The position numbers and the translations under genes were made by a program. Under the pieces are notes generated by a model. The model had not been told where the DNA came from. It worked only from the letters and a program-made list of their open reading frames with translations, and did no database searches. Positions 1 through 64,000 of a DNA stretch of 64,000 bases are shown piece after piece (position 1 is the first letter of the stretch; each line of letters begins with the position of its first letter). Source of the stretch: Xanthostigma xanthostigma. Its lineage: Eukaryota > Arthropoda > Insecta > Raphidioptera > Raphidiidae. The DNA lies in the NCBI GenBank assembly GCA_963575645.1, contig OY754476.1, positions 992,001 to 1,056,000 of the forward strand. Reading direction: 5' to 3'.

Positions 1-255
1 TAAAGAAAAATCTGGAAAATTTACAACTTACGAAAATTAATGTTACTGGTATAAGGTTTTTTTTTTGGTAATAAGCAACTTTTCATATAAAGTAGCGTTT
101 ACAAGATTTGGGCGATATTTAAAAAAAATGTTAAAAACAAAAAAATTGAATGTTAATTAATCGCTGCTAAAGAAGTTTCGTTTCAAAAAAATACTGCTCT
201 ACTGTTCCTACTTGTTCATATACAAAAATTCCACTCGCGTTCTCAATGCCAGCTC

Positions 256-530
256 AAAAAAAAAGACGGGTTGCACTCCGGTAGTGCCGGCAGAAGTGAA
301 AACTTGAATATTAACGTCTTACGAATTTTCGATCAAAATGGTTTGTATCATAGATTGCATTTTTATGTACGATATTTCAACGCTAGATGTCTAACGTCGT
401 ATAAATAAAAGTTTTCGTCTTACGAATTTTCGATCAGGTCACGTGTCCCTGACGCGAGTTTAACATTTTTTACCTATTACAAAAAAAGTGTACAACGCCG
501 CTAAAGAAGTTTTCACTTCAAAAAAAAAAA
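256..530 (+). repeat. Interspersed repeat, GACGGGTTGCACTCC family, copy 1
   Basis: Starts AAAAGACGGGTTGCACTCC, then GTGCCGGCAGAAGTGAAAAC, and ends GCCGCTAAAGAAGTTTTCAC. The AAGTGAAAAC near the start is inverted as GTTTTCACTT at the end, suggesting a TIR element. Other copies: 10664-11125 and 24412-24673. Confidence 0.75.
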
Positions 531-819
531 TAGGTAATACTGTTCTATTACTTCTAGTTTCTCGAAAATGAAGGCACGTGCCATTATTACATGTATAGAA
601 AACATGGTGCAAGAGAAAATTAAAGTAAAAAAATGCATGCATTAATTGCGGTCGCAAGGTAAAGTGGTTTGAGATTAGATTTAAGATCGCTATTTTCCGC
701 CAGTAAGTACATGAAAATACAAATAGAATAGAATATTATAATATATTTGTTTAAATACCACCATTACGTGGCATAACATCGTCTAATACAATTAAAAAAA
801 AAAAAACAAGTATAATACA

Positions 820-1290
820 CTAATAAAAGAAATCTTCTATAGAATAATGACCAGCCTCAATCAACCTCCTCCGCTCAAGATTTTTGAACTGTTTTAGGGG
901 AAGGTTTTGAACATCAAGAGGCAGTTTATTAAATAACCTAATTGACATGCAGACGAAACTGCTATTTGTTTTTTGTAGTCGGTGAGGTGGTAATCTCAGA
1001 TTATGTTTATATCTTACATTATAAGAGTGACAATCAGAGCTGCAATTCAAGTTCATCATATTTTGTTTAACGTACAATAATGCATGAAGAATAAACAATG
1101 ACGGTATTTTGTAATTAACAAAAATTGGTTTCCAGTGTTCTTTAGGTGGAACTCTGGCCATAGCCCTAACGGCTCTTTTTATAAATACAATTTCGACATC
1201 AACCACTTTGCCGTATTGCCACAGACATAATACAAAGAATAATCGTACCCAGTAATGGAAAATAAGGGTAGTTTGTAATTTATTTTAGCA
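820..1290 (-). pseudogene. 5'-truncated non-LTR retrotransposon: C-terminal end of ORF2
   Basis: A 128-codon open stretch on the minus strand ending at 820 matches the tail typical of Jockey/CR1-type ORF2 proteins: IKRAVRAMARVPPKEHWKPI, LFILHALLYVKQN, HSYNVRYKHNLRLPPHRL, KTNSSFVCMSIRLFNKLP and FKNLERRRLIE. Related coding continues upstream to about 1290 in the same frame without a methionine (LWQYGKVVDVEIVF), so the ATG at 1206 is not a real start. The RT core and endonuclease are missing: a dead-on-arrival LINE copy. Confidence 0.8.
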
Positions 1291-2546
1291 CCCAAAGGGT
1301 ATTTCTGTCATGCATTTTACACTCTTTGAGCAGGAGAACGCATACATATATGCAATATAACGTTGGATGTTGGTTCGTTTCAAATACAGACGTCCACAAA
1401 AACACGTCTGCGCAAATTAAATATGGAAATTGTTTACATATTCCAGTCGAGATTTAAATTTGATTATTAGAGTATTACATGGAATGTATTTAGGATTTGC
1501 ATGTAAAAAAACAAAAAATGTATGGGTAGCAAATCCTGTGGCGTTAAACCACGATCTTTGTTGGACATTAACCGAAATTTCATGTGTTCAAAATTTCAGT
1601 TCGATTGGATAACGGAAGTTATAGTACGCGCAACGAATCTAAAAGGCTCGAAAGTTAAATGCGAATGCCGGCTTGCGCTTGTACAGTCCGTTGAAAAACT
1701 ACAAACTCGCAACTCAACAGAACTAACATAGCGACAGAGATAGCAATAACAACTTGACAATAGCATACTCGACTGTACTTTAAAGCAGGAAAGCGACAAG
1801 TGACAAAGGCAACGAGCGATCACGGCCAATCACCGACGTGCGCACGTTCCGTGCACGTAGCTGGGATGTGGAGGGAGTATCAACGGCTCTAAAATGTGTC
1901 TTTGCGACGCTGTTTGTGACTAACTGCCGAACCTTTTAGATCCGTGGCGCGTACTATAATTTGACCCATGCAGACAAACGACAGATAAACAAAATTTCTA
2001 ATTTTAGAAAACCACTGAAAAAAAGGTTGTCAACTCCTACACTATATAAAGCAATAGCAAGAGCCCGATTTCAATGCAACATTAAAATAATAACCGAATA
2101 GAAGTTTTTGATACATCCATTCAAAATGTTTATTTCTATTCGTCTCTTTAATAAATTATTCTACATAATATGCATTTACTTTTTACTTATTAATTGAAAT
2201 ACATAAAATACGTCCTTTGTATAATAGAAATCCAACATTCATTTATAAGGTGGTTCCAGCAGTGCATGATGGCAGAGCGGTGTATCCAACCCACAAGTTC
2301 ATAATATAGCATCTACTTTCACAAAGTGCCATAGCTCTCCGCTGTGGACACGATTACCGTGTACCTATTGTTGATTGGAAAGTCGCTCAATATTTTTTAA
2401 AATACTGTACACATAGGTACTCCAGTTACACCACAAAGTTCACAGTTAATTTAGTGCATAATATCCCCAATTTATTGGAAGATAGAAAAAATGGAATCAA
2501 GTAAACATTGATGTTCCTTCACTCATCAAGGTCGCATGTGCTCATT
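1291..2546. other. No gene seen
   Basis: AT-rich, with a more GC-rich patch at 1640-1960 carrying overlapping short ORFs on both strands. No family, tRNA or repeat recognised. Confidence 0.5.
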
Positions 2547-2795
2547 AACCGACTTCAAAAAAAGAGGAGGTTCTATACTCGACTGTATATACATTTTTTT
2601 TAATGTATGTTCACCGATTTCTCCGTCAATTATGGACCGATTTTCAAAATTTTTTTTATTCGAAAGAGTGCACTTCCGAGGTGGTCAGGATCTAATGGTG
2701 GAATCCGGAGAAATCGAGGGAACACCGACTCCAAACAACAATAATTATTATTTTTTACTTTTTAGTGCATATTTTGAAGTCGGTTTCAATTTTTT
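2547..2795 (+). repeat. CCGACTTC-type interspersed repeat, copy 1
   Basis: Starts ACCGACTTCAAAAAAAGAGG and ends TTTTGAAGTCGGTTTC, so the ends are inverted. It encloses ATGTATGTTCACCGATTTCT and TCGAAAGAGTGCACTTCCGA. The open frame across it is not a gene. I know similar CCGACTTCAAAAAGGAGGAG sequences from lepidopteran genomes. Confidence 0.65.
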
Positions 2796-3596
2796 TGTTA
2801 AAAATATTTTTTTTAATTCAATTCTTGTTCAACACTAATTGTTTGTGATAACCATTATCTGATATCAATGAGTCCATAAAAAATATTGATTATCTGAAAC
2901 GTAGGTATTTATTACATTTATAACGCAGTAAAATATAATATTGATCAATACTGTAATCATAATATGTCGATAGAACTTTTTAACGGTATGATAGCAGCCC
3001 GTTTTATCTTAAGTAAATTCTTAAGTAATGAATGTGGATTGAAAAATTCATTGAGAGAAAGCAAACATATTTGAAACCAATTTCATTGTAAGTATATGGA
3101 ACGACTAAAGAAATATTGTCATAAATAACACCAACGAGCAGTAGGTATACCTTCACGATTAAATGTAACGATAATAATTAATTTAAAAAAAATCTACTTT
3201 GGAATTCGACATCATTATCAATTTTTCCTGAATTCCCTGTGTTCGCGCGAACAGAATTCTATTCTGAAATTCGTCGTCAACATTTCAGTAAATTGTGGTT
3301 TAAGAGACCGTGACTAAAATAATGGCGACATAAAAAAAAAGACAATGCCTAACGTATCTACTCAGCCACTCGTGTTACCCATTCCATAATCATCAATGTG
3401 TATAAACTTTTTATTGTTATTATTCAAAAAAGTATGTATTATGGATGAATATGTTAACTACAACGAGCAGTTTTAAAAAAAACTGTCGTGCAAACTGACA
3501 CAGGAAACATCTGTATCTATACAGACTGTACGGCAAACCATTAATCCGCGCATCGGTCATCACCGTAGCACATACACGAATCACACTTATATTTTA
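2796..3596. other. No gene seen
   Basis: AT-rich sequence without a recognisable feature. Confidence 0.5.
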
Positions 3597-4203
3597 CTAG
3601 CGGTCCCGCCCGGTTTCACCCGGGTGTAAAAGAACGAATGGGGAAGGGAGGAACATGAGTACACACATTCATCTTAGTTTACCGAGATGAATGTTGTGTC
3701 CAAATTTCATGATGATCGGAGTTACCGTTCAAAAGCTTTTGTCGATAAAAAGCAGTATTTATACTTTTTTCAACTAATAATTTTTTTTTAATTAATTAAA
3801 TAAAATTAAAATAAATTTAAATGTAAGCCTTAGAAAAAAGCATTGTAGAAAATTAAAAAAAAAAAATAAAAATATATTCGCCCAACGTAGGGTTCGAACC
3901 CACGACCCTGATATTGACAGTCGTGTCCTCTACCGATTGAGCTAGCCGGCGTCGTATTCCGACAACGTTAATATGAGTATATTTAGTTAGTGCAGTTCAC
4001 CTGAATAGAAGCTTATTGTTGAGATACATTTTGCAACATTTTTCATTAATGCTCCGCCTGATTTTATATAGCCTATAGGCTTCCTCGATAAATGGGCTAT
4101 CCAACAAAAAAATTTTTTTTGCAATTTGAACCAGTAGTTCCTGAGATTAGCGCGTTCAAACAAACAAACAAACAAACTCTTCAGCTTTATATATTAGTAT
4201 AGA
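3597..4203 (-). mobile_element. Non-autonomous Helitron, family A, copy 1
   Basis: On the minus strand it starts TCTATACTAATATATA and ends in CTAG followed by T, with host A before TC: Helitron termini. Just before the end, CCCGGGTGAAACCGGGCGGG gives the short subterminal hairpin. It contains a tRNA-Lys-like module (3879-3951). No helicase or Rep ORF. Confidence 0.85.
3879..3951 (-). pseudogene. tRNA-Lys-derived module inside Helitron A copy 1
   Basis: On the minus strand it resembles tRNA-Lys(CTT): GGCTAGCTCAATCGGTAGAG (box A), GGGTCGTGGGTTCGAACC (box B) and the acceptor end GTTGGGCG. The anticodon loop reads CTGTCAA where CTCTTAA is expected, and the anticodon stem no longer pairs well, so this is a captured, decayed tRNA. 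Confidence 0.8.
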
Positions 4204-4463
4204 TATAGAAGTACAATCGAGTTATTAGTGTATTTTCAATACCAATATAATACTCCCCGTCTAGATATGATTCAAAACATCCGAAAAGCCGACAAGAAAA
4301 TAAACTGCAAAAAAACCGTTGTAAAAGTCTAACAGCAGGTTTTATATTGTGCGCGATGCGACGAAAAAAATGTTAGAATGTTCATTGTGATTAACCGAAT
4401 AAGGTTTTACGAGTTAAATAACCCCAGAAAAAAAATTAATCAGATAGGTACATTAAAAAATTA

Positions 4464-5061
4464 CTAGTGTGACATGTGCGAATTATTCGCACTAAATAGG
4501 TATAATAATTATCACTTTACAAAATTATTTTTTAAATATGATTGCAGGTATTCAATTCGTTTCTAATTTTGCACACTGCTTATAACGTTCTTCTTTTTGT
4601 TGTATTACAATATGAAGCTCAGATGACAGATCGAAGAAATATTTTACTAAAATTGTCATATAGAGGCGCAAGTAGCAAAAGCGTTGAGCTAAGCCGTCAG
4701 ATGGCATCATGCAGCATTGCTGTGACGTTGTTCAGCGTTGCTCGCTGTTTCAAAATTAAAACCGTCAGATGGCAGTATGCAGTGTTGTGTCTGTTGTATT
4801 ACAATATGAAGGTCAGATGACAGATCGAAGTGTTGACGTTGTTTCAAAATTAAAGCCGTTAGATGGCAGACGTTGTTCAGCGTTGCTGTATTTTAATTAA
4901 TTTACAAAAACAAAAGCAATAATAAATTTTTTAGTTGTCGATGCCAGTAGAGCAAGCAATTATCTGTAAAATGATATATAGTTTATGTGGAGAAATTGTG
5001 AGGTTTTTTCTAAAAAGGGAGGCAAACATCTTTAACCTTAGCGTATTAATATATATTATGA
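4464..5061 (-). mobile_element. Non-autonomous Helitron, family B, copy 1
   Basis: On the minus strand it starts TCATAATATATATTAATACG and ends with the hairpin GTGCGAATAATTCGCAC (one base changed here) about 10 bases before CTAG|T. The interior repeats GCCGTCAGATGGCA and CTGTTGTATTACAATATGAA. Apparent ORFs of 60-120 codons in these copies are chance frames in the repeat. Confidence 0.82.
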
Positions 5062-7011
5062 TATGATTGTCATTTTTTGGCTGTATAATTTTTGTGGGAT
5101 AGTCAGATAAAAACTTGAACACTGTATACAAACTGCTAATAAAAGAATACATAAAAAATATTTATTAAATAAGTAATAACAATTAAAAGCAGGACCTAGT
5201 CAGCTAAATAAAATTCCACACAAAAGTCGGAAAAATGTAATAGAATAAATAATATTAAGCGTGTCTGAATTTTTTTAAGTACACACCAAACAAATATTTC
5301 CAGTTTAAACAGTGGAGTGTCGAAAACAAACAATTACGAATCAACAACTTAATTATAATAGCTAAATCTAGAAAAAAAGAGCGGGTTTTAATATTTGATA
5401 GGTTAGGGCGTGAGGGTTTGTTATAAGAGCACGAAGCGAAAATTCCCACTTCGGCGGCCCCTTGTTACATAACTAGTTATTGCAGTCTGTAGTTGTCAGT
5501 CCCCATGTTGTTGAGTTCTACTTTCTATGAAATACCCCCAACGAATTAACAACATCGCACGTGGCATATGCTTACAAACCAACCATACCAACTCTATATA
5601 CCAACGGTATTACCAATCTCATTTCCCAACTGTACATTGACAGTTATGTCACCAAAGAATATTTCACAATATAACCAAGATATGAACGCAAACAAAACAA
5701 TGTTAATTACTATTTCCTTTAAGCATATATATTTCCAATGAACAAAAACTGTCAGGAAATAAGAAAAGTTCGTATCATTTTGTAATTACTGAGTTTGAAC
5801 TGCGCAATCGCAAATTTCAGCGACACAAACCATAAATTTTACTATACTACCTATCATTCGGCTTACGCTTAAAGATTTTTTTTTAATTTAATTTAAGGGT
5901 GGATCGACTACTAGGTCATTACCACCTACAAGTTTGTACGGGAACTCTCGGTGCGTTTATATTAGATGGAATAAATTTAAACTGTTTAAGGGTTCAAATT
6001 AAAAAAAAGAACATATACACACAGAGTAATAAAAATCTATGTTTTAAAAAGTACGTTTTAGGATGGATCCGTAAAAACACATGGCAAATAATCATAAAAA
6101 AGAAAGACAGATGACGATCGTTTTAACTTTTAAAGCGAACTTTTTGTACATCTTTACTATGTATAATAAATATATATCACATTAAAAAAAAGACGCGTTC
6201 ACTACCAAGAAATGTAATATAATACAACATGTGGCATATATTTATTGCAACTCAATTCTTATTTGTTTCAGCAATAATTTACCGACATAGTTTGAAGTGA
6301 GAGAAGTGGACGCATAAAAAATAAAAAAATCTTACGGTTCAGTTCCATTTAGTGGTTTTAGAATGTTTGAAAAATCGTTTCTCTGATAGAATTTAATAGT
6401 GTTACAGCCTGTATACACGAATAAGATTTTTTTAGGAAACTTTAAGCCCATGACAGCACAAATGTTTTACTTGCCTGCTATATACACTATTACTGCAATC
6501 TCATATAAATATTTTTTTTTTCAACATAAGTAGGTATACCTACAACCTTGCATTATTACGTACATAGTTGGCTATTATTCTGCATCTCTTTTTCGTAAAA
6601 TAGAGATAAAAAAATATGCTAAATCGACCGAAAATAGCCGGTATATAAATATAATTCATTTTTAGTTGATGTGGAGGCACAAATATTCAAAAGACCTTTA
6701 TAGTTAAAATTTATTATATGAAATACGACTCGAAAACGAACAACTCTGTATTGTAATTTCAAGTGGAAAAACATAGATATGCAAATTGTAGAAATTATAT
6801 AATGTATTTTTTATTTATTTCAGTTCAAAATAATTCATTTGGTTTCTTCATTGGTTTAAATTTGTATTTTTTTTCTAAACTGAAACAACTGCTATAGTAC
6901 CTATAGCCAGTCGGTCAAGACAAAAAATTGGAAAGACGTTCTCCTTTCTAGATATTATCACAATATCCGAAAACCCCGCAAGAAAACAAAATTGCGAAAG
7001 GAGGTCCTGTT
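5062..7011. other. No gene seen
   Basis: AT-rich; short ORFs only (longest about 71 codons at 5899-6114), with no family signal. 7040-7071 is a TTTGTATG-type simple repeat. Confidence 0.5.
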
Positions 7012-7645
7012 ATTACACGCTTTATATTAGTTTCACTTGTAAGTTTGTATGTATGTATGTTTGTTTGTAACCTCGTTTGGACTACAGCAAGTGGTTTATT
7101 ACTGTTAGTATGTTATGCCACTACTGTAAGAGCAATCGTTGACCGAGCGGTCTAAGGCGCTAGTCTTCGCTGACGTCAACTCTCGGATTCACCGGTCGTG
7201 GGTTCTAATCCCGTCCACGCCGAAATAAAAAATTTGTTTTTTTCGACAAATTTTTGACAATAAATTTAACTAAAAAGTGGAAAATAAACATAGTTTAAAA
7301 AAACTAAAAAACACGCTTTACATCAAACTAAAAAGTGAAAATTAAATATAGTTTAAAAAAACCTAAAAAACACGCTTTATATCGAACTAAAAAGTAAAAA
7401 ATATTTTTTTTTAAATAAGCTTAAAACAGTAATGAATAAAAATACTAGTATTATTGTGAAAAAAGCATGGGGTGCTTTGTTCCACATTTTCGTACATCGA
7501 GCGCCCCACGCTTTTTTCACAATAATACTAGTATTTTTTATTCATTAATGTTTTAAGCTTATTTTAAAAAAAATATTTTTTACTTTATAGTTCGATATAA
7601 AGCGTGCTTTTTAGTTTTTTTAAAACTATATTTTTTTATATATTA
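7012..7645. mobile_element. Foldback element with long hairpin (copy 1), carrying a tRNA-Leu-like block
   Basis: It opens with ACACGCTTTATATTAGTTT and ends with a run containing ATATAAAGCGTGC and TTTTTAAAACTATAT. The right half (about 7330-7640) folds on itself with arms of roughly 150 bp around a loop containing TTTGTTCCACATTTTCG. The loop sequence is the reverse complement of that in copy 2. The left half carries a tRNA-like block (7133-7225). Confidence 0.72.
7133..7225 (+). pseudogene. tRNA-Leu-like pseudogene / SINE-type promoter block
   Basis: GACCGAGCGGTCTAAGGCGC matches the D-arm/box A of eukaryotic tRNA-Leu, and GTGGGTTCTAATCCCG is a one-base variant of box B (GGTTCGAATCC). The spacing allows a long variable arm, as in Leu/Ser tRNAs. 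The acceptor ends do not pair, so it is not a functional tRNA gene. Confidence 0.6.
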
Positions 7646-8558
7646 GTATTGATTATGAGAAAACTGAAGGTTGGAAAAAGAGAGGATGGAGGGAGTAAGA
7701 GGGGACAGGGAGAGAGAGAGAGAGAGATAGAACGCATCAAAGGAGGTTTTGTCTGTACCACTATATTTATATTATATACTTATTACCTTCGCTGGCTGAC
7801 AATGATAAGGAAAAACTAGTAAAGGGCATTTCATAATATAAAAAGTCATACATGGAAATATTGAAGTAAGTGAACCGATGTAAACTTTTGGCTTTTTGTA
7901 GATGATACAATGATAACATAATACAATATTCAGTCCAGTCCATAAAGTAAAAGACTAATAAAAGACGTGGCAAGATGGTCAGACAATAATACAGGGTCGA
8001 ACTGTTTTAAAAAAGTGTAACACAAAACATCTTTCCCTGCAGAGCAAACTTATTTTTTGACAGAAGCGGTGCGAGGAAACTCGTTCTTTCGCAAAATTAT
8101 TGAAAATGTTTCACGCCATCTTATTTAGAACCAAAATTAGTCTAAATTATCTCTTCAAATTACGTTCTTTAGGTACAAAAATTCGTAAAACAATGTATTT
8201 TTTTTTACTTCCAATGTTTTGAGAATCTTGCTACACAAAATTGAATATTTGTAATTTTGTAGAGTTTATACAAAACCGTCTAAAATCGAAGACTTTGGTG
8301 CTTAAAGAATGAATTAAAGTGTGTTTTCTTATTTCCATGTGTATGTATTTGACGTATTCTCCATACTCTGTATGCATTTTAAGGACAAAATAAAATTAAT
8401 GAATGAATGAATGAATGAAAATTACAAATCATTTTTTAAGTTTATATTTAATTTTTCTTTTCTGAGGCACGTGACCTGTTCAGGGCTTATGCTTCTCTTC
8501 GAAACTGTAAAATGTGCCAAAAATGTTCGCTTCTATTTTGTGATAAAGGTGAAATAAA
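7646..8558. repeat. No gene; two simple repeats
   Basis: A GA-dinucleotide run at about 7709-7729 and a GAAT/AATG run at about 8397-8418. Otherwise featureless. Confidence 0.5.
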
Positions 8559-8885
8559 TTCAAATCTTTGATTAACGTCTGAATAGAACTCTTCAAATAA
8601 ATAAAATTGTCAACCAATTTTTTTCAGACCATATATTGACAAAAATTATATAAAAATATAAATCAAAATAACAAAAATCATTAATTTTTTTTATTCATTC
8701 AAACATTCAATTATCGTGCATTCTATTAGATAATATTAAATAACTACTAATATTTTTTATATTTTTCTGAAGAAGAACCAAATCCGGATCGAAACGTCAT
8801 CCTTTGTTATTTTGATTTATATTTTTATATAATTTTTGTCAATATATGGTCTGAAAAAAATTGGTCGACAATTTTATTTATTTGA
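8559..8885. mobile_element. Penelope-derived hairpin element, ORF-less
   Basis: Inverted arms TTTGATTAACGTCTGA and ACCAATTTTTTTCAGACC, with the reverse complement at the right end. It is flanked by a 14-bp duplication, AAAGGTGAAATAAA (8545-8558 and 8886-8899). It contains CTGAAGAAGAACC...GATCGAAACG, the hammerhead-like core. Same terminal sequences as the full-length element at 49303-52098, but no ORF. Confidence 0.82.
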
Positions 8886-8972
8886 AAAGGTGAAATAAAC
8901 ATAGATGCCAATCTCTGTCTTTTTCTATATTGGTTACTTTCAACGCGAACAACTTGGTTTAAGTTTTCTATA

Positions 8973-9389
8973 GTGATGAACTCGGTTACCAGCTTATTTG
9001 AGTGGTCCATTCTCTATGTCGATGGCAGTAAACCCTGTCTATATATAATATACAACTTCAAATTAATATATGACTCATCTCTGGAATCGGACAAGCGAAA
9101 CAGCGACGGTTTACTATATATGCGCGGAGTTAACCACGAGCCGGGCACAAATTGCGAATATTACGGCCCTAGGCAGGGTAAAGAAAAGGGAGACATGCTT
9201 ACCATGCTCGAAGGTATAGCGTTCATTGGAATACATAATATAATTTCAACCATACATATGGATTTAGAGCGCTTTGAATTCTCCTCTCTCGGGTGCCCGC
9301 TGCCACTAGTCAGTTTGCTCCGGGTTATTCACTTGCCGTCTTATACAATTGACCGGCCGATAATATCGGATATCATCATTTCCTTTTAG
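8973..9389 (+). CDS. Unrecognised 138-codon open frame
   Basis: An open frame of 138 codons in AT-rich surroundings, with more GC than its flanks between about 9080 and 9370. It includes NHEPGTNCEYYGPRQGKEKG, and I recognise no family. No splice context, polyA signal or partner gene is evident. It starts just after a Penelope-derived hairpin. It could be a decayed transposon fragment or a chance ORF. Confidence 0.15.
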   Translation: MMNSVTSLFEWSILYVDGSKPCLYIIYNFKLIYDSSLESDKRNSDGLLYMRGVNHEPGTNCEYYGPRQGKEKGDMLTMLEGIAFIGIHNIISTIHMDLERFEFSSLGCPLPLVSLLRVIHLPSYTIDRPIISDIIISF

Positions 9390-9609
9390 AAAAAAAACTT
9401 TAAAAATAGAATCCGTAAATAATAATGTCTACTGGCTTCATGGATTTATCTCAAAACTAGTCGTCTTTAAGAAAGAATGATTTTGAGAAGTATATATAAA
9501 TTAAAGTAATTGAAAAGCTTCTGTAAAAACGTAGGATTTTTATCAAATATACAACTAAACATTAACATCCCACAGACTCGTAACTTTATAAAATATTTTT
9601 AACAAAAAA

Positions 9610-10105
9610 ATTGAACCGACTTCAAAATATGCACTAAAAAGTAAAAAATAATAATTATTGTTATTTTTGAAGTCGGTGTCACATCGGAATTCGAAAGTAG
9701 CAATTTAAATCTTACATGTCTCTAGTTCTCGGAATAGATTTCATTTTGGCTGGCACCGACTCCAAAAATAACAATAATTATTATTTTTTCCTTTTTAGTG
9801 CATATTTTGAAGTCGGTTCAATTTTTTTGTTAAAAATATTTTATTTTTCTCTTTTTAGTGTTAGATAAAGTATTGCAATGGGTAGGCCAAGTATGCGTGC
9901 CTTTGAAATTTGAGAGTTTCCCTCGATTTCTCCGGATTCCACCATCAGATCCTGACTTGGTTCCGATGGGACCACCTCGGATGTGCACTCTTTCGAATAA
10001 AAAAAAAAATTTAAAATCAAATTTTAAAATCGGTCTATAATTGACGGAGAAATTGGTGAACATACATTAAAAAAATATATACGGTCGAACATAGAACCTC
10101 CTCTA
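9610..10105. repeat. CCGACTTC-type repeat, compound inverted copy
   Basis: Four CCGACTTC/GAAGTCGG ends occur within 500 bp: two inverted modules (9610-9680 and 9752-9827), then the body of copy 1 in opposite orientation (GAAATTGGTGAACATACATT, CGGATGTGCACTCTTTCGA). This suggests nested or rearranged insertion. Confidence 0.6.
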
Positions 10106-10663
10106 GTAACTAGTCTCATAAGTGTCGCGCTAATTGCACATTTTTACTCCCATCCAAAAGCGCGAGTAGATGTTTCACATCGGAAAAAAAAAATAAAAAA
10201 ATTGCAAATTCTGTAGTTTTGTTAAGCGAATTGGTGTAATTGACTACAAAGCAAAAACAAATATCTTACAATAATTGTTCATAGATTAAGACGTAAAGAA
10301 ATCAGCAAATGCTTTCTGTTTCTCTCTAGAAACAGACAATATTTTATTTCGAAAGATTTTGTAAGTCGGTACATGTCAAAAGAAATGTAGAATATTCCTT
10401 GTCAACTTCTCAGTGTACGTGGAAAGATATCCACTTTCGTCTAAATGCAAGGGAAATTTATTCCATAGGCGTGTGTTATTTTTTATTTAACAAGCATTAT
10501 ATATAATTCATATATTCATACTTTTCTTCAATACAGTTCGCAAAAGTTCGAAGAAAACATTTTTACTTGAAGTTCACTCCTTTATTTATAGCAAAGCTTT
10601 TCGGAACAGTTTCCAATGTTATAAATTACATAACTGAAAACAAATTAGTAACGTCATTTTACG

Positions 10664-11125
10664 TAAAAAAAAGACGGGTTGCACTCCGGGAGTGCCGGCA
10701 GAAGTGAAAATTTGAATCTTCTCTGTAACGTTCCAATTTTAGTATATGTACTGCCGAAGCAAGTACGATAGACATGCCTCAACAACTCGTATATATATAC
10801 TTAGCGTTACTCAGAAATCCACTACTAGTGAGAATCGTTTTTACAAACATTTGATTTTGTCAAAATATATTCATTAAATCAAAAAACTGTTTCTTGCATA
10901 TGAAAGACAATTGCTTACTCCATTAAAATATGTGATTACATTTTGTATTTATTTTAAAATAGCTAAGCAAAAAAACAAAAAAAGTTTTCGTCTTACGAAT
11001 TTTGTCTTACGCATTTTCGATCAGGTCTTACGAATTTTCAATCTGAATCTGACGCGAGTTTAACATTTTTTACCCATTACAAAAAAAGTCTACAACGCCG
11101 CTAAAGAAGTTTTCACTTCAAAAAT
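10664..11125 (+). repeat. Interspersed repeat, GACGGGTTGCACTCC family, copy 2 (longer)
   Basis: Same ends as copy 1, but the middle is longer and partly different (about 190 bp extra), including a duplicated CTTACGAATTTT segment. Confidence 0.7.
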
Positions 11126-12334
11126 AAACAACTTTGTTTATTCGACTTAAAAAAAAATGTTCAAATTAGTAGTGGGCTATATACTGCAAAAACATTCCTT
11201 TAAAAATTGCAATATTTTTCATTACCTACTAGAAATTAAAATGAAAATTATTTATTAAAAAAAAAAAAAACAAGAAACCCACTTGCACAAAAAAAAACTG
11301 TTGGGGATCTATCTGCGGAAAAAACCCTACCTTTGCTATAGCACAATCAGGTAAAAATATATATATTTTCGACGTTTTGGGGTTCTGATTTTGTGCCTGG
11401 AATCTTGTATTTATTAGGTCTGTACGGTTAACCCGTCACTGGTTAAAACCGATAAAACTGTTGGTTATGTTCTTAAAATATTTTAAATCGCATAACTCAA
11501 ATACCACATTATGTTTTTAAAAACAATTACTTTGCACCATAAAAATAGCGACAAACGCAAAATCGCTCATTTAAATACTTTGCATTAATTATCTCAACTA
11601 AATATTACTGCTTATATCATAAAAAATTGTAATTATTTCAAATAAAATAAAATAAAATTTATTTCAAAGCAGAAGAATAGAAGCAGCTATAAAAACAAAT
11701 TCTAAATTTACTACACCACTGGTCCAAATGACCGCTGTTTCCAAGTATTAGGGGATGGTACAGACTGTTATTTAGTACATATTTTACGTTATACCCTTAA
11801 GTTTTGTGGTGGTCAGGTCAGACTGCTTTAGTTTTATGTTTAAAAATAAAATGAATGAACAGTTTATTATTTTCCTTTAATTTGTGAACCTGACAATTAA
11901 CATTCTAGCAAAATTATGACATAAAATTTTACATAAAACAATACAAACACGTAACGGCACCTCTGTAATTTTTTGCGACATTTTTTAAATTTTATTTTTA
12001 TTATTATAAGTATTTTAATATAATTCATACTTATAAGTGGACATTCAAATATTTTACGATTCCAACCCACAAGTGGGGAATGGTACTAGTTTAGGTCAAA
12101 AATCACTTTTCAAAAATTTTACAATATCCTTCCGTTTTGAGGTTCCCCGGATTCAAAAAACATATTTTTGGAAAATCTCTGTGCGTCTGTTAGTCTGTGA
12201 ACACGATACAGATCAAACGGATAAGCGGATTGAAACCAAATTTTGGGAGGATGTTTGATATGCAAATATGAAGAGCCCTATTGTTTTTGGGGAAAATCGG
12301 CGCATGTGCAGAAGAGATATATGCTAAAACGGTA
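11126..12334. other. No gene seen
   Basis: AT-rich. 12040-12300 resembles interspersed-repeat 3' sequence (GTGCGTCTGTTAGTCTGTGA), but I cannot name the family. Confidence 0.4.
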
Positions 12335-12720
12335 TTTTTTATATAATAATGGTATACTTTTCATAACGGCTTATTATTCTATTTATTTTTTCAAGAAAGT
12401 TTTGTTAAAAAAATGTTTTTCTAAACTTTATAGTTTCGGAAATATTTTGAAAATAAAAAAAATCATCTGCTCTTTTGTTTTACGGATCTGTCAGAAATAA
12501 ACTACTTAGGCATGCTTTGATTAATTTTTACATGACGTGGAACATACTATGTAGGTAACCATGGCAACGAATAGTTAATATCATATTGAATACTAGCCAT
12601 TACCCGCGTCACCTCACGCGATATCAGAAATTTTATTTCTTTTATTATAATCAAATGTCATCATTTTGGTAGTTGGAATGGTCCCGTCGCCCAATTGGCT
12701 GGAATTTTTTATTTTGATTA
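12335..12720 (-). repeat. Single copy of sequence found in both arms of the 44-kb palindrome, with Helitron-like end
   Basis: Shares long matches with 44150-44495 and its inverted partner: TTATTATTCTATTTATT, GATCTGTCAGAA, AAGCATGCTTTGATTAA-like and ACTAGCCATTACCCGCGTCA. The last, read on the minus strand as GCGGGTAATGGCTAGT, looks like a Helitron 3' terminus. Confidence 0.6.
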
Positions 12721-13435
12721 TTATAAAAAAAAACTTCACGAAAGGGAAGCATAAAAATAATCGGGCCAGGGCGAAAAAAAGTTTGGGAAACGCTAAAAAA
12801 ATAAAAAATAAATGTTAAAAAACCTAAAACCAAACTACGAAAATGACGTGAACAAGCAAATCAAAACGCAGAATTTTTTTATTCTATATCAGTAGCCGGG
12901 GACCTGTTCATATAAGCTTTCATTTTGACATTGCCGTAGTCGGGTAAAAAAAAGATCTCGTCGTTTTACTGCTCCCCACAAAAAGTTATATATATAGCCC
13001 TAATAATTTACATTACAGATATGCAATTTTTTAAAGATTGTGTCGAAACAAAGTGAACAACAAAAATCAATAAATCGTTTGTCGCGTCGTCTAAACTCTA
13101 TTAATTAAAAACTGCAACGTTTCCCCTGTATAAATGCTCTATTTACAAGTGATATAATATTGTAGTCAGTTTTCTGATACACTCCGTATAATCTTCAAAA
13201 GACTGTGATGTGATGATAAAAACGTCCCTTACCCCAACCCTCCTCTACTTTATATTCGAATATAATCTATTATTTATTTTGTATTTCAAAGACACTTTCC
13301 AGCGTAAATAAATTTTACGAAACAGCATACTCCATGTTTTTTACAGATATAAAAAGCACACAAACAATAAATTTAAATAAGGAATTATTATAGCTTTCGT
13401 ACTAGACGAATGTAGTTATCAGTCATTAATTAAAA
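12721..13435. other. No gene seen
   Basis: AT-rich, no recognisable feature. Confidence 0.5.
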
Positions 13436-14053
13436 TCTATACTAATATATAAGGCTGAAGAGTATGTTTGTTTGTTTGCTTGAACGCGCTAATCTCAGGA
13501 ACTACTGGTTCAAATTGAAAATTTTTTTTTGTTGGATAGCCCATTTATCGAGGAAGGCTATAGGCTATATAATATTACGCTACGACCATTAGGAGCGGAG
13601 CTTTAATGAAAAATGTTGCAAAATGTATCTCAAAAATAAGCTTCTATTCATGTGAAATGCACTAACTAGATATACTCATATTAGCGTTGTGAGAACACAA
13701 CCTCAGGTGGCTCAATCGGTAGAGCATGCGACTGTCAATATCAGAGTCGTGAGTTCGAGCCCTACGTTGGGCGAATATATTGTTATTTTTTCTTTATTTT
13801 CTACATTGCTTTCTTCTAAGGCTTACATTTAAATTTATTTTAATTATATTAAATTAATTTAAAAAAAATTATTAGTTAAAAAAAGTTTAAATACTGCTTT
13901 TTATCGACAAAAACTTTTGAACGGTAACTCCGATCATCATGAAATTTGGACACAACATTCATCTCGGTAAACTAAGATGAATGTGTGGTACTCATGTTCC
14001 TACATTCCACATTCGTTCTTTTACACCCGGGTGAAACCGGACGGGACCGCTAG
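13436..14053 (+). mobile_element. Non-autonomous Helitron, family A, copy 2
   Basis: Starts TCTATACTAATATATAAGGC after host A and ends GGACCGCTAG before host T. The subterminal CCCGGGTGAAACCGG hairpin is present. The tRNA-Lys-like module is at 13701-13773. No ORF. Confidence 0.85.
13701..13773 (+). pseudogene. tRNA-Lys-derived module inside Helitron A copy 2
   Basis: GGCTCAATCGGTAGAGCATG and GAGTTCGAGCCCTACG correspond to boxes A and B. The anticodon loop is altered as in the other copies (CTGTCAA). Confidence 0.78.
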
Positions 14054-14809
14054 TATTAAATAATTGTAAAGAGACCTCAGTCTGTTTGCACCAGCTTTAC
14101 GTGAGAATGGCTGGACCGATTTACCTTAAACTTGGTGCATATATACTATAAACGAACTAGAATAGAAATTTGAAAGTCGTAATTATCCCAACAAAAACAT
14201 TTCATGTAAAAATGTAACCAAGTGTTGTGTTGATATCCCACAAGAAATATTATTGTATAAAAAGAAGCCATGTTCTAATCTACACCCCCTTTTTGGGGGG
14301 GTGGAGTAGGAAAATAACAGACTATAAATTATCATCGACGAAAGGTTATATTTAATTCAGACCGAGAGAAAAATTTTATGAGTCTCTTGCGAATTAAAAT
14401 GGCGGATCTATTTGTGATACACTTTTTAGTTGAGTAATTTCGTTTTTAGTAATTAGAACAAAGAGAAGGCGACTAGTCGAGGGTTAGCCTATGTAAATCC
14501 GTACGTACTATGTAATACGGCTATAGAGAGGTACTAACAAGGGTTGAAACGGAAAGAGCCGCCCACGATGATAAGCCATTTATACAACGCAAAAATGTTG
14601 TGCACAAATCAACAACTGAAAACATTTTTAAATTACGACTTTTAATTAATGAAAAACTAAAATTATAGATGCTCGACAACTGAAGTCATAAGAATCTTTA
14701 TCAGATCGAGATCACATCCATCTTCAAATTATATAAATTAATGGTCAGCCAGTGGTCGAAACTCGACCGTAATTAATTATTTTTTTAATTTTGAACGTTA
14801 AGATTCTTT
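14054..14809. other. No gene seen
   Basis: AT-rich, with a C run and G run at 14283-14303. No feature recognised. Confidence 0.5.
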
Positions 14810-14998
14810 TGTCGTTATATGTTTTCCTCCTGAATCGATTTTACCTGTTAATTCGTACACATCGTGATGAAACATATACTGTGCACTTCCTTTCATTAAA
14901 ACGAAGAAACCTATGTATGTTTCATCACAATGCGTGCGCATTAACACACTCAAATCGACACTAAACTCTTCTTTCCTTCCCGTATTTATATGTACCAA
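14810..14998. repeat. Short dispersed repeat with inverted halves, copy 1
   Basis: CTGAATCGATTTTACCTG, CACATCGTGATGAAACATA and then the inverse TATGTTTCATCACAATG. A second copy is at 45648-45800. Confidence 0.55.
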
Positions 14999-15008
14999 CC
15001 ACTCTCCG

Positions 15009-15163
15009 AATGATAACAGTCATGCGCAGTAGCTAAAACGTGTTCGAACCGAGATAAGAACGTTCTAGAACTGCCGTTTTAAGCCACAATACAGTGCAAA
15101 GTCGGCGTATGCGCACAAAACTGATGCAACAATTTCGTTCTAGCTACTGCGCATGACTGTGAC
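15009..15163. mobile_element. Small palindromic MITE-like element
   Basis: 19-bp inverted ends: CAGTCATGCGCAGTAGCTA at the left and TAGCTACTGCGCATGACTG at the right. A partial relative is at about 39008-39055. The target duplication is not clear. Confidence 0.55.
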
Positions 15164-15203
15164 GATAATTATTATCGTTCGCAGAGAGGTTGAAACAGAG
15201 CTA

Positions 15204-15631
15204 TCATATATATTAATACGCTAAGGTAAAAGATGTTTACCTCCCTTTTTAGAAAAAACCTCACAATTTCTCCGCATAAATTATATATCATTTTACAGAT
15301 AATTGCTTGCTCTACTGACATCGACAACTAAAAAAATTATTATTGCTTTTGTTTTTGTAAATTAATTAAAATACAGCAACGCTTAACAACGTGCCATCTG
15401 GCTTAGCTCAACGCTTTTGCTACTTGCGCCTCTATATGACAATTTTAGTAGAATATTTCTTCGATCTGTCATCTGAGCTTCATATTGTAATACAACAAAA
15501 AGAAGAACGTTATAAGCAGTGTGCAAAATTAGAAACGAATTGAATACCTGCAATCATATTTAAAAAATAATTTTGTAAAGTGATAATTATTATACTTATT
15601 TAGTGCGAATAATTCGCACAGGTCACTCTAG
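15204..15631 (+). mobile_element. Non-autonomous Helitron, family B, copy 2 (internally shortened)
   Basis: Starts TCATATATATTAATACGC and ends CTCTAG|T after the GTGCGAATAATTCGCAC hairpin. At 428 bp it lacks about 170 bp of the interior sub-repeats found in the 596-598 bp copies, a deletion between internal repeats. Confidence 0.83.
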
Positions 15632-16544
15632 TTTGGATATATTTCAATACGTAATAATAGGCAATTTAAATTTCGATTTTTGAAATCATTTTTTTGTAAA
15701 ATGTCAATAATTGTTTCGTTTTAGCATATACATTGCATAAATGGCTTAAGATAAGAACAATCCGTTAGCACCGGAAATATCCCTCTTTAAATTAAAATTC
15801 TGTTTATTTAATTGAAATAAATCAGCAAGTAAACAACAGAGAATACAATGGAAAAACTTAGTTAAATTTGTATAGCAAACAAAATAACTGATGACAATAA
15901 AAACTCAAACACAATACGAATACTACACAATCACAGATGTTAAATTGTAGAAAAAGTAGAAAATTAAATAAAACAAAAAGTTAAATTTTCCTTAACGTTT
16001 TGTTTAATAGAAAAACCTTCGCTTTAATTTAAAGCAATTAATTTATTACAGAGAGCAGACTACAGAACGGTTACACTAGGTAATGACGACATTAAAATTG
16101 TGTCGGTTGAAAATACACGCTGGCTCAGATTTACAGGTCTACTGCAATCTACCTCTAATACCCCGTTGTAGAAAAGTAGAAAGGTATATACGTGCTTATT
16201 TAGACTACAGAAACTGAAAATAAAAGTTTGTGCTTTTTTAAAAAAATAAGCTTTTGTTAAAAAGGAGAGAAAACCGTGTAAAAACTCTTCGCTAATATAA
16301 TCAAAATGAGCGTATCACGGAAAATCTATTGTTGGCCATCATGAGGTTCCGATAGATGCCGGTTCTTCCTATCATCAAGTGTCGGAGACAAAAAAATATT
16401 GTATTCTTTAATATTTATCTCGAGATTCGGTAAAAATATGTTTTTTTTATTTTTCTTTCTATTACAATGAATTTGATAATTATCTTTAATAATTAAATAC
16501 AGAAATTACAGTTTTAATTCCCGAATCAAATATGATCTACCAAA
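15632..16544. other. No gene seen
   Basis: AT-rich between Helitron B copy 2 and Helitron A copy 3. No feature recognised. Confidence 0.5.
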
Positions 16545-17148
16545 TCTATACTAATATAGAAAGCTGAAGAGTTTGTGTATTTGTTTGAACGCGCTAATCT
16601 CAGGAACTTATACTGGTTCGAATTGGAATTTTTTTTTGTTGGATAGCCCATTTATCGAGGAAGGCTATAGGCTATATACTATCACTCTACGACCATTAGG
16701 AGCGGAGCATTAATAAAAAATGTTGCAAAATCTATCTCAAAAATAAGCTTCTATTCAGGTAAAATGTACTAACTAAATATACTCATATTAGCGTTGTGAG
16801 TAAACAACCCCGGCTGGCTCAATCGGTAGAGCATGCGACTGTCAATATCAGGGTCGTGGGTTCGAGCCCCACGTTGGACGAATATATTTTTATTTTCTAC
16901 ATTTCTTTCTTCTAAGGCTTACATTTAAATTTATTTAAATTTTATTTAATTAATTAAAAAAAAATTATTAGTTAAAAAAAGTATAAATACTGCTTTTTGT
17001 CGACAAAAACTTTTGAACGGTAACTCCCATCATCATGACATTTGGACACTACAATCATTTCGGTAAACTAAGATGAATGTGTGTACTCATGTTCCTCCCT
17101 TTCCCATTCGTTCTTTTCCACCCGGGTGAAACCGGACGGGACCGCTAG
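16545..17148 (+). mobile_element. Non-autonomous Helitron, family A, copy 3
   Basis: Starts TCTATACTAATATAGAAAGC after A and ends ACCGCTAG before T. It has the same subterminal hairpin and a tRNA-Lys-like module at 16808-16880. Confidence 0.85.
16808..16880 (+). pseudogene. tRNA-Lys-derived module inside Helitron A copy 3
   Basis: The copy closest to tRNA-Lys at the 5' side: CCCCGGCTGGCTCAATCGG, then GGGTTCGAGCCCCACG and GTTGGACG. The anticodon loop is again CTGTCAA. Confidence 0.8.
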
Positions 17149-17510
17149 TATTACATAAATTTTAAACGGAGACCATACTTAGGGACGTTTATACATTACG
17201 AATTATTTAAAACGTGATTTGTGGTTGTACATTCACCATTCAAAAAAAGAATTACGATAAGAAAAAAAATAAAAAATAAATTAAAAGTCAAGTACATAGT
17301 ACGCAAGATGCCGCGATAAGTGTTTTACAGTCATTGGTTCCAGTAATTGCCTAGATAGGAATTTTCATTAAAATTATATTAAAATCGTGGACACGTGAAT
17401 CAAATAATACACGGCATTTTTTATTATCTAAAGCTTGTACCGGGTGTATTTTTTTTTTGATTATTGAGCTCTTTAAGTCCTTTGAAAAAAACTAGAGAAT
17501 AACATTTTTA

Positions 17511-17626
17511 AATTGTTGATTAACGTCTGATTAGAACTCTTCAATAAATAAAATTATCGACCAATTTTTATACTTTTTGTTAATATATTTGTCTGAAAAA
17601 TTGGTCGAAAATTTTATTCATTGAAA
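17511..17626. mobile_element. Penelope-derived mini-hairpin, ORF-less
   Basis: 116 bp consisting of little more than the two outermost inverted arms (TTGATTAACGTCTGATTAG ... AATTGGTCG). Flanked by a 10-bp duplication, AACATTTTTA (17501-17510 and 17627-17636). Confidence 0.75.
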
Positions 17627-17636
17627 AACATTTTTA

Positions 17637-20379
17637 ATTTTATAAAATTCACTATAGCTTCCTTCTAAGTATTAAATACAAAAAGTAATTGCAAATTTAT
17701 TACATTTTTTTGGAGTAATTGTATTTAGTTACTTTATTGATACTGTCTCAACTTAATTACTTTTTTGATGTAATTGGAATAGCTTTGTTTTCAATGCTAT
17801 ATTTACTTTCAAAGTACTTGAAGCACTAAATTACTATGATAACAGGCAAGTAAGTAGTTTTATCTTAAAATTTCCAAGTCGTAGATATCAGAAATCGAAA
17901 ACAAGTATTTTAATACTAACTAGCATTTGGCCGCGGCTCATCTGCATGAAAATCGATTTGTCCGCAGATTCACGTTATCATCTATTTTTTGACGAGGATT
18001 CTGTTTTAATATTATCGAATGGATAAACAAAAGTAGGTACTCTATAACTTCAGTTTGCAGGGTATTTAATTTAGTCATATTCCCGTTTCTTGATTTCCCA
18101 ATCACGTTCCTTCTGATGGCACTGTATATTAATATTGGATATAAACTTTTAAATTGCCATTAATTTAATGAGAAACACGTGCCGCTCTTTTAATATAGGG
18201 TACCGAATAATCTGTATCTAAGGTTACGTCAGCCCCTTTCTAATGGCTCGATGGACTTCCAGCTTATTTTCAATACAGGAATAAATTGATGGTGGTTATG
18301 AAATCATTGTATATTATATATTATTCTGTGGAATATACAGTCGAGATCAGACTATTTAATTTCAGAGTAACTATAGTGAAGCTATTAAAAACAATCAGCA
18401 AATAACAACATTACCCACCGATTAGAAAATAATACAAAAACATATTCGGGACGAAATAAATGTAGAGCTATCTCTGAGTTGATATCCTATAAAGATGGAA
18501 GTTAGTTGGAGACCCCAAGTGACACCAAAATACATGTAAATCCTGTATATATTCAAAATTTCGAGCGAAATCGTTTTTTTTTAAGTTTTTCGAATTGGTC
18601 CTGTTTGAAAAATTATCAAGAATTCTATTTCCTACGCCACTTTATCCTGAAATCGCGAATTATTGTTGTCTGTGTGTGTTTTATGGTTACAGGTTCAATT
18701 TGAACTCGAATATAGGTACTTTTTAGAGTATAGACTAAAGAGATTCAATGGTTATTCTATGGGCTCATATATCTTTCAACGGTGTTGAGTACGACGAACA
18801 GAGGCGCAGTGAGTGAAGCATTCTCCAGTCCTTGTGTTGATCAGATGAACAACATCGGGCGCATAGAACATTATAAACATTACATCACATCTGCAATACA
18901 CATACATGTGTCTCATGAGGGTTGTACAAAACAATACTGAAATATTATGTGTATTTTGTATGGTACCCAGACGGGAAAACATGTTTCTAGAATATCTGTC
19001 TGTCTAAAAGCAGCACCATTCTGGAACATCTAGATTCTAGATCGATTTATATGAAGTCTGGTACGGATAGTACATGGCTTTTGTTTAACTACACTTGTCT
19101 GAGACCAGATTATCAAAAAAACGATATGAATATAAATGAAACCATTGGTTAAACTCAGTAGAGCCTATAAATAAAATTAAGTTCAAAAGTTCCATGTGTC
19201 AGTGCGTCAGAAATCTATCTATTCTTCTTTTGTATCCCTGTCTTTATAGTTTATATTTTAAGATACATGGTACCTTGACCATTTTCCAGTTTAATAATAT
19301 ATTTTTGGCGTGTTTCGTGTCAACAAAACATGAGTTACTATTCACCGATGTCGAGAAAAATAACGCAAATTTGGTATCCTTTGAATCAAAATGATCATAA
19401 AATTGTCGCAGATGGTATTCTATTAAAATCTTCAAGGTGACAGAAGACGCATACCAAAATTGTAATGGTGAAGAATATTTACGATGAAATTGCGCTTCAA
19501 TTATATATCAAAGTTTCTACCGAAGAAACTAAAATGTATTATAACTCCAAGCAGAGAAGACAGCTATTTGAACAAATTAGATACTTGACGATAAGACGAT
19601 TCTGTTTAGAGGTAGGAACATCATAAAATCTAACCGCAAAACTTTTAGAAGGTACGGTACCCAATATATTACGTAAAAATACTGGTTTACATTTAAGGTA
19701 AAAAAAAACGAACTCTTGTTAATTAATGTGCATCGAGGCATCCCTAGTAGTCCGGGAGCCCGCAACCGATTTTTACAACCAAAGCCGCCAAAGCTAATTT
19801 TTATTTATAAGGTTAATATGATGTTTTAATGAAGCACGTAACCCTTAATTGCGGTGCCAGCAGAGGATTTGGCTATGGCAACCTCCCACGCATGTAAATT
19901 AAAAAAGAGAAGCAGTAAAATTTAAAATGCTGTAGACATTCTAAAACGCATATTCAGTAGACAGAAATTCGGGGAATTGTACTTCAGCCAAAACGAACGT
20001 TAATTTGAGTGATACCGCCAAAGCTTAAATTCGCTTATATAATAGTTGACATAGTAAATGAAGCGAAAAAAAATCAACAGCTGACTATATACCGAGGGTA
20101 AGACCTTCAGCTGACGCAGTGGAAGGTGCAGCGCGAAAACTGTAATCACTAATCGTTTTGGCACCTGAAGTATAATTCCCCGCATTTCAACCAGCTGAAC
20201 AAAATGTGTACAACATTCTTGATAAATACACACCTACAATTTCAGCTTTGGGGATTTCCCTTTATTTTTAATTATCAATTTAAGTTCACAGAAGGCTCCC
20301 ATAGTCCAATACACTGCTGTTGTCGAAGCTGAAGTATATCACACTACTGACTACAGTATTATTAATATATTAATCATCA
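17637..20379. other. No gene seen
   Basis: 2.7 kb of AT-rich sequence with ORFs under 80 codons. Nothing matches a family I know. It is the longest repeat-poor stretch in the left half and may be unique intronic DNA. Confidence 0.5.
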
Positions 20380-20975
20380 TCATATATATTAATACGCTAA
20401 GGTTAAAGATGTTTGTCTCCCTTTTTAGAAAAAACCTCACAATTTCTCCACATAAATTATATATCATTTTACAGATAATTGCTTGCTCTACTGACATCGA
20501 CAACTAAAAAATTTATTATTGCTTTTGTTTTTGTAAATTAATTAAAATACAGCAACGCTGAACAACGTCTGCCATCTGACGGCTTTAATTTTGAAACAAC
20601 GTCAACACTTCGATCTGTCATCTGTCCTTCATATTGTAATACAACAGACACAATACTGCATAACTGCCATCTGACGGCTTTAATTTTGAAACAGCGAGCA
20701 ACGCTGAACAACGTCACAGCAATGTTGCATGATGCCATCTGACGGTTTAGCTCAACGCTTTTGCTACTTGTGCCTCTATATGACAATTTTAGTAAAATAT
20801 TTCTTCGATCTGTCATCTGAGCTTCATATTGTAATACAACAAAAAGAAGAACGTTATAAGCAGTGTGCAAAATTAGAAACGAATTGAATACCTGCACTCA
20901 TATTTAAAAAATAATTTTGTAAAGTGATAATTATTATACTTATTTAGTGCGAATAATTCGCACAGGTCACACTAG
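20380..20975 (+). mobile_element. Non-autonomous Helitron, family B, copy 3
   Basis: 596 bp with both termini (TC start, CTAG end), the subterminal hairpin, and three interior copies of the GCCATCTGACGG motif. Confidence 0.85.
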
Positions 20976-22174
20976 TATTAATATAAATCAGCTTTAGCGA
21001 AAAAGTCGTGGGCTTCCGGACTGTAGGTAAAGCAGAGAGAAGAGCGCTAGAGCTGAACGCCCAGCCCCATCCCTTTCAACTCTATCTGTACGTTTGATTC
21101 ATTATTGTTACAGATGTGGTTGTCTCATGTCTGTATCCCATTTGATACAAAGTAGTCGTCTATTTAATCATTTGTATTGCTGCAACATACCAACTTGTTT
21201 TTGTTGTCTGCACTACAAAACTATTGATACTGAATAATTTCGATCATTCAAAAGTTCTGATTTTAACTTTTTATTTTATCATATGCATTTTTTTAAGTTT
21301 AAATTAGTGTTTGGCTATGTCTGCTCTGTGATTACGGCCAAATTTATGGATCAACATCCTGCTTACGAAGAACGCGTTATCTACATTGAAACCCGGAAGG
21401 AAAGAAGATTATATAAGTTTGTAGTTTATTTTTTCCGGCGTGTTTAAGAAATTAAAATATTTTCTTAAACTAACCCATATTTTAAATTTATTAGATGGCA
21501 AATGTCTAAAATTGGGGGGCAACGTCAATCAAACATTTTAAGATCATAATAGTTTATACCTGATTTAGTTTGATCATGTATGGTACTATGTCCGTTTTAA
21601 ACCTAGTATCATTCTGCGAATGAAAATTATTATTTGTTTTAAAAATTAAATCAGATTTTAGATAGAATCCAAGTGCTATCGTCGACAATGCGAAATAAAA
21701 CGAATTCACCCAAAATTTACGTTCTACAAATATTTATTAGTAAAAACGCTAAAAACTGAACCTCGAGGCAATTATTTTACAATTCGATATAAGTAAATGT
21801 TTTACACATCAAAACAAAATTGTTATACCGAGAAATTCAACATTTCTAATTGCAAAATGGCGAAATGAAAACAATTCTACCGAAAATAATTTCTTTCTTT
21901 TATGACGCAAAACAATATTGTAGTTCGAAAGTTTTGTTATAAAGTTTAATTCAGATCTAATATAAGCCAGCAGTGAGAATCCAACACTTCGTTCAAAGCC
22001 ATTCAAGCTGCAAAGGAAGTGCATCGCTGAGTTGAAGTTAGTACCTACAATAGTTTCCTTGTAACACGAAGTTATGAAATAAATATAGTCAGTGAGACGA
22101 CAAAACACAAAAGATAGCTTCTAACCCCCTTGGCCATACCAACGAACTTGGGTACTGCGTTTTATATAATCTTT
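20976..22174. other. No gene seen
   Basis: AT-rich. A minus-strand 99-codon open frame (21809-22108) shows no recognisable motif. Confidence 0.45.
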
Positions 22175-22300
22175 ACTAGCTTTTACCTGCGACTTCGCTC
22201 GCGTCAATTACACCTATGTTCTCGCATTAACGTCGGTTTTGATTGGAATCTTATCCTAATCCACTAGGATTTCATATAATAGTGATGATTTCAAGTTCTT
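22175..22300 (-). mobile_element. Helitron 3'-end fragment
   Basis: Plus strand ACTAGCTTTTACCTGCGACT followed by TCGCTCGCG. In reverse this is the common insect Helitron ending CGCGAGCGAAGTCGC...CTAGT. The 5' end is not identified. Confidence 0.4.
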
Positions 22301-22482
22301 TGCTTACCTAAAACAAAAAATACAAGAATGTAATTCACTATTTTCAAAATCTTTTAATGGCATAAAGATAAATACGGGCTTCAGAAAGGACCTACGGGGT
22401 TTAGTTCAATTTGTAGATTATTACCTAGGCCAGTGATGGCGAATCTATGACCCGCGGATCAGACACTGAATCATGCAGGCTT

Positions 22483-22915
22483 TTTATAGAAAAAAAAACA
22501 CGCTGAATCCAATGAGAACAAACAAACGTCTGCATGTCTTTTGGTTTAGAAGTTATTTGCGATTATAGATTTCAGAAAATCATATAAAACCTTCGAATGG
22601 CCGTAGTTTCCAAACAATCCAAACTAAGAGATACAGAGTTTTGCTTAGGCTCATTGAATTCAGCGTAATTTTTTCTGTAAGTATTCTCAATTTCAAAAGT
22701 ATATTAAAGAATTCGATTTTTGCAATTTTTTCAAGGCACACCCCTTTAAAAAAATGCGATTTTCGACGAAAACCGAAATCTTTCGGAACTTTGGCAAAAT
22801 CATCATGCTTATAGAAAAAAACACACTGAATACAATGAGCACAAACAAACGTTTGCAAGTCTTTTGATTTAGAAGTTATTTACGTTTATAGTTTTCAGAA
22901 AATCACATAAAACCA
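22483..22915. repeat. Direct duplication of a 110-bp segment
   Basis: Segments at 22483-22592 and 22808-22915 share TATAGAAAAAAA, AACAAACAAACGT, TTTAGAAGTTATTT and TTTCAGAAAATCA with about 85% identity, 325 bp apart. Confidence 0.6.
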
Positions 22916-23398
22916 TGGATTTGGAAAAATGTTTTTCAGCTAAACCATTGCACTGACTGGATAGCTTGTTTTTTCAATTTCATTTTCCTTTTTTTTAACC
23001 TCGATATGACGATTTTTCATCGAGATATCAGACTTTTAATAAAAAAATTTAATTGCAAAAATTGAAAAAGGAAAGCCTATCAAACCATATACGTATTTTT
23101 TTATTTTGAAAAATACTAAATATATTTAGTAACAACCGTGTCCATGCTAGTAAAAAGTCTGAAGAAAAAAAACTATAGGTAAGTACCTACGATGGTGAAT
23201 GCATAGATGTAATAAAATATAAAATATGCTATCGCGTTTTTGGCAATAAAGAAAACAAAATAACGTGATACACGCATTCACGCACTCACACATTTCCATT
23301 GTAGTTCCACAAAGCTCGGTGTTCGGTGGTCCCCCAGATTATACTAAAATACCTTCACATTTACTGACTGCTTTGCTTGCCCACATTTTCTGCACAAT
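22916..23398. other. No gene seen
   Basis: AT-rich, nothing recognised. Confidence 0.5.
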
Positions 23399-23406
23399 AT
23401 ACCCAT

Positions 23407-23894
23407 TAGTGATGTGCCGGAACGTTAAAAATGTATATCCGCGGATACGGATCTGAACACGGATATTTGGTTACAAGATCCGCGGATACGGATACGGATC
23501 TTAGCTTTCTTAGAGTACGCGGCGGTAAATATTGTACATCGACCTTTGGAAAGAGACTATCTGTTATGGGAAAAAGTTATTGACCTCTTTAAGAGTTAAC
23601 TCTCATAATAGATTGTCTCTTTCCAAAGATCGATGTGCAATATCTCATTATAAAGATAGTTTTTTAGTACCTTTGAGTTATGTACTATTGGTATGGTACT
23701 CACTACGATAAATGTTTGCAATATAAAGGTGCCAAATACGATTTTAAAAAATAAAAAATAATCTGAATGGAATTTAACAGTTTTTCATTATTACCTAATC
23801 ACCTATATATATAAAATTTCATCTATGAATTGAAAATTAATAAGGTAAAAGATCCGTCAAAAACTAACGGATACGGATATCCGGCACATCACTA
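23407..23894 (+). mobile_element. hAT-type MITE, TAGTGATGTGCCGG family, copy 1
   Basis: 14-bp perfect TIRs, TAGTGATGTGCCGG and CCGGCACATCACTA. Perfect 8-bp target duplication ATACCCAT (23399-23406 and 23895-23902). Inside are repeated CGGATACGGAT motifs and an inverted pair around AAAGAGACTATCTGTTATGG. No ORF. Confidence 0.88.
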
Positions 23895-24267
23895 ATACCC
23901 ATACACCCGTATACACAAGCAGTTGTAGACAATTAAAATCACATGCGTAATTTTTATATTTTAGCTAAATACATAATTATGTATTTATCATCGTTTCCCA
24001 GTTCAAGAATGTCGTTCAAATTTTAATCTTTGAAACGGACGAAAGTGTCACCGATTTTTGAAAGTTTTATTTATTAAAAAAAAACTGAAATGTTTCCTGA
24101 TCTGATTTGGAAAAAGAAGCAAAATTTTTTTGAAAAAACAGCAGCCCCTGTGGTAGAATCAGGGAACGTACCGCGATTTAGTAAATATTAGAGGAAAAAA
24201 TGGAACATGTGGTAAAGAAGTTTCATTTTTTAAATCAATATCAAGTTTTAGCTTTAAAATGTTCGTA

Positions 24268-24345
24268 TAGCTTGGTGTAATGGTCAGAATGTTGGTCTTT
24301 GGTTCAAGCTGTCGGGAATTATATTCCCATCTCGCTTAAAAGTAA
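24268..24345 (+). pseudogene. tRNA-derived SINE remnant
   Basis: TATAGCTTGGTGTAATGGTC resembles a SINE box A, followed by CTTTGGTTCAAGCTGTCGGG and TTCCCATCTCGC, a decayed box B and T-arm. I recall similar SINE heads in Lepidoptera. Confidence 0.4.
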
Positions 24346-24411
24346 ATAGATGTAATTAGACGCAAACTACCTTAGTTGTCGAATGTTTATAATATACAAT
24401 AGATTAATAAA

Positions 24412-24673
24412 AAAGACGGGTTGCACTCTGGGAGTGCCGGCAGAAGTGAAAACTTGAATATTAACGTCTTACGAATTTTCGATCAAAATGGTTTGTATCA
24501 TAGATTGCATTTTTATGTACGATATTCAACGCTAGATGTCTAACGTTGTATAAATAAAAGTTTTCGTCTTACGAATTTTCGATCAGGTCACGTGTCCCTG
24601 ACGCGAGTTTAACATTTTTTACCCATTACAAAAAAAGTGTACAACGCCGCAAAAGAAGTTTTCACTTCAAAAA
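24412..24673 (+). repeat. Interspersed repeat, GACGGGTTGCACTCC family, copy 3
   Basis: Nearly identical to copy 1 over its whole length, from AAAAAGACGGGTTGCACTC to AAGAAGTTTTCACTTC. Confidence 0.77.
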
Positions 24674-25093
24674 CGTTCATGAACATCTTAAAAGTGCAAG
24701 TAGAAAAATTTCAACACGACAGTCAAACTCAGCAAAAGCTACACGCAAGCAGTTACTATATTTAACAACAAAAAGGACCGACGAATCAACACGCTTTGTA
24801 TTAATTGAGCGTTTCCTATTTGTATTTTTAACAAATCCATTTAGAATAGTAACAGAAAGAACGACGTGATGTCAACGAAGGTCATTTTGTTTATTATGTA
24901 GATTGCAAAATGTAATAATATGTTGAACTAACGTCTCAATTAGTTCATATATTATCTATATTAAATGAATATGGATCGCTAACAAGATGCACAATTAAAT
25001 GAATTGTGAACGAACTAACAATGGACTTAACACCCACCTATATGACTTCATAATGCCGCCCTAACCTAAAAAGCAGTATCTCATGAATTGATA
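24674..25093. other. No gene seen
   Basis: AT-rich, nothing recognised. Confidence 0.5.
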
Positions 25094-25101
25094 GTTTAGA
25101 G

Positions 25102-25334
25102 CAGCCATACTCAAAGTGTGCTCCGCGAAACCCCTGTGGGGGCTCCGCAAGAATTTAGAAAAATATAAAAAACACCTCTCTCTCTGTTTGAGGCGGTGTA
25201 TCACGAGGCGCAGCCGAACTTAGTCGCCACCACAGTACAATAATTATTGTACTATTTTTGTTTTATTGTAGGGTTCCGTCAAGTATTTCGCTTTCTAAAA
25301 GGGTTCCGTCACCAAAATAGTTTGAGAACCGCTG
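25102..25334. mobile_element. hAT-type MITE (233 bp)
   Basis: Imperfect TIRs CAGCCATACTCAAAGTGTG and, inverted, CAGCGGTTCTCAAACTAT. Perfect 8-bp target duplication GTTTAGAG (25094-25101 and 25335-25342). Confidence 0.87.
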
Positions 25335-25633
25335 GTTTAGAGAAAACGCAGATTCACGTTCTTATAACTTATGAATTGATGGCATCATTTAGTGCAAAAA
25401 AGTGTATTAGATATTTTTTGGTAATCCAGTGCTCTCATTGTATTTCCGTAATCTACAGATAAAGGAAAAGTGAGATACTGCTTTTTAAGTTACGATGGCA
25501 GCATGCGTGCAGAGGTCATTTGATCCAGTTTCTTCATAATATATTTATGTGAATTATATTCTATACAGGCTTTTTCAAAAGAAATGCCAACGCTAAAAAT
25601 CATTAGAATTTCGTATGTTATTTCGAATCAAAA

Positions 25634-25767
25634 AAGTAGCGATGCATCCGATACCGATATATCGGCGATACTTCGGGTTAGCCGATATATCGGTATCGAC
25701 GATATTTTTATGACCGATTCAACGATACTTTTTAATTTAAAAATGTAGTGTAAACGAGCGTGTTTTC
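25634..25767. mobile_element. hAT-like end with CGATATATCGG palindromes
   Basis: TAGCGATGCATCCGATACCG followed by repeated palindromic CCGATATATCGG motifs resembles the end of hAT elements. It lies upstream of the transposase relic at 26053-26327. The matching right TIR was not found. Confidence 0.4.
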
Positions 25768-26052
25768 TCGTCTATTTCGTTGAAAACGAGGCACGAACTA
25801 TGCTCGGGGAAACCTCGCGCTTGTGAGTGTCTTGTTTCTCCCGCCCGCTTTGGCCTCGCGTCTATTTTGTTGCATACGAGGCACGAACAATGCTCGGGGA
25901 AACCCCGTGTCTTATGCTCGGGGAAACCTCGCGCTTGTGAGTGTCTTGTTTCTCCCGCCTGCTTTGGCCACGCGTCTATTTCGTTGCATACGAGGCACGA
26001 ACAATGCTCGGGGAAACCCCGTGTCTTGTTTCTCCCGCCCGCTTTGGCCTCG
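25768..26052. repeat. GC-rich minisatellite, three degenerate units
   Basis: Three units of about 75-120 bp, each with CGTCTATTT(C/T)GTTG, CGAGGCACGAAC, ATGCTCGGGGAAAC, CTTGTTTCTCCCGCC and GCTTTGGCC. Much higher GC than its surroundings. The overlapping long ORFs on both strands are products of the repeat. Confidence 0.85.
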
Positions 26053-26327
26053 CACTCGCATATCAGTAATATTTCGCTAGGTTGACCGTTGTCGCACTTA
26101 GAATTTGTCATACATTCGTTTTCTGGCGCAATGACGTCTTATACCCAAACTTGAAAAATATTGCGCAGAAGTGCTTTAGTTTCCAAATGAGTTCTGCCGC
26201 ATCTGAGAGACTATTTTCCAGCGCAGGCCTTATTCAAACAGACTTGCGAAATCGCCTTTCTTCGCAAAACTTAAGATTACTTTGTTTTTTAAACAAAAAT
26301 CTTATCAATGTTAATTTTAATTACTAA
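26053..26327 (+). pseudogene. hAT transposase, C-terminal dimerisation domain (truncated)
   Basis: The frame ending at 26327 reads FWRNDVLYPNLKNIAQKCF, then MSSAASERLFSSAGLI, TDLRNRLSS and LRLLCFLNKNL. This is the hAT C-terminal dimerisation signature (W..N...YP.L...A......ASSERLFS.AG...R..L...N...L.FL..N). Only the last 70-80 residues remain. The catalytic core and BED finger are absent, and a GC-rich minisatellite lies just upstream, so the ATG at 26082 is not a native start. Confidence 0.85.
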
Positions 26328-26330
26328 AAT

Positions 26331-27699
26331 TTTTAATTATCTAATATTAACCTATGTCTCTACTTTTTATATTTAAAAACAATTAAATTTAAACCTCGAT
26401 TATCTGTATATCAAATAGCGTCCGGGAATGTATTTTATTTACTATACTGAAACAAATATTTGCAAATCAACTTTGTTCAGAAACAAGAATATATATTAAT
26501 TGTAAAAGTTTTCTGACAACGTAAATACTGCTTTGGATTATTTTATGACCCGAACTGTACCTTCGCGTGAAAAGAGTCTAGCGCCAGTACTATTAACAAT
26601 ATTTTTTCATTTCTACCAGGAGTATAGCAGTCATAATTTATTTCTTTAATGGCGAAATACTGTACGTTTATATAATAACAAACAGTTGAAAAATGGTTGC
26701 TCATTTTGAATTATGGTGAAAAATGTTTACTTCGTGTAATAAAGTTTAAACCTGAAACGATGAAATTTTTACTGGTGCGCTCTGTGCAAGAATTGTCTTT
26801 AATTTATAAATACACCTAAAAATTAACCAGCTTGAGTCATTAACAGTTACAGAATATTATTTCATTAATCATAGCGCATGGAGTGCACAGGCCAAGTTCT
26901 TTTCGATCCCCATCTATCTCTGTCACAGAACTGATTTTTTAAGGGGGGTTGTGATTCATAAAGAAGCAGTATATCCAAATTTCACACGTCTAGGTGGAAT
27001 AGTTTCCAAGATACGAGTGTTCAAAAATCACGATCTAGGCCCTAAGGCATTCACAAACTAACTGAAGTAGCTCACTTTGAGCGCTTCTGCAACCTCCATC
27101 TTAAAGCAAAATTGTCGACCCTGAACTGCGGCTTAAGGCTATCGGTGTTGGAGCTAGGGCTGAGGATTAGGGCTGGGAGGCTAAAAGTTAAGGGCTAGCA
27201 GGTTGCAGTTTGCAGACCAGTCAAGTTTACTCTTGGGTGGATATCTCGCTTGAGCGAAAAAATATAATAAACCACTCAAAAGAAATTTCCCTCTGTCTCT
27301 ATAATATTGATCAATTACTTAAAATTTAAGTTGCGGTGGTGCAAATAAGCATTATTATTCTTGCGAATTTAGATAAGGTTCGGGGAAAATAAAAAAGTTT
27401 CACAACATTATTCGGCACAATTAGACCTTCGATGGGATAGACTGTATGAAATAAACAACTTCCTTCCGATTGGAAAATTCAATAAACCATTAACTAATCC
27501 CATTGAATGATAAAGTTTAGGGACACGCACACAGCGCACATATCGGTACTCTGAAACTTTGCTGTATATTGACTGATGAAAGCTGTTTAACCCTTCTAAG
27601 ACCAGAAGCTTTCAAAAAACATTATCATTTAGAATACTTCAATTAATGTAAACATACTGTAAAGTCCACCAGTATTCATCATGTGAATTATAAACAAAA
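26331..27699. other. No gene seen
   Basis: Follows the hAT transposase relic. 27050-27240 is more GC-rich (GGGCTGAGGATTAGGGCTGG) but has no ORF of note. Confidence 0.45.
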
Positions 27700-28263
27700 C
27701 TAGTGTGACCTGTGCGAATTATTCGCACAAAATAAGTATAATAATTATCACTTTACAAAATGATTTTTTAAATATGATTGCAGGTATTCAATTCGTTTCT
27801 AATTTTGCACACTGCTTATAACGTTCTTCTTTTTGTTGTATTACAATATGAAGCTCAGATGACAGATCGAAGAAATATTTTACTAAAATTGTCATATAGA
27901 GACGCAAGTATAGCAAAAGCGTAGAGCTAAGCCGTCAGATGGCATCATGCAGCATTGCTGTGACCTTGTTCAGCGTTGCTCGCTGTTTCAAAATTAAAGC
28001 CGTCAGATGGCAGTTATGCAGTATTGTGTCTGTTGTATTACAATATGAAGGTCAGATGACAGATCGAAGCGTTGACGTTGTTTCAAAATTAAAGCCGTCA
28101 GATGGCAGACGTTGTTCAGCGTTGCTGTATTTTAATTAATTTACAAAAACAAAAGCAATAATAAATTTTTTAGTTGTCGATGTAAGTAGAGCACGCAATT
28201 ATCTGTAAAATGATATATAATTTATGTGGGAAATTGTGAGGTTTTTTCTAAAAAGGGAGGCAA
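27700..28263 (-). mobile_element. Non-autonomous Helitron, family B, copy 4 (5' truncated)
   Basis: The CTAG end and hairpin are at 27700 onward. The copy stops after AAAAAGGGAGGCAAAT, short of the TC start, so it is 5' truncated. It faces copy 5 in opposite orientation about 420 bp away. Confidence 0.82.
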
Positions 28264-28686
28264 ATCTACAAATAAAATATTATTTGATGATCTAAAAAAA
28301 GATTTATAAAAGTCTTAAATTTTAATAACAAAATTTAATACTTAAAAACCTTAACTAACATCTTAAGGAAGTTATTAACTTGATGGAAATGTGTTAACTA
28401 TTGCTGTTTTGTATATAATATTGATTAATTTAAACTAAATACATTCATAAATAATTTCTATTTGCCTTATTGCAGTTCTGATGCAAGCATGTTATGCTCC
28501 AATTACGGCGTTGAATATATTTTTACTTATTTTCGTGTAACTGTGTTTATAGGAGGGTAACGGGAAAGGTGTAATGTATTTAAAAACATTCTTCTCAATT
28601 TTATAGACTCCCTACACACCCCACATATACGTATGTACGACTGCATTAATCAGTACGTAGTTAAATATTAAGTAATTTCAATAAAA
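28264..28686. other. No gene; spacer between inverted Helitron B copies 4 and 5
   Basis: 420 bp of AT-rich spacer. No ORF or repeat recognised. Confidence 0.5.
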
Positions 28687-29283
28687 TCATATATATTAAT
28701 ACGCTAAGGTTTAAGATGTTTGTCTCCCTTTTTAGAAAAAACCTCACAATTTCTCCACATAAATTATATATCATTTTACAGATAATTGCCTGCTCTACTG
28801 ACATCGACAACTAAAAAATTTATTATTGCTTTTGTTTTTGTAAATTAATTAAAATACAACAACGCTGAACAACGTCTGCTATCTGACGGCTTTAATTTTG
28901 CAACAACGTCAACACTTCGATCTGTCATCTGACCTTCATATTGTCATACAACAGACACAATACTGCATACTGCCATCTGACGGCTTTAATTTTGAAACAG
29001 CGAGCAACGCTGAACAACGTCACAGCAATGCTGCATGATGCCATCTGACGGCTTAGCTCAACGCTTTTGCTATACTTGCGCCTCTATATGACAATTTTAG
29101 TAAAATATTTCTTCGATCTGTCATCTGACCTTCATATTGTAATACAACAAAAAGAAGAACGTTATAAGCAGTGTGCAAAATTAGAAACGAATTGAATACC
29201 TGCAATCATATTTAAAAAATCATTTTGTAAAGTGATAATTATTATACTTATTTAGTGCGAATAATTCGCACAGGTCACTCTAG
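28687..29283 (+). mobile_element. Non-autonomous Helitron, family B, copy 5
   Basis: 597 bp, TC start after A, CTAG end before T, subterminal hairpin intact. It forms an inverted pair with copy 4. Confidence 0.85.
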
Positions 29284-30116
29284 TAAACAATATTATTCTA
29301 ATGCAAAGAAAAGTCTTCTGACAAAATATATTTGGTTGCCGAGGCTGGCTCGATTTTACAATTAATGGTTTGAATCCAGAATTGAAGCAGAATTTTCTTA
29401 GCTTTTCCAAGTTGTTTTACATGTTTTTTTTTCCTAGCGACAAAAAGAAAGCTCGCATGGAAAAATGAAGTTTAGAGGCAACATTTTTTTTAAGGAAAGA
29501 ATAAACTATAATGATGCTATTTTTCAATAAAATTCACACATAAATATTAGTAGAAAAACAGCAAAGCGAGTCGTTCTTAAATGCTCAGATAAATGTGTAT
29601 TACTGTATTGCAGTCATAGATGTGTCATTGATTGTCATGTTGGCCAACGGATCCGATTTGAGAATTTCATGAACAAGAGAACTCCATTACTGTGCTGAAC
29701 AAATGATATTATTTCACCAGGTGAGAAATGTTGGAATTAGGCGACACACGGGTAAGTGCTGGGAATGACGCTAGTACAGGTTTGTCAAACCTAGTGTCTC
29801 ATCAGGATCTCAATTTGAAAGGTAAAACTATTTAAAAAAAACCTGATTAGCTGTAGACCGATTTTCTGCTTTTATATTTCACACTTTTTAGTTTTTTTAA
29901 GTTTTATATATTTAATATTAATTTAAAAAAAAATTAAATACAATGGTTTGCCGTATTTATCCATAGAAATCTACTTCGAGGGACTTTAATTTTCTTGTTA
30001 CTTGTATGAGAAGCCCAGCTGCATATCCGATTTGATGGACTAGGGGAAGTACCCTAAAGGAGTGAGTGAGTGACAATGAACTTTGCGTATTAACAAAATC
30101 GTAAGTAGCACGGCTA
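29284..30116. other. No gene seen
   Basis: AT-rich, nothing recognised. Confidence 0.5.
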
Positions 30117-30118
30117 TA

Positions 30119-30325
30119 ATAGTGCTAACACACGGTCGAACTTGGTCCGGGCCGACAACGGACATGGTACGGCGGATCAAGTTCGCTGGTTGCAACAGAC
30201 GACCGAATCTGTTCCCATCGAACCGGGCGGACACGCAGACTACTGTACAGACGAACAGATTTGGTACGGAGCGGACCAGATCCGCTGTCCGCTTCGAACC
30301 AAGTTCGACCGTCTGTTAGTACTAT
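30119..30325. mobile_element. Palindromic TIR element with TA duplication
   Basis: About 28-bp imperfect TIRs: ATAGTGCTAACACACGGTCG at the left, CGACCGTCTGTTAGTACTAT at the right. Flanked by TA (30117-30118 and 30326-30327), as for Tc1/mariner-type elements. The interior is GC-rich with GTCCG/CGGAC motifs. Short ORFs on both strands are palindrome artefacts. Confidence 0.6.
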
Positions 30326-30327
30326 TA

Positions 30328-31149
30328 GAATAAAACGTGGTACGTTACGTAAGCTTGATGACTTCATCCTATCCTGGAAATTTGAGACTTGAAATGTCCT
30401 GACCGAAGCTACGCGGGTTCAAAAAACTCCGAACCGCTTCAAAAAAACGTACATATGCAGGGTGAACGTGCATAGATTCTAAGAATTTAGGTATATAACA
30501 GATATATACATGCATAGATAACCAAACCTTTCAAGAATTGTTTACAAAAATTCCAGTGAATAATAAAAAAATATAATTATGCTGAAATTAGTTAGTAAAT
30601 AATTATTTCATTAAGTATGCATTTTATAAATATGACTCAATACATCGTAATAATAAAAAAGATCATTTTTTTTATAGAAACAACTTACAATAAAAAATAA
30701 TTATTTAATTAATTTTGAGTTTGAGTAAAAAGGTCATCTTGTGTCGCGACAATAAAGCAGAAACACTCGTTTATTAAATGAACAGCCGCTGTATTTTTGT
30801 ATAAATGAGGCTCGCTCCGAGACTCCTCTAATTTTAAATTATTATAACGATAAATGTGAATATGTTGAACATCTTTAAAAAATGCACTGCTTTATTATAA
30901 AAATACATATTATTCATTCAGTAAATAGACTTTTTATTTTTAGTCTCAAGGTTCACTGAAGAACAATCACAATTCATTTAGCGCTCAAATGATATCAGTA
31001 TACAAACAAAGCAATATTAAAAAACAGATGAGTAAAACTAAAAACCCATTCTCTTTTCGAGTACGTTCAAAATAAACGTCAGATCACGCCCAGAATTTAT
31101 CTTAAGAAATGTAAGTTAAAACGCCAACTTTCGCCGACACCACCTAGCA
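30328..31149. other. No gene seen
   Basis: AT-rich, nothing recognised. Confidence 0.5.
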
Positions 31150-31766
31150 TCTATACTAATATTATATAAAGCTGAAGAGTTTGTTTGTTTGTTTGAACAC
31201 GCTAATCGCAGAAACTATACTGGTTCAAATTGAAAATTTTTTTTTGTTTGATAGTCCATTTATCGAGGAAGGCTATAGGCTATATAATATCACGCTACGA
31301 CCATTAGGAGCTCAGCATTAATGAAAAAAATTGCAAAATGTATCTCAAAAATAAGCTTCTATTCAGGTGAAATGCACTAACTAAATATACTCATATTAGC
31401 GTTGAGAATTACATAACGTCGGATGGCTCAATCGGTAGAGCATGCGACTGTCAATATCAGGGTCGTGGATTCGAGCCCCACGTTGGGCAAAAATATTTTT
31501 ATTTTTTTTTTATTTTCTACATTGCTTTCTTCCAAGGCTTACATTTAAATTTATTTTAATTTTATTTAATTAATAAAAAAAAAATATTAGTTTAAAAAAG
31601 TACAAATACTGCTTTTTATCGACAAAAGCTTTAGAACGGTACTCCGATCATCATAAAATTTGGACACAACATTCATCTCGGTAAACTAAGATACATGTGT
31701 GTACTCATGTTCCTCCCTTCCCCATTCGTTCTTTTAAACCCGAGTGAAACCGGACGGGACCGCTAG
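31150..31766 (+). mobile_element. Non-autonomous Helitron, family A, copy 4
   Basis: Starts TCTATACTAATATTATATAA after A and ends GGGACCGCTAG before T. The tRNA-Lys-like module is at about 31421-31488. No ORF. Confidence 0.85.
31421..31488 (+). pseudogene. tRNA-Lys-derived module inside Helitron A copy 4
   Basis: GGCTCAATCGGTAGAGCATG followed by GGATTCGAGCCCCACG. Same altered anticodon loop as its siblings. Confidence 0.77.
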
Positions 31767-32738
31767 TCTAAAATAAGTGCGGAAATTAATTACGATAATC
31801 CTTATTACTTCCAGTTACTGAGCTTCGGCGCCTAAAAGTTCCCTAAATTACACTTAGGACGTTTGGATTATACAGTGAGGCATCATCGCGATCGATCACG
31901 GATCACCTGCCTGATTATAGCTGCGGGTTAGAGCGTCGCGAATTGGATTCTCTCATTTTTTTAACTGTGTAAGAAGTAATCACTTCAGATGTGTGTAACA
32001 CACATCAACAAAGTGAATGCACAAATTCTATTAAACAAATTTTTATCTGTTCTAATTCGCATAACGAAATATAGCACTGCCTTTAACAGGACATCATATC
32101 AACGTATCGGAGCTAATAATGTGCTATAATCTAATATATTAGTTTATACATTCACATTGGGAATTGCTTTTATGGACGGAAAATCACAATATAAATAGAT
32201 TATGCAAAAACCGAATTATAAATACATAGATATATAATACGCCGTGTGGTTTGAATGAATTTATTATTGGATATGTTTTTATTGATAAGTAAACAAATAT
32301 AGGTACTTGTTTCATTATTTGATAAGAATAATTACGCTAACTAGTAATCGCCCAGTGGTCGACGTTGTTGCATGAAAAAAAAAATGCTGTATTAATGAGA
32401 AATAACACTGCCAAGGAACAGTCACAAAATATAGATATTGTTTCATTAAAATATACTTTTTTTACTTCAATTATTCCTCAGAAACCTGTGGTTTTTTTAT
32501 CCAAGAAAATAAAACTTAGTATGATTGAAAAAAGTCAATAAAATGAGTGTCGAAAAAAATATTAATTAAATTTTTTATCTTTTGATTTCGTCATTTTTTA
32601 ACTGACTCACTGTGGTTTTAACGCAAAACAATATTTTCTTTCCGATATTTTAACATACGTTTAATCTTTCATTTAAGAAACATTTCAAAACTAACCGATA
32701 AACGCACTATAAAATATATAAAAATTTAGTTGGTACGG
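31767..32738. other. No gene seen
   Basis: A small GC-richer patch at 31875-31950 (CATCGCGATCGATCACGGAT). No ORF or repeat recognised. Confidence 0.45.
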
Positions 32739-32818
32739 TTCGCTGAATGGAGCGGCAAAACAATAAAACGACGTAAATCACACCCGTCCCATGCATAAAA
32801 ACTATGCCGTTTATAAAT
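32739..32818 (+). repeat. Short dispersed repeat, GGAGCGGCAAA family, copy 1
   Basis: GTTCGCTGAATGGAGCGGCA, ACCCGTCCCATGCATAAAAA and CTATGCCG. A second copy is at 57765-57834. Confidence 0.55.
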
Positions 32819-32820
32819 AG

Positions 32821-32985
32821 GTTCGTTCCAAGCAGCCGTGAACGGTAAGAAAACCGTACACAGTCTGGTCACTGCGCAAGACTAATTTGCGCACTAGCTC
32901 AAAAATCGATACTGCGCAAGACAGCCTTTCGCAGTAACAAGACTGTGTACGGTTTTATTACCGTTCGCGGCTGCTTGGAACGAAC
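32821..32985. mobile_element. Hairpin MITE with ~46-bp TIRs
   Basis: Left GTTCGTTCCAAGCAGCCGTG with AAACCGTACACAGTCT; right is the inverse, AGACTGTGTACGGTTTT with GCGGCTGCTTGGAACGAAC. About 165 bp in total. No clear target duplication. Confidence 0.7.
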
Positions 32986-33310
32986 TTATTGACTCACTAC
33001 TGAAATTTTGAATATAGACTAGATATATCCTTTACGTTCTTAACCCCGATGCCAACATACTAAAGAAAACCTATTGGTATAGCCTCACAGTTTGCTTCCA
33101 ACCCCTGCTGTCTTTCTAATAAACCATGCTAATGAGTTTAATAATTACCTAATTAGCATGTAATTTAATATGGTCTTTCAATTCAATTTCTTTTTTCGTT
33201 ATTATTAAACCATATCCTATTAATAGTACTATTTTGTATAGTCAGTGTAAATAATTTATAATGCTGTTAATTTTTGGCTACTTTCTAACAAATTTAATAT
33301 CACGTAAGTT

Positions 33311-33566
33311 CAGCTCCGGATCTACGATTTTTTCGAGCCGGGACAGAAACTTGATAATGTCGCCCCCTCCATCCAGCGTTTGTGATAAATTAGTTTAAAA
33401 AAAACTCACAAATATAATAATTGTTGGCATTTTTCGTGAACGGGAAACCGTCAGAAAACAAACAGATTGGGTGTGGTTTTCAAGCATATTATATGAAAAT
33501 TTTGGCGCCCCCTGAACTGTCGCCCAAGGCAAGTGCACCGGTTTGCCCCCTCTAGATCCGGGGCTG
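33311..33566. mobile_element. hAT-type MITE (256 bp)
   Basis: TIR CAGCTCCGGATCTACG and, inverted, CAGCCCCGGATCTAGA. Perfect 8-bp target duplication CGTAAGTT (33303-33310 and 33567-33574). The minus-strand ORF across it is not a gene. Confidence 0.86.
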
Positions 33567-33574
33567 CGTAAGTT

Positions 33575-34059
33575 ACAGTGAAATAAAATATGTAGAAAGG
33601 TTTCATGGTCATGTTTAATTATGATATCATATAGCAGGCGGCTATCGCAAAGCTGGGTAGATATAGCTACTAAGTTAAAACACTCATTTTTAGTTAGCCA
33701 AAAAAAAATAAAATAATAACGTTGTATCGTAAAAAAATATAAAAGCAAAATTGTGATCAGATTTAATTGTGTACATTTATAATGAAAGTGTAATGGAAAT
33801 GAAATGAGAATTTAACAACAAAAACAATACAAAATTTACTATTAAAAGAATGCTTTTGTTAATTAAGGTAAACGGTAAGAATAGCATGGTTGTAGTCAAA
33901 CAGTTTTGCGTAAATTTAAATAATTATTACACCAAACGAATAACGATTAGAGAAGTCTTAATAATCAGGGCCGGTTTTAAGCTTTGAGTAACAGTGGTGA
34001 TTGGATGCGTTAAAAACGTTTGACGTTGCCATATACTTAGAGTAATTACCCAGATTAGG
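33575..34059. other. No gene seen
   Basis: AT-rich, nothing recognised. Confidence 0.5.
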
Positions 34060-34067
34060 CTTTATAT

Positions 34068-34583
34068 CAGTGATTCCCAAAGTGGTCTATATAGACGACA
34101 ACTTGCAAGGGGTCCATGTCAGCGGGAAAAAATTGATGGTCCATGAAATGAAAATGGGGGTCAACGATAGTGAATCTCCTAACAAAAAAAGAAACAAACC
34201 TGACATCGTTAACCGAAGAGATTTAAGATTAAATCTAACTAAATCGATGCCAAATGTTGAAAATTTATTATTAAAGCATCAGGTTCATCCCTCACACTAA
34301 AAGCATTTATTTTTTGCTTAGTTATTTTATGTAACAGAAAGTAAATTTTAATTTGATTCGTTTAATTTGAATCTAATTAATAAATGTATAAAACTAAATT
34401 TTACACATTTCACTACCGTTATAAATTTAAATCGTTCAAAGTGAGTAGCACTATACCGGTTGTCAAAAATACATTTGAAATTAATGAATTTGCAAAAAAT
34501 CAATATCAGATAAGCAGGGGGTCTACCCAAAACCGAAAAACATGGCAAGTGATCTACGAGACAAAAAAGTTTGGGGACCTTTG
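34068..34583 (+). mobile_element. hAT element relic with transposase tail (516 bp)
   Basis: TIRs CAGTGATTCCCAAAGTGG and, inverted, CAAAGGTCCCCAAACTT. Perfect 8-bp target duplication CTTTATAT (34060-34067 and 34584-34591). It encloses a short piece of transposase (about 34190-34300), so it is an internally deleted copy. Confidence 0.88.
34190..34300 (+). pseudogene. ZBED-type hAT transposase, C-terminal tail
   Basis: The frame ends DLRLNLTKSMPNVENLLLKH, then QVHPSH and stop. This is like the C-terminus of ZBED5/SCAND3-type hAT transposases, which characteristically finish in ...P.i..L...kQ.H.SH. Only about 30 residues are recognisable; the rest of the protein is deleted. Confidence 0.65.
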
Positions 34584-34782
34584 CTTTATATTCTACTAAA
34601 ATTCCCCTAAATTTTAAAATCGTCGCCGACCGAAGTGATACAATTCAGCCGTAGCAGTTACTAAATTGCACCCCGTCCGGCCCCGACTTTGGGAAGGCAC
34701 CTGAAATTTAATAAAAAAGGCTTATTTTAAAAGAACAAAAATTATTTAAGATCGTCTGATTAAAAAAAAAAAAACACGACGC

Positions 34783-35108
34783 AAGTGAAACTTTTATTGG
34801 ATTGTAGGCGTTGGATTGTAGACACTTATCCATCACGATTAATTATAAACAACAATATTCACATGAATACACGAATAAAAACATGTAAACACTGTACAGC
34901 ACTTGCCCGCAAGACAGACTGACTATATGTTATACATACTACACGGTCAGCAGATGCTAACCATGGGCGCCGCCATATTGGCCTTGGCTTCTCTACCGAG
35001 CGCCTACTCCGAACGCCTTTCACTTTACCCCTACTCCGCGGCCGCCTGTAATGCAACATGCAACAGACGGCCAGAAAAATTCGGGGCGATAGAATAAAAG
35101 TTTCACTT
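34783..35108. mobile_element. TIR element with GC-rich interior
   Basis: 16-bp perfect TIRs, AAGTGAAACTTTTATT (34783-34798) and its inverse (35093-35108). The interior (34900-35080) is GC-rich with ATGGGCGCCGCCATATTGGC and GCGGCCGCC, giving ORFs on both strands of about 65 codons. I believe this is a repeat rather than a promoter island, because the GC-rich part lies wholly between the TIRs. Confidence 0.6.
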
Positions 35109-35417
35109 TAAAAAAAATTACTTTTTGTGCAGTACGAAGGAATCATTTCGAGGTTTCGTTTTTATGTGCCGAATCCAACCTACTCTTTTCAAGCTTACTT
35201 TCTGTTACACTTTGTATATACCGCGAACGTAACTAGATATGGTAATTTCCGCGAGAGCATTTCATTAAAAAGCAATGTAAAACAAGTCCATGTACGAAAT
35301 CACTGGGCGTTACGTCGTTACACTCTTTCTAAACAACAAAACACGTTACAATAACATTATTGTGTTGTGTTTTACTTTAACGGTACCTGTATTGTACAAG
35401 AAATGTTACTATAAGTA

Positions 35418-35660
35418 TCTATCTATATATATAAAAATCTCGTGTCACAATGTTTGTTATCGAACTCTTCCGAAACGGCTTTACCGATTTTTATGAACTT
35501 TTTTGTGTATACTTGGTAGGTCTGAGAACAGGTCGTAGGCTATTTTTTATACCCCTAGGTGATAAGGGTGGCCCTCTCCAGAAATTTTTTTTTTTTGGCC
35601 AATTTTTTTTTATTTTTCTATGGTTTGCCACTAAAAAATATTTATAACTCTAAATTTTCA
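35418..35660 (+). mobile_element. Helitron-like 5' end fragment
   Basis: TCTATCTATATATATAAAAA followed by CTCGTGTCACAATGTTTGTT and AACGGCTTTACCGATTTTTA is a widespread arthropod repeat head. No CTAG hairpin end was found, so the 3' boundary is approximate. Confidence 0.5.
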
Positions 35661-36210
35661 CCGTTCTACCACCAACCCCTATTTTTTAATAGCGATATTA
35701 CTATTTTTACTTTCATCCATAGATGCGCAATAGGCAAGATAGCAATACAATTATTTTTCGAACAAGTTCGATTTGAATTTCCACATTGCTTTTCTTATGA
35801 AGTAATATGTGTGATTACAGTCCAAGGTCAATGTCAAATAAGATTTTCTGAGAACGCTGACTGCAACCCTGTAACTTAATTCATGAAACAGGCACAATCG
35901 ATAAACTTATGTAAAAAAGATATAATTCTTTTTGAGACATCATTTAAAAGCCAAAGAAGTTCCGTTCTGTTATAATTTCAATTTTCAATGTTTATTTCTT
36001 AATTTATCACTTCCATAATGAGAAAACAAAACAGTCTTTGTGTTTGAAAAATATAGATTTTACACCCTGTACATTGTACAAGTATCTAAAGGCAAGGACG
36101 TCAATAACATTTATGGCCTTCAAAGCCATACTATAAGTTGATCTATACAAAACACCATATACCTGTGATGGGATACAATCTCTTCGACATAATATTATTA
36201 TTATATTATA
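35661..36210. other. No gene seen
   Basis: AT-rich, nothing recognised. Confidence 0.45.
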
Positions 36211-36212
36211 TA

Positions 36213-36785
36213 CAGTATGTAAAAGCGTAAGGTGCACATAGGGAAATTAACATTGAGAAAAAATGACTGGATCAGAGTGAGCCTTGAAATCTTGTTTTTC
36301 AATTTGACAGATAATATTCTTTTTCAAAATGAATGCGTATACTACCGAAGAAAATATTCAAATGATTACAACATAATCGGACTTTTTTATCAATGTGACA
36401 TTAAATTCTCAAAAATACTTAAATATGGTGCAAGATCAAATATCTGCGCCTATTCGTGTTGAACCTAAAGACATTTGGGTCACTGATTTACCAACGCGCA
36501 TACGTCATACCAGTCAGACAATTTAAGAATGAAATGTTTCCAAACAGATGGAGTTGTTTTTTTGTTTTATTTTTGTACAAAAAAAATAAAATAATGATTT
36601 ATAAGAGCTTTTTATTAATAAAAAAGCCAAGCAAAATAAAAATAAATCAAAATAAAATAGAAATCCTAAAGATTAGCACGATAATTCAATAGAAATAACA
36701 ATTAACGCAGTCATGGCTAACTCTGATCCAAGTATTTTTTCCCAATGCTAATTTCCCTATGTGCACCTTACGTGTTTACATACTG
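36213..36785 (+). mobile_element. mariner-type element with decayed transposase
   Basis: About 43-bp TIRs starting CAGTATGTAAAAGCGTAAGG (right end inverted, CTTACGTGTTTACATACTG). Target TA at 36211-36212 and 36786-36787. The interior frame reads VIPVRQFKNEMFPNRWS (about 36500-36550), matching the mariner transposase segment ALPVR.(F/Y)LNE.FP.RWIGRRG. Stops and frameshifts plus a deletion remove the catalytic triad. Confidence 0.8.
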
Positions 36786-36789
36786 TATA

Positions 36790-37526
36790 CAGGGATGAGG
36801 CACATAAAGTGTTACAGAGCAAATTATAGCACTCAAACTATTAATCATATCCAAAAATGTTTCAGACAAAAGTTTTAGTGTTCGAGAACGTCGTCATACT
36901 GCATCACCCTATTTTTTTATCGGTAAAGGTGCTGAAGCTACGTCAAGGTCAACTTCACTTTTTTAAACGAAACCATGTATTTTTTTTCGATGACATTATT
37001 AGCGATTTTAAGACGAATTCAGCAACCTAAAACACAAGGTCATTCAAATTATTTTATTTTTATTTATTTAAAAAAAATTCAAAATTTTTATGTTTAGAAT
37101 ATTCTGTTCAATATTCAGAATATTCAAAATAGTCACGTATGTACCGAAATTACACCACAAATGTCATCATTTCGATCATCTTCCATAGGTAGACCCAAGC
37201 AAAGCTTAGTGGATCCTTTAAAAGTGAATATTCCGATATGTTCAGATTTTTCGACTACGATTTTGCGTGATTAGAATGACCTTGTATTGTAGGTTGCTGA
37301 ATTCGTCTTAAAATCACTAATAATGTCATCGAAAAAAAAAATACATGGTTTCGTTTAAAAAAGTGAAGTTGACCTTGACGTAGCTTCAGCGCCTCCACCG
37401 ATAAAAAAATAGGGTGGTCCAGTATGACGGCCTTCTCGAATACTAAAACTTTTGTCTGAAACATTTTTGGATATGATCAATAGTTTGAGTGCTATTGCTC
37501 TGTAACACTTTATGTGCCTCACCCTG
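36790..37526. mobile_element. 737-bp foldback element with ~260-bp arms
   Basis: Arms 36790-37047 and 37262-37526 are inverted copies: CAGGGATGAGGCACATAAAG versus CTTTATGTGCCTCACCCTG, with inner GATTTTAAGACGAATTCAGC and its inverse. Flanked by TA, so probably Tc1/mariner-mobilised. It lies two bases after the target TA of the mariner relic. The minus-strand ORF at 37255-37464 is an artefact of the arm. Confidence 0.85.
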
Positions 37527-37775
37527 TATATTCCCTGTATAGTTAAAATTTATTAACTGCTTAACATATGATAGGTAATATTTAACACTGAAAACAATAC
37601 CACGAAGACGAGCTCAACCACTAATTTGAATGGAATTTGAAACGAAATATCATGTTTAATACTAAATACTTGAAATACTGATGGAATTTAAAACTTAATA
37701 GGTTTTCTATTTTACTAAGCTTTACTCACGGTTTTTTATTAATTAGCTATTTTTTTTCATAGACAACAAATAGAT

Positions 37776-38320
37776 TAGTGATGTGCCGGATATCCGTATT
37801 CGTATCCGCGGATATCCGAGGGAGAAGAAAGATCCGTATCCGTATCCGTTAGTTTCTGGCGGATTTTTTACGGATCGTTTACCTTATTAATTTTCAATTC
37901 ATAGATGAAATTTTATATATGTAGGTGATTAGGTAATAATGAAAAACTGTTAAATTCCATTCAGATTATTTTTTATTTTTTTAAATCGTATTTGGCACCT
38001 TTATATTGCAAACATTTATCGTAGTGAGTACCATACCAATAGTACATAGCTCAAAGGTACTAAAAAACTATCTTTATAATGAGATATTGCACATCGATCT
38101 TTGGAAAGAGACAATCTGTTATGAGAGTTAACTCTTAAAGAGGTCAATAACTTTTTCCCATAACAGATAGTCTCTTTCCAAAGGTCGATGTGCAATATTT
38201 ACCGCCGCGTACTCTAAGAAAGTTGAGATCCGTATCCATATCCGCGGATCTTGAAACCAAATATCCGTATTCAGATCCGTATCCGCGGATATACATTTTT
38301 AACGATCCGGCACATCACTA
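37776..38320 (-). mobile_element. hAT-type MITE, TAGTGATGTGCCGG family, copy 2
   Basis: Same family as 23407-23894 in the opposite orientation. Perfect 8-bp target duplication AAATAGAT (37768-37775 and 38321-38328). The interior is conserved, including the inverted pair around the CTTTCCAAAG segments. Confidence 0.88.
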
Positions 38321-38713
38321 AAATAGATAGGTAGTTATAATATGATATTCGCATTCAATATGAATGTAGGTACTTCAACGAATCATTCAGTTTTTCAGAT
38401 TTCAGAATTGTGTTCAAAATTCAAATGTGTTTCTGCTTTCTAGCTCAATAATAAAATTATGAACTTCAAAAAACCATTGATTGTTTCACCAATTAAGCAT
38501 TCTTTATATAATTATCTATAAGCAGAAACATTTTTTTAATAAAATGTGTTACTTTACAGTTATATGAATCAGCAAGCAATAATAAATTAAAAACGAATAT
38601 GAATAAATGTCTAGTAAATTACACAAAATAAATTTTCTAGTTAAAGTGTGTGTCACAAAAAATACAATGCATTCCTTTTAGTGCCTGTCATTAGCGTATT
38701 ATGTTTATAATTA

Positions 38714-38960
38714 ACTAGTTTTTACCCGTGCCTTCGCTCGCGTTAGTCAATTTTTATACAGGCCGAACAAAAATTACCATAATTTAATCAAAGTTTTTTT
38801 ATCAAGTTTCATCAAAATCGGTTCAGCTGTTCTTGAATGATTCCGATACAAATAAACATATGGACAAAAATTTCAAAAAACGCATTTTCTCGTAAAAATA
38901 CTCAACTCGCAAATTACAGATAGCGCGTAGGTACAGGTTTATGTATTAAGATAGCTGATT
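38714..38960 (-). mobile_element. Helitron/LINE-type 3'-end fragment
   Basis: ACTAGTTTTTACCCGTGCCT followed by TCGCTCGCGTTAG at the left (in reverse a Helitron-like end), then TCATCAAAATCGGTTCAGC, a phrase common to insect interspersed repeats. Confidence 0.4.
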
Positions 38961-39594
38961 AAAAAAAAATTCTCACATAAAAAAACGTAGCTCTGTTGCA
39001 ACCTCTGTGCGAACGGTAACAGAACCGTCAGTCATGCGCAGTAGCTAAAACGTGTTCTAAAACCGATACAAACAGTTTCGTATAGAATGTATATTTTGTT
39101 TAATGTCAGCTGCTTATTTATTTCGCTGACCAAAGTAGATATTGCGAATGGTTTGATACTTTATTTTGTCTATCTAAAAAATTCTCAATTATATACAACA
39201 CATACAGTAACTATATTAATGAGGTTGTTTGAAAGAAAGAGAGAGTAGCTATATATAAGACAGATGACCTGAAAATGGTGTATTTCTTTCTAACCAATAC
39301 AATCATTGAGTTCACTAGTTCTTGTCATCTGGTTTACAGCTGTAGATAAAATGCCAATTTTAGCCGGAAGTGTAACAACCTGATAATCAAAATGCGATCG
39401 CGTTGAATCTATCGTCTTGAAACTGGTTTCTGCAGTAGTTATTGAAACTCATTAGAGTTTTTTTACAACGCTATTCTATTTATCTTTTGTTTATATCATT
39501 GTTTACGTGTTCCTTATGCTGGTTTTACATTTACAGTATATTTATAATCCGAACAATTAGAACCATAAGGCATACCAGATCAGTTCGATTTCAT
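38961..39594. other. No gene seen
   Basis: Contains a partial relative (39008-39055) of the palindromic element at 15009-15163 (CAGTCATGCGCAGTAGCTA). Otherwise featureless. Confidence 0.45.
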
Positions 39595-40060
39595 ATCAGA
39601 GCTGATAGCTTAGTGCTTGCGATAATGCTTAAAGCACTTTGTCAAAAATATGTTCGATGCTTAGAGCACTTGCATAAAGACTTGCTAATTGTTAAGCATT
39701 ATTAATTGCTTAGGCATTCAACAAGCTTATTAAGGCACTAAGAATGCTTAATAAGCACTTTCAATGCTTCATAGGCATTTTCAATGTTTAATAAGCGTTA
39801 ATAAAACATATTTCGTTTATCTTTTATAATTATTATTCTGTCTGATGTTAAAAGACCGATTTCTTGTTTGTCGAACCGGAACTTCCCCATCAATACTGCT
39901 CATATATATAATAACGTAATGTTGGAAGTTAAGATTTAAGAAGTTACTTTAAAACGCTTAATTTCTTTGAGCACTTCAGTAAGTGCTCGATGCTTTTGAG
40001 CATTTTTTTAAATGGAAGTGCTTGTTGTTTTGAATAATTCGGTGCTGCAATCACTTAGGT
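39595..40060. repeat. Cluster of degenerate GCTTA / AGCACTT motifs
   Basis: Between 39600 and 39800 the motifs TGCTTA, AGCACTT, AATGCTTAATAAGCACTT and close variants recur about ten times. Further copies (GAGCACTTCAGTAAGTGCTC) follow near 39970-40030. There is no fixed period. No gene seen. Confidence 0.45.
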
Positions 40061-40264
40061 TTGGTGGTTTATCCAGCTCTGGTTATAATTAGAAAAAGGG
40101 GCGGCTGTTTTTAATCGTGCAACAAACAAAAAAATCAACATCGACTATACAAATTTAAAGAACACTGAACAATAAGTTGTAAACAATTTATAAGTAGATG
40201 CTTTATATTAGATAGTTAGAGATTATCAATCAATAGTAAAAAACCTACATTAAGGTTTACTTTT

Positions 40265-40674
40265 CAAATCTTTGATTAACGTCTGATTGGAATTCTTCAA
40301 TAAATAAAATTATCCATCAATTTTTCAGACAAATATATTAACAAAAAATAATAATTAATACATAAACGTTTCGGTCCGGATTTGGATCTTCTTCAAAACT
40401 GATCTAAAAAATATAAAAATTGATTAACAATTAGTTTCTAATTGGTTTTTGAAAAAAAATTCGCTTTAAGTTTTGAATTACCAAAATTGAAAAAAAAAAT
40501 AAAGCGAAATTTTTTTTTTTCAAATACCAATTAGAAACTAATTATTAATCAATTTTTATATTTTTTAGATCAGTTTTGAAGAAGATCCAAATCCGGACCG
40601 AAACGTTAATGTATTAATTATTATTTTTTGTTAATATATTTGTCTGAAAAATTGGTCGATAAGTTTATTTATAG
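40265..40674. mobile_element. Penelope-derived hairpin element, ORF-less, full arms
   Basis: The two arms of the Penelope-like terminal repeat lie head to head around a loop of about 20 bp near 40465. Both arms carry the hammerhead-like core (GAAGATCCAAATCC with GAAACGTTAATG). Flanked by a 13-bp duplication with one mismatch: AAGGTTTACTTTT (40252-40264) and AAGGTTCACTTTT (40675-40687). Confidence 0.83.
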
Positions 40675-40687
40675 AAGGTTCACTTTT

Positions 40688-41830
40688 ATTCCGGAAATGT
40701 TTAAGAATTTTGACGAAATTCCGGAATTGCCAAATTCCAGTTATCCAATATGAAAGCACTAATAATAACTAATCGGAAGATAAAACAAAATATAACTGAA
40801 CATTAGTTGATCGAACACAAACTGTTCTATGTTATTGAGATAAATTACTACGCGCAAATTTTCAACTCACGAAGAGCAGTCACGATTCTAGTCAATAACG
40901 ACTAAATATCTAACCGTTTCATCCATTACTAAACATATAAGAAAGGAGTATCTAACGGTTACTAGAAATATTTCCCACAATTATTTAAGTAAATTTTACA
41001 AATCACGAACGATTTCTTATATATATCTACAAATAATTATTTGTTAGCTATTAAGAAAATCAATACAATTTACTACATATAGTATCAATATTTTTTGTGC
41101 AATTTAAAATTAATATACATAAATATATTAATTCAGTAGAACAATGGTTTTCAACATGTTTGTATAAATTAGGCAATAGCGTGGGGGATCCAGAATGTTT
41201 ACACAACTTGGGGTATTATTCTGTATGCATATGGTCAATGTTAAAATTTAGGGGCGGTCATAAATTACGTGAGGTGTTTTTTTTTTCTAATTAGGACCCC
41301 TTCTCTCTTGGTATAAGTATGTGATACAATACGCTTTGACATTTTTATTTCCAAAGGTTTCATCATCATATTACGTCATCCATCAAAAATCTCTACAGAA
41401 TCTGACCTTATCGACATGATTTTTCAACCATATATACTTAATAGATCCATTTCCTTAGGGATCATAGAGATAAATGACAATTATCCAATATTAATGGAAA
41501 TCTAGAATTAGTATCAAAATAAGAAAAATCAAAAGATTCAGACATAACATTTTTTCCAGTAATCGACACAGTGTGAACAAAACACGGACGCTGCGCATTA
41601 ACCATAGATATGCCAATAACACAATTCAAAACCTCTGCAAGAAAACAGTTGAAGTATTTGGGTTTAAGGCATGGCTAAGTATTCAATGTATTTTAATAGT
41701 AATGTTGTCAGCATTGTGAAAAAGTTTATTCTCGTATCATGTTCTCATTTAAACTAGCACGAAAAAAACAATCAGTTTTTAGAAAATGTTCAACTTTAGT
41801 AACCCCAGCTCTATCATATTGAAAAACTGC
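40688..41830. other. No gene seen
   Basis: AT-rich. 41245-41375 has repeat-like GGCGGTCATAAATTACGTGA. No coding signal. Confidence 0.45.
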
Positions 41831-41841
41831 ATAATCATATT

Positions 41842-42027
41842 CAAATCTTTGATTAACGTTTGATTAGAACTCTTCAATAAATAAAATTATCGACCAATTT
41901 TTCAGACAATAGGTATATTAACAAAAAATATATAATTAATACATTAACGTTTCGATCCGGATTTAATTAATGTACATTTTTTGTTAATATATTGCCTGAA
42001 AAATTGGTCGATAATTTTGTTTATTGA
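41842..42027. mobile_element. Penelope-derived hairpin element, ORF-less, short
   Basis: 186 bp with inverted arms CAAATCTTTGATTAACG ... ATAATTTTGTTTATTGA. Flanked by an 11-bp duplication, ATAATCATATT (41831-41841 and 42028-42038). A partial core (ACGTTTCGATCCGGATTT) remains. Confidence 0.82.
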
Positions 42028-42038
42028 ATAATCATATT

Positions 42039-43825
42039 CACTTGAATAAGGGCCAAAGGGTGCTCGAAGGGTACACGCTCATTTCTCAAAAAAATCTTGC
42101 CTGTTGTTTTTTCATGCAATCTTTTTCTAAGCATCTACTTTTTTCTGAAAAAATGAAACAGATTGTTGGGGTTTTACAAAATTAGCAATGTTTCATATTC
42201 ATATATCAGTTGAAACGATATTCAATTATTTATTTATACGCACAACAAACACAATTTTGGAACAAAATATAATTCTTTGATGTGCAAAAGCCGACAAGCG
42301 CAATGTATCGCGCCGTTTATACTTCAAGTTTGCCGACGTACCTACATATTTCGTCGTATAGAATGGGCAAAGGGCCTTGCGTGTACAGTTCACGCGTATA
42401 GGCTACCAAAAAGTTATTTTCTTTCAGTTTACGATAAAACTGACAATTCGTCTTTATTGCAATAATTCTTATTCATATTATTAAACATTAGATGTTGGTA
42501 GCTTGGTGAATGGTAAGTGACTTCCGGATTCAACCATTGAGTAGTGTTTAATGTAGAACACATTAATTAAAAAAACTATTTTAATTTTCAAAATTCTTAG
42601 TTATTGCAATTAATTGATATTTAATTCTAAAAACAATCTTTCAAGACATCGGCTCTAAAATTAAAATTATCGACGTCTTTTGCTAAGATATTATTAGATG
42701 TTTTTCTGATAGGTTTTATTACCAGCGGAATAAATCTACCATTTTGAAATATCGCAGTGGAATTTGGAGTAGGAGAGACGCGTTCCCTTCATTTATACAA
42801 TATCGTCCTACTGTGGTGAAGTGTTCAATCAACTATGATTCCAGTCCTTTGTCAATTTCGCAGTTAACCCTAAATTCGAATATCTTAAGCAAATAAGTGA
42901 AACAAAACGGGCACGCGGCGCTTTAAAAAATGTGTGAAGACAGTTCAAATGTGTACATACATTATTTAAAGAAGAAAATTAATTTTTTACAACAAAGAGG
43001 AGACCGCATGGCGACATTATAATCCTTTTTTATCTTCATCATCGTCAATAAATGTAAGTGAAATTTATTATCCGTTTTTAAGCATGAAGAATAAAATATG
43101 ATATCAAAGTGTAAATGTGTTATTCCAACCAAATAATAATGGATAAATATCAGAAATGTTTCAACTTCAAAATGGATGTCTAATAATAAAAATGTTAAAA
43201 ATTGGTATTTTAAAGTTTGAAAAGTTTAATGAGAAAAACAGCATCTCTTGAACCGCTAGCATACTCCCGCTGACAAATTACTTTAGGCTTCAAATAGTAA
43301 AAATGCATTATTAAAATGTTCGACAATCAAATATTTCCAGTATGGCGGCACATGTAAGTCAAACGATAATGACCATTTTTTATTGTTTCCTTTGAGTCAG
43401 TGTAACATCTCAAAAACTAAATTTTCTCAACTAACTCGTTTAGGCATTAAATTTTATTAGCACTTTATCACACAGGGTGCATGATACAATTATGTCAACA
43501 CAGTTTCTATTCCGTGAAATAAAAAAATAGTTGATACGTGCTGTTATTGTTAATATTTGAATTTGAGTTCAGATTCAATGTAGATCCAAATGGTTATAAA
43601 ATATACCACAGAGCAGGGTCCTAACTGGCTTTTTTCGGGCCCTGGACAAGACCTCAATCTTGGACCACCCACACTAAATTTTATGAATTAAATAAAGCTA
43701 CTTAGTTCTCTGAAATAACAGTTAAATCAATAATACAACCAAAAAATAAATTTTGGAGGGAGTTAAAACATTTTTAGCTCTGTAAAAAGTTCAGTCTAGT
43801 CGACGCTAAGGCTGGTTACCCGTTC
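42039..43825. other. No gene seen
   Basis: AT-rich, no ORF over about 62 codons. 43609-43670 (CAGAGCAGGGTCCTAACTGG) resembles a hAT end, but no partner end or target duplication was found. Confidence 0.4.
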
Positions 43826-43828
43826 TTA

Positions 43829-45286
43829 TAGTATAAGAGCCAGTAGCCGGTTATCGGTATGTATTTGACCAGACCTGAATTTTTACACAGTGAATCTCCT
43901 ATACCTACCATACATGGTAGGCACTAAGCCCAGCGTGGCCGCCGCGGCCCGTACTCAGGTGCGACAGGTACAAAATTTGACTAATTTTCATAGTATTTGA
44001 CCACGTCTGCCATTTGGAAATCTAATAATATATTATTATTGTTATTGTAAAATAACAATGGCAGACCATTATCGCGCGTCAAACATCGTGGCAGACATTT
44101 TTTTAGGTACATACTAAAAAATATGAAATTTTGAAAGGTATACTTTTCATCATGGATTATTATTCTATTTATTATTTCAAGCAAGTTTCGTTAAAGAAAA
44201 TTTTTTCTAAACTTTATAGTTCCGAAATATTTAGAAAATTAAAAAAAAATCAGCTGCTCCTTTGTTTTGTAGATCTGTCAGAATTAAACTAGTTAAGCAT
44301 GCTTTAATTAATTTTTACATGACGTAGAACATATTATGTAGGTAGGTGACCAAGGCGACGAATAGCAAATATCATACTGAATACTAGCCATTACCCGCTT
44401 CACCTCACGCGATATCAAAAATGTTATTTTCTTTATTTTACTGTATCAAATGTCAATATTTTTGGAATGGTCCCGTCGCCCCATTGGTTGTAATTTTTTA
44501 TTTGTTCCAAAACAAAATTAAAAAATGTCAAGTGAACATAAAAAATTATTTATGCCTATAGGTACCTATAAACAATATTTTTATTTTCACTTGACACTTT
44601 TTAATTTTGTTTTGGAACAAATAAAAAATTCCAACCAATTGGACGACGGGACCATTCCAACTTCAAAAATATTGACATTTGATACAGTAAAATAAAGAAA
44701 ATAACATTTCTGATATCGCGTGAGGTGACGCGGGTAATGGCTAGTATTCAATATGATATTTGCTATTCGTCGCCTTGGTCACCTACCTACATAATATGTT
44801 CCACGTCTTGTAAAAATTAATCAAAGCATGCTTAACTAGTTTATTTCTGACAGATCTGCAAAACAAAAGAGCAGCTGATTTTTTTTAATTTTCTAAATAT
44901 TTCCGGAATTATAAAGTTTAGAAAAAAATTTTTTTAACGAAACTTGCTTGAAATAATAAATAGAATAATAATCCGTGATGAAAAGTACACCTTTCAAAAT
45001 TTCTTATTTTTTACTACCTAAAAAATTGTCTGCCACGATGTTTGGCGCGCGATAATGGTCTGCCATTGTTATTTTTCAATAACAATAATAATATATTATT
45101 AAATTTCCAAATGGCAGACGTGGTCAAATACTTTGAAAATTATTCAAATTTTGTACCTGTCGCACCTGAGTACGGGCCGCGGCGGCCACGCTAGGCCTTA
45201 GTGAGTATAGGTATAGGAGACTCACTGTGTAAAAATTCAGGTCTTGTCAAATACATACTGGTAGCCGGCTACTGGCTCTTATACTA
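43829..45286. mobile_element. Giant palindrome (1458 bp), arms ~700 bp
   Basis: Starts TAGTATAAGAGCCAGTAGCC and ends with its inverse GGCTACTGGCTCTTATACTA. The arms remain alignable to the centre (about 44562), where TGTCAAGTGAA and TTCACTTGACA face each other across about 50 bp. TTA on both sides (43826-43828, 45287-45289) may be a 3-bp target duplication. The arms contain GCGGCCGCGG-type GC-rich blocks and a Helitron-like CTAGCCATTACCCGC segment also found singly at 12335-12720. ORFs inside are arm artefacts. Confidence 0.88.
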
Positions 45287-45647
45287 TTATGCTTCTATAG
45301 CCTTTTTCGGGTGCTTTCCTATTTTTTATAGAGGAAGGGGCGTAACTATGTTATCCGAGATCGGGCGCAAACGCTTAGTTACGGCATGAACGTCCAATTT
45401 AATACGAATTTCGATTCTATATAAATTATTATCAAATAAACCAGTTTCAAATTTATATGAAAATAAAATTTAAAAATACATGAAACTATTAGTGTTTTAT
45501 AAAATGAATTTCACTGATAATTATGTATATAGGTATTATTTAAAAAAAAAAAACTTCTGAGCACGATTTAGCATAATATTAATCGTCAAAGTATGTAATA
45601 TTAGGGGGGTGTTCTAGTCCAGAATTTTGAAAAAATATCATTATGTG

Positions 45648-45800
45648 GATTTCTCCTGAATCGATTTCACCTGCGTTAATTCGTACACATCGTGTTGAAA
45701 CATACATTGTGCACTTGCTCTCCTTAAAACGAAGAGAACGATGCATGTTTCATCACAATGTGTGTGAACTAATCGGTACCATACTCTTGTCGTATTTTCA
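45648..45800. repeat. Short dispersed repeat with inverted halves, copy 2
   Basis: CTGAATCGATTTCACCTG, CACATCGTGTTGAAACATA and the inverse ATGTTTCATCACAATG, as in copy 1 (14810-14998). Confidence 0.55.
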
Positions 45801-45911
45801 TATAAGTACATATCCTTGACAAAACTTTAAAATTCCAATCATTTACGGGGTTACAGCTATTTTAAAAATTTCATAATAATATTATTACAAACATGCTAGT
45901 TTACAAATTTA

Positions 45912-46392
45912 GTGATCTGCATCTTTGCATCTGGATCCCGTATGTGAGCCGGCTCCCTGAACCGGTTCAAAAAGAGCCGAGTTCTGAATATGTTATTCGA
46001 GTCAACTGAGCCACTGAGTTAGTTGAGTCAATCATATCACGTAATATTATGCCAGTGACTGACTCACATATTATAAGGCGGGGTTTTACAGGTTGCTATA
46101 CTTGTTATGTTACAGAAAGCATATTACAATATGCAATACAATACCTTAAATAGTTGTGACTTAAGTAAAACACTGTAAAACTGTACCGCCTGTGCGTAGT
46201 GTGTACCATAGCCAGACATGCATGAGTCATTTGAGCTGACAGATAATTATTGGTTCTGTGTGATAAGTGTTTCACTGAATTATGCGGATCCGTTGAGCCG
46301 TCGGCTCATAAAAAAAGTGAGTCGGCTCTCACGGATCTTCTGTCGGAGCCAGCTCTTTGAACCGGTTCAGATCTGAGTTACCCAACCCTAGT
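45912..46392. mobile_element. Inverted-repeat element with GAACCGGTTC motifs (hAT-like)
   Basis: The left end has GTGAGCCGGCTCCCTGAACC and GGTTCAAAAAGAGCC; the right end has the inverse, GAGTCGGCTCTCACGGATC and CAGCTCTTTGAACCGGTTC, closing with ACCCAACCCTA. The imperfect TIRs enclose 480 bp. No target duplication recognised. It lies about 90 bp from the PlexA splice donor, inside the intron. Confidence 0.55.
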
Positions 46393-46477
46393 CCACAACC
46401 CTGATTACGACTTCCGACGACGCCAATGAGTACGGTATACACAGAAAATCATTAACTGTAGAAAATTACAAAGAAAA

Positions 46478-46483
46478 ACTTAC
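46478..46483 (-). other. PlexA: Splice donor of PlexA coding exon 1
   Basis: The minus strand reads ACG|GTAAGT, a near-consensus 5' splice site, exactly where the plexin homology stops. Reading past it gives five non-homologous residues and then a stop. Phase 0. Confidence 0.9.
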
Positions 46484-47641
46484 CGTTAATATGCAGGGAT
46501 GACTGGGCGATATAAAATCCAGACCACGATCTCCACTGCCGGCAAAGCACCGCTTAATGTTCTGCATGAACTTCCTTCTGATAGCTTTCAACGAATATAC
46601 GCACAATGCCGATTGATCAGACGGCTTGTGGGCATGAGTCGGATCACTTTCACTAAACACAGCAAATAACACATCGTCTTGAGCGGTGATGCCTAAATTC
46701 GACGCCAGATCAGAGCCGGCTTTACCGACGTACGCCGCCTGCACCAGATTATACTTTTTCCCGTCACTTGTACAATCAATAGGTATTTCCGTGTACGAAT
46801 AATAGTTCTCATCTTCGTGACACACACGCACCAGCTTGCTGATATAGACATTAGAACCGGTATGTTTCAGTTGCGTAGTCAAAAAGTAACTGAACGCTTC
46901 AGAACTGAAACCGTAAACGTAGTTGATAGGATAACGTTCGCGCGCCAAAGAATTCACAAACATTCTAGTGCCGGTTGTGACAGCCGTTTGGGCTATCGTG
47001 AACATTTTGTCTTTATCAAGACTACGACTGCTCACTGCTGGAACTTCCGAACGGTACGGCGAATTCGAAGTAAAAGTCACGCCAACATACATAACCTGCG
47101 AGACAGGCGGATTTGGCGGACCTGGGGCTATAAAAGCAACAGTCGATGCCGTCGCATTATTCGTTACAACTGCCTCGCGCACTTCCTGTATCACGTCGGA
47201 TATGTTGTGCAGATTGCGTACCGAACATATTCCCTGAAAGAGTGTTCCGCACGATATTAGTCTAGTCGTCGTATAGTCGATAACGAGGGCTTTGTTTACA
47301 TTGTCGGTTGGTCTTTTAACGGCAGAAGTTGGACAATCAAGTACAGAGCACTCAATTGAGTCATCTCTTGGTCCAGTGTCCACGGACACAACTTGTTCGA
47401 GATCGGGTGATAATTGAAACAGACGATTAACGGCGCCGATGTACACGCGACCCGTGTTTTTGTCGACGACCAGATGATTAAAGCGTTCAGCGCCGGATGA
47501 CGTCGAGGACGATGTCGCTGTCGCGCCGTCGAATGTTCGCACCACGTCGCCCGATGTCGCTCCCAAATATGGTAACACAGTTACTGCGGCCAACAGCGCC
47601 ATGGCTGGCCACAAACCTTCAGTTCGCATAGTTCTTCTCAT
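46484..47641 (-). CDS. PlexA: Plexin A, first coding exon (signal peptide and most of Sema domain)
   Basis: Plexin A is a single-pass membrane receptor for class 1 semaphorins that steers axons and reshapes the cytoskeleton; its extracellular Sema domain binds the ligand. The 386-codon exon starts with a hydrophobic signal peptide (about residues 10-29, core PAMALLAAVTVLPYLGA). The Sema domain runs from about residue 48 (RFNHLVVDKNTGRVYIGAVN) to the end, with plexin hallmarks TDNVNKAL, FQGICSVRNL, TASTVAFIAPGPP, YVYGFSSE, SYTEIPIDC, RRKFMQNIKRCF and GLDFISPSHPC. From memory this is clearly closer to insect PlexA than PlexB. An in-frame TAG three codons upstream (47650-47648) limits the start to this ATG or the in-frame ATG four codons on. 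The exon ends after ACG at a strong GTAAGT donor in phase 0. The rest of the Sema domain, the PSI/IPT repeats, the membrane segment and the GAP domain must lie in exons at lower coordinates or outside the window; I could not find them. Confidence 0.95.
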
Positions 47642-47700
47642 GTCCGGCTACTGCTTAGGTGAGCCGGAAATCTGCGACCCGTCACGTCATATAGAGATCT
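47642..47700 (-). promoter_or_regulatory. PlexA: PlexA 5' UTR segment with candidate splice acceptor
   Basis: Upstream of the start codon the minus strand has an in-frame TAG at 47650-47648 and, further up, TTATTTTCCAG with the AG at 47700-47699. This pyrimidine-rich sequence suggests that the coding exon begins at 47698 with about 57 bases of 5' UTR joined to one or more non-coding exons further upstream (higher coordinates). This is inferred from the sequence only. Confidence 0.45.
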
Positions 47701-47935
47701 GGAAAATAACATTGCAATCGATAACTTGAAAATACATTTACTAAACAGAAAAAATGATTAAATACATAAACTCTTGCTCTCTCGTTTTGTCTTCCTCATC
47801 CATTCTCAAATTAAACCCAACATATACTTCATGAATATGATGGAGGGTGGGTCATTCGATCCCTATTTAGCTTCAAATTGACCTTATCAGTGATCATAAA
47901 AGTCCAATTAAATGTCTAAGATCCATAATATTTCA
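47701..47935. other. Unannotated gap between PlexA exon and tandem array
   Basis: AT-rich sequence without a recognisable gene or repeat. If the acceptor at 47699-47700 is real, this is the end of a PlexA 5' intron. Confidence 0.5.
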
Positions 47936-49396
47936 GTTTTTTATAATATTTTGACATATGCTAATTTGTGTCTCAAGAAGCCAAGAATCAACAATTTTCA
48001 ACTTTAATAGCACTGCTTGTGTTGTTAGATGCGTCCATATGTCTGTTTATATTTTGATAATACAGGCATATGTTCGTATCTTACATCACGGGCAGTCCAT
48101 TAACACAACGCAACTTTTTGAAGCGCTGACTTCTCTACAATTTTGGACTTCGGGTGAAAAGTCACATTGTTATTGTAAATTCGATGTTATATGTTACCTG
48201 TTTTTTTATAATATTTCAAGAAATGTTAATTTATTTCTCAAGAAACCAAGAATCACCAATTTTCAACTTTAATTTAATTACACTATTTGTGGTCTTATGG
48301 ACATTCATGTGTGTGTTTATATTTTGATAATACAGGCACTTGAGTGTCCGTTACATCACGGGTAGTTCTATGAACACAACGCAACATTTTAAAGCGCTGA
48401 CTTCTCTACAATTTTCTACTTCCGGTGAAAAAAGTCACATTGTTATTGTAAGTTCCATGTTAAATATTTTTTATAATATTTCAAGAAATGTTAATTTATG
48501 TCTCAAGAAACCAAGAATCACCAATTTTCAACTTTAATAGCACTGCTTGTGTTGTCAGGTGCGTCCATATGTCTGTTCATATTTTGATAATACAGGCATA
48601 TGTTCGTATCTTACATCACGGGCAGTCCATTCAACACAACGCAACTTTTTGAAGCGCTGACTTCTCTACAATTTTGGACTTCGGGTGATAAAAGTCACAT
48701 TGTTATTGTAAGTTCCATGTTATATGTTACTGTTTTTTTATAATATTTCAAGAAATGTTTATGTCTCAAGAAACCAAGAATCACCAATTTTCAACTGTAA
48801 TAGCACTGCTTGTGTTGTCAGGTGCGTCCATATGTCTGTTTATATTTTGATAATACAGACATATGTTCGTATCTTACATCACGGGCAGTCCATTCAACAT
48901 AACGCAACTTTTTGAAGCGCTGACTTTTCTACAATCTTGGACTTCTGGTGATAAAAGTCACATTGTTATTGTAAAGTCCATGTTATATGTTACTGTTTTT
49001 TTTTTATAATATTTCAAAAAATGTTAATTTGTGTCCCAAGAAGCCAAGAATTACAATTTTCAACTTCAATTGCACTGCTTGTGTCGTAAGGGTACGTCCA
49101 TATGTCTGTTTATATTTTGATAATACAGGCATATGTTCGTATCTTACATCACGGGCAGTCCATTCAACATAACGCAACTTTTTGAAGCGCTGACTTCTCT
49201 ACAATTTTGGACTTCGGGTGAAAAAAGTCACATTGTTATTGTAAATTCCATGTTATATGTTACTGTTTTTTTTTTATAATATTTCAAAAAATGTTAATTT
49301 GTCAAATCTTTGATTAACGTCTGATTAGAACTCTTCAATAAATAAAATTATCGACCAATTTTTCAGACAATATATTAACAAACAATATAAAATTAA

Positions 49397-49434
49397 TACA
49401 TTAACGTTTCAATCCGGATTTGGACCTTCTTCAG
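49397..49434 (-). ncRNA. Hammerhead-ribozyme-like core in left arm of Penelope element
   Basis: Inverted copy of the motif at 52000-52037, with TCTTCAG at 49428-49434 on the plus strand. The same structural strengths and weaknesses apply. Confidence 0.38.
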
Positions 49435-49629
49435 AATTGATCTAAAAAATATAAAAATAATTAATAATTAAATATAATTCGCTTTTTTATAGATTTTTTC
49501 AAAATTAATTATGATTATCAAAATAATGAAAAAATAATAACAAACAATTTTTTTTTTTTTATTAAGTAGTCATGGAAATAATAATTTGTGAGTACCTAAA
49601 AAAGAAAGAAAAATTATTAAAAACAAAAA

Positions 49630-51855
49630 TTATTTCAATATAATATTATATATATTACTTAAATTTTCTGTATCTAATTGAGCATTGAGAGAATTTTTAT
49701 TTGATTTTATATGTAACATTTCCGAAATATTTCTTTTAAAAAAATTAGTTTCATTATCTAAAATTTTAATATTATTCCAATTAATTTTGTGGTCAAGTTC
49801 TAATTTGTGTTTAGTTATTACATTGTGTTTGTCAGGCATTAATTTGTGATTATTTTGATGCTCTTTTATTCTTGTTTTAAGAGCTCTTTTAGTTTGACCA
49901 ATATAATTCTTAGCACAATTTTCACAATTAATTTTATATACAACATTATGCTTTTGAAATTTATTAATTTTATCTTTTCCCTTTTTAATAATTTTATCAA
50001 GTTTATTATTAACATTAAAAACAGTTTTTATATTTAAATTTTTAAGAAATGAACTAAATTTTATTGAAATATTTTTGAAAAAAGGAATTACTATAAAAGG
50101 ACAATCAACATTATTAACATTGTTTTGTGAATTATGACTTTTTGTTAATTTATTAATTCTAATTTTGATAAATTTATTTATAAATTTGAGAGGATAAGAA
50201 TTGGCAAGTAGAATTTGACGAACTAAATTAAAATTATTTAAGTGAAATTTTGGTTTAGATAATAAAATAGATTTATCAATAAGATTATAAACCATAGCTA
50301 TCTTTTGATTTATTGGATGATTAGAATAAAAATTTAAAACTCTACCAGAACTAGTTGGTTTATTAAACCAGTTAAATTCAACATTACCGTTATTATTAAT
50401 AATTAGTGTATCTAGAAAACTAATTTGATTATTATTTTCTATTTCATGAGTGAATTTAATTTTAGGGTGAAAATTATTAAATATACAAATCATATAGTTT
50501 ATTTTATCTTTAGGAATAATGCAAAAAATATCGTCAACATATCTGTGATAAATAATAGGTAGAAAATTAAGATTACCAAAACATTGTTTTTCTAAATCTC
50601 TCATAACAAATTCAGCAAAAATTGGAGACAAAGGAGAACCCATAGGAGTACCATCAATTTGTTGATAGCATTTATTATCAAATAAAAAATATGTGGAATT
50701 TAAAATTAAATTGATGGCTATAGTTAATTCATTCCACGGAATGTTACAATGTGGACTTATAATATTCCAACGCGATTTAATACTGTTAATAATAAGTTCA
50801 TTTGGTATATTAGTAAATAATGATGTAACGTCGAGTGATATCATGATATGATCTTTTGGAATAATGACATTTTTGATTTTATTAATAAATTCATAGGAAT
50901 TTATTACAGAATGGTTAGTTTCTTGTAAACCGTTAGATAAAATTTTATGTAAAAAAGCAGCTAAGTGATGTAGAGGACTACCAATGGATGACACAATCAT
51001 TCTGTAAGGAACATCTTTTTTATGTATTTTTGGTAAAGCATAAGCGCGTGCTAAATTGGCTGAAGTTATAAATAACTTTTTAAAATCAATGTTATCAATA
51101 TATTCATTAGATATCCATCTTTTAAGTAATGTTTTTTGTTTATCAATAATATTATTAATAGGATTTCTTTTAGTTAGTAAATAAGTATTTTTATCTAATA
51201 ACATTTCATTAACTTTTTCTAAATAAGTAGTCCAATTAACTGCTACAGTTACATTTCCTTTATCAGCTTTAGTAAATAATATATCAGAATTATTTTTAAT
51301 AAAATTTTGAGTAAAGTTAATATTACGTTCAATTTGTTTTTCAATAAAGCTTTTATGTATTATCTTTTTTTGTTTCTTTGATTGTTCAATTATAAAATCA
51401 ACAGTCTTATGTCTAATTTCGTTATGTAATGTTATTGGAATTTTATAAAGACTTGATTCAACACATTTGATAAATTCAATTTGAGCATTTTTATCTAAAA
51501 TATCACGTTTTAAGCTAAATTTACCTCCAAGAGATACTATATCAACAACTTCATTAGGTATAATTTTATCAGAGAGATTAACAAACCACTTTTTTCTAAA
51601 ATCAACATAATTATCATAATAACCATTTTTTTCTTTATATAATGAATCTAATTTTTTAATTTTATTATTTTGAATTTTATCATAAAATTTATTGAGTTTA
51701 ATTTGCTGTGTGTGATAAAATTTACAATAAACATCATGTGGCAGTGTACTTTCAATAACGAATTCTAAATTCATTAATTTCTTTTTTAAAAAATTGATTT
51801 TAAAATGTAAATCTTTAATTTCTAGATTTAATAAATTAATTTGTAATTTTGACAA
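49630..51855 (-). CDS. Penelope-like reverse transcriptase with C-terminal GIY-YIG endonuclease
   Basis: A 741-residue ORF with no internal stop. It should copy the element RNA into DNA and nick the target. The N-terminal 190 residues are lysine/asparagine-rich, probably coiled and basic. RT motifs follow: TKADKGNVTV (about 195-204), YALPKIHK with PYRMIVSSIGSP (about 272-294), SLDVTSLFTNIP (about 340-351), DGTPMGSPLSPIFAEF (about 401-416) and the catalytic YVDD (about 439-442), then ISFLDTLI. The tail holds a GIY-YIG nuclease: VVYKINCENCAKNYIGQT (about 638-655), followed by R-x3-R and EH; the Cys pair fits the zinc-binding element seen in this family. Length and domain order match canonical EN+ Penelope-like elements. 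Codon use is extremely AT-rich, unlike the PlexA exon. All expected catalytic residues that I can identify are present, so the protein may be functional. Confidence 0.92.
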   Translation of the reverse strand: MSKLQINLLNLEIKDLHFKINFLKKKLMNLEFVIESTLPHDVYCKFYHTQQIKLNKFYDKIQNNKIKKLDSLYKEKNGYYDNYVDFRKKWFVNLSDKIIPNEVVDIVSLGGKFSLKRDILDKNAQIEFIKCVESSLYKIPITLHNEIRHKTVDFIIEQSKKQKKIIHKSFIEKQIERNINFTQNFIKNNSDILFTKADKGNVTVAVNWTTYLEKVNEMLLDKNTYLLTKRNPINNIIDKQKTLLKRWISNEYIDNIDFKKLFITSANLARAYALPKIHKKDVPYRMIVSSIGSPLHHLAAFLHKILSNGLQETNHSVINSYEFINKIKNVIIPKDHIMISLDVTSLFTNIPNELIINSIKSRWNIISPHCNIPWNELTIAINLILNSTYFLFDNKCYQQIDGTPMGSPLSPIFAEFVMRDLEKQCFGNLNFLPIIYHRYVDDIFCIIPKDKINYMICIFNNFHPKIKFTHEIENNNQISFLDTLIINNNGNVEFNWFNKPTSSGRVLNFYSNHPINQKIAMVYNLIDKSILLSKPKFHLNNFNLVRQILLANSYPLKFINKFIKIRINKLTKSHNSQNNVNNVDCPFIVIPFFKNISIKFSSFLKNLNIKTVFNVNNKLDKIIKKGKDKINKFQKHNVVYKINCENCAKNYIGQTKRALKTRIKEHQNNHKLMPDKHNVITKHKLELDHKINWNNIKILDNETNFFKRNISEMLHIKSNKNSLNAQLDTENLSNIYNIILK

Positions 51856-51999
51856 TTATTATTTCCATGACTACTTAATAAAAAAATTGTTTGTTATTAT
51901 TTTTTCATTATTTTGATAATCATAATTAATTTTGAAAAAATCTATAAAAAAGCGAATTATATTTAATTATTAATTATTTTTATATTTTTTAGATCAATT

Positions 52000-52037
52000 C
52001 TGAAGAAGGTCCAAATCCGGATTGAAACGTTAATGTA
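52000..52037 (+). ncRNA. Hammerhead-ribozyme-like core in right arm of Penelope element
   Basis: Order of elements: CTGAAGA (52000-52006), an extra A, stem II GGTCC/GGATT around AAATCC, GAAA (52024-52027), then a mini stem III (ACG/TGT, loop TTAA) and A as the cleavage-site base. This is the type I hammerhead order. Hammerhead motifs are known in the terminal repeats of Penelope-like elements. Against it: the extra A after CTGAAGA, weak wobble pairs in stem II, and a poor stem I. Confidence 0.4.
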
Positions 52038-54997
52038 TTAATTTTATATTGTTTGTTAATATATTGTCTGAAAAATTGGTCGATAATTTTATTTATTGAA
52101 ATGTTAATTTGTGTCCCAAGAAGCCAAGAATTACAATTTTCAACTTCAATTGCACTGCTTGTGTCGTAAGGGTACGTCCATATGTCTGTTTATATTTTGA
52201 TAATACAGGCATATGTTCGTATCTTACATCACGGGCAGTCCATTCAACATAACGCAACTTTTTGAAGCGCTGACTTCTCTACAATTTTGGACTTCGGGTG
52301 AAAAAAGTCACATTGTTATTGTAAATTCCATGTTATATGTTACTGTTTTTTTTTTATAATATTTCAAAAAATGTTAATTTGTGTCCCAAGAAACCAAGAA
52401 TCACCAATTTTCAACTTCAATAGCACTGCTTGTGTTGTCAGGTGCGTCCATATGTCCGTTTATATTTTGATAATACAGGCATATGTTCGTATCTTACATC
52501 ACGGGCAGTCCATTAACACAACGCAACTTTTTGAAGCGCTGACTTCTCTACAATTTTGGACTTCGGGTGAAAAAAGTCACATTGTTATTTTAAGTTTCAT
52601 ATGTTACATGATTTTTATAATATTTCAAGAAATGTTAATTTATGTCTCAAGAAACCAAGAATCACCAATTTTCAACTTTAATAGCACTGCTTGTGTTGTC
52701 AGGTGCGTCCATATGTCTGTTCATATTTTGATAATACAGGCATATGTTCGTATCTTACATCACGGGCAGTCCATTCAACACAACGCAACTTTTTGAAGCG
52801 CTGACTTCTCTACAATTTTGGACTTCGGGTGATAAAAGTCACATTGTTATTGTAAGTTCCATGTTATATGTTACTGTTTTTTTATAATATTTCAAGAAAT
52901 GTTTATGTCTCAAGAAACCAAGAATCACCAATTTTCAACTGTAATAGCACTGCTTGTGTTGTCAGGTGCGTCCATATGTCTGTTTATATTTTGATAATAC
53001 AGACATATGTTCGTATCTTACATCACGGGCAGTCCATTCAACATAACGCAACTTTTTGAAGCGCTGACTTTTCTACAATCTTGGACTTCTGGTGATAAAA
53101 GTCACATTGTTATTGTAAATTCCATGTTATATGTTACTGTTTTTTTTTTATAATATTTCAAAAAATGTTAATTTGTGTCCCAAGAAGCCAAGAATTACAA
53201 TTTTCAACTTCAATTGCACTGCTTGTGTCGTAAGGGTACGTCCATATGTCTGTTTATATTTTGATAATACAGGCATATGTTCGTATCTTACATCACGGGC
53301 AGTCCATTCAACATAACGCAACTTTTTGAAGCGCTGACTTCTCTACAATTTTGGACTTCGGGTGAAAAAAGTCACATTGTTATTGTAAATTCCATGTTAT
53401 ATGTTACTGTTTTTTTTTATAATATTTCAAAAAATGTTAATTTGTGTCCCAAGAAGCCAAGAATTACAATTTTCAACTTCAATTGCACTGCTTGTGTCGT
53501 AAGGGTACGTCCATATGTCTGTTTATATTTTGATAATACAGGCATATGTTCGTATCTTACATCACGGGCAGTCCATTCAACATAACGCAACTTTTTGAAG
53601 CGCTGACTTCTCTACAATTTTGGACTTCGGGTGAAAAAAGTCACATTGTTATTGTAAATTCCATGTTATATGTTACTGTTTTTTTTTATAATATTTCAAA
53701 AAATGTTAATTTGTGTCCCAAGAAACCAAGAATCACCAATTTTCAACTTCAATAGCACTGCTTGTGTTGTCAGGTGCGTCCATATGTCCGTTTATATTTT
53801 GATAATACAGGCATATGTTCGTATCTTACATCACGGGCAGTCCATTAACACAACGCAACTTTTTGAAGCGCTGACTTCTCTACAATTTTGGACTTCGGGT
53901 GAAAAAAGTCACATTGTTATTGTAAATTCCATGTTATATGTTACTGTTTTTTTTTTTATAATATTTCAAAAAATGTTAATTTGTGTCCCAAGAAACCAAG
54001 AATCACCAATTTTCAACTTCAATAGCACTGCTTGTGTTGTCAGGTGCGTCCATATGTCCGTTTATATTTTGATAATACAGGCATATGTTCGTATCTTACA
54101 TCACGGGCAGTCCATTAACACAACGCAACTTTTTGAAGCGCTGACTTCTCTACAATTTTGGACTTCGGGTGAAAAAAGTCACATTGTTATTTTAAGTTTC
54201 ATATGTTACATGATTTTTATAATATTTCAAGAAATGTTAATTTATGTCTCAAGAAACCAAGAATCACCAATTTTCAACTTTAATTACACTGTTTGTGGTC
54301 TTATGGACATTCATGTGTGTGTTTATATTTTGATAATACAGGCACTTGAGTGTCCGTTACATCACGGGTAGTCCTATAAACACAACGCAACATTTTAAAG
54401 CGCTGACTTCTCTACAATTTTGAACTTTCGGTGAAAAAAGTCACATTGTTATTGTAAGTTCCATATGTTTTTATAATGTTTCAAGAAATTGTAATTTGTA
54501 TCTCAAGACGCCAAGAATCAACAATTTTCAACTTCAATTGCACTGCTTGTGTCGTAAGGGTAGGTCCATATGTCTGTTTATATTTTGATAATACAGGCAT
54601 ATGAGCTTATCTTACATCACGGGCAGTCCATTAACACAACGCAACTTTTTGAAGTGCTGACTTCTCTACAATCTTGGACTTCCGGTGATAAAAGCCACAT
54701 TGTTTTTGTAAGTTCCATGTTACATGTTTTTAATAATATTTCAAGAAATGGTACTTTGTATCTCAAGAAGCCAAGAATCAACAATTTTCAACTTCAATTG
54801 CACTGCTTGTGTCGTAAGGGTAGGTCCATATGTCTGTTTATATTTTGATAATACAGGCATATGAGCTTATCTTACATCACGGGCAGTCCATTAACACAAC
54901 GCAACTTTTTGAAGCGCTGACTTCTCTACAATTTTGGACTTCTGGTGATAAAAGTCACATTGTTATTGTAAGTTCGATGTTATATGTTACTGTTTTT

Positions 54998-55457
54998 AAA
55001 CGCTTTATATTTTTATACGCTTTATATTAGTTTGGGTTGTAAATATGTATGTCCGTAACGGAATCTTTGAGCATAATTTTCACCAATTTCCCGAAGTCTG
55101 ATTAATTTGAAACTTTGCATACGTATCAAGGACCGATGACAATGCAATAATTTGATAACAGTTTCCCATTATCCTTATTAGGACCCCCAGGATTAATAAA
55201 TTCTTTTATAGATCCTCAAACTAAAAAGTGAAAAATAAAATATAGTTTAAAAAAAACTAAAAAACACGCTTTATATCGCACTAAAAAGTAAAAAATAATT
55301 GTTTTAAAATAAGCTTAAAAAGCGTTGGGCGCTCGATGTACGAAAATGTGGAACAAAGCGCCCCACGCTTTTTAAGCTTATTTTAAAACAATTATTTTTT
55401 ACTTTTTAGTGCGATATAAAGCGTGTTTTTTAGTTTTTTTTAAACTATATTTTTTTT
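54998..55457. mobile_element. Foldback element with long hairpin, inserted in tandem array (copy 2)
   Basis: It interrupts an array unit within the run TACTGTTTTT. It begins AAACGCTTTATA and ends near TTTAAACTATATT. The right half is a near-perfect hairpin (about 55230-55450) with arms containing CACGCTTTATATCGCACTA and AAAATAAGCTTAAAAAGCG. The loop contains CTCGATGTACGAAAATGTGG. Copy 1 is at about 7012-7645. No ORF; probably mobilised by another element's enzyme. Confidence 0.75.
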
Positions 55458-56665
55458 ATCATATTTCAAAAAATGTTAATTTATGTCTCAAGAAACCAAG
55501 AATCACCAATTTTCAACTTTAATAACACTGCTTGTGTTGTCAGGTGCGTCCATATGTCTGTTTATATTTTGATAATACAGGCATATGTTCGTATCTTACA
55601 TCACGGGCAGTCCATTCAACACAACGCAACTTTTTGAAGCGCTGACTTCTCTACAATCTTGGACTTCCGGTGATAAAAGCCACATTGTTTTTGTAAGTTC
55701 CATGTTACTTGTTTTTTATAATATTTCAAGAAATGTTAATTTGTGTCTCAAGAAACCAATCACCAATTTTCAACTTTAATTGTACTGTTTGTGGTCTTAT
55801 GGACATTCATGTGTGTGTTTATATTTTGATAATACAGGCACTTGAGTGTCCGTTACATCACGGTAGTCAATTATCACAACGCAACATGTTGAAGCGCTAA
55901 ATTCTCTACAATATTGGACTTCCGGTGATAAAAGCCACATTGTTTTTGTAAGTTCCATGTTACTTGTTTTTTATAATATTTCAAGAAATGTTAATTTGTG
56001 TCTCAAGAAACCAATCACCAATTTTCAACTTTAATTGTACTGTTTGTGGTCTTATGGACATTCATGTGTGTGTTTATATTTTGATAATACAGGCACTTGA
56101 GTGTCCGTTACATCACGGTAGTCAATTATCACAACGCAACATGTTGAAGCGCTAAATTCTCTACAATATTGGACTTCCGGTGATAAAAGCCACATTGTTT
56201 TTGTAAGTTCCATGTTACTTGTTTTTTATAATATTTCAAGAAATGTTAATTTGTGTCTCAAGAAACCAATCACCAATTTTCAACTTTAATTGTACTGTTT
56301 GTGGTCTTATGGACATTCATGTGTGTGTTTATATTTTGATAATACAGGCACTTGAGTGTCCGTTACATCACGGGCAGTACATTCAACACAACGCAACATA
56401 TTGAAGCGCTGACTTCTCTACAATCTTGGACTTCTGGTGATAAAAGTCATATTGTTATTGTAAGTGGTCAAATGGGCATTCATGTGTGTGTTTATATTTT
56501 GATAATACACGCACTTGAGTGTCCGTTACATCACGGACAGTCCATTCAACACAACTCTACATATTGAAGCGCTGACTGTTGGTGATCAAAATCACAGTTT
56601 ATGTGTAAATTTCATGTGTCTTATTTTTTTATATTTCGAGAAATGTAAGTTTGTACCTTTTGAAT

Positions 56666-57224
56666 CCAAGGAAATGTACAGTAAGTCGGGGATTTTTCAA
56701 TATCTGAGCTAAATATTGGTGTTCGCTGGTATAACTGCCAAACAGTAAACGCACAATCAATAGCTCAATTTTGAATGGCCCATCGATCTAAACTCGTCTT
56801 ATTTCTTGGACCATTATTTTTTCCTGTTTAACTCTTTGATTAATACTAATTATTGAATTTAGTTAAATATTACAGACGTTACTTATTTTATTTTCAGGAG
56901 TCCATTGATCACCCAAAAGGCCCATTTTAAGTTTTAAATTGTAAAAAAGTGGGCTTGGAACGTTAATTGCCTGAATTGTTTCTCTTAAACGCTCAGTAGG
57001 TCAAAAAATTAAGCGTTGTTTGGTAAAAGAACGATTTAAAAAGAAGCTTTTCCGATGAGAATTGATGAAAATGAATTTTTCGAAATGTTAGCAACAAGCA
57101 AAACATCGGCAAAGCATCTTTTTAAATTGTTCCTTTACCAAACTTTCCATCAATAATTAATATTATTGGAACAACTAAATACTGACAAAAATTTATGGAC
57201 AAAATTGTGTTTTTGCGTAGATAA
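56666..57224. other. No gene seen
   Basis: Flank of the tandem array. AT-rich, with an isolated acceptor-like TTTTATTTTCAG near 56897. Confidence 0.4.
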
Positions 57225-57352
57225 AGTACTCAATATTGTTACAAAAATGTGACTGAGGACTGGGGCCGATCAAAATTGTCCGGTAGCAAAATGGTGACCA
57301 ATCTGGTACTGCTCACGGATCAAGTTGACTTGGATTCCATGATCATAAAAAG
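57225..57352 (+). CDS. Possible small exon
   Basis: A 43-codon open stretch, more GC-rich than its flanks, translates to NVTEDWGRSKLSGSKMVTN and LVLLTDQVDLDSMIIK and runs into AAAAAG|GTAAAC, a good donor. A possible downstream terminal exon begins after TACAGGTAG near 57495, continuing in frame as SLTRCQRKRLQIIEYRR and stop. No family recognised, and the upstream acceptor is weak. Confidence 0.2.
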
Positions 57353-57764
57353 GTAAACTATATATTTATCTTTGCCTTATATTTTGTATGCTAATTTTTC
57401 AACGAAATTAGATTCGAACATATTTTGATGAAAACACCAAACTTCAATTGTGCTTACTGTGTTTACAATTTACATTTGTTAATACAGGTAGCCTTACAAG
57501 GTGTCAAAGAAAGAGATTGCAGATTATAGAGTATAGACGCTAAACAACATCAGCATCTGCGTTACCAGGTAGTCGGATATTAAATTTATCAACTATAATC
57601 TAACAAAATTTTTAATTTGAAATCAATATAGAAAAAAAAACAATTTTATTGTAGGGTTTACAAAATATGCTATTGTGTGTTCTAGTCTGTTTTGTAATTT
57701 GATAATATATACTGCAGTAATTAATAAGGTCTCAAAATTGAAGGATTCGTTATTATTATAGTAC

Positions 57765-57834
57765 CGTTCGCTTAACGGAGCGGCAAAGCAACGAAACAAT
57801 ATACCCGTCCCATGTATAAAAACTATGTCGCTCA
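57765..57834 (+). repeat. Short dispersed repeat, GGAGCGGCAAA family, copy 2
   Basis: GTTCGCTTAACGGAGCGGCA, ACCCGTCCCATGTATAAAAA and CTATGTCG, as in 32739-32818. Confidence 0.55.
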
Positions 57835-59073
57835 TATTATTACATTGTGGAGTGTAACTTCTTAAATTGTAAATTTAGATCATAGATTATAAAAGACAAT
57901 TTTTATTTTGTAATTCCTAAATAACAATCGTAAAAAGTGTTAAATTTCTTCAGGTGATCACAAAAAAATATCGCTAAGGGAGACAAATTAAATATTATTT
58001 AAGTATGTTCTATAAAGTGAACTGTGCTTCAGAATGTAATTGGATTTTTCAGGGCATTTAGCAGCTGTCTGATGGCTCGGCCGACTAACTGGAATAAAAA
58101 TGTTTGCTTAAAATAATTGACAAACATGAAAATGAGTACATTTGTTAGTAACTGGAATTCATTTTCTAAAAGAAAAAGAAAAATACACATTGAAACAAGC
58201 ATCCGAATGTCGTCTCGCCGAAAATCGATATGGGAGAGCTCTGCTCTGCCTTAGCACAACACACAGTCACGACAACTTCATTCTGAACAACTTGTACCTC
58301 GTTTTTGCCGGCTTGCGCCCCCATCATTCATAAACATTTCTATCCGTTGCTATCATTCAACAAATAGTTACATATAAAAGTACACCATATAAAACTTTTC
58401 GTGCGTAATGAATACAAATTCTACAAATAATGGTGCATTTGACAGTCGTTTTCACAGAAAGAGAAATATGTATTTGGAATGAATGTATAGAACAAACTCT
58501 GTCCGTGTTGTGCTGAACCAGTGCTAGATAGTGGATGGGCAAAACATTCGACAGTGTCTACTCGTAGAGAAAACATCCGAATCGCAGCATAAAAAATTAT
58601 TCGATTCATTGAAATGTACACAAAAAAAAAAAAACTATAAATTACAGCGGTTTATTAACAGATACCCACCAATGTAGCCGAACGATGAAAAACGTGTTTT
58701 TTGTTTTTAAATCCACATTTCTTTCACAGCACAAGCACATAACAATTTTATAAACACACGACTTTAATAACACCAAAATATCTTTATTACATCACTATAA
58801 CCGTCAAATCCTAAACTGGGTGAAATATAAATCGTACAACCATTATTCTACATATTTCAGTCACTTTCTTCACCACTGCGACGACAAAGATGCGTTATGC
58901 TTCTTAGAAATCTGTTGTCACCACATGGCTTTTTAAAACATTGTTTAATTTGATATAAAACTGGATATGCAACGCCGATCGAACAGTTCGATGTGGCCAG
59001 GTGTTAAAAATGTTTCCAAAACACCGCAACTTTTTTTATGATTTTTTGTATTCTTTTTTTTATGTAAAAATGT
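57835..59073. other. No clear gene
   Basis: 58190-58330 is less AT-rich and part of a 63-codon ORF (QASECRLAENRYGRALLC) without family match or splice support. The rest is featureless. Confidence 0.35.
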
Positions 59074-59330
59074 TTACAGTCTGTGATAATACCGTTCCGT
59101 CACGAATGACTCCGCGCGACTACAACACAGTGTACGGAAAATAAATGTGGCACCGTGGTTGTTGGTTTCACCCCACCCAGATTCCTGCGTGCGCATGACC
59201 TGGGCCCTCTCTTTCTCTTCTCTACCGAAGCCTCCTTGTCTCGGAGACAACTTACGGGGCCGAGAGCTCATCGCAAATATCTTAAAATTTTTGTAAAGTC
59301 TAATATTTAAGAAAAGGTGTAAATAAACAG
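59074..59330 (-). promoter_or_regulatory. GC-rich island with ORF and GTAAGT, candidate first exon/promoter
   Basis: Unusually GC-rich for this window (59150-59270). On the minus strand a 65-codon ORF starts MSSRPRKLSPRQGGFGREE, and seven codons in, the sequence reads CCCC|GTAAGT (59255-59250), a possible donor. It lies upstream of PlexA on the same strand, so it could be a PlexA 5' exon or promoter, or a gene of its own. Nothing in the sequence decides. Confidence 0.2.
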
Positions 59331-59795
59331 TTTTGAAAAAACTTCAATTTGTCACAGAGTTAATTTATCGAGTAGAATTTATGAAAAAAAAAACATCCAG
59401 ATCTCATTTTTATAAAATAGACTAAAGTCAGAACGTTATTGATAACATTTCCTCTCCTCTTTTTAATGAGCCAATAAAAATTGTGGATTTCCATTTAAAA
59501 AAAAAAAACAAAGTTGCGGTTGCCTGTCGATTTTCATAAATTTGAACTCAATAATTTACCCTTGTGCATGCCAAATTTCAGCTTTTTAAAACAAGTTTTT
59601 TACAGCTTTTGAAACGTCTCGACACCAGATGTTCCGATCGCTGACTTAAACCCTAACTTCTATAACCCACAAGGTAAATATTTACAAAAATCTTGCAAGT
59701 TTTGACAACGATCTCTTGTGGTCTATTACAGCAGTTATTACTATGCTGCACATGCACATAACCACTGTGACGTCATAGTGACCATCGGTCTACAC

Positions 59796-60412
59796 CAGAG
59801 GTTCCCAAACTTGTTTTCTCATAGACCACTTTCAAAATTTTGCTGGTTCCGGTGGACCCCCTGCAGCTACATTTCTATCATATTCCCAAAACTCGACAAC
59901 AAATGTGAAGATTAGATCTAACTATGGAAATTTGCGTTGCGGCTGAGTTCCAACCACGAATGGGAAGTTTTCTAAATGAAATTAAGTGAGAATTGATTGG
60001 TTAATAATTAATTGATTGTGCTGTGAATGGATGTCAAAAAAGTAAAGTTGTCCAATCAAAAAAGTGATTCCATCCAACTTTATTTTTTTGACATCTACTC
60101 ACAGCACAAGGAACCAATCAATTCTCATTTATTTCATTTAGAAGACTCCCCATTCGGAGTGGTAAAAATAAAATGAAAAATAGTATATTTTTTGTGTTGT
60201 ATTTTCGCTGAGCTTCTTAAAATATTATCTGCCTACATTGATAGGTAAAGTCAAGCCAACATTTTAGTTTTTCACTATCGAAAGCAGATACATTCTCGTG
60301 GACCCCCGCTTACGAACTGTGAACCCCCATTTTTTTGTCACGCCAACGTAGATCCCCGTTGAGTCTCCCGTGGACTCCTGGGAATGCACCTGGACCACTT
60401 TGGGAACCACTG
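59796..60412. mobile_element. hAT-type element with nested hairpin (617 bp)
   Basis: TIRs CAGAGGTTCCCAAACTTG and, inverted, CAGTGGTTCCCAAAGTGG. 8-bp target duplication with one mismatch: GTCTACAC (59788-59795) and GTCTACGC (60413-60420). The interior (about 59950-60165) is a second hairpin: GTGAGAATTGATTGGTT and GTGCTGTGAATGGATGTC face their inverses. Confidence 0.85.
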
Positions 60413-60420
60413 GTCTACGC

Positions 60421-63400
60421 TCTACAGTAACCACTCGCTTGTCCATCCGTTAAGACAAGAGAAAGAATTACATCCATGGGTTGGAGCACTCTTATCCCCA
60501 ATACATATAGTACCAATATCAAGTTCGTCTTCAATGAAATTTTGAACAGCATCCTTAATGCATAATATGTTCATTTAAATCTCTAAATTGCAATCCCGTA
60601 ATATATTATTGAGTAGTTGTCGTGTTATAGATAATAAATTAAATTTCTTTAATAGTAACCCCCTCCCCCTACGAAACGAGACGTAATTCAAGTAATTTTA
60701 GACTGTGTGACGTCAGAAAGGCATCACTGACGAAAGCTGTAGGTACACTGCATTAAACACAACAGAGATTATTTATCTGTACTGTCAAGTGTATATCTAT
60801 ATTTTCACTCACTGCTCATTCCCCTTTTGTTAATTAAGAAAGCAATTAGAAATAAAAAAAGAACAAGAATCATTAAAGGTGCAGCTTCCTATCGCGCTCG
60901 TGTCGATTTCTTGGATTCGTTTATTATCAAAAGCCAAGTACACCAAATCAGCCATGCGTTGATTATGCCTTTGAAAGTCTCTGATTAGCGTTGGGTTGAG
61001 TGATCTTTTTTTTCATTTTTATCATGAAAATAGAAGAAATGTCCCTGACTCTGTGCTGACTACGGCCCTGGCATGCACTCTCGATAACGTGAACAAAACT
61101 TATGACTCATGTAGCTCTCATGGCTGTATAGCTACACTACAGGTAGCAATATTCAATTCTTTCCTGCAGATTTGGTTGCATGGAAACATTTATTTTAAAC
61201 CGAGTTGTTTCGAGTCAAAGCTCATAAAATTATCTAGATTTTTGCACTTGGTTCAATAATGCCTAAAGTGGAGTGCTTGTTTAAACGAAAAGGTCACCAT
61301 ATTACAAAAACAACACTCTTTGATTCAAATAATGAAAATGGTCAGCGAAACATTACACCGTACGAAAAAACTTTAGAATATGGATAAACATACATAATTG
61401 AAAAATATATATTCGTTATAAATAAATTTTAAATTTGTTTTCACTTGTAATAAAAATTTAATTTTTGGTGTCTTTTTCAATAGCAATAAATATAATACGA
61501 CAATTTGTTAGATTGAACACCCCTAGTTTTGTTATGTTCACGCTATCGAGCATCTAATTCTACTGTATTTGCAGAACTACAAAAGTGAATAAATTCAAAG
61601 CATTCATATAAGAATGTGCATTCTTAAAGATAAGAATTTAAAAAACAGGACGTTTTATCAGCCCAAATTAAATATTATAGTTTACGTGATGAAATCGACC
61701 CCTGGACAAAGAGAATCATATATATGTACGATAAATAACATAAACAAAATCGTCAGCTAAGAAGATAATTCACTATTTTCTGAAGGTTTATGTTATAGAC
61801 GCATAATTCAAACCTATTTCAAACACTAACGCGAATATATTTCATACTATTTTTCCAATAATGGAGCCCTAAAAATATTCATAAATGTCTGTTACGTAGG
61901 CATTATACAAGAAAGATTTAGTGCTTAGACTACACAAAGCTTCCTATCGCAACTCGTTTGTTTATACTATAAAATAAGCATGGGTATTTTATTCAGCATT
62001 ATTTCATACTAGTTCAAATTGTTGAGAATTACTATAATAATGAAGATGCAATAACAGTTATCAAAGGTGTAAAAAGTTTATAGATCGCGTAGGCAATGGC
62101 AAAAATGCACTCTTCACCATTAATAATAAAAATAACTTTTATACAAAAGATTTGTGCTTATAACAATTAAATTATTGCACGCATTTCAATATAGCGCTCA
62201 ATTCTTACAATAAACAACACCCATAAGAAATAAATTAATTTGATTCGTCAAGAATCGTCACCTGCAGAGCTCGGACGTACGGTACACATCAACCGATGTG
62301 TTCGCGATTTGTTGACATTTAAATTTTATGGCTTATTATATACAAACTTGAAATCATGGTTTCATTTTAAAAAAAACATGCTAATTTTCGAGAAAATGCT
62401 TTGACACGCAAAGAGATAATACAATTACGTATCACAATTAAGGAAATTTAGTATGTATATTAAATAGAAATTAATTCTTGTAAATTGCATTGCCAAGTTT
62501 TTCAATATTTATATGGGGTCATAATGAACAAGTCATTGAAATGACATTGCATCATAAACAATAACATTTTTATCATTGCAATTAAATTACAAATTAACAA
62601 TTAAATTCGTTTTATCAATGTTGTTAATATTTTGTGATACAATAATTATTTATAACAATAATTTAAATAACCTTGAACATGACGTGTGTTATGAGAAAAA
62701 TGCAACAAATATAACGACACCTCGTCTATTAAAATCGGTCCACATATTTGGGCTCTAGAAAGGAACAATCTAAGTATACACCCACGAAGATAAGTAGTAG
62801 GCTGTACTAAAATCATAACCCTTCCTTTTGGCTCTGTCGTTATACGATAAAAAAATATTACTATACACATAGTTGTAAATGACTTGATTACTTATAATTA
62901 CGCAATTTATAAGGGTAACGGTTATATGAAACACAGAAAAATGATAATATAGGTATATAATTATTATATATCACGGACAGTTTGATGGTTCCGCAAACAT
63001 AATTGATAAGCATCCTTTTTCAAAAGTAATAGTAGGTATTAGTTATTACATACCCTGAAGCCATAGGTTGCGGTTTAAAAAAAAAAGTTATTACATATGT
63101 AATGTTACAAATAAAGATATTACAATCTTTATCATAACAATTGTTTGTATATTTCTCCATATTTTTGAAAATATTAGATTAGCTGTATGAGTTTTTGTTT
63201 TGCTTACAGGCGAAATTTTTTTCAAAATTCAAGCATGTCATATTAGTAAACGCAATACAATTTAGCTTACCTCTGTCTCAAGAAAAGTACTTTTCGCTAA
63301 CTGACAAAAAAAAGCAATCACAATTATTCTTAGCAATCACTTTATGAAATAGGTCTAATAATATATCAATGGTAACGACTTTTATACACAATTTAATTGT

Positions 63401-64000
63401 ATAAACAATATTATCATTACTAATTTAGTATTAATTAAGTTCACCAATCTCAAAAGATTACTGTAGGAATTAATTTGAAGAATGCCCTTTGTATTTTAGT
63501 GGCAGAAGTTTTCAATAACAATTATATAATTATTAACAACATTACATTTTTTGAAGGAGAGTAACAGATATTTGTTTATTTTTGATGGGCATTACGCTTT
63601 CGAGAAACACTAAGTAGCATTACAATTAGGAAAAATACTGCTAGTTAAAATAAATTACAGTTATTATTTTATTAGATAACAAGTCAGTACATATAAATAA
63701 AGAAAACTAACTGCTGTTGCACCTAATTATTTTTATTAGAACATTTCTTTGGAATAAAAAAAATAATAAAAAATCGGTTCACCTAAGCAGAATAAACATG
63801 CCGGTGTGAAGTTTATTGTTATTTTTTTTTAATCCTCTGTTATATTTGAATAGTTATTAAACGTATTGTTAATTGCTCAAATAAACTCTTTATTACTGTA
63901 TTAACATTGTTGTTTAGTATTGTTCCTTCTTTACTACCAAAATATGAAACCATGCAAGAGCACAATGATACGCATGCGCATGCTTTCATGAAGTGTTTTG
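60421..64000. other. No gene seen
   Basis: 3.6 kb of AT-rich sequence. The longest ORF is 87 codons (60996-61259), with no family signal. I recognised no repeats. It could be intergenic or PlexA 5' intron. Confidence 0.45.

Follow-up and report, generated by a model that had tools for sequence, protein, structure and literature searches.

Short ORF-less hairpins as probable abortive insertions of a Penelope-like element primed from both target ends

How does a reverse-transcribed Penelope-like element come to lie in a genome as short hairpins that carry no ORF? The question is raised by a 64,000-nucleotide stretch of DNA (the window), in which four such hairpins stand alongside an ORF-bearing copy of the element (Table 1). 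We read the window copies, searched the window's own assembly (623 Mb in 28 contigs, with the window at C13:992001-1056000) for related copies, and compared the ends, flanks and junctions of 62 insertions.

Hairpins and ORF-bearing copy in the window

The initial annotation described four ORF-less elements made of the arms of a full-length Penelope-like element. All four hairpins (116 to 410 bp) are present, and because the two arms of each abut, with a gap of -5 to +1 nt when mapped on natural copies, they hold pLTR sequence only; the ORF-bearing copy, however, is itself 5'-truncated, and for hairpin 8559-8885 the best match in mapping is a sister subfamily (reference L039). A mechanical inverted-repeat search of the window recovered the arms of three hairpins, 8589-8675/8803-8889 (98% complementary), 40295-40459/40513-40677 (96%) and 41861-41911/41990-42040 (86%), together with those of the ORF-bearing copy, 49329-49557/51877-52105 (99%); the arms of hairpin 17511-17626, absent from the 25 inverted-repeat pairs listed, were read directly and mapped. 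All four hairpins have the two kinds of end seen in the ORF-bearing copy, and these are unequal, only one of them carrying a tail of ~33 nt (...AATCAAAGATTTG). The two cDNAs measure ~199 nt (tailed) and ~169 nt (tail-less) in hairpin 40265-40674, and ~26 nt (tailed, excluding the tail itself) and ~56 nt (tail-less) in hairpin 17511-17626. Each hairpin is flanked, as the annotation had stated, by a direct duplication of its own, which was read and scored for all four and measures 10-16 bp. No empty site was found for hairpin 40265-40674 in the genome search, its joined flanks matching only themselves; when 72 joined-flank queries were compared with the sampled loci, uninterrupted paralogues of 72-90% identity were obtained for L104, L115, and L010, all hairpins from elsewhere in the genome.

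Elsewhere in the window, further long inverted repeats (92-96% complementary) are located at 43828-45287, 27680-29303, 36826-37495, 7344-7633, and 55224-55466; an open frame at 46466-47647 (-) matches the semaphorin (Sema) domain and is probably a host exon, which gives the genome the look of an animal's, and a tRNA-like Rfam match lies at 16808-16880 (+), with 33.3 bits versus a gathering score of 29.

The ORF of the long copy runs from right to left, which places the 3' end of the element on the left; the ~33-nt tail is found there, and the right end has none. Copy 49303-52098 is a 5'-truncated head-to-head copy with a frame of 741 aa (up to 837 aa in other copies), and its tail-less half differs from the tailed half at 0 of 247 positions. 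It sits in a tandem satellite array of ~250-270 bp units (window 47937-56463), the other units of which act as empty sites. The reverse transcriptase domain of a GIY-YIG Penelope-like element is present in its protein: residues 324-449 match NCBIfam TIGR04416 (group II RT/maturase) with E=3.6e-9 and 36.2 bits, the whole-protein cut-off being 300, and the ORF has a YVDD box. The C-terminal fragment matches GIY-YIG PF01541 with E=4.3e-4 and 21.0 bits, under the cut-off of 22.6. A Pfam search with the whole protein gave neither a reverse transcriptase nor a GIY-YIG match, and a PDB sequence search gave only weak reverse transcriptase matches (best E=0.084), with nothing of interest in a second search.

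A minimal hammerhead-like motif of the form CTGANGAN-stem II-GAAACGT is contained in the pLTR, with G-C, A-U or G-U at pair 2 of stem II in different copies. The commonest of 58 distinct motif copies (GATCC/GGACC, 11 copies) is mismatched at this pair, as are many others, and no Rfam hammerhead match was obtained in the window or for the arm motif.

Table 1. Positions of the hairpins, the ORF-bearing copy and their parts in the window
Feature	Position	Strand	Description
Duplications of hairpin 8559-8885	8545-8558 / 8886-8899		AAAGGTGAAATAAA, 14 bp, exact
ORF-less hairpin 8559-8885	8545-8899 with duplications	-	Sister subfamily; tailed end left
Duplications of hairpin 17511-17626	17501-17510 / 17627-17636		AACATTTTTA
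ORF-less hairpin 17511-17626	17501-17636 with duplications	-	Tailed end left
Target duplication, left copy	40252-40264		AAGGTTTACTTTT vs AAGGTTCACTTTT, 1 mismatch, AAGGTT(T/C)ACTTTT
ORF-less hairpin	40265-40674	-	Tailed pLTR half left (element 3' end left), tail-less half right
Minimal hammerhead-like motif in arm of hairpin 40265-40674	40576-40611	+	TTGAAGAAGATCCAAATCCGGACCGAAACGTTAATG, read directly
Target duplication, right copy	40675-40687		AAGGTT(T/C)ACTTTT, 1 mismatch to left copy
Duplications of hairpin 41842-42027	41831-41841 / 42028-42038		ATAATCATATT
ORF-less hairpin 41842-42027	41831-42038 with duplications	-	Tailed end left
Target duplication of ORF copy, left	49289-49302		AAATGTTAATTTGT
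Tail of ORF copy	49303-49335	-	Present at left end only
Long tailed half of ORF copy	49303-51857	-	pLTR + ORF, 5' side truncated; L032 = R259-2806 of natural copy L033
ORF, 741 codons open	49630-51855	-	Reverse transcriptase + C-terminal GIY-YIG-like endonuclease; profile matches below cut-off
Short tail-less half of ORF copy ("inverted arm")	51854-52098	+	Opposite orientation; L032 = R2530-2775
Minimal hammerhead-like motif in ORF-copy arm	52000-52035	+	Mirror copy 49399-49434 on -
Target duplication of ORF copy, right	52099-52112		AAATGTTAATTTGT; uninterrupted satellite units are empty sites

Unequal ends and target duplications

The insertions compared were drawn from four sets. Set A comprised the loci most similar to hairpin 40265-40674 (80 matches on both strands, best 40 of 2250 candidates scored, 30 loci cut); many of these loci are the two strands of one palindrome, and the hairpin and its own other strand are among the 80 matches. 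Set B held the 30 loci most similar to the ORF (62 matches, best 60 of 3465 candidates scored). Set C consisted of 60 places, taken as they follow one another along C1 and part of C2, among the matches listed (100 of 385 exact to the pLTR motif), with the places from the set A search omitted; it was not selected for structure, but the motif was required. Five window copies, one of them also in set A, completed the sample. Ends were located by aligning a core of 31 nt and a tail of 34 nt, and the tail score was bimodal (≤11 or ≥17). From 78 end pairs, we dropped 15 copies with a hairpin inside another repeat, 1 duplicate, and 1 locus-edge pair, swapped four inner pairs of tandem copies for the outer ends, and added the composite L035/36, yielding 62 insertions: 12 similarity picked (A), 16 ORF picked (B), 30 motif anchored (C), and 4 from the window. 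In set C, both ends fell inside the 551-901 bases examined in 30 of 60 loci, 4 held an embedded hairpin, and 26 were unpaired; the unpaired loci are longer, truncated or decayed, and one of them (L066), missed by the end finder, was two-ended when read. Across the genome, the tail matched with at most one mismatch at 8986 places (control, 0). Exact matches numbered 9203 for core ends and 3451 for core plus tail, from which no tail fraction is derivable, decay being calibrated on only 27 exact cores. The 62 paired copies have inverted pLTRs, the order on which their pairing was based, and direct partial tandem pLTRs occur in L031, L033, L034, L037, and L039; pLTRs that are direct and/or inverted, with a tail of 30-40 nt at some ends, belong to the definition of GIY-YIG Penelope-like elements.

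One tailed and one tail-less end were observed in 56 of the 62 insertions (11/12 in set A, 16/16 in set B, 25/30 in set C, and 4/4 in the window), two tails in 2, and none in 3, and 1 was unclear (P=1.5e-11 versus independent choice per end with p=0.5). Two exceptions, L115 and L083, retain tail remnants next to the flank and look like tailed ends with deletions. A partly independent check of the pairing used head-to-head pairs within 4 kb in C1:0-8.3 Mb among the matches listed (100 per motif search); 18 of these 24 pairs had one exact tail, 5 had none, and 1 had two, and L062, among the five pairs without an exact tail, was one-tailed when read. The two-tail pair L121/L122 probably represents two separate insertions, to judge from one end, where the core has diverged. 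ORF-bearing copies of 1.9-3.6 kb have the same one-tail architecture as the hairpins; the rule is kept in the long head-to-head copies L047-L051 and L055-L058, with duplications of 12-16 bp, and in the tandem copies L031, L033, L034, and L037 when the outer ends are taken. A separate observation is that one hairpin of 384-391 bp, with both ends tail-less and common flanks in 15 copies (L016, L019, L020, L022, L023, L025-L030, L069, L077, L093, and L113), rides inside another multicopy repeat, which amplifies it along with itself.

Checked across genomic copies, as the initial annotation had proposed, direct duplications scored above threshold in 44 of the 56 one-tail insertions (12 were without), versus 2 of 62 in a control with the left flank reversed. 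The threshold was 8.5; swapping flanks among copies gave scores of ≤8.0 in 95% of cases and ≤9.5 in 99%. Duplication lengths range from 9 to 16 bp, with 13 and 14 the commonest. ATT stands directly before the cDNA start at 16 of the 36 tailed ends that begin with CAAA (of 60 tailed ends) and at 12 of the 26 tail-less ends that begin with CAATAAA (of 63 tail-less ends), against a background of 4.7% in the flanks of the same 62 insertions; the 24 tailed and 37 tail-less ends without these exact starts stand outside the ATT scoring. The target is AT-rich and preferentially ATT, as in GIY-YIG Penelope-like elements, and a cut after ATT together with a CAA-initiated cDNA on each strand is the pattern expected if both target ends prime.

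Inverted arms and duplications would also be expected if a foldback or MITE element had moved by DNA transposition, with no part played by reverse transcription. The equal terminal inverted repeats and fixed duplication length that define a MITE are absent here, however: one end has a tail and the other does not, duplication length varies from 9 to 16 bp, arm lengths vary freely, and the arms are the pLTR of a reverse transcriptase/GIY-YIG-like element. A MITE or foldback DNA transposon was rejected on the unequal ends and variable duplications, and we regard such an origin as hardly conceivable.

Self-priming is a second source of head-to-head palindromes: the first cDNA folds back (snap-back) and primes its own complement, and self-priming on an antisense template was put forward by Arkhipova et al. 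in 2013, in the part of that work relevant here (PMC3846280). The head-to-head order of the copies agrees with it, as do two two-tailed hairpins, L008:1466-1920 and the second insertion in L116 (461-824), whose flanks outside the element are inverted rather than direct (22 and ~15 bp), since a first cDNA that folded back and was copied through its tail and on into the primer would end up with two tails and inverted flanks alike. Their inverted-flank scores are 26 and 19, whereas the other 60 of the 62 insertions score ≤9, and the one-tail insertions mostly show the direct duplications given above. Near-equal halves and two tails are predicted by self-priming, but two tails occur in only 2 of 62 insertions; it is largely refuted as the main route, and we consider it quite unlikely to account for the hairpins. 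The two-tailed class as a fold-back route is a lead, the two cases being few.

Half lengths and junctions

Half lengths extend from 14 to 2513 nt, the longer half being tailed in 21 and tail-less in 29 of 50 insertions. The halves lie within 10 nt of perfect abutment at 35 of 50 junctions; the other 15 deviate by more than 10 nt, with up to 262 nt of unassigned sequence. Overlap at the joins is less than simulated (median 1 versus 3). Short copies prevail: summed half lengths are <700 in 40 of 50 insertions; in C1:0-8.3 Mb, 20 of 24 head-to-head pairs with exact end motifs among the matches listed are ≤550 bp apart; and a young subfamily with an exact 35-mer in both arms gave 25 head-to-head pairs 68-2835 bp apart, 17 of them ≤550 bp, among the matches listed (100 of 499). 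Short copies are common, and that they are insertions of a reverse-transcribed Penelope-like element bears out the annotation. Two other close neighbours of the young subfamily stand in the opposite order and are probably neighbouring insertions.

The annotation had further suggested a MITE-like unit, in which a hairpin locus is transcribed and its self-complementary RNA is reverse transcribed and reinserted. ORF-less hairpins are indeed abundant, 3 of 40 match another hairpin in both half lengths within 3 nt, and among the 25 young pairs, from the matches listed, the distances 249 and 512 each occur twice. However, the remaining 37 of 40 hairpins have distinct pairs of half lengths and thereby distinct junctions, the ORF-bearing copies of 1.9-3.6 kb share the same end structure, and the single clearly common junction belongs to the passenger hairpin inside another repeat. 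The suggestion is not supported by this comparison: a self-propagating hairpin was rejected as the main route because junctions are mostly distinct, and we hold this origin to be very unlikely. Even the ~400-bp hairpins similar to 40265-40674 differ in their exact junctions; they look alike because similarity was the criterion for fetching them and because a T-rich run near ~195-213 nt is often where one half ends. The two halves of L050 have 20 private columns in common and 3 differences, indicating a single source for both of its cDNAs; the other young copies resemble one another too closely to show whether this holds for them. The own opposite arm was the closest relative in 8 of 22 copies compared (22 of 32 rows), 7 of them long; in the older hairpins, for which this comparison is uninformative, it does not stand out as the closest.

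Palindromes are unstable, and longer head-to-head insertions might later have lost their palindromic centre in place. The annotation had excluded this on the ground that each hairpin has its own duplications; the hairpins are insertions with duplications of their own, but the argument is invalid alone, since an internal deletion keeps both flanks and duplications, which are thus compatible with shortening. Against such an origin, 17 of the 25 young pairs whose arms both carry the exact 35-mer, among the matches listed (100 of 499), are short already, and a deletion extending to both sides would in most cases have had to end in or close to the pLTR on each, given the preponderance of summed halves <700. 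In-place shortening is therefore an unlikely general explanation, and it is possible for some hairpins. Because junctions are nearly all distinct and the ORF-bearing copies are also one-tailed, the hairpins look like the lower extreme of a size continuum that takes in the ORF-bearing copies.

Two-ended priming and comparison with known systems

From the sequences of the copies, we judge it probable that the hairpins are abortive insertions, left when a GIY-YIG Penelope-like element undergoes two-ended target-primed reverse transcription. The enzyme would cut AT-rich DNA with a stagger of ~13 bp, preferably after ATT on both strands, and reverse transcription would be primed from both target 3' ends at once, inside the pLTR part of the element RNA and close to its 3' side. 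Priming would use two adjacent start sites, the tailed-end cDNA beginning ~33 nt further 3' and the tail-less-end cDNA at the inner site, and each insertion would normally use each start site once. Extending toward the 5' side of the RNA, the two cDNAs would stop at variable points and have their ends joined with at most slight microhomology. Where one cDNA runs far, the product would be an ORF-bearing copy and its "inverted arm"; where neither leaves the pLTR, it would be an ORF-less hairpin. Two-ended priming with a fixed start-site partition explains the main facts. We infer that the two start sites are divided between two enzyme subunits; one RNA may serve both strands, and a protein dimer may enforce the partition. 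Counterpoints are that 6 of 62 insertions are not one-tailed, that 12 of the 56 one-tail insertions lack a duplication above threshold, that 15 of 50 junctions deviate from abutment by more than 10 nt, and that many ends begin without exact CAAA or CAATAAA.

A stronger version, against which we lean slightly, is that Penelope integration is obligately two-ended, with a dimeric enzyme, one RNA, and one start site per target strand, so that every new insertion is a one-tailed palindrome and most die as hairpins. If true, a single step would lie behind the inverted pLTR and the tail, and perhaps behind many of the dispersed minimal hammerheads that animal genomes contain by the thousand. In the sources searched, the route of Penelope integration and the reason for inverted pLTRs and an optional tail are addressed in two ways, by self-priming (2013) and by in vitro two-strand priming (2024); the 8986 tail matches are a natural record able to separate them, and it becomes testable how many RNAs take part and what an enzyme dimer contributes. 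The hairpin copies probably record a previously unclear step of the Penelope life cycle, and short hairpins with hammerhead-like motifs elsewhere become candidates for abortive Penelope insertions rather than separate families.

In L1 twin priming, both target 3' ends likewise prime reverse transcription and inverted joints result, the second primer annealing upstream inside the same RNA, so that the 5' part is inverted and the 3' end is not duplicated. Unlike this, both cDNAs here start in the same ~33-nt region. The annotation knew of no described equivalent, which holds in part. Inverted pLTRs with an optional tail are already published: the cited part of the Adineta vaga Pen2a paper gives an inverted pLTR, with the tail optionally on one, as typical Penelope structure (PMC3846280), and a curation guide, in its relevant passage, names inverted pLTRs and 3' extensions as peculiarities (PMC8969392). 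The present family resembles the canonical GIY-YIG Penelope-like elements described there (Penelope/Poseidon, Pen2a) in its ORF for a reverse transcriptase and a GIY-YIG-like domain, its direct and inverted pLTRs, and its head-to-head order (PMC3846280). In those canonical elements, the tail is 31 bp and optionally on one inverted pLTR, and duplications are 8-10 bp in the cases described (PMC3846280), whereas here short ORF-less copies are common, one tail is found in 56 of 62 insertions, and duplications are 9-16 bp. In the sources searched, as far as their accessible parts go, we found no ORF-less hairpins, no count of one tail per insertion, no two-ended priming as the source of inverted pLTRs, and no two-tail class with inverted flanks, and the portion of a D. 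virilis transposon survey covered (PMC12910113) is silent on the subject; the original Penelope papers, the 2006 survey or Craig et al. 2021 may mention them.

Animal retrozymes with type I hammerheads are likewise short nonautonomous repeats, in genomes that also have Penelope elements, according to the part of the report relevant here (PMC7229834). Theirs are direct tandem repeats (PMC7229834), unlike the single inverted pair with unequal ends seen here, and the direct tandem repeats with a self-cleaving hammerhead that mark retrozymes are absent from the hairpins. Minimal hammerheads have been reported in Penelope elements and retrozymes (PMC7229834, PMC7761336), and thousands of dispersed ones in one of these two papers, as far as the passages cited go; Penelope hairpins with hammerhead-like motifs could supply part of this dispersed population in animal genomes.

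A parallel to the proposed two-ended priming is Poseidon of the lizard Anolis carolinensis, for which two-strand priming in vitro is already published. In the portion of that study cited here, start sites did not differ between strands in vitro, whereas the partition is nearly strict in our copies; the fate of the two cDNAs is not followed, and hairpin copies are not mentioned (PMC11167929). The same study predicts a protein dimer, and the lizard protein behaves alike in that it cuts and extends both strands, prefers ATT, and uses two adjacent internal RNA start sites that delimit the tail; in Poseidon, a hammerhead lies nearby (PMC11167929).
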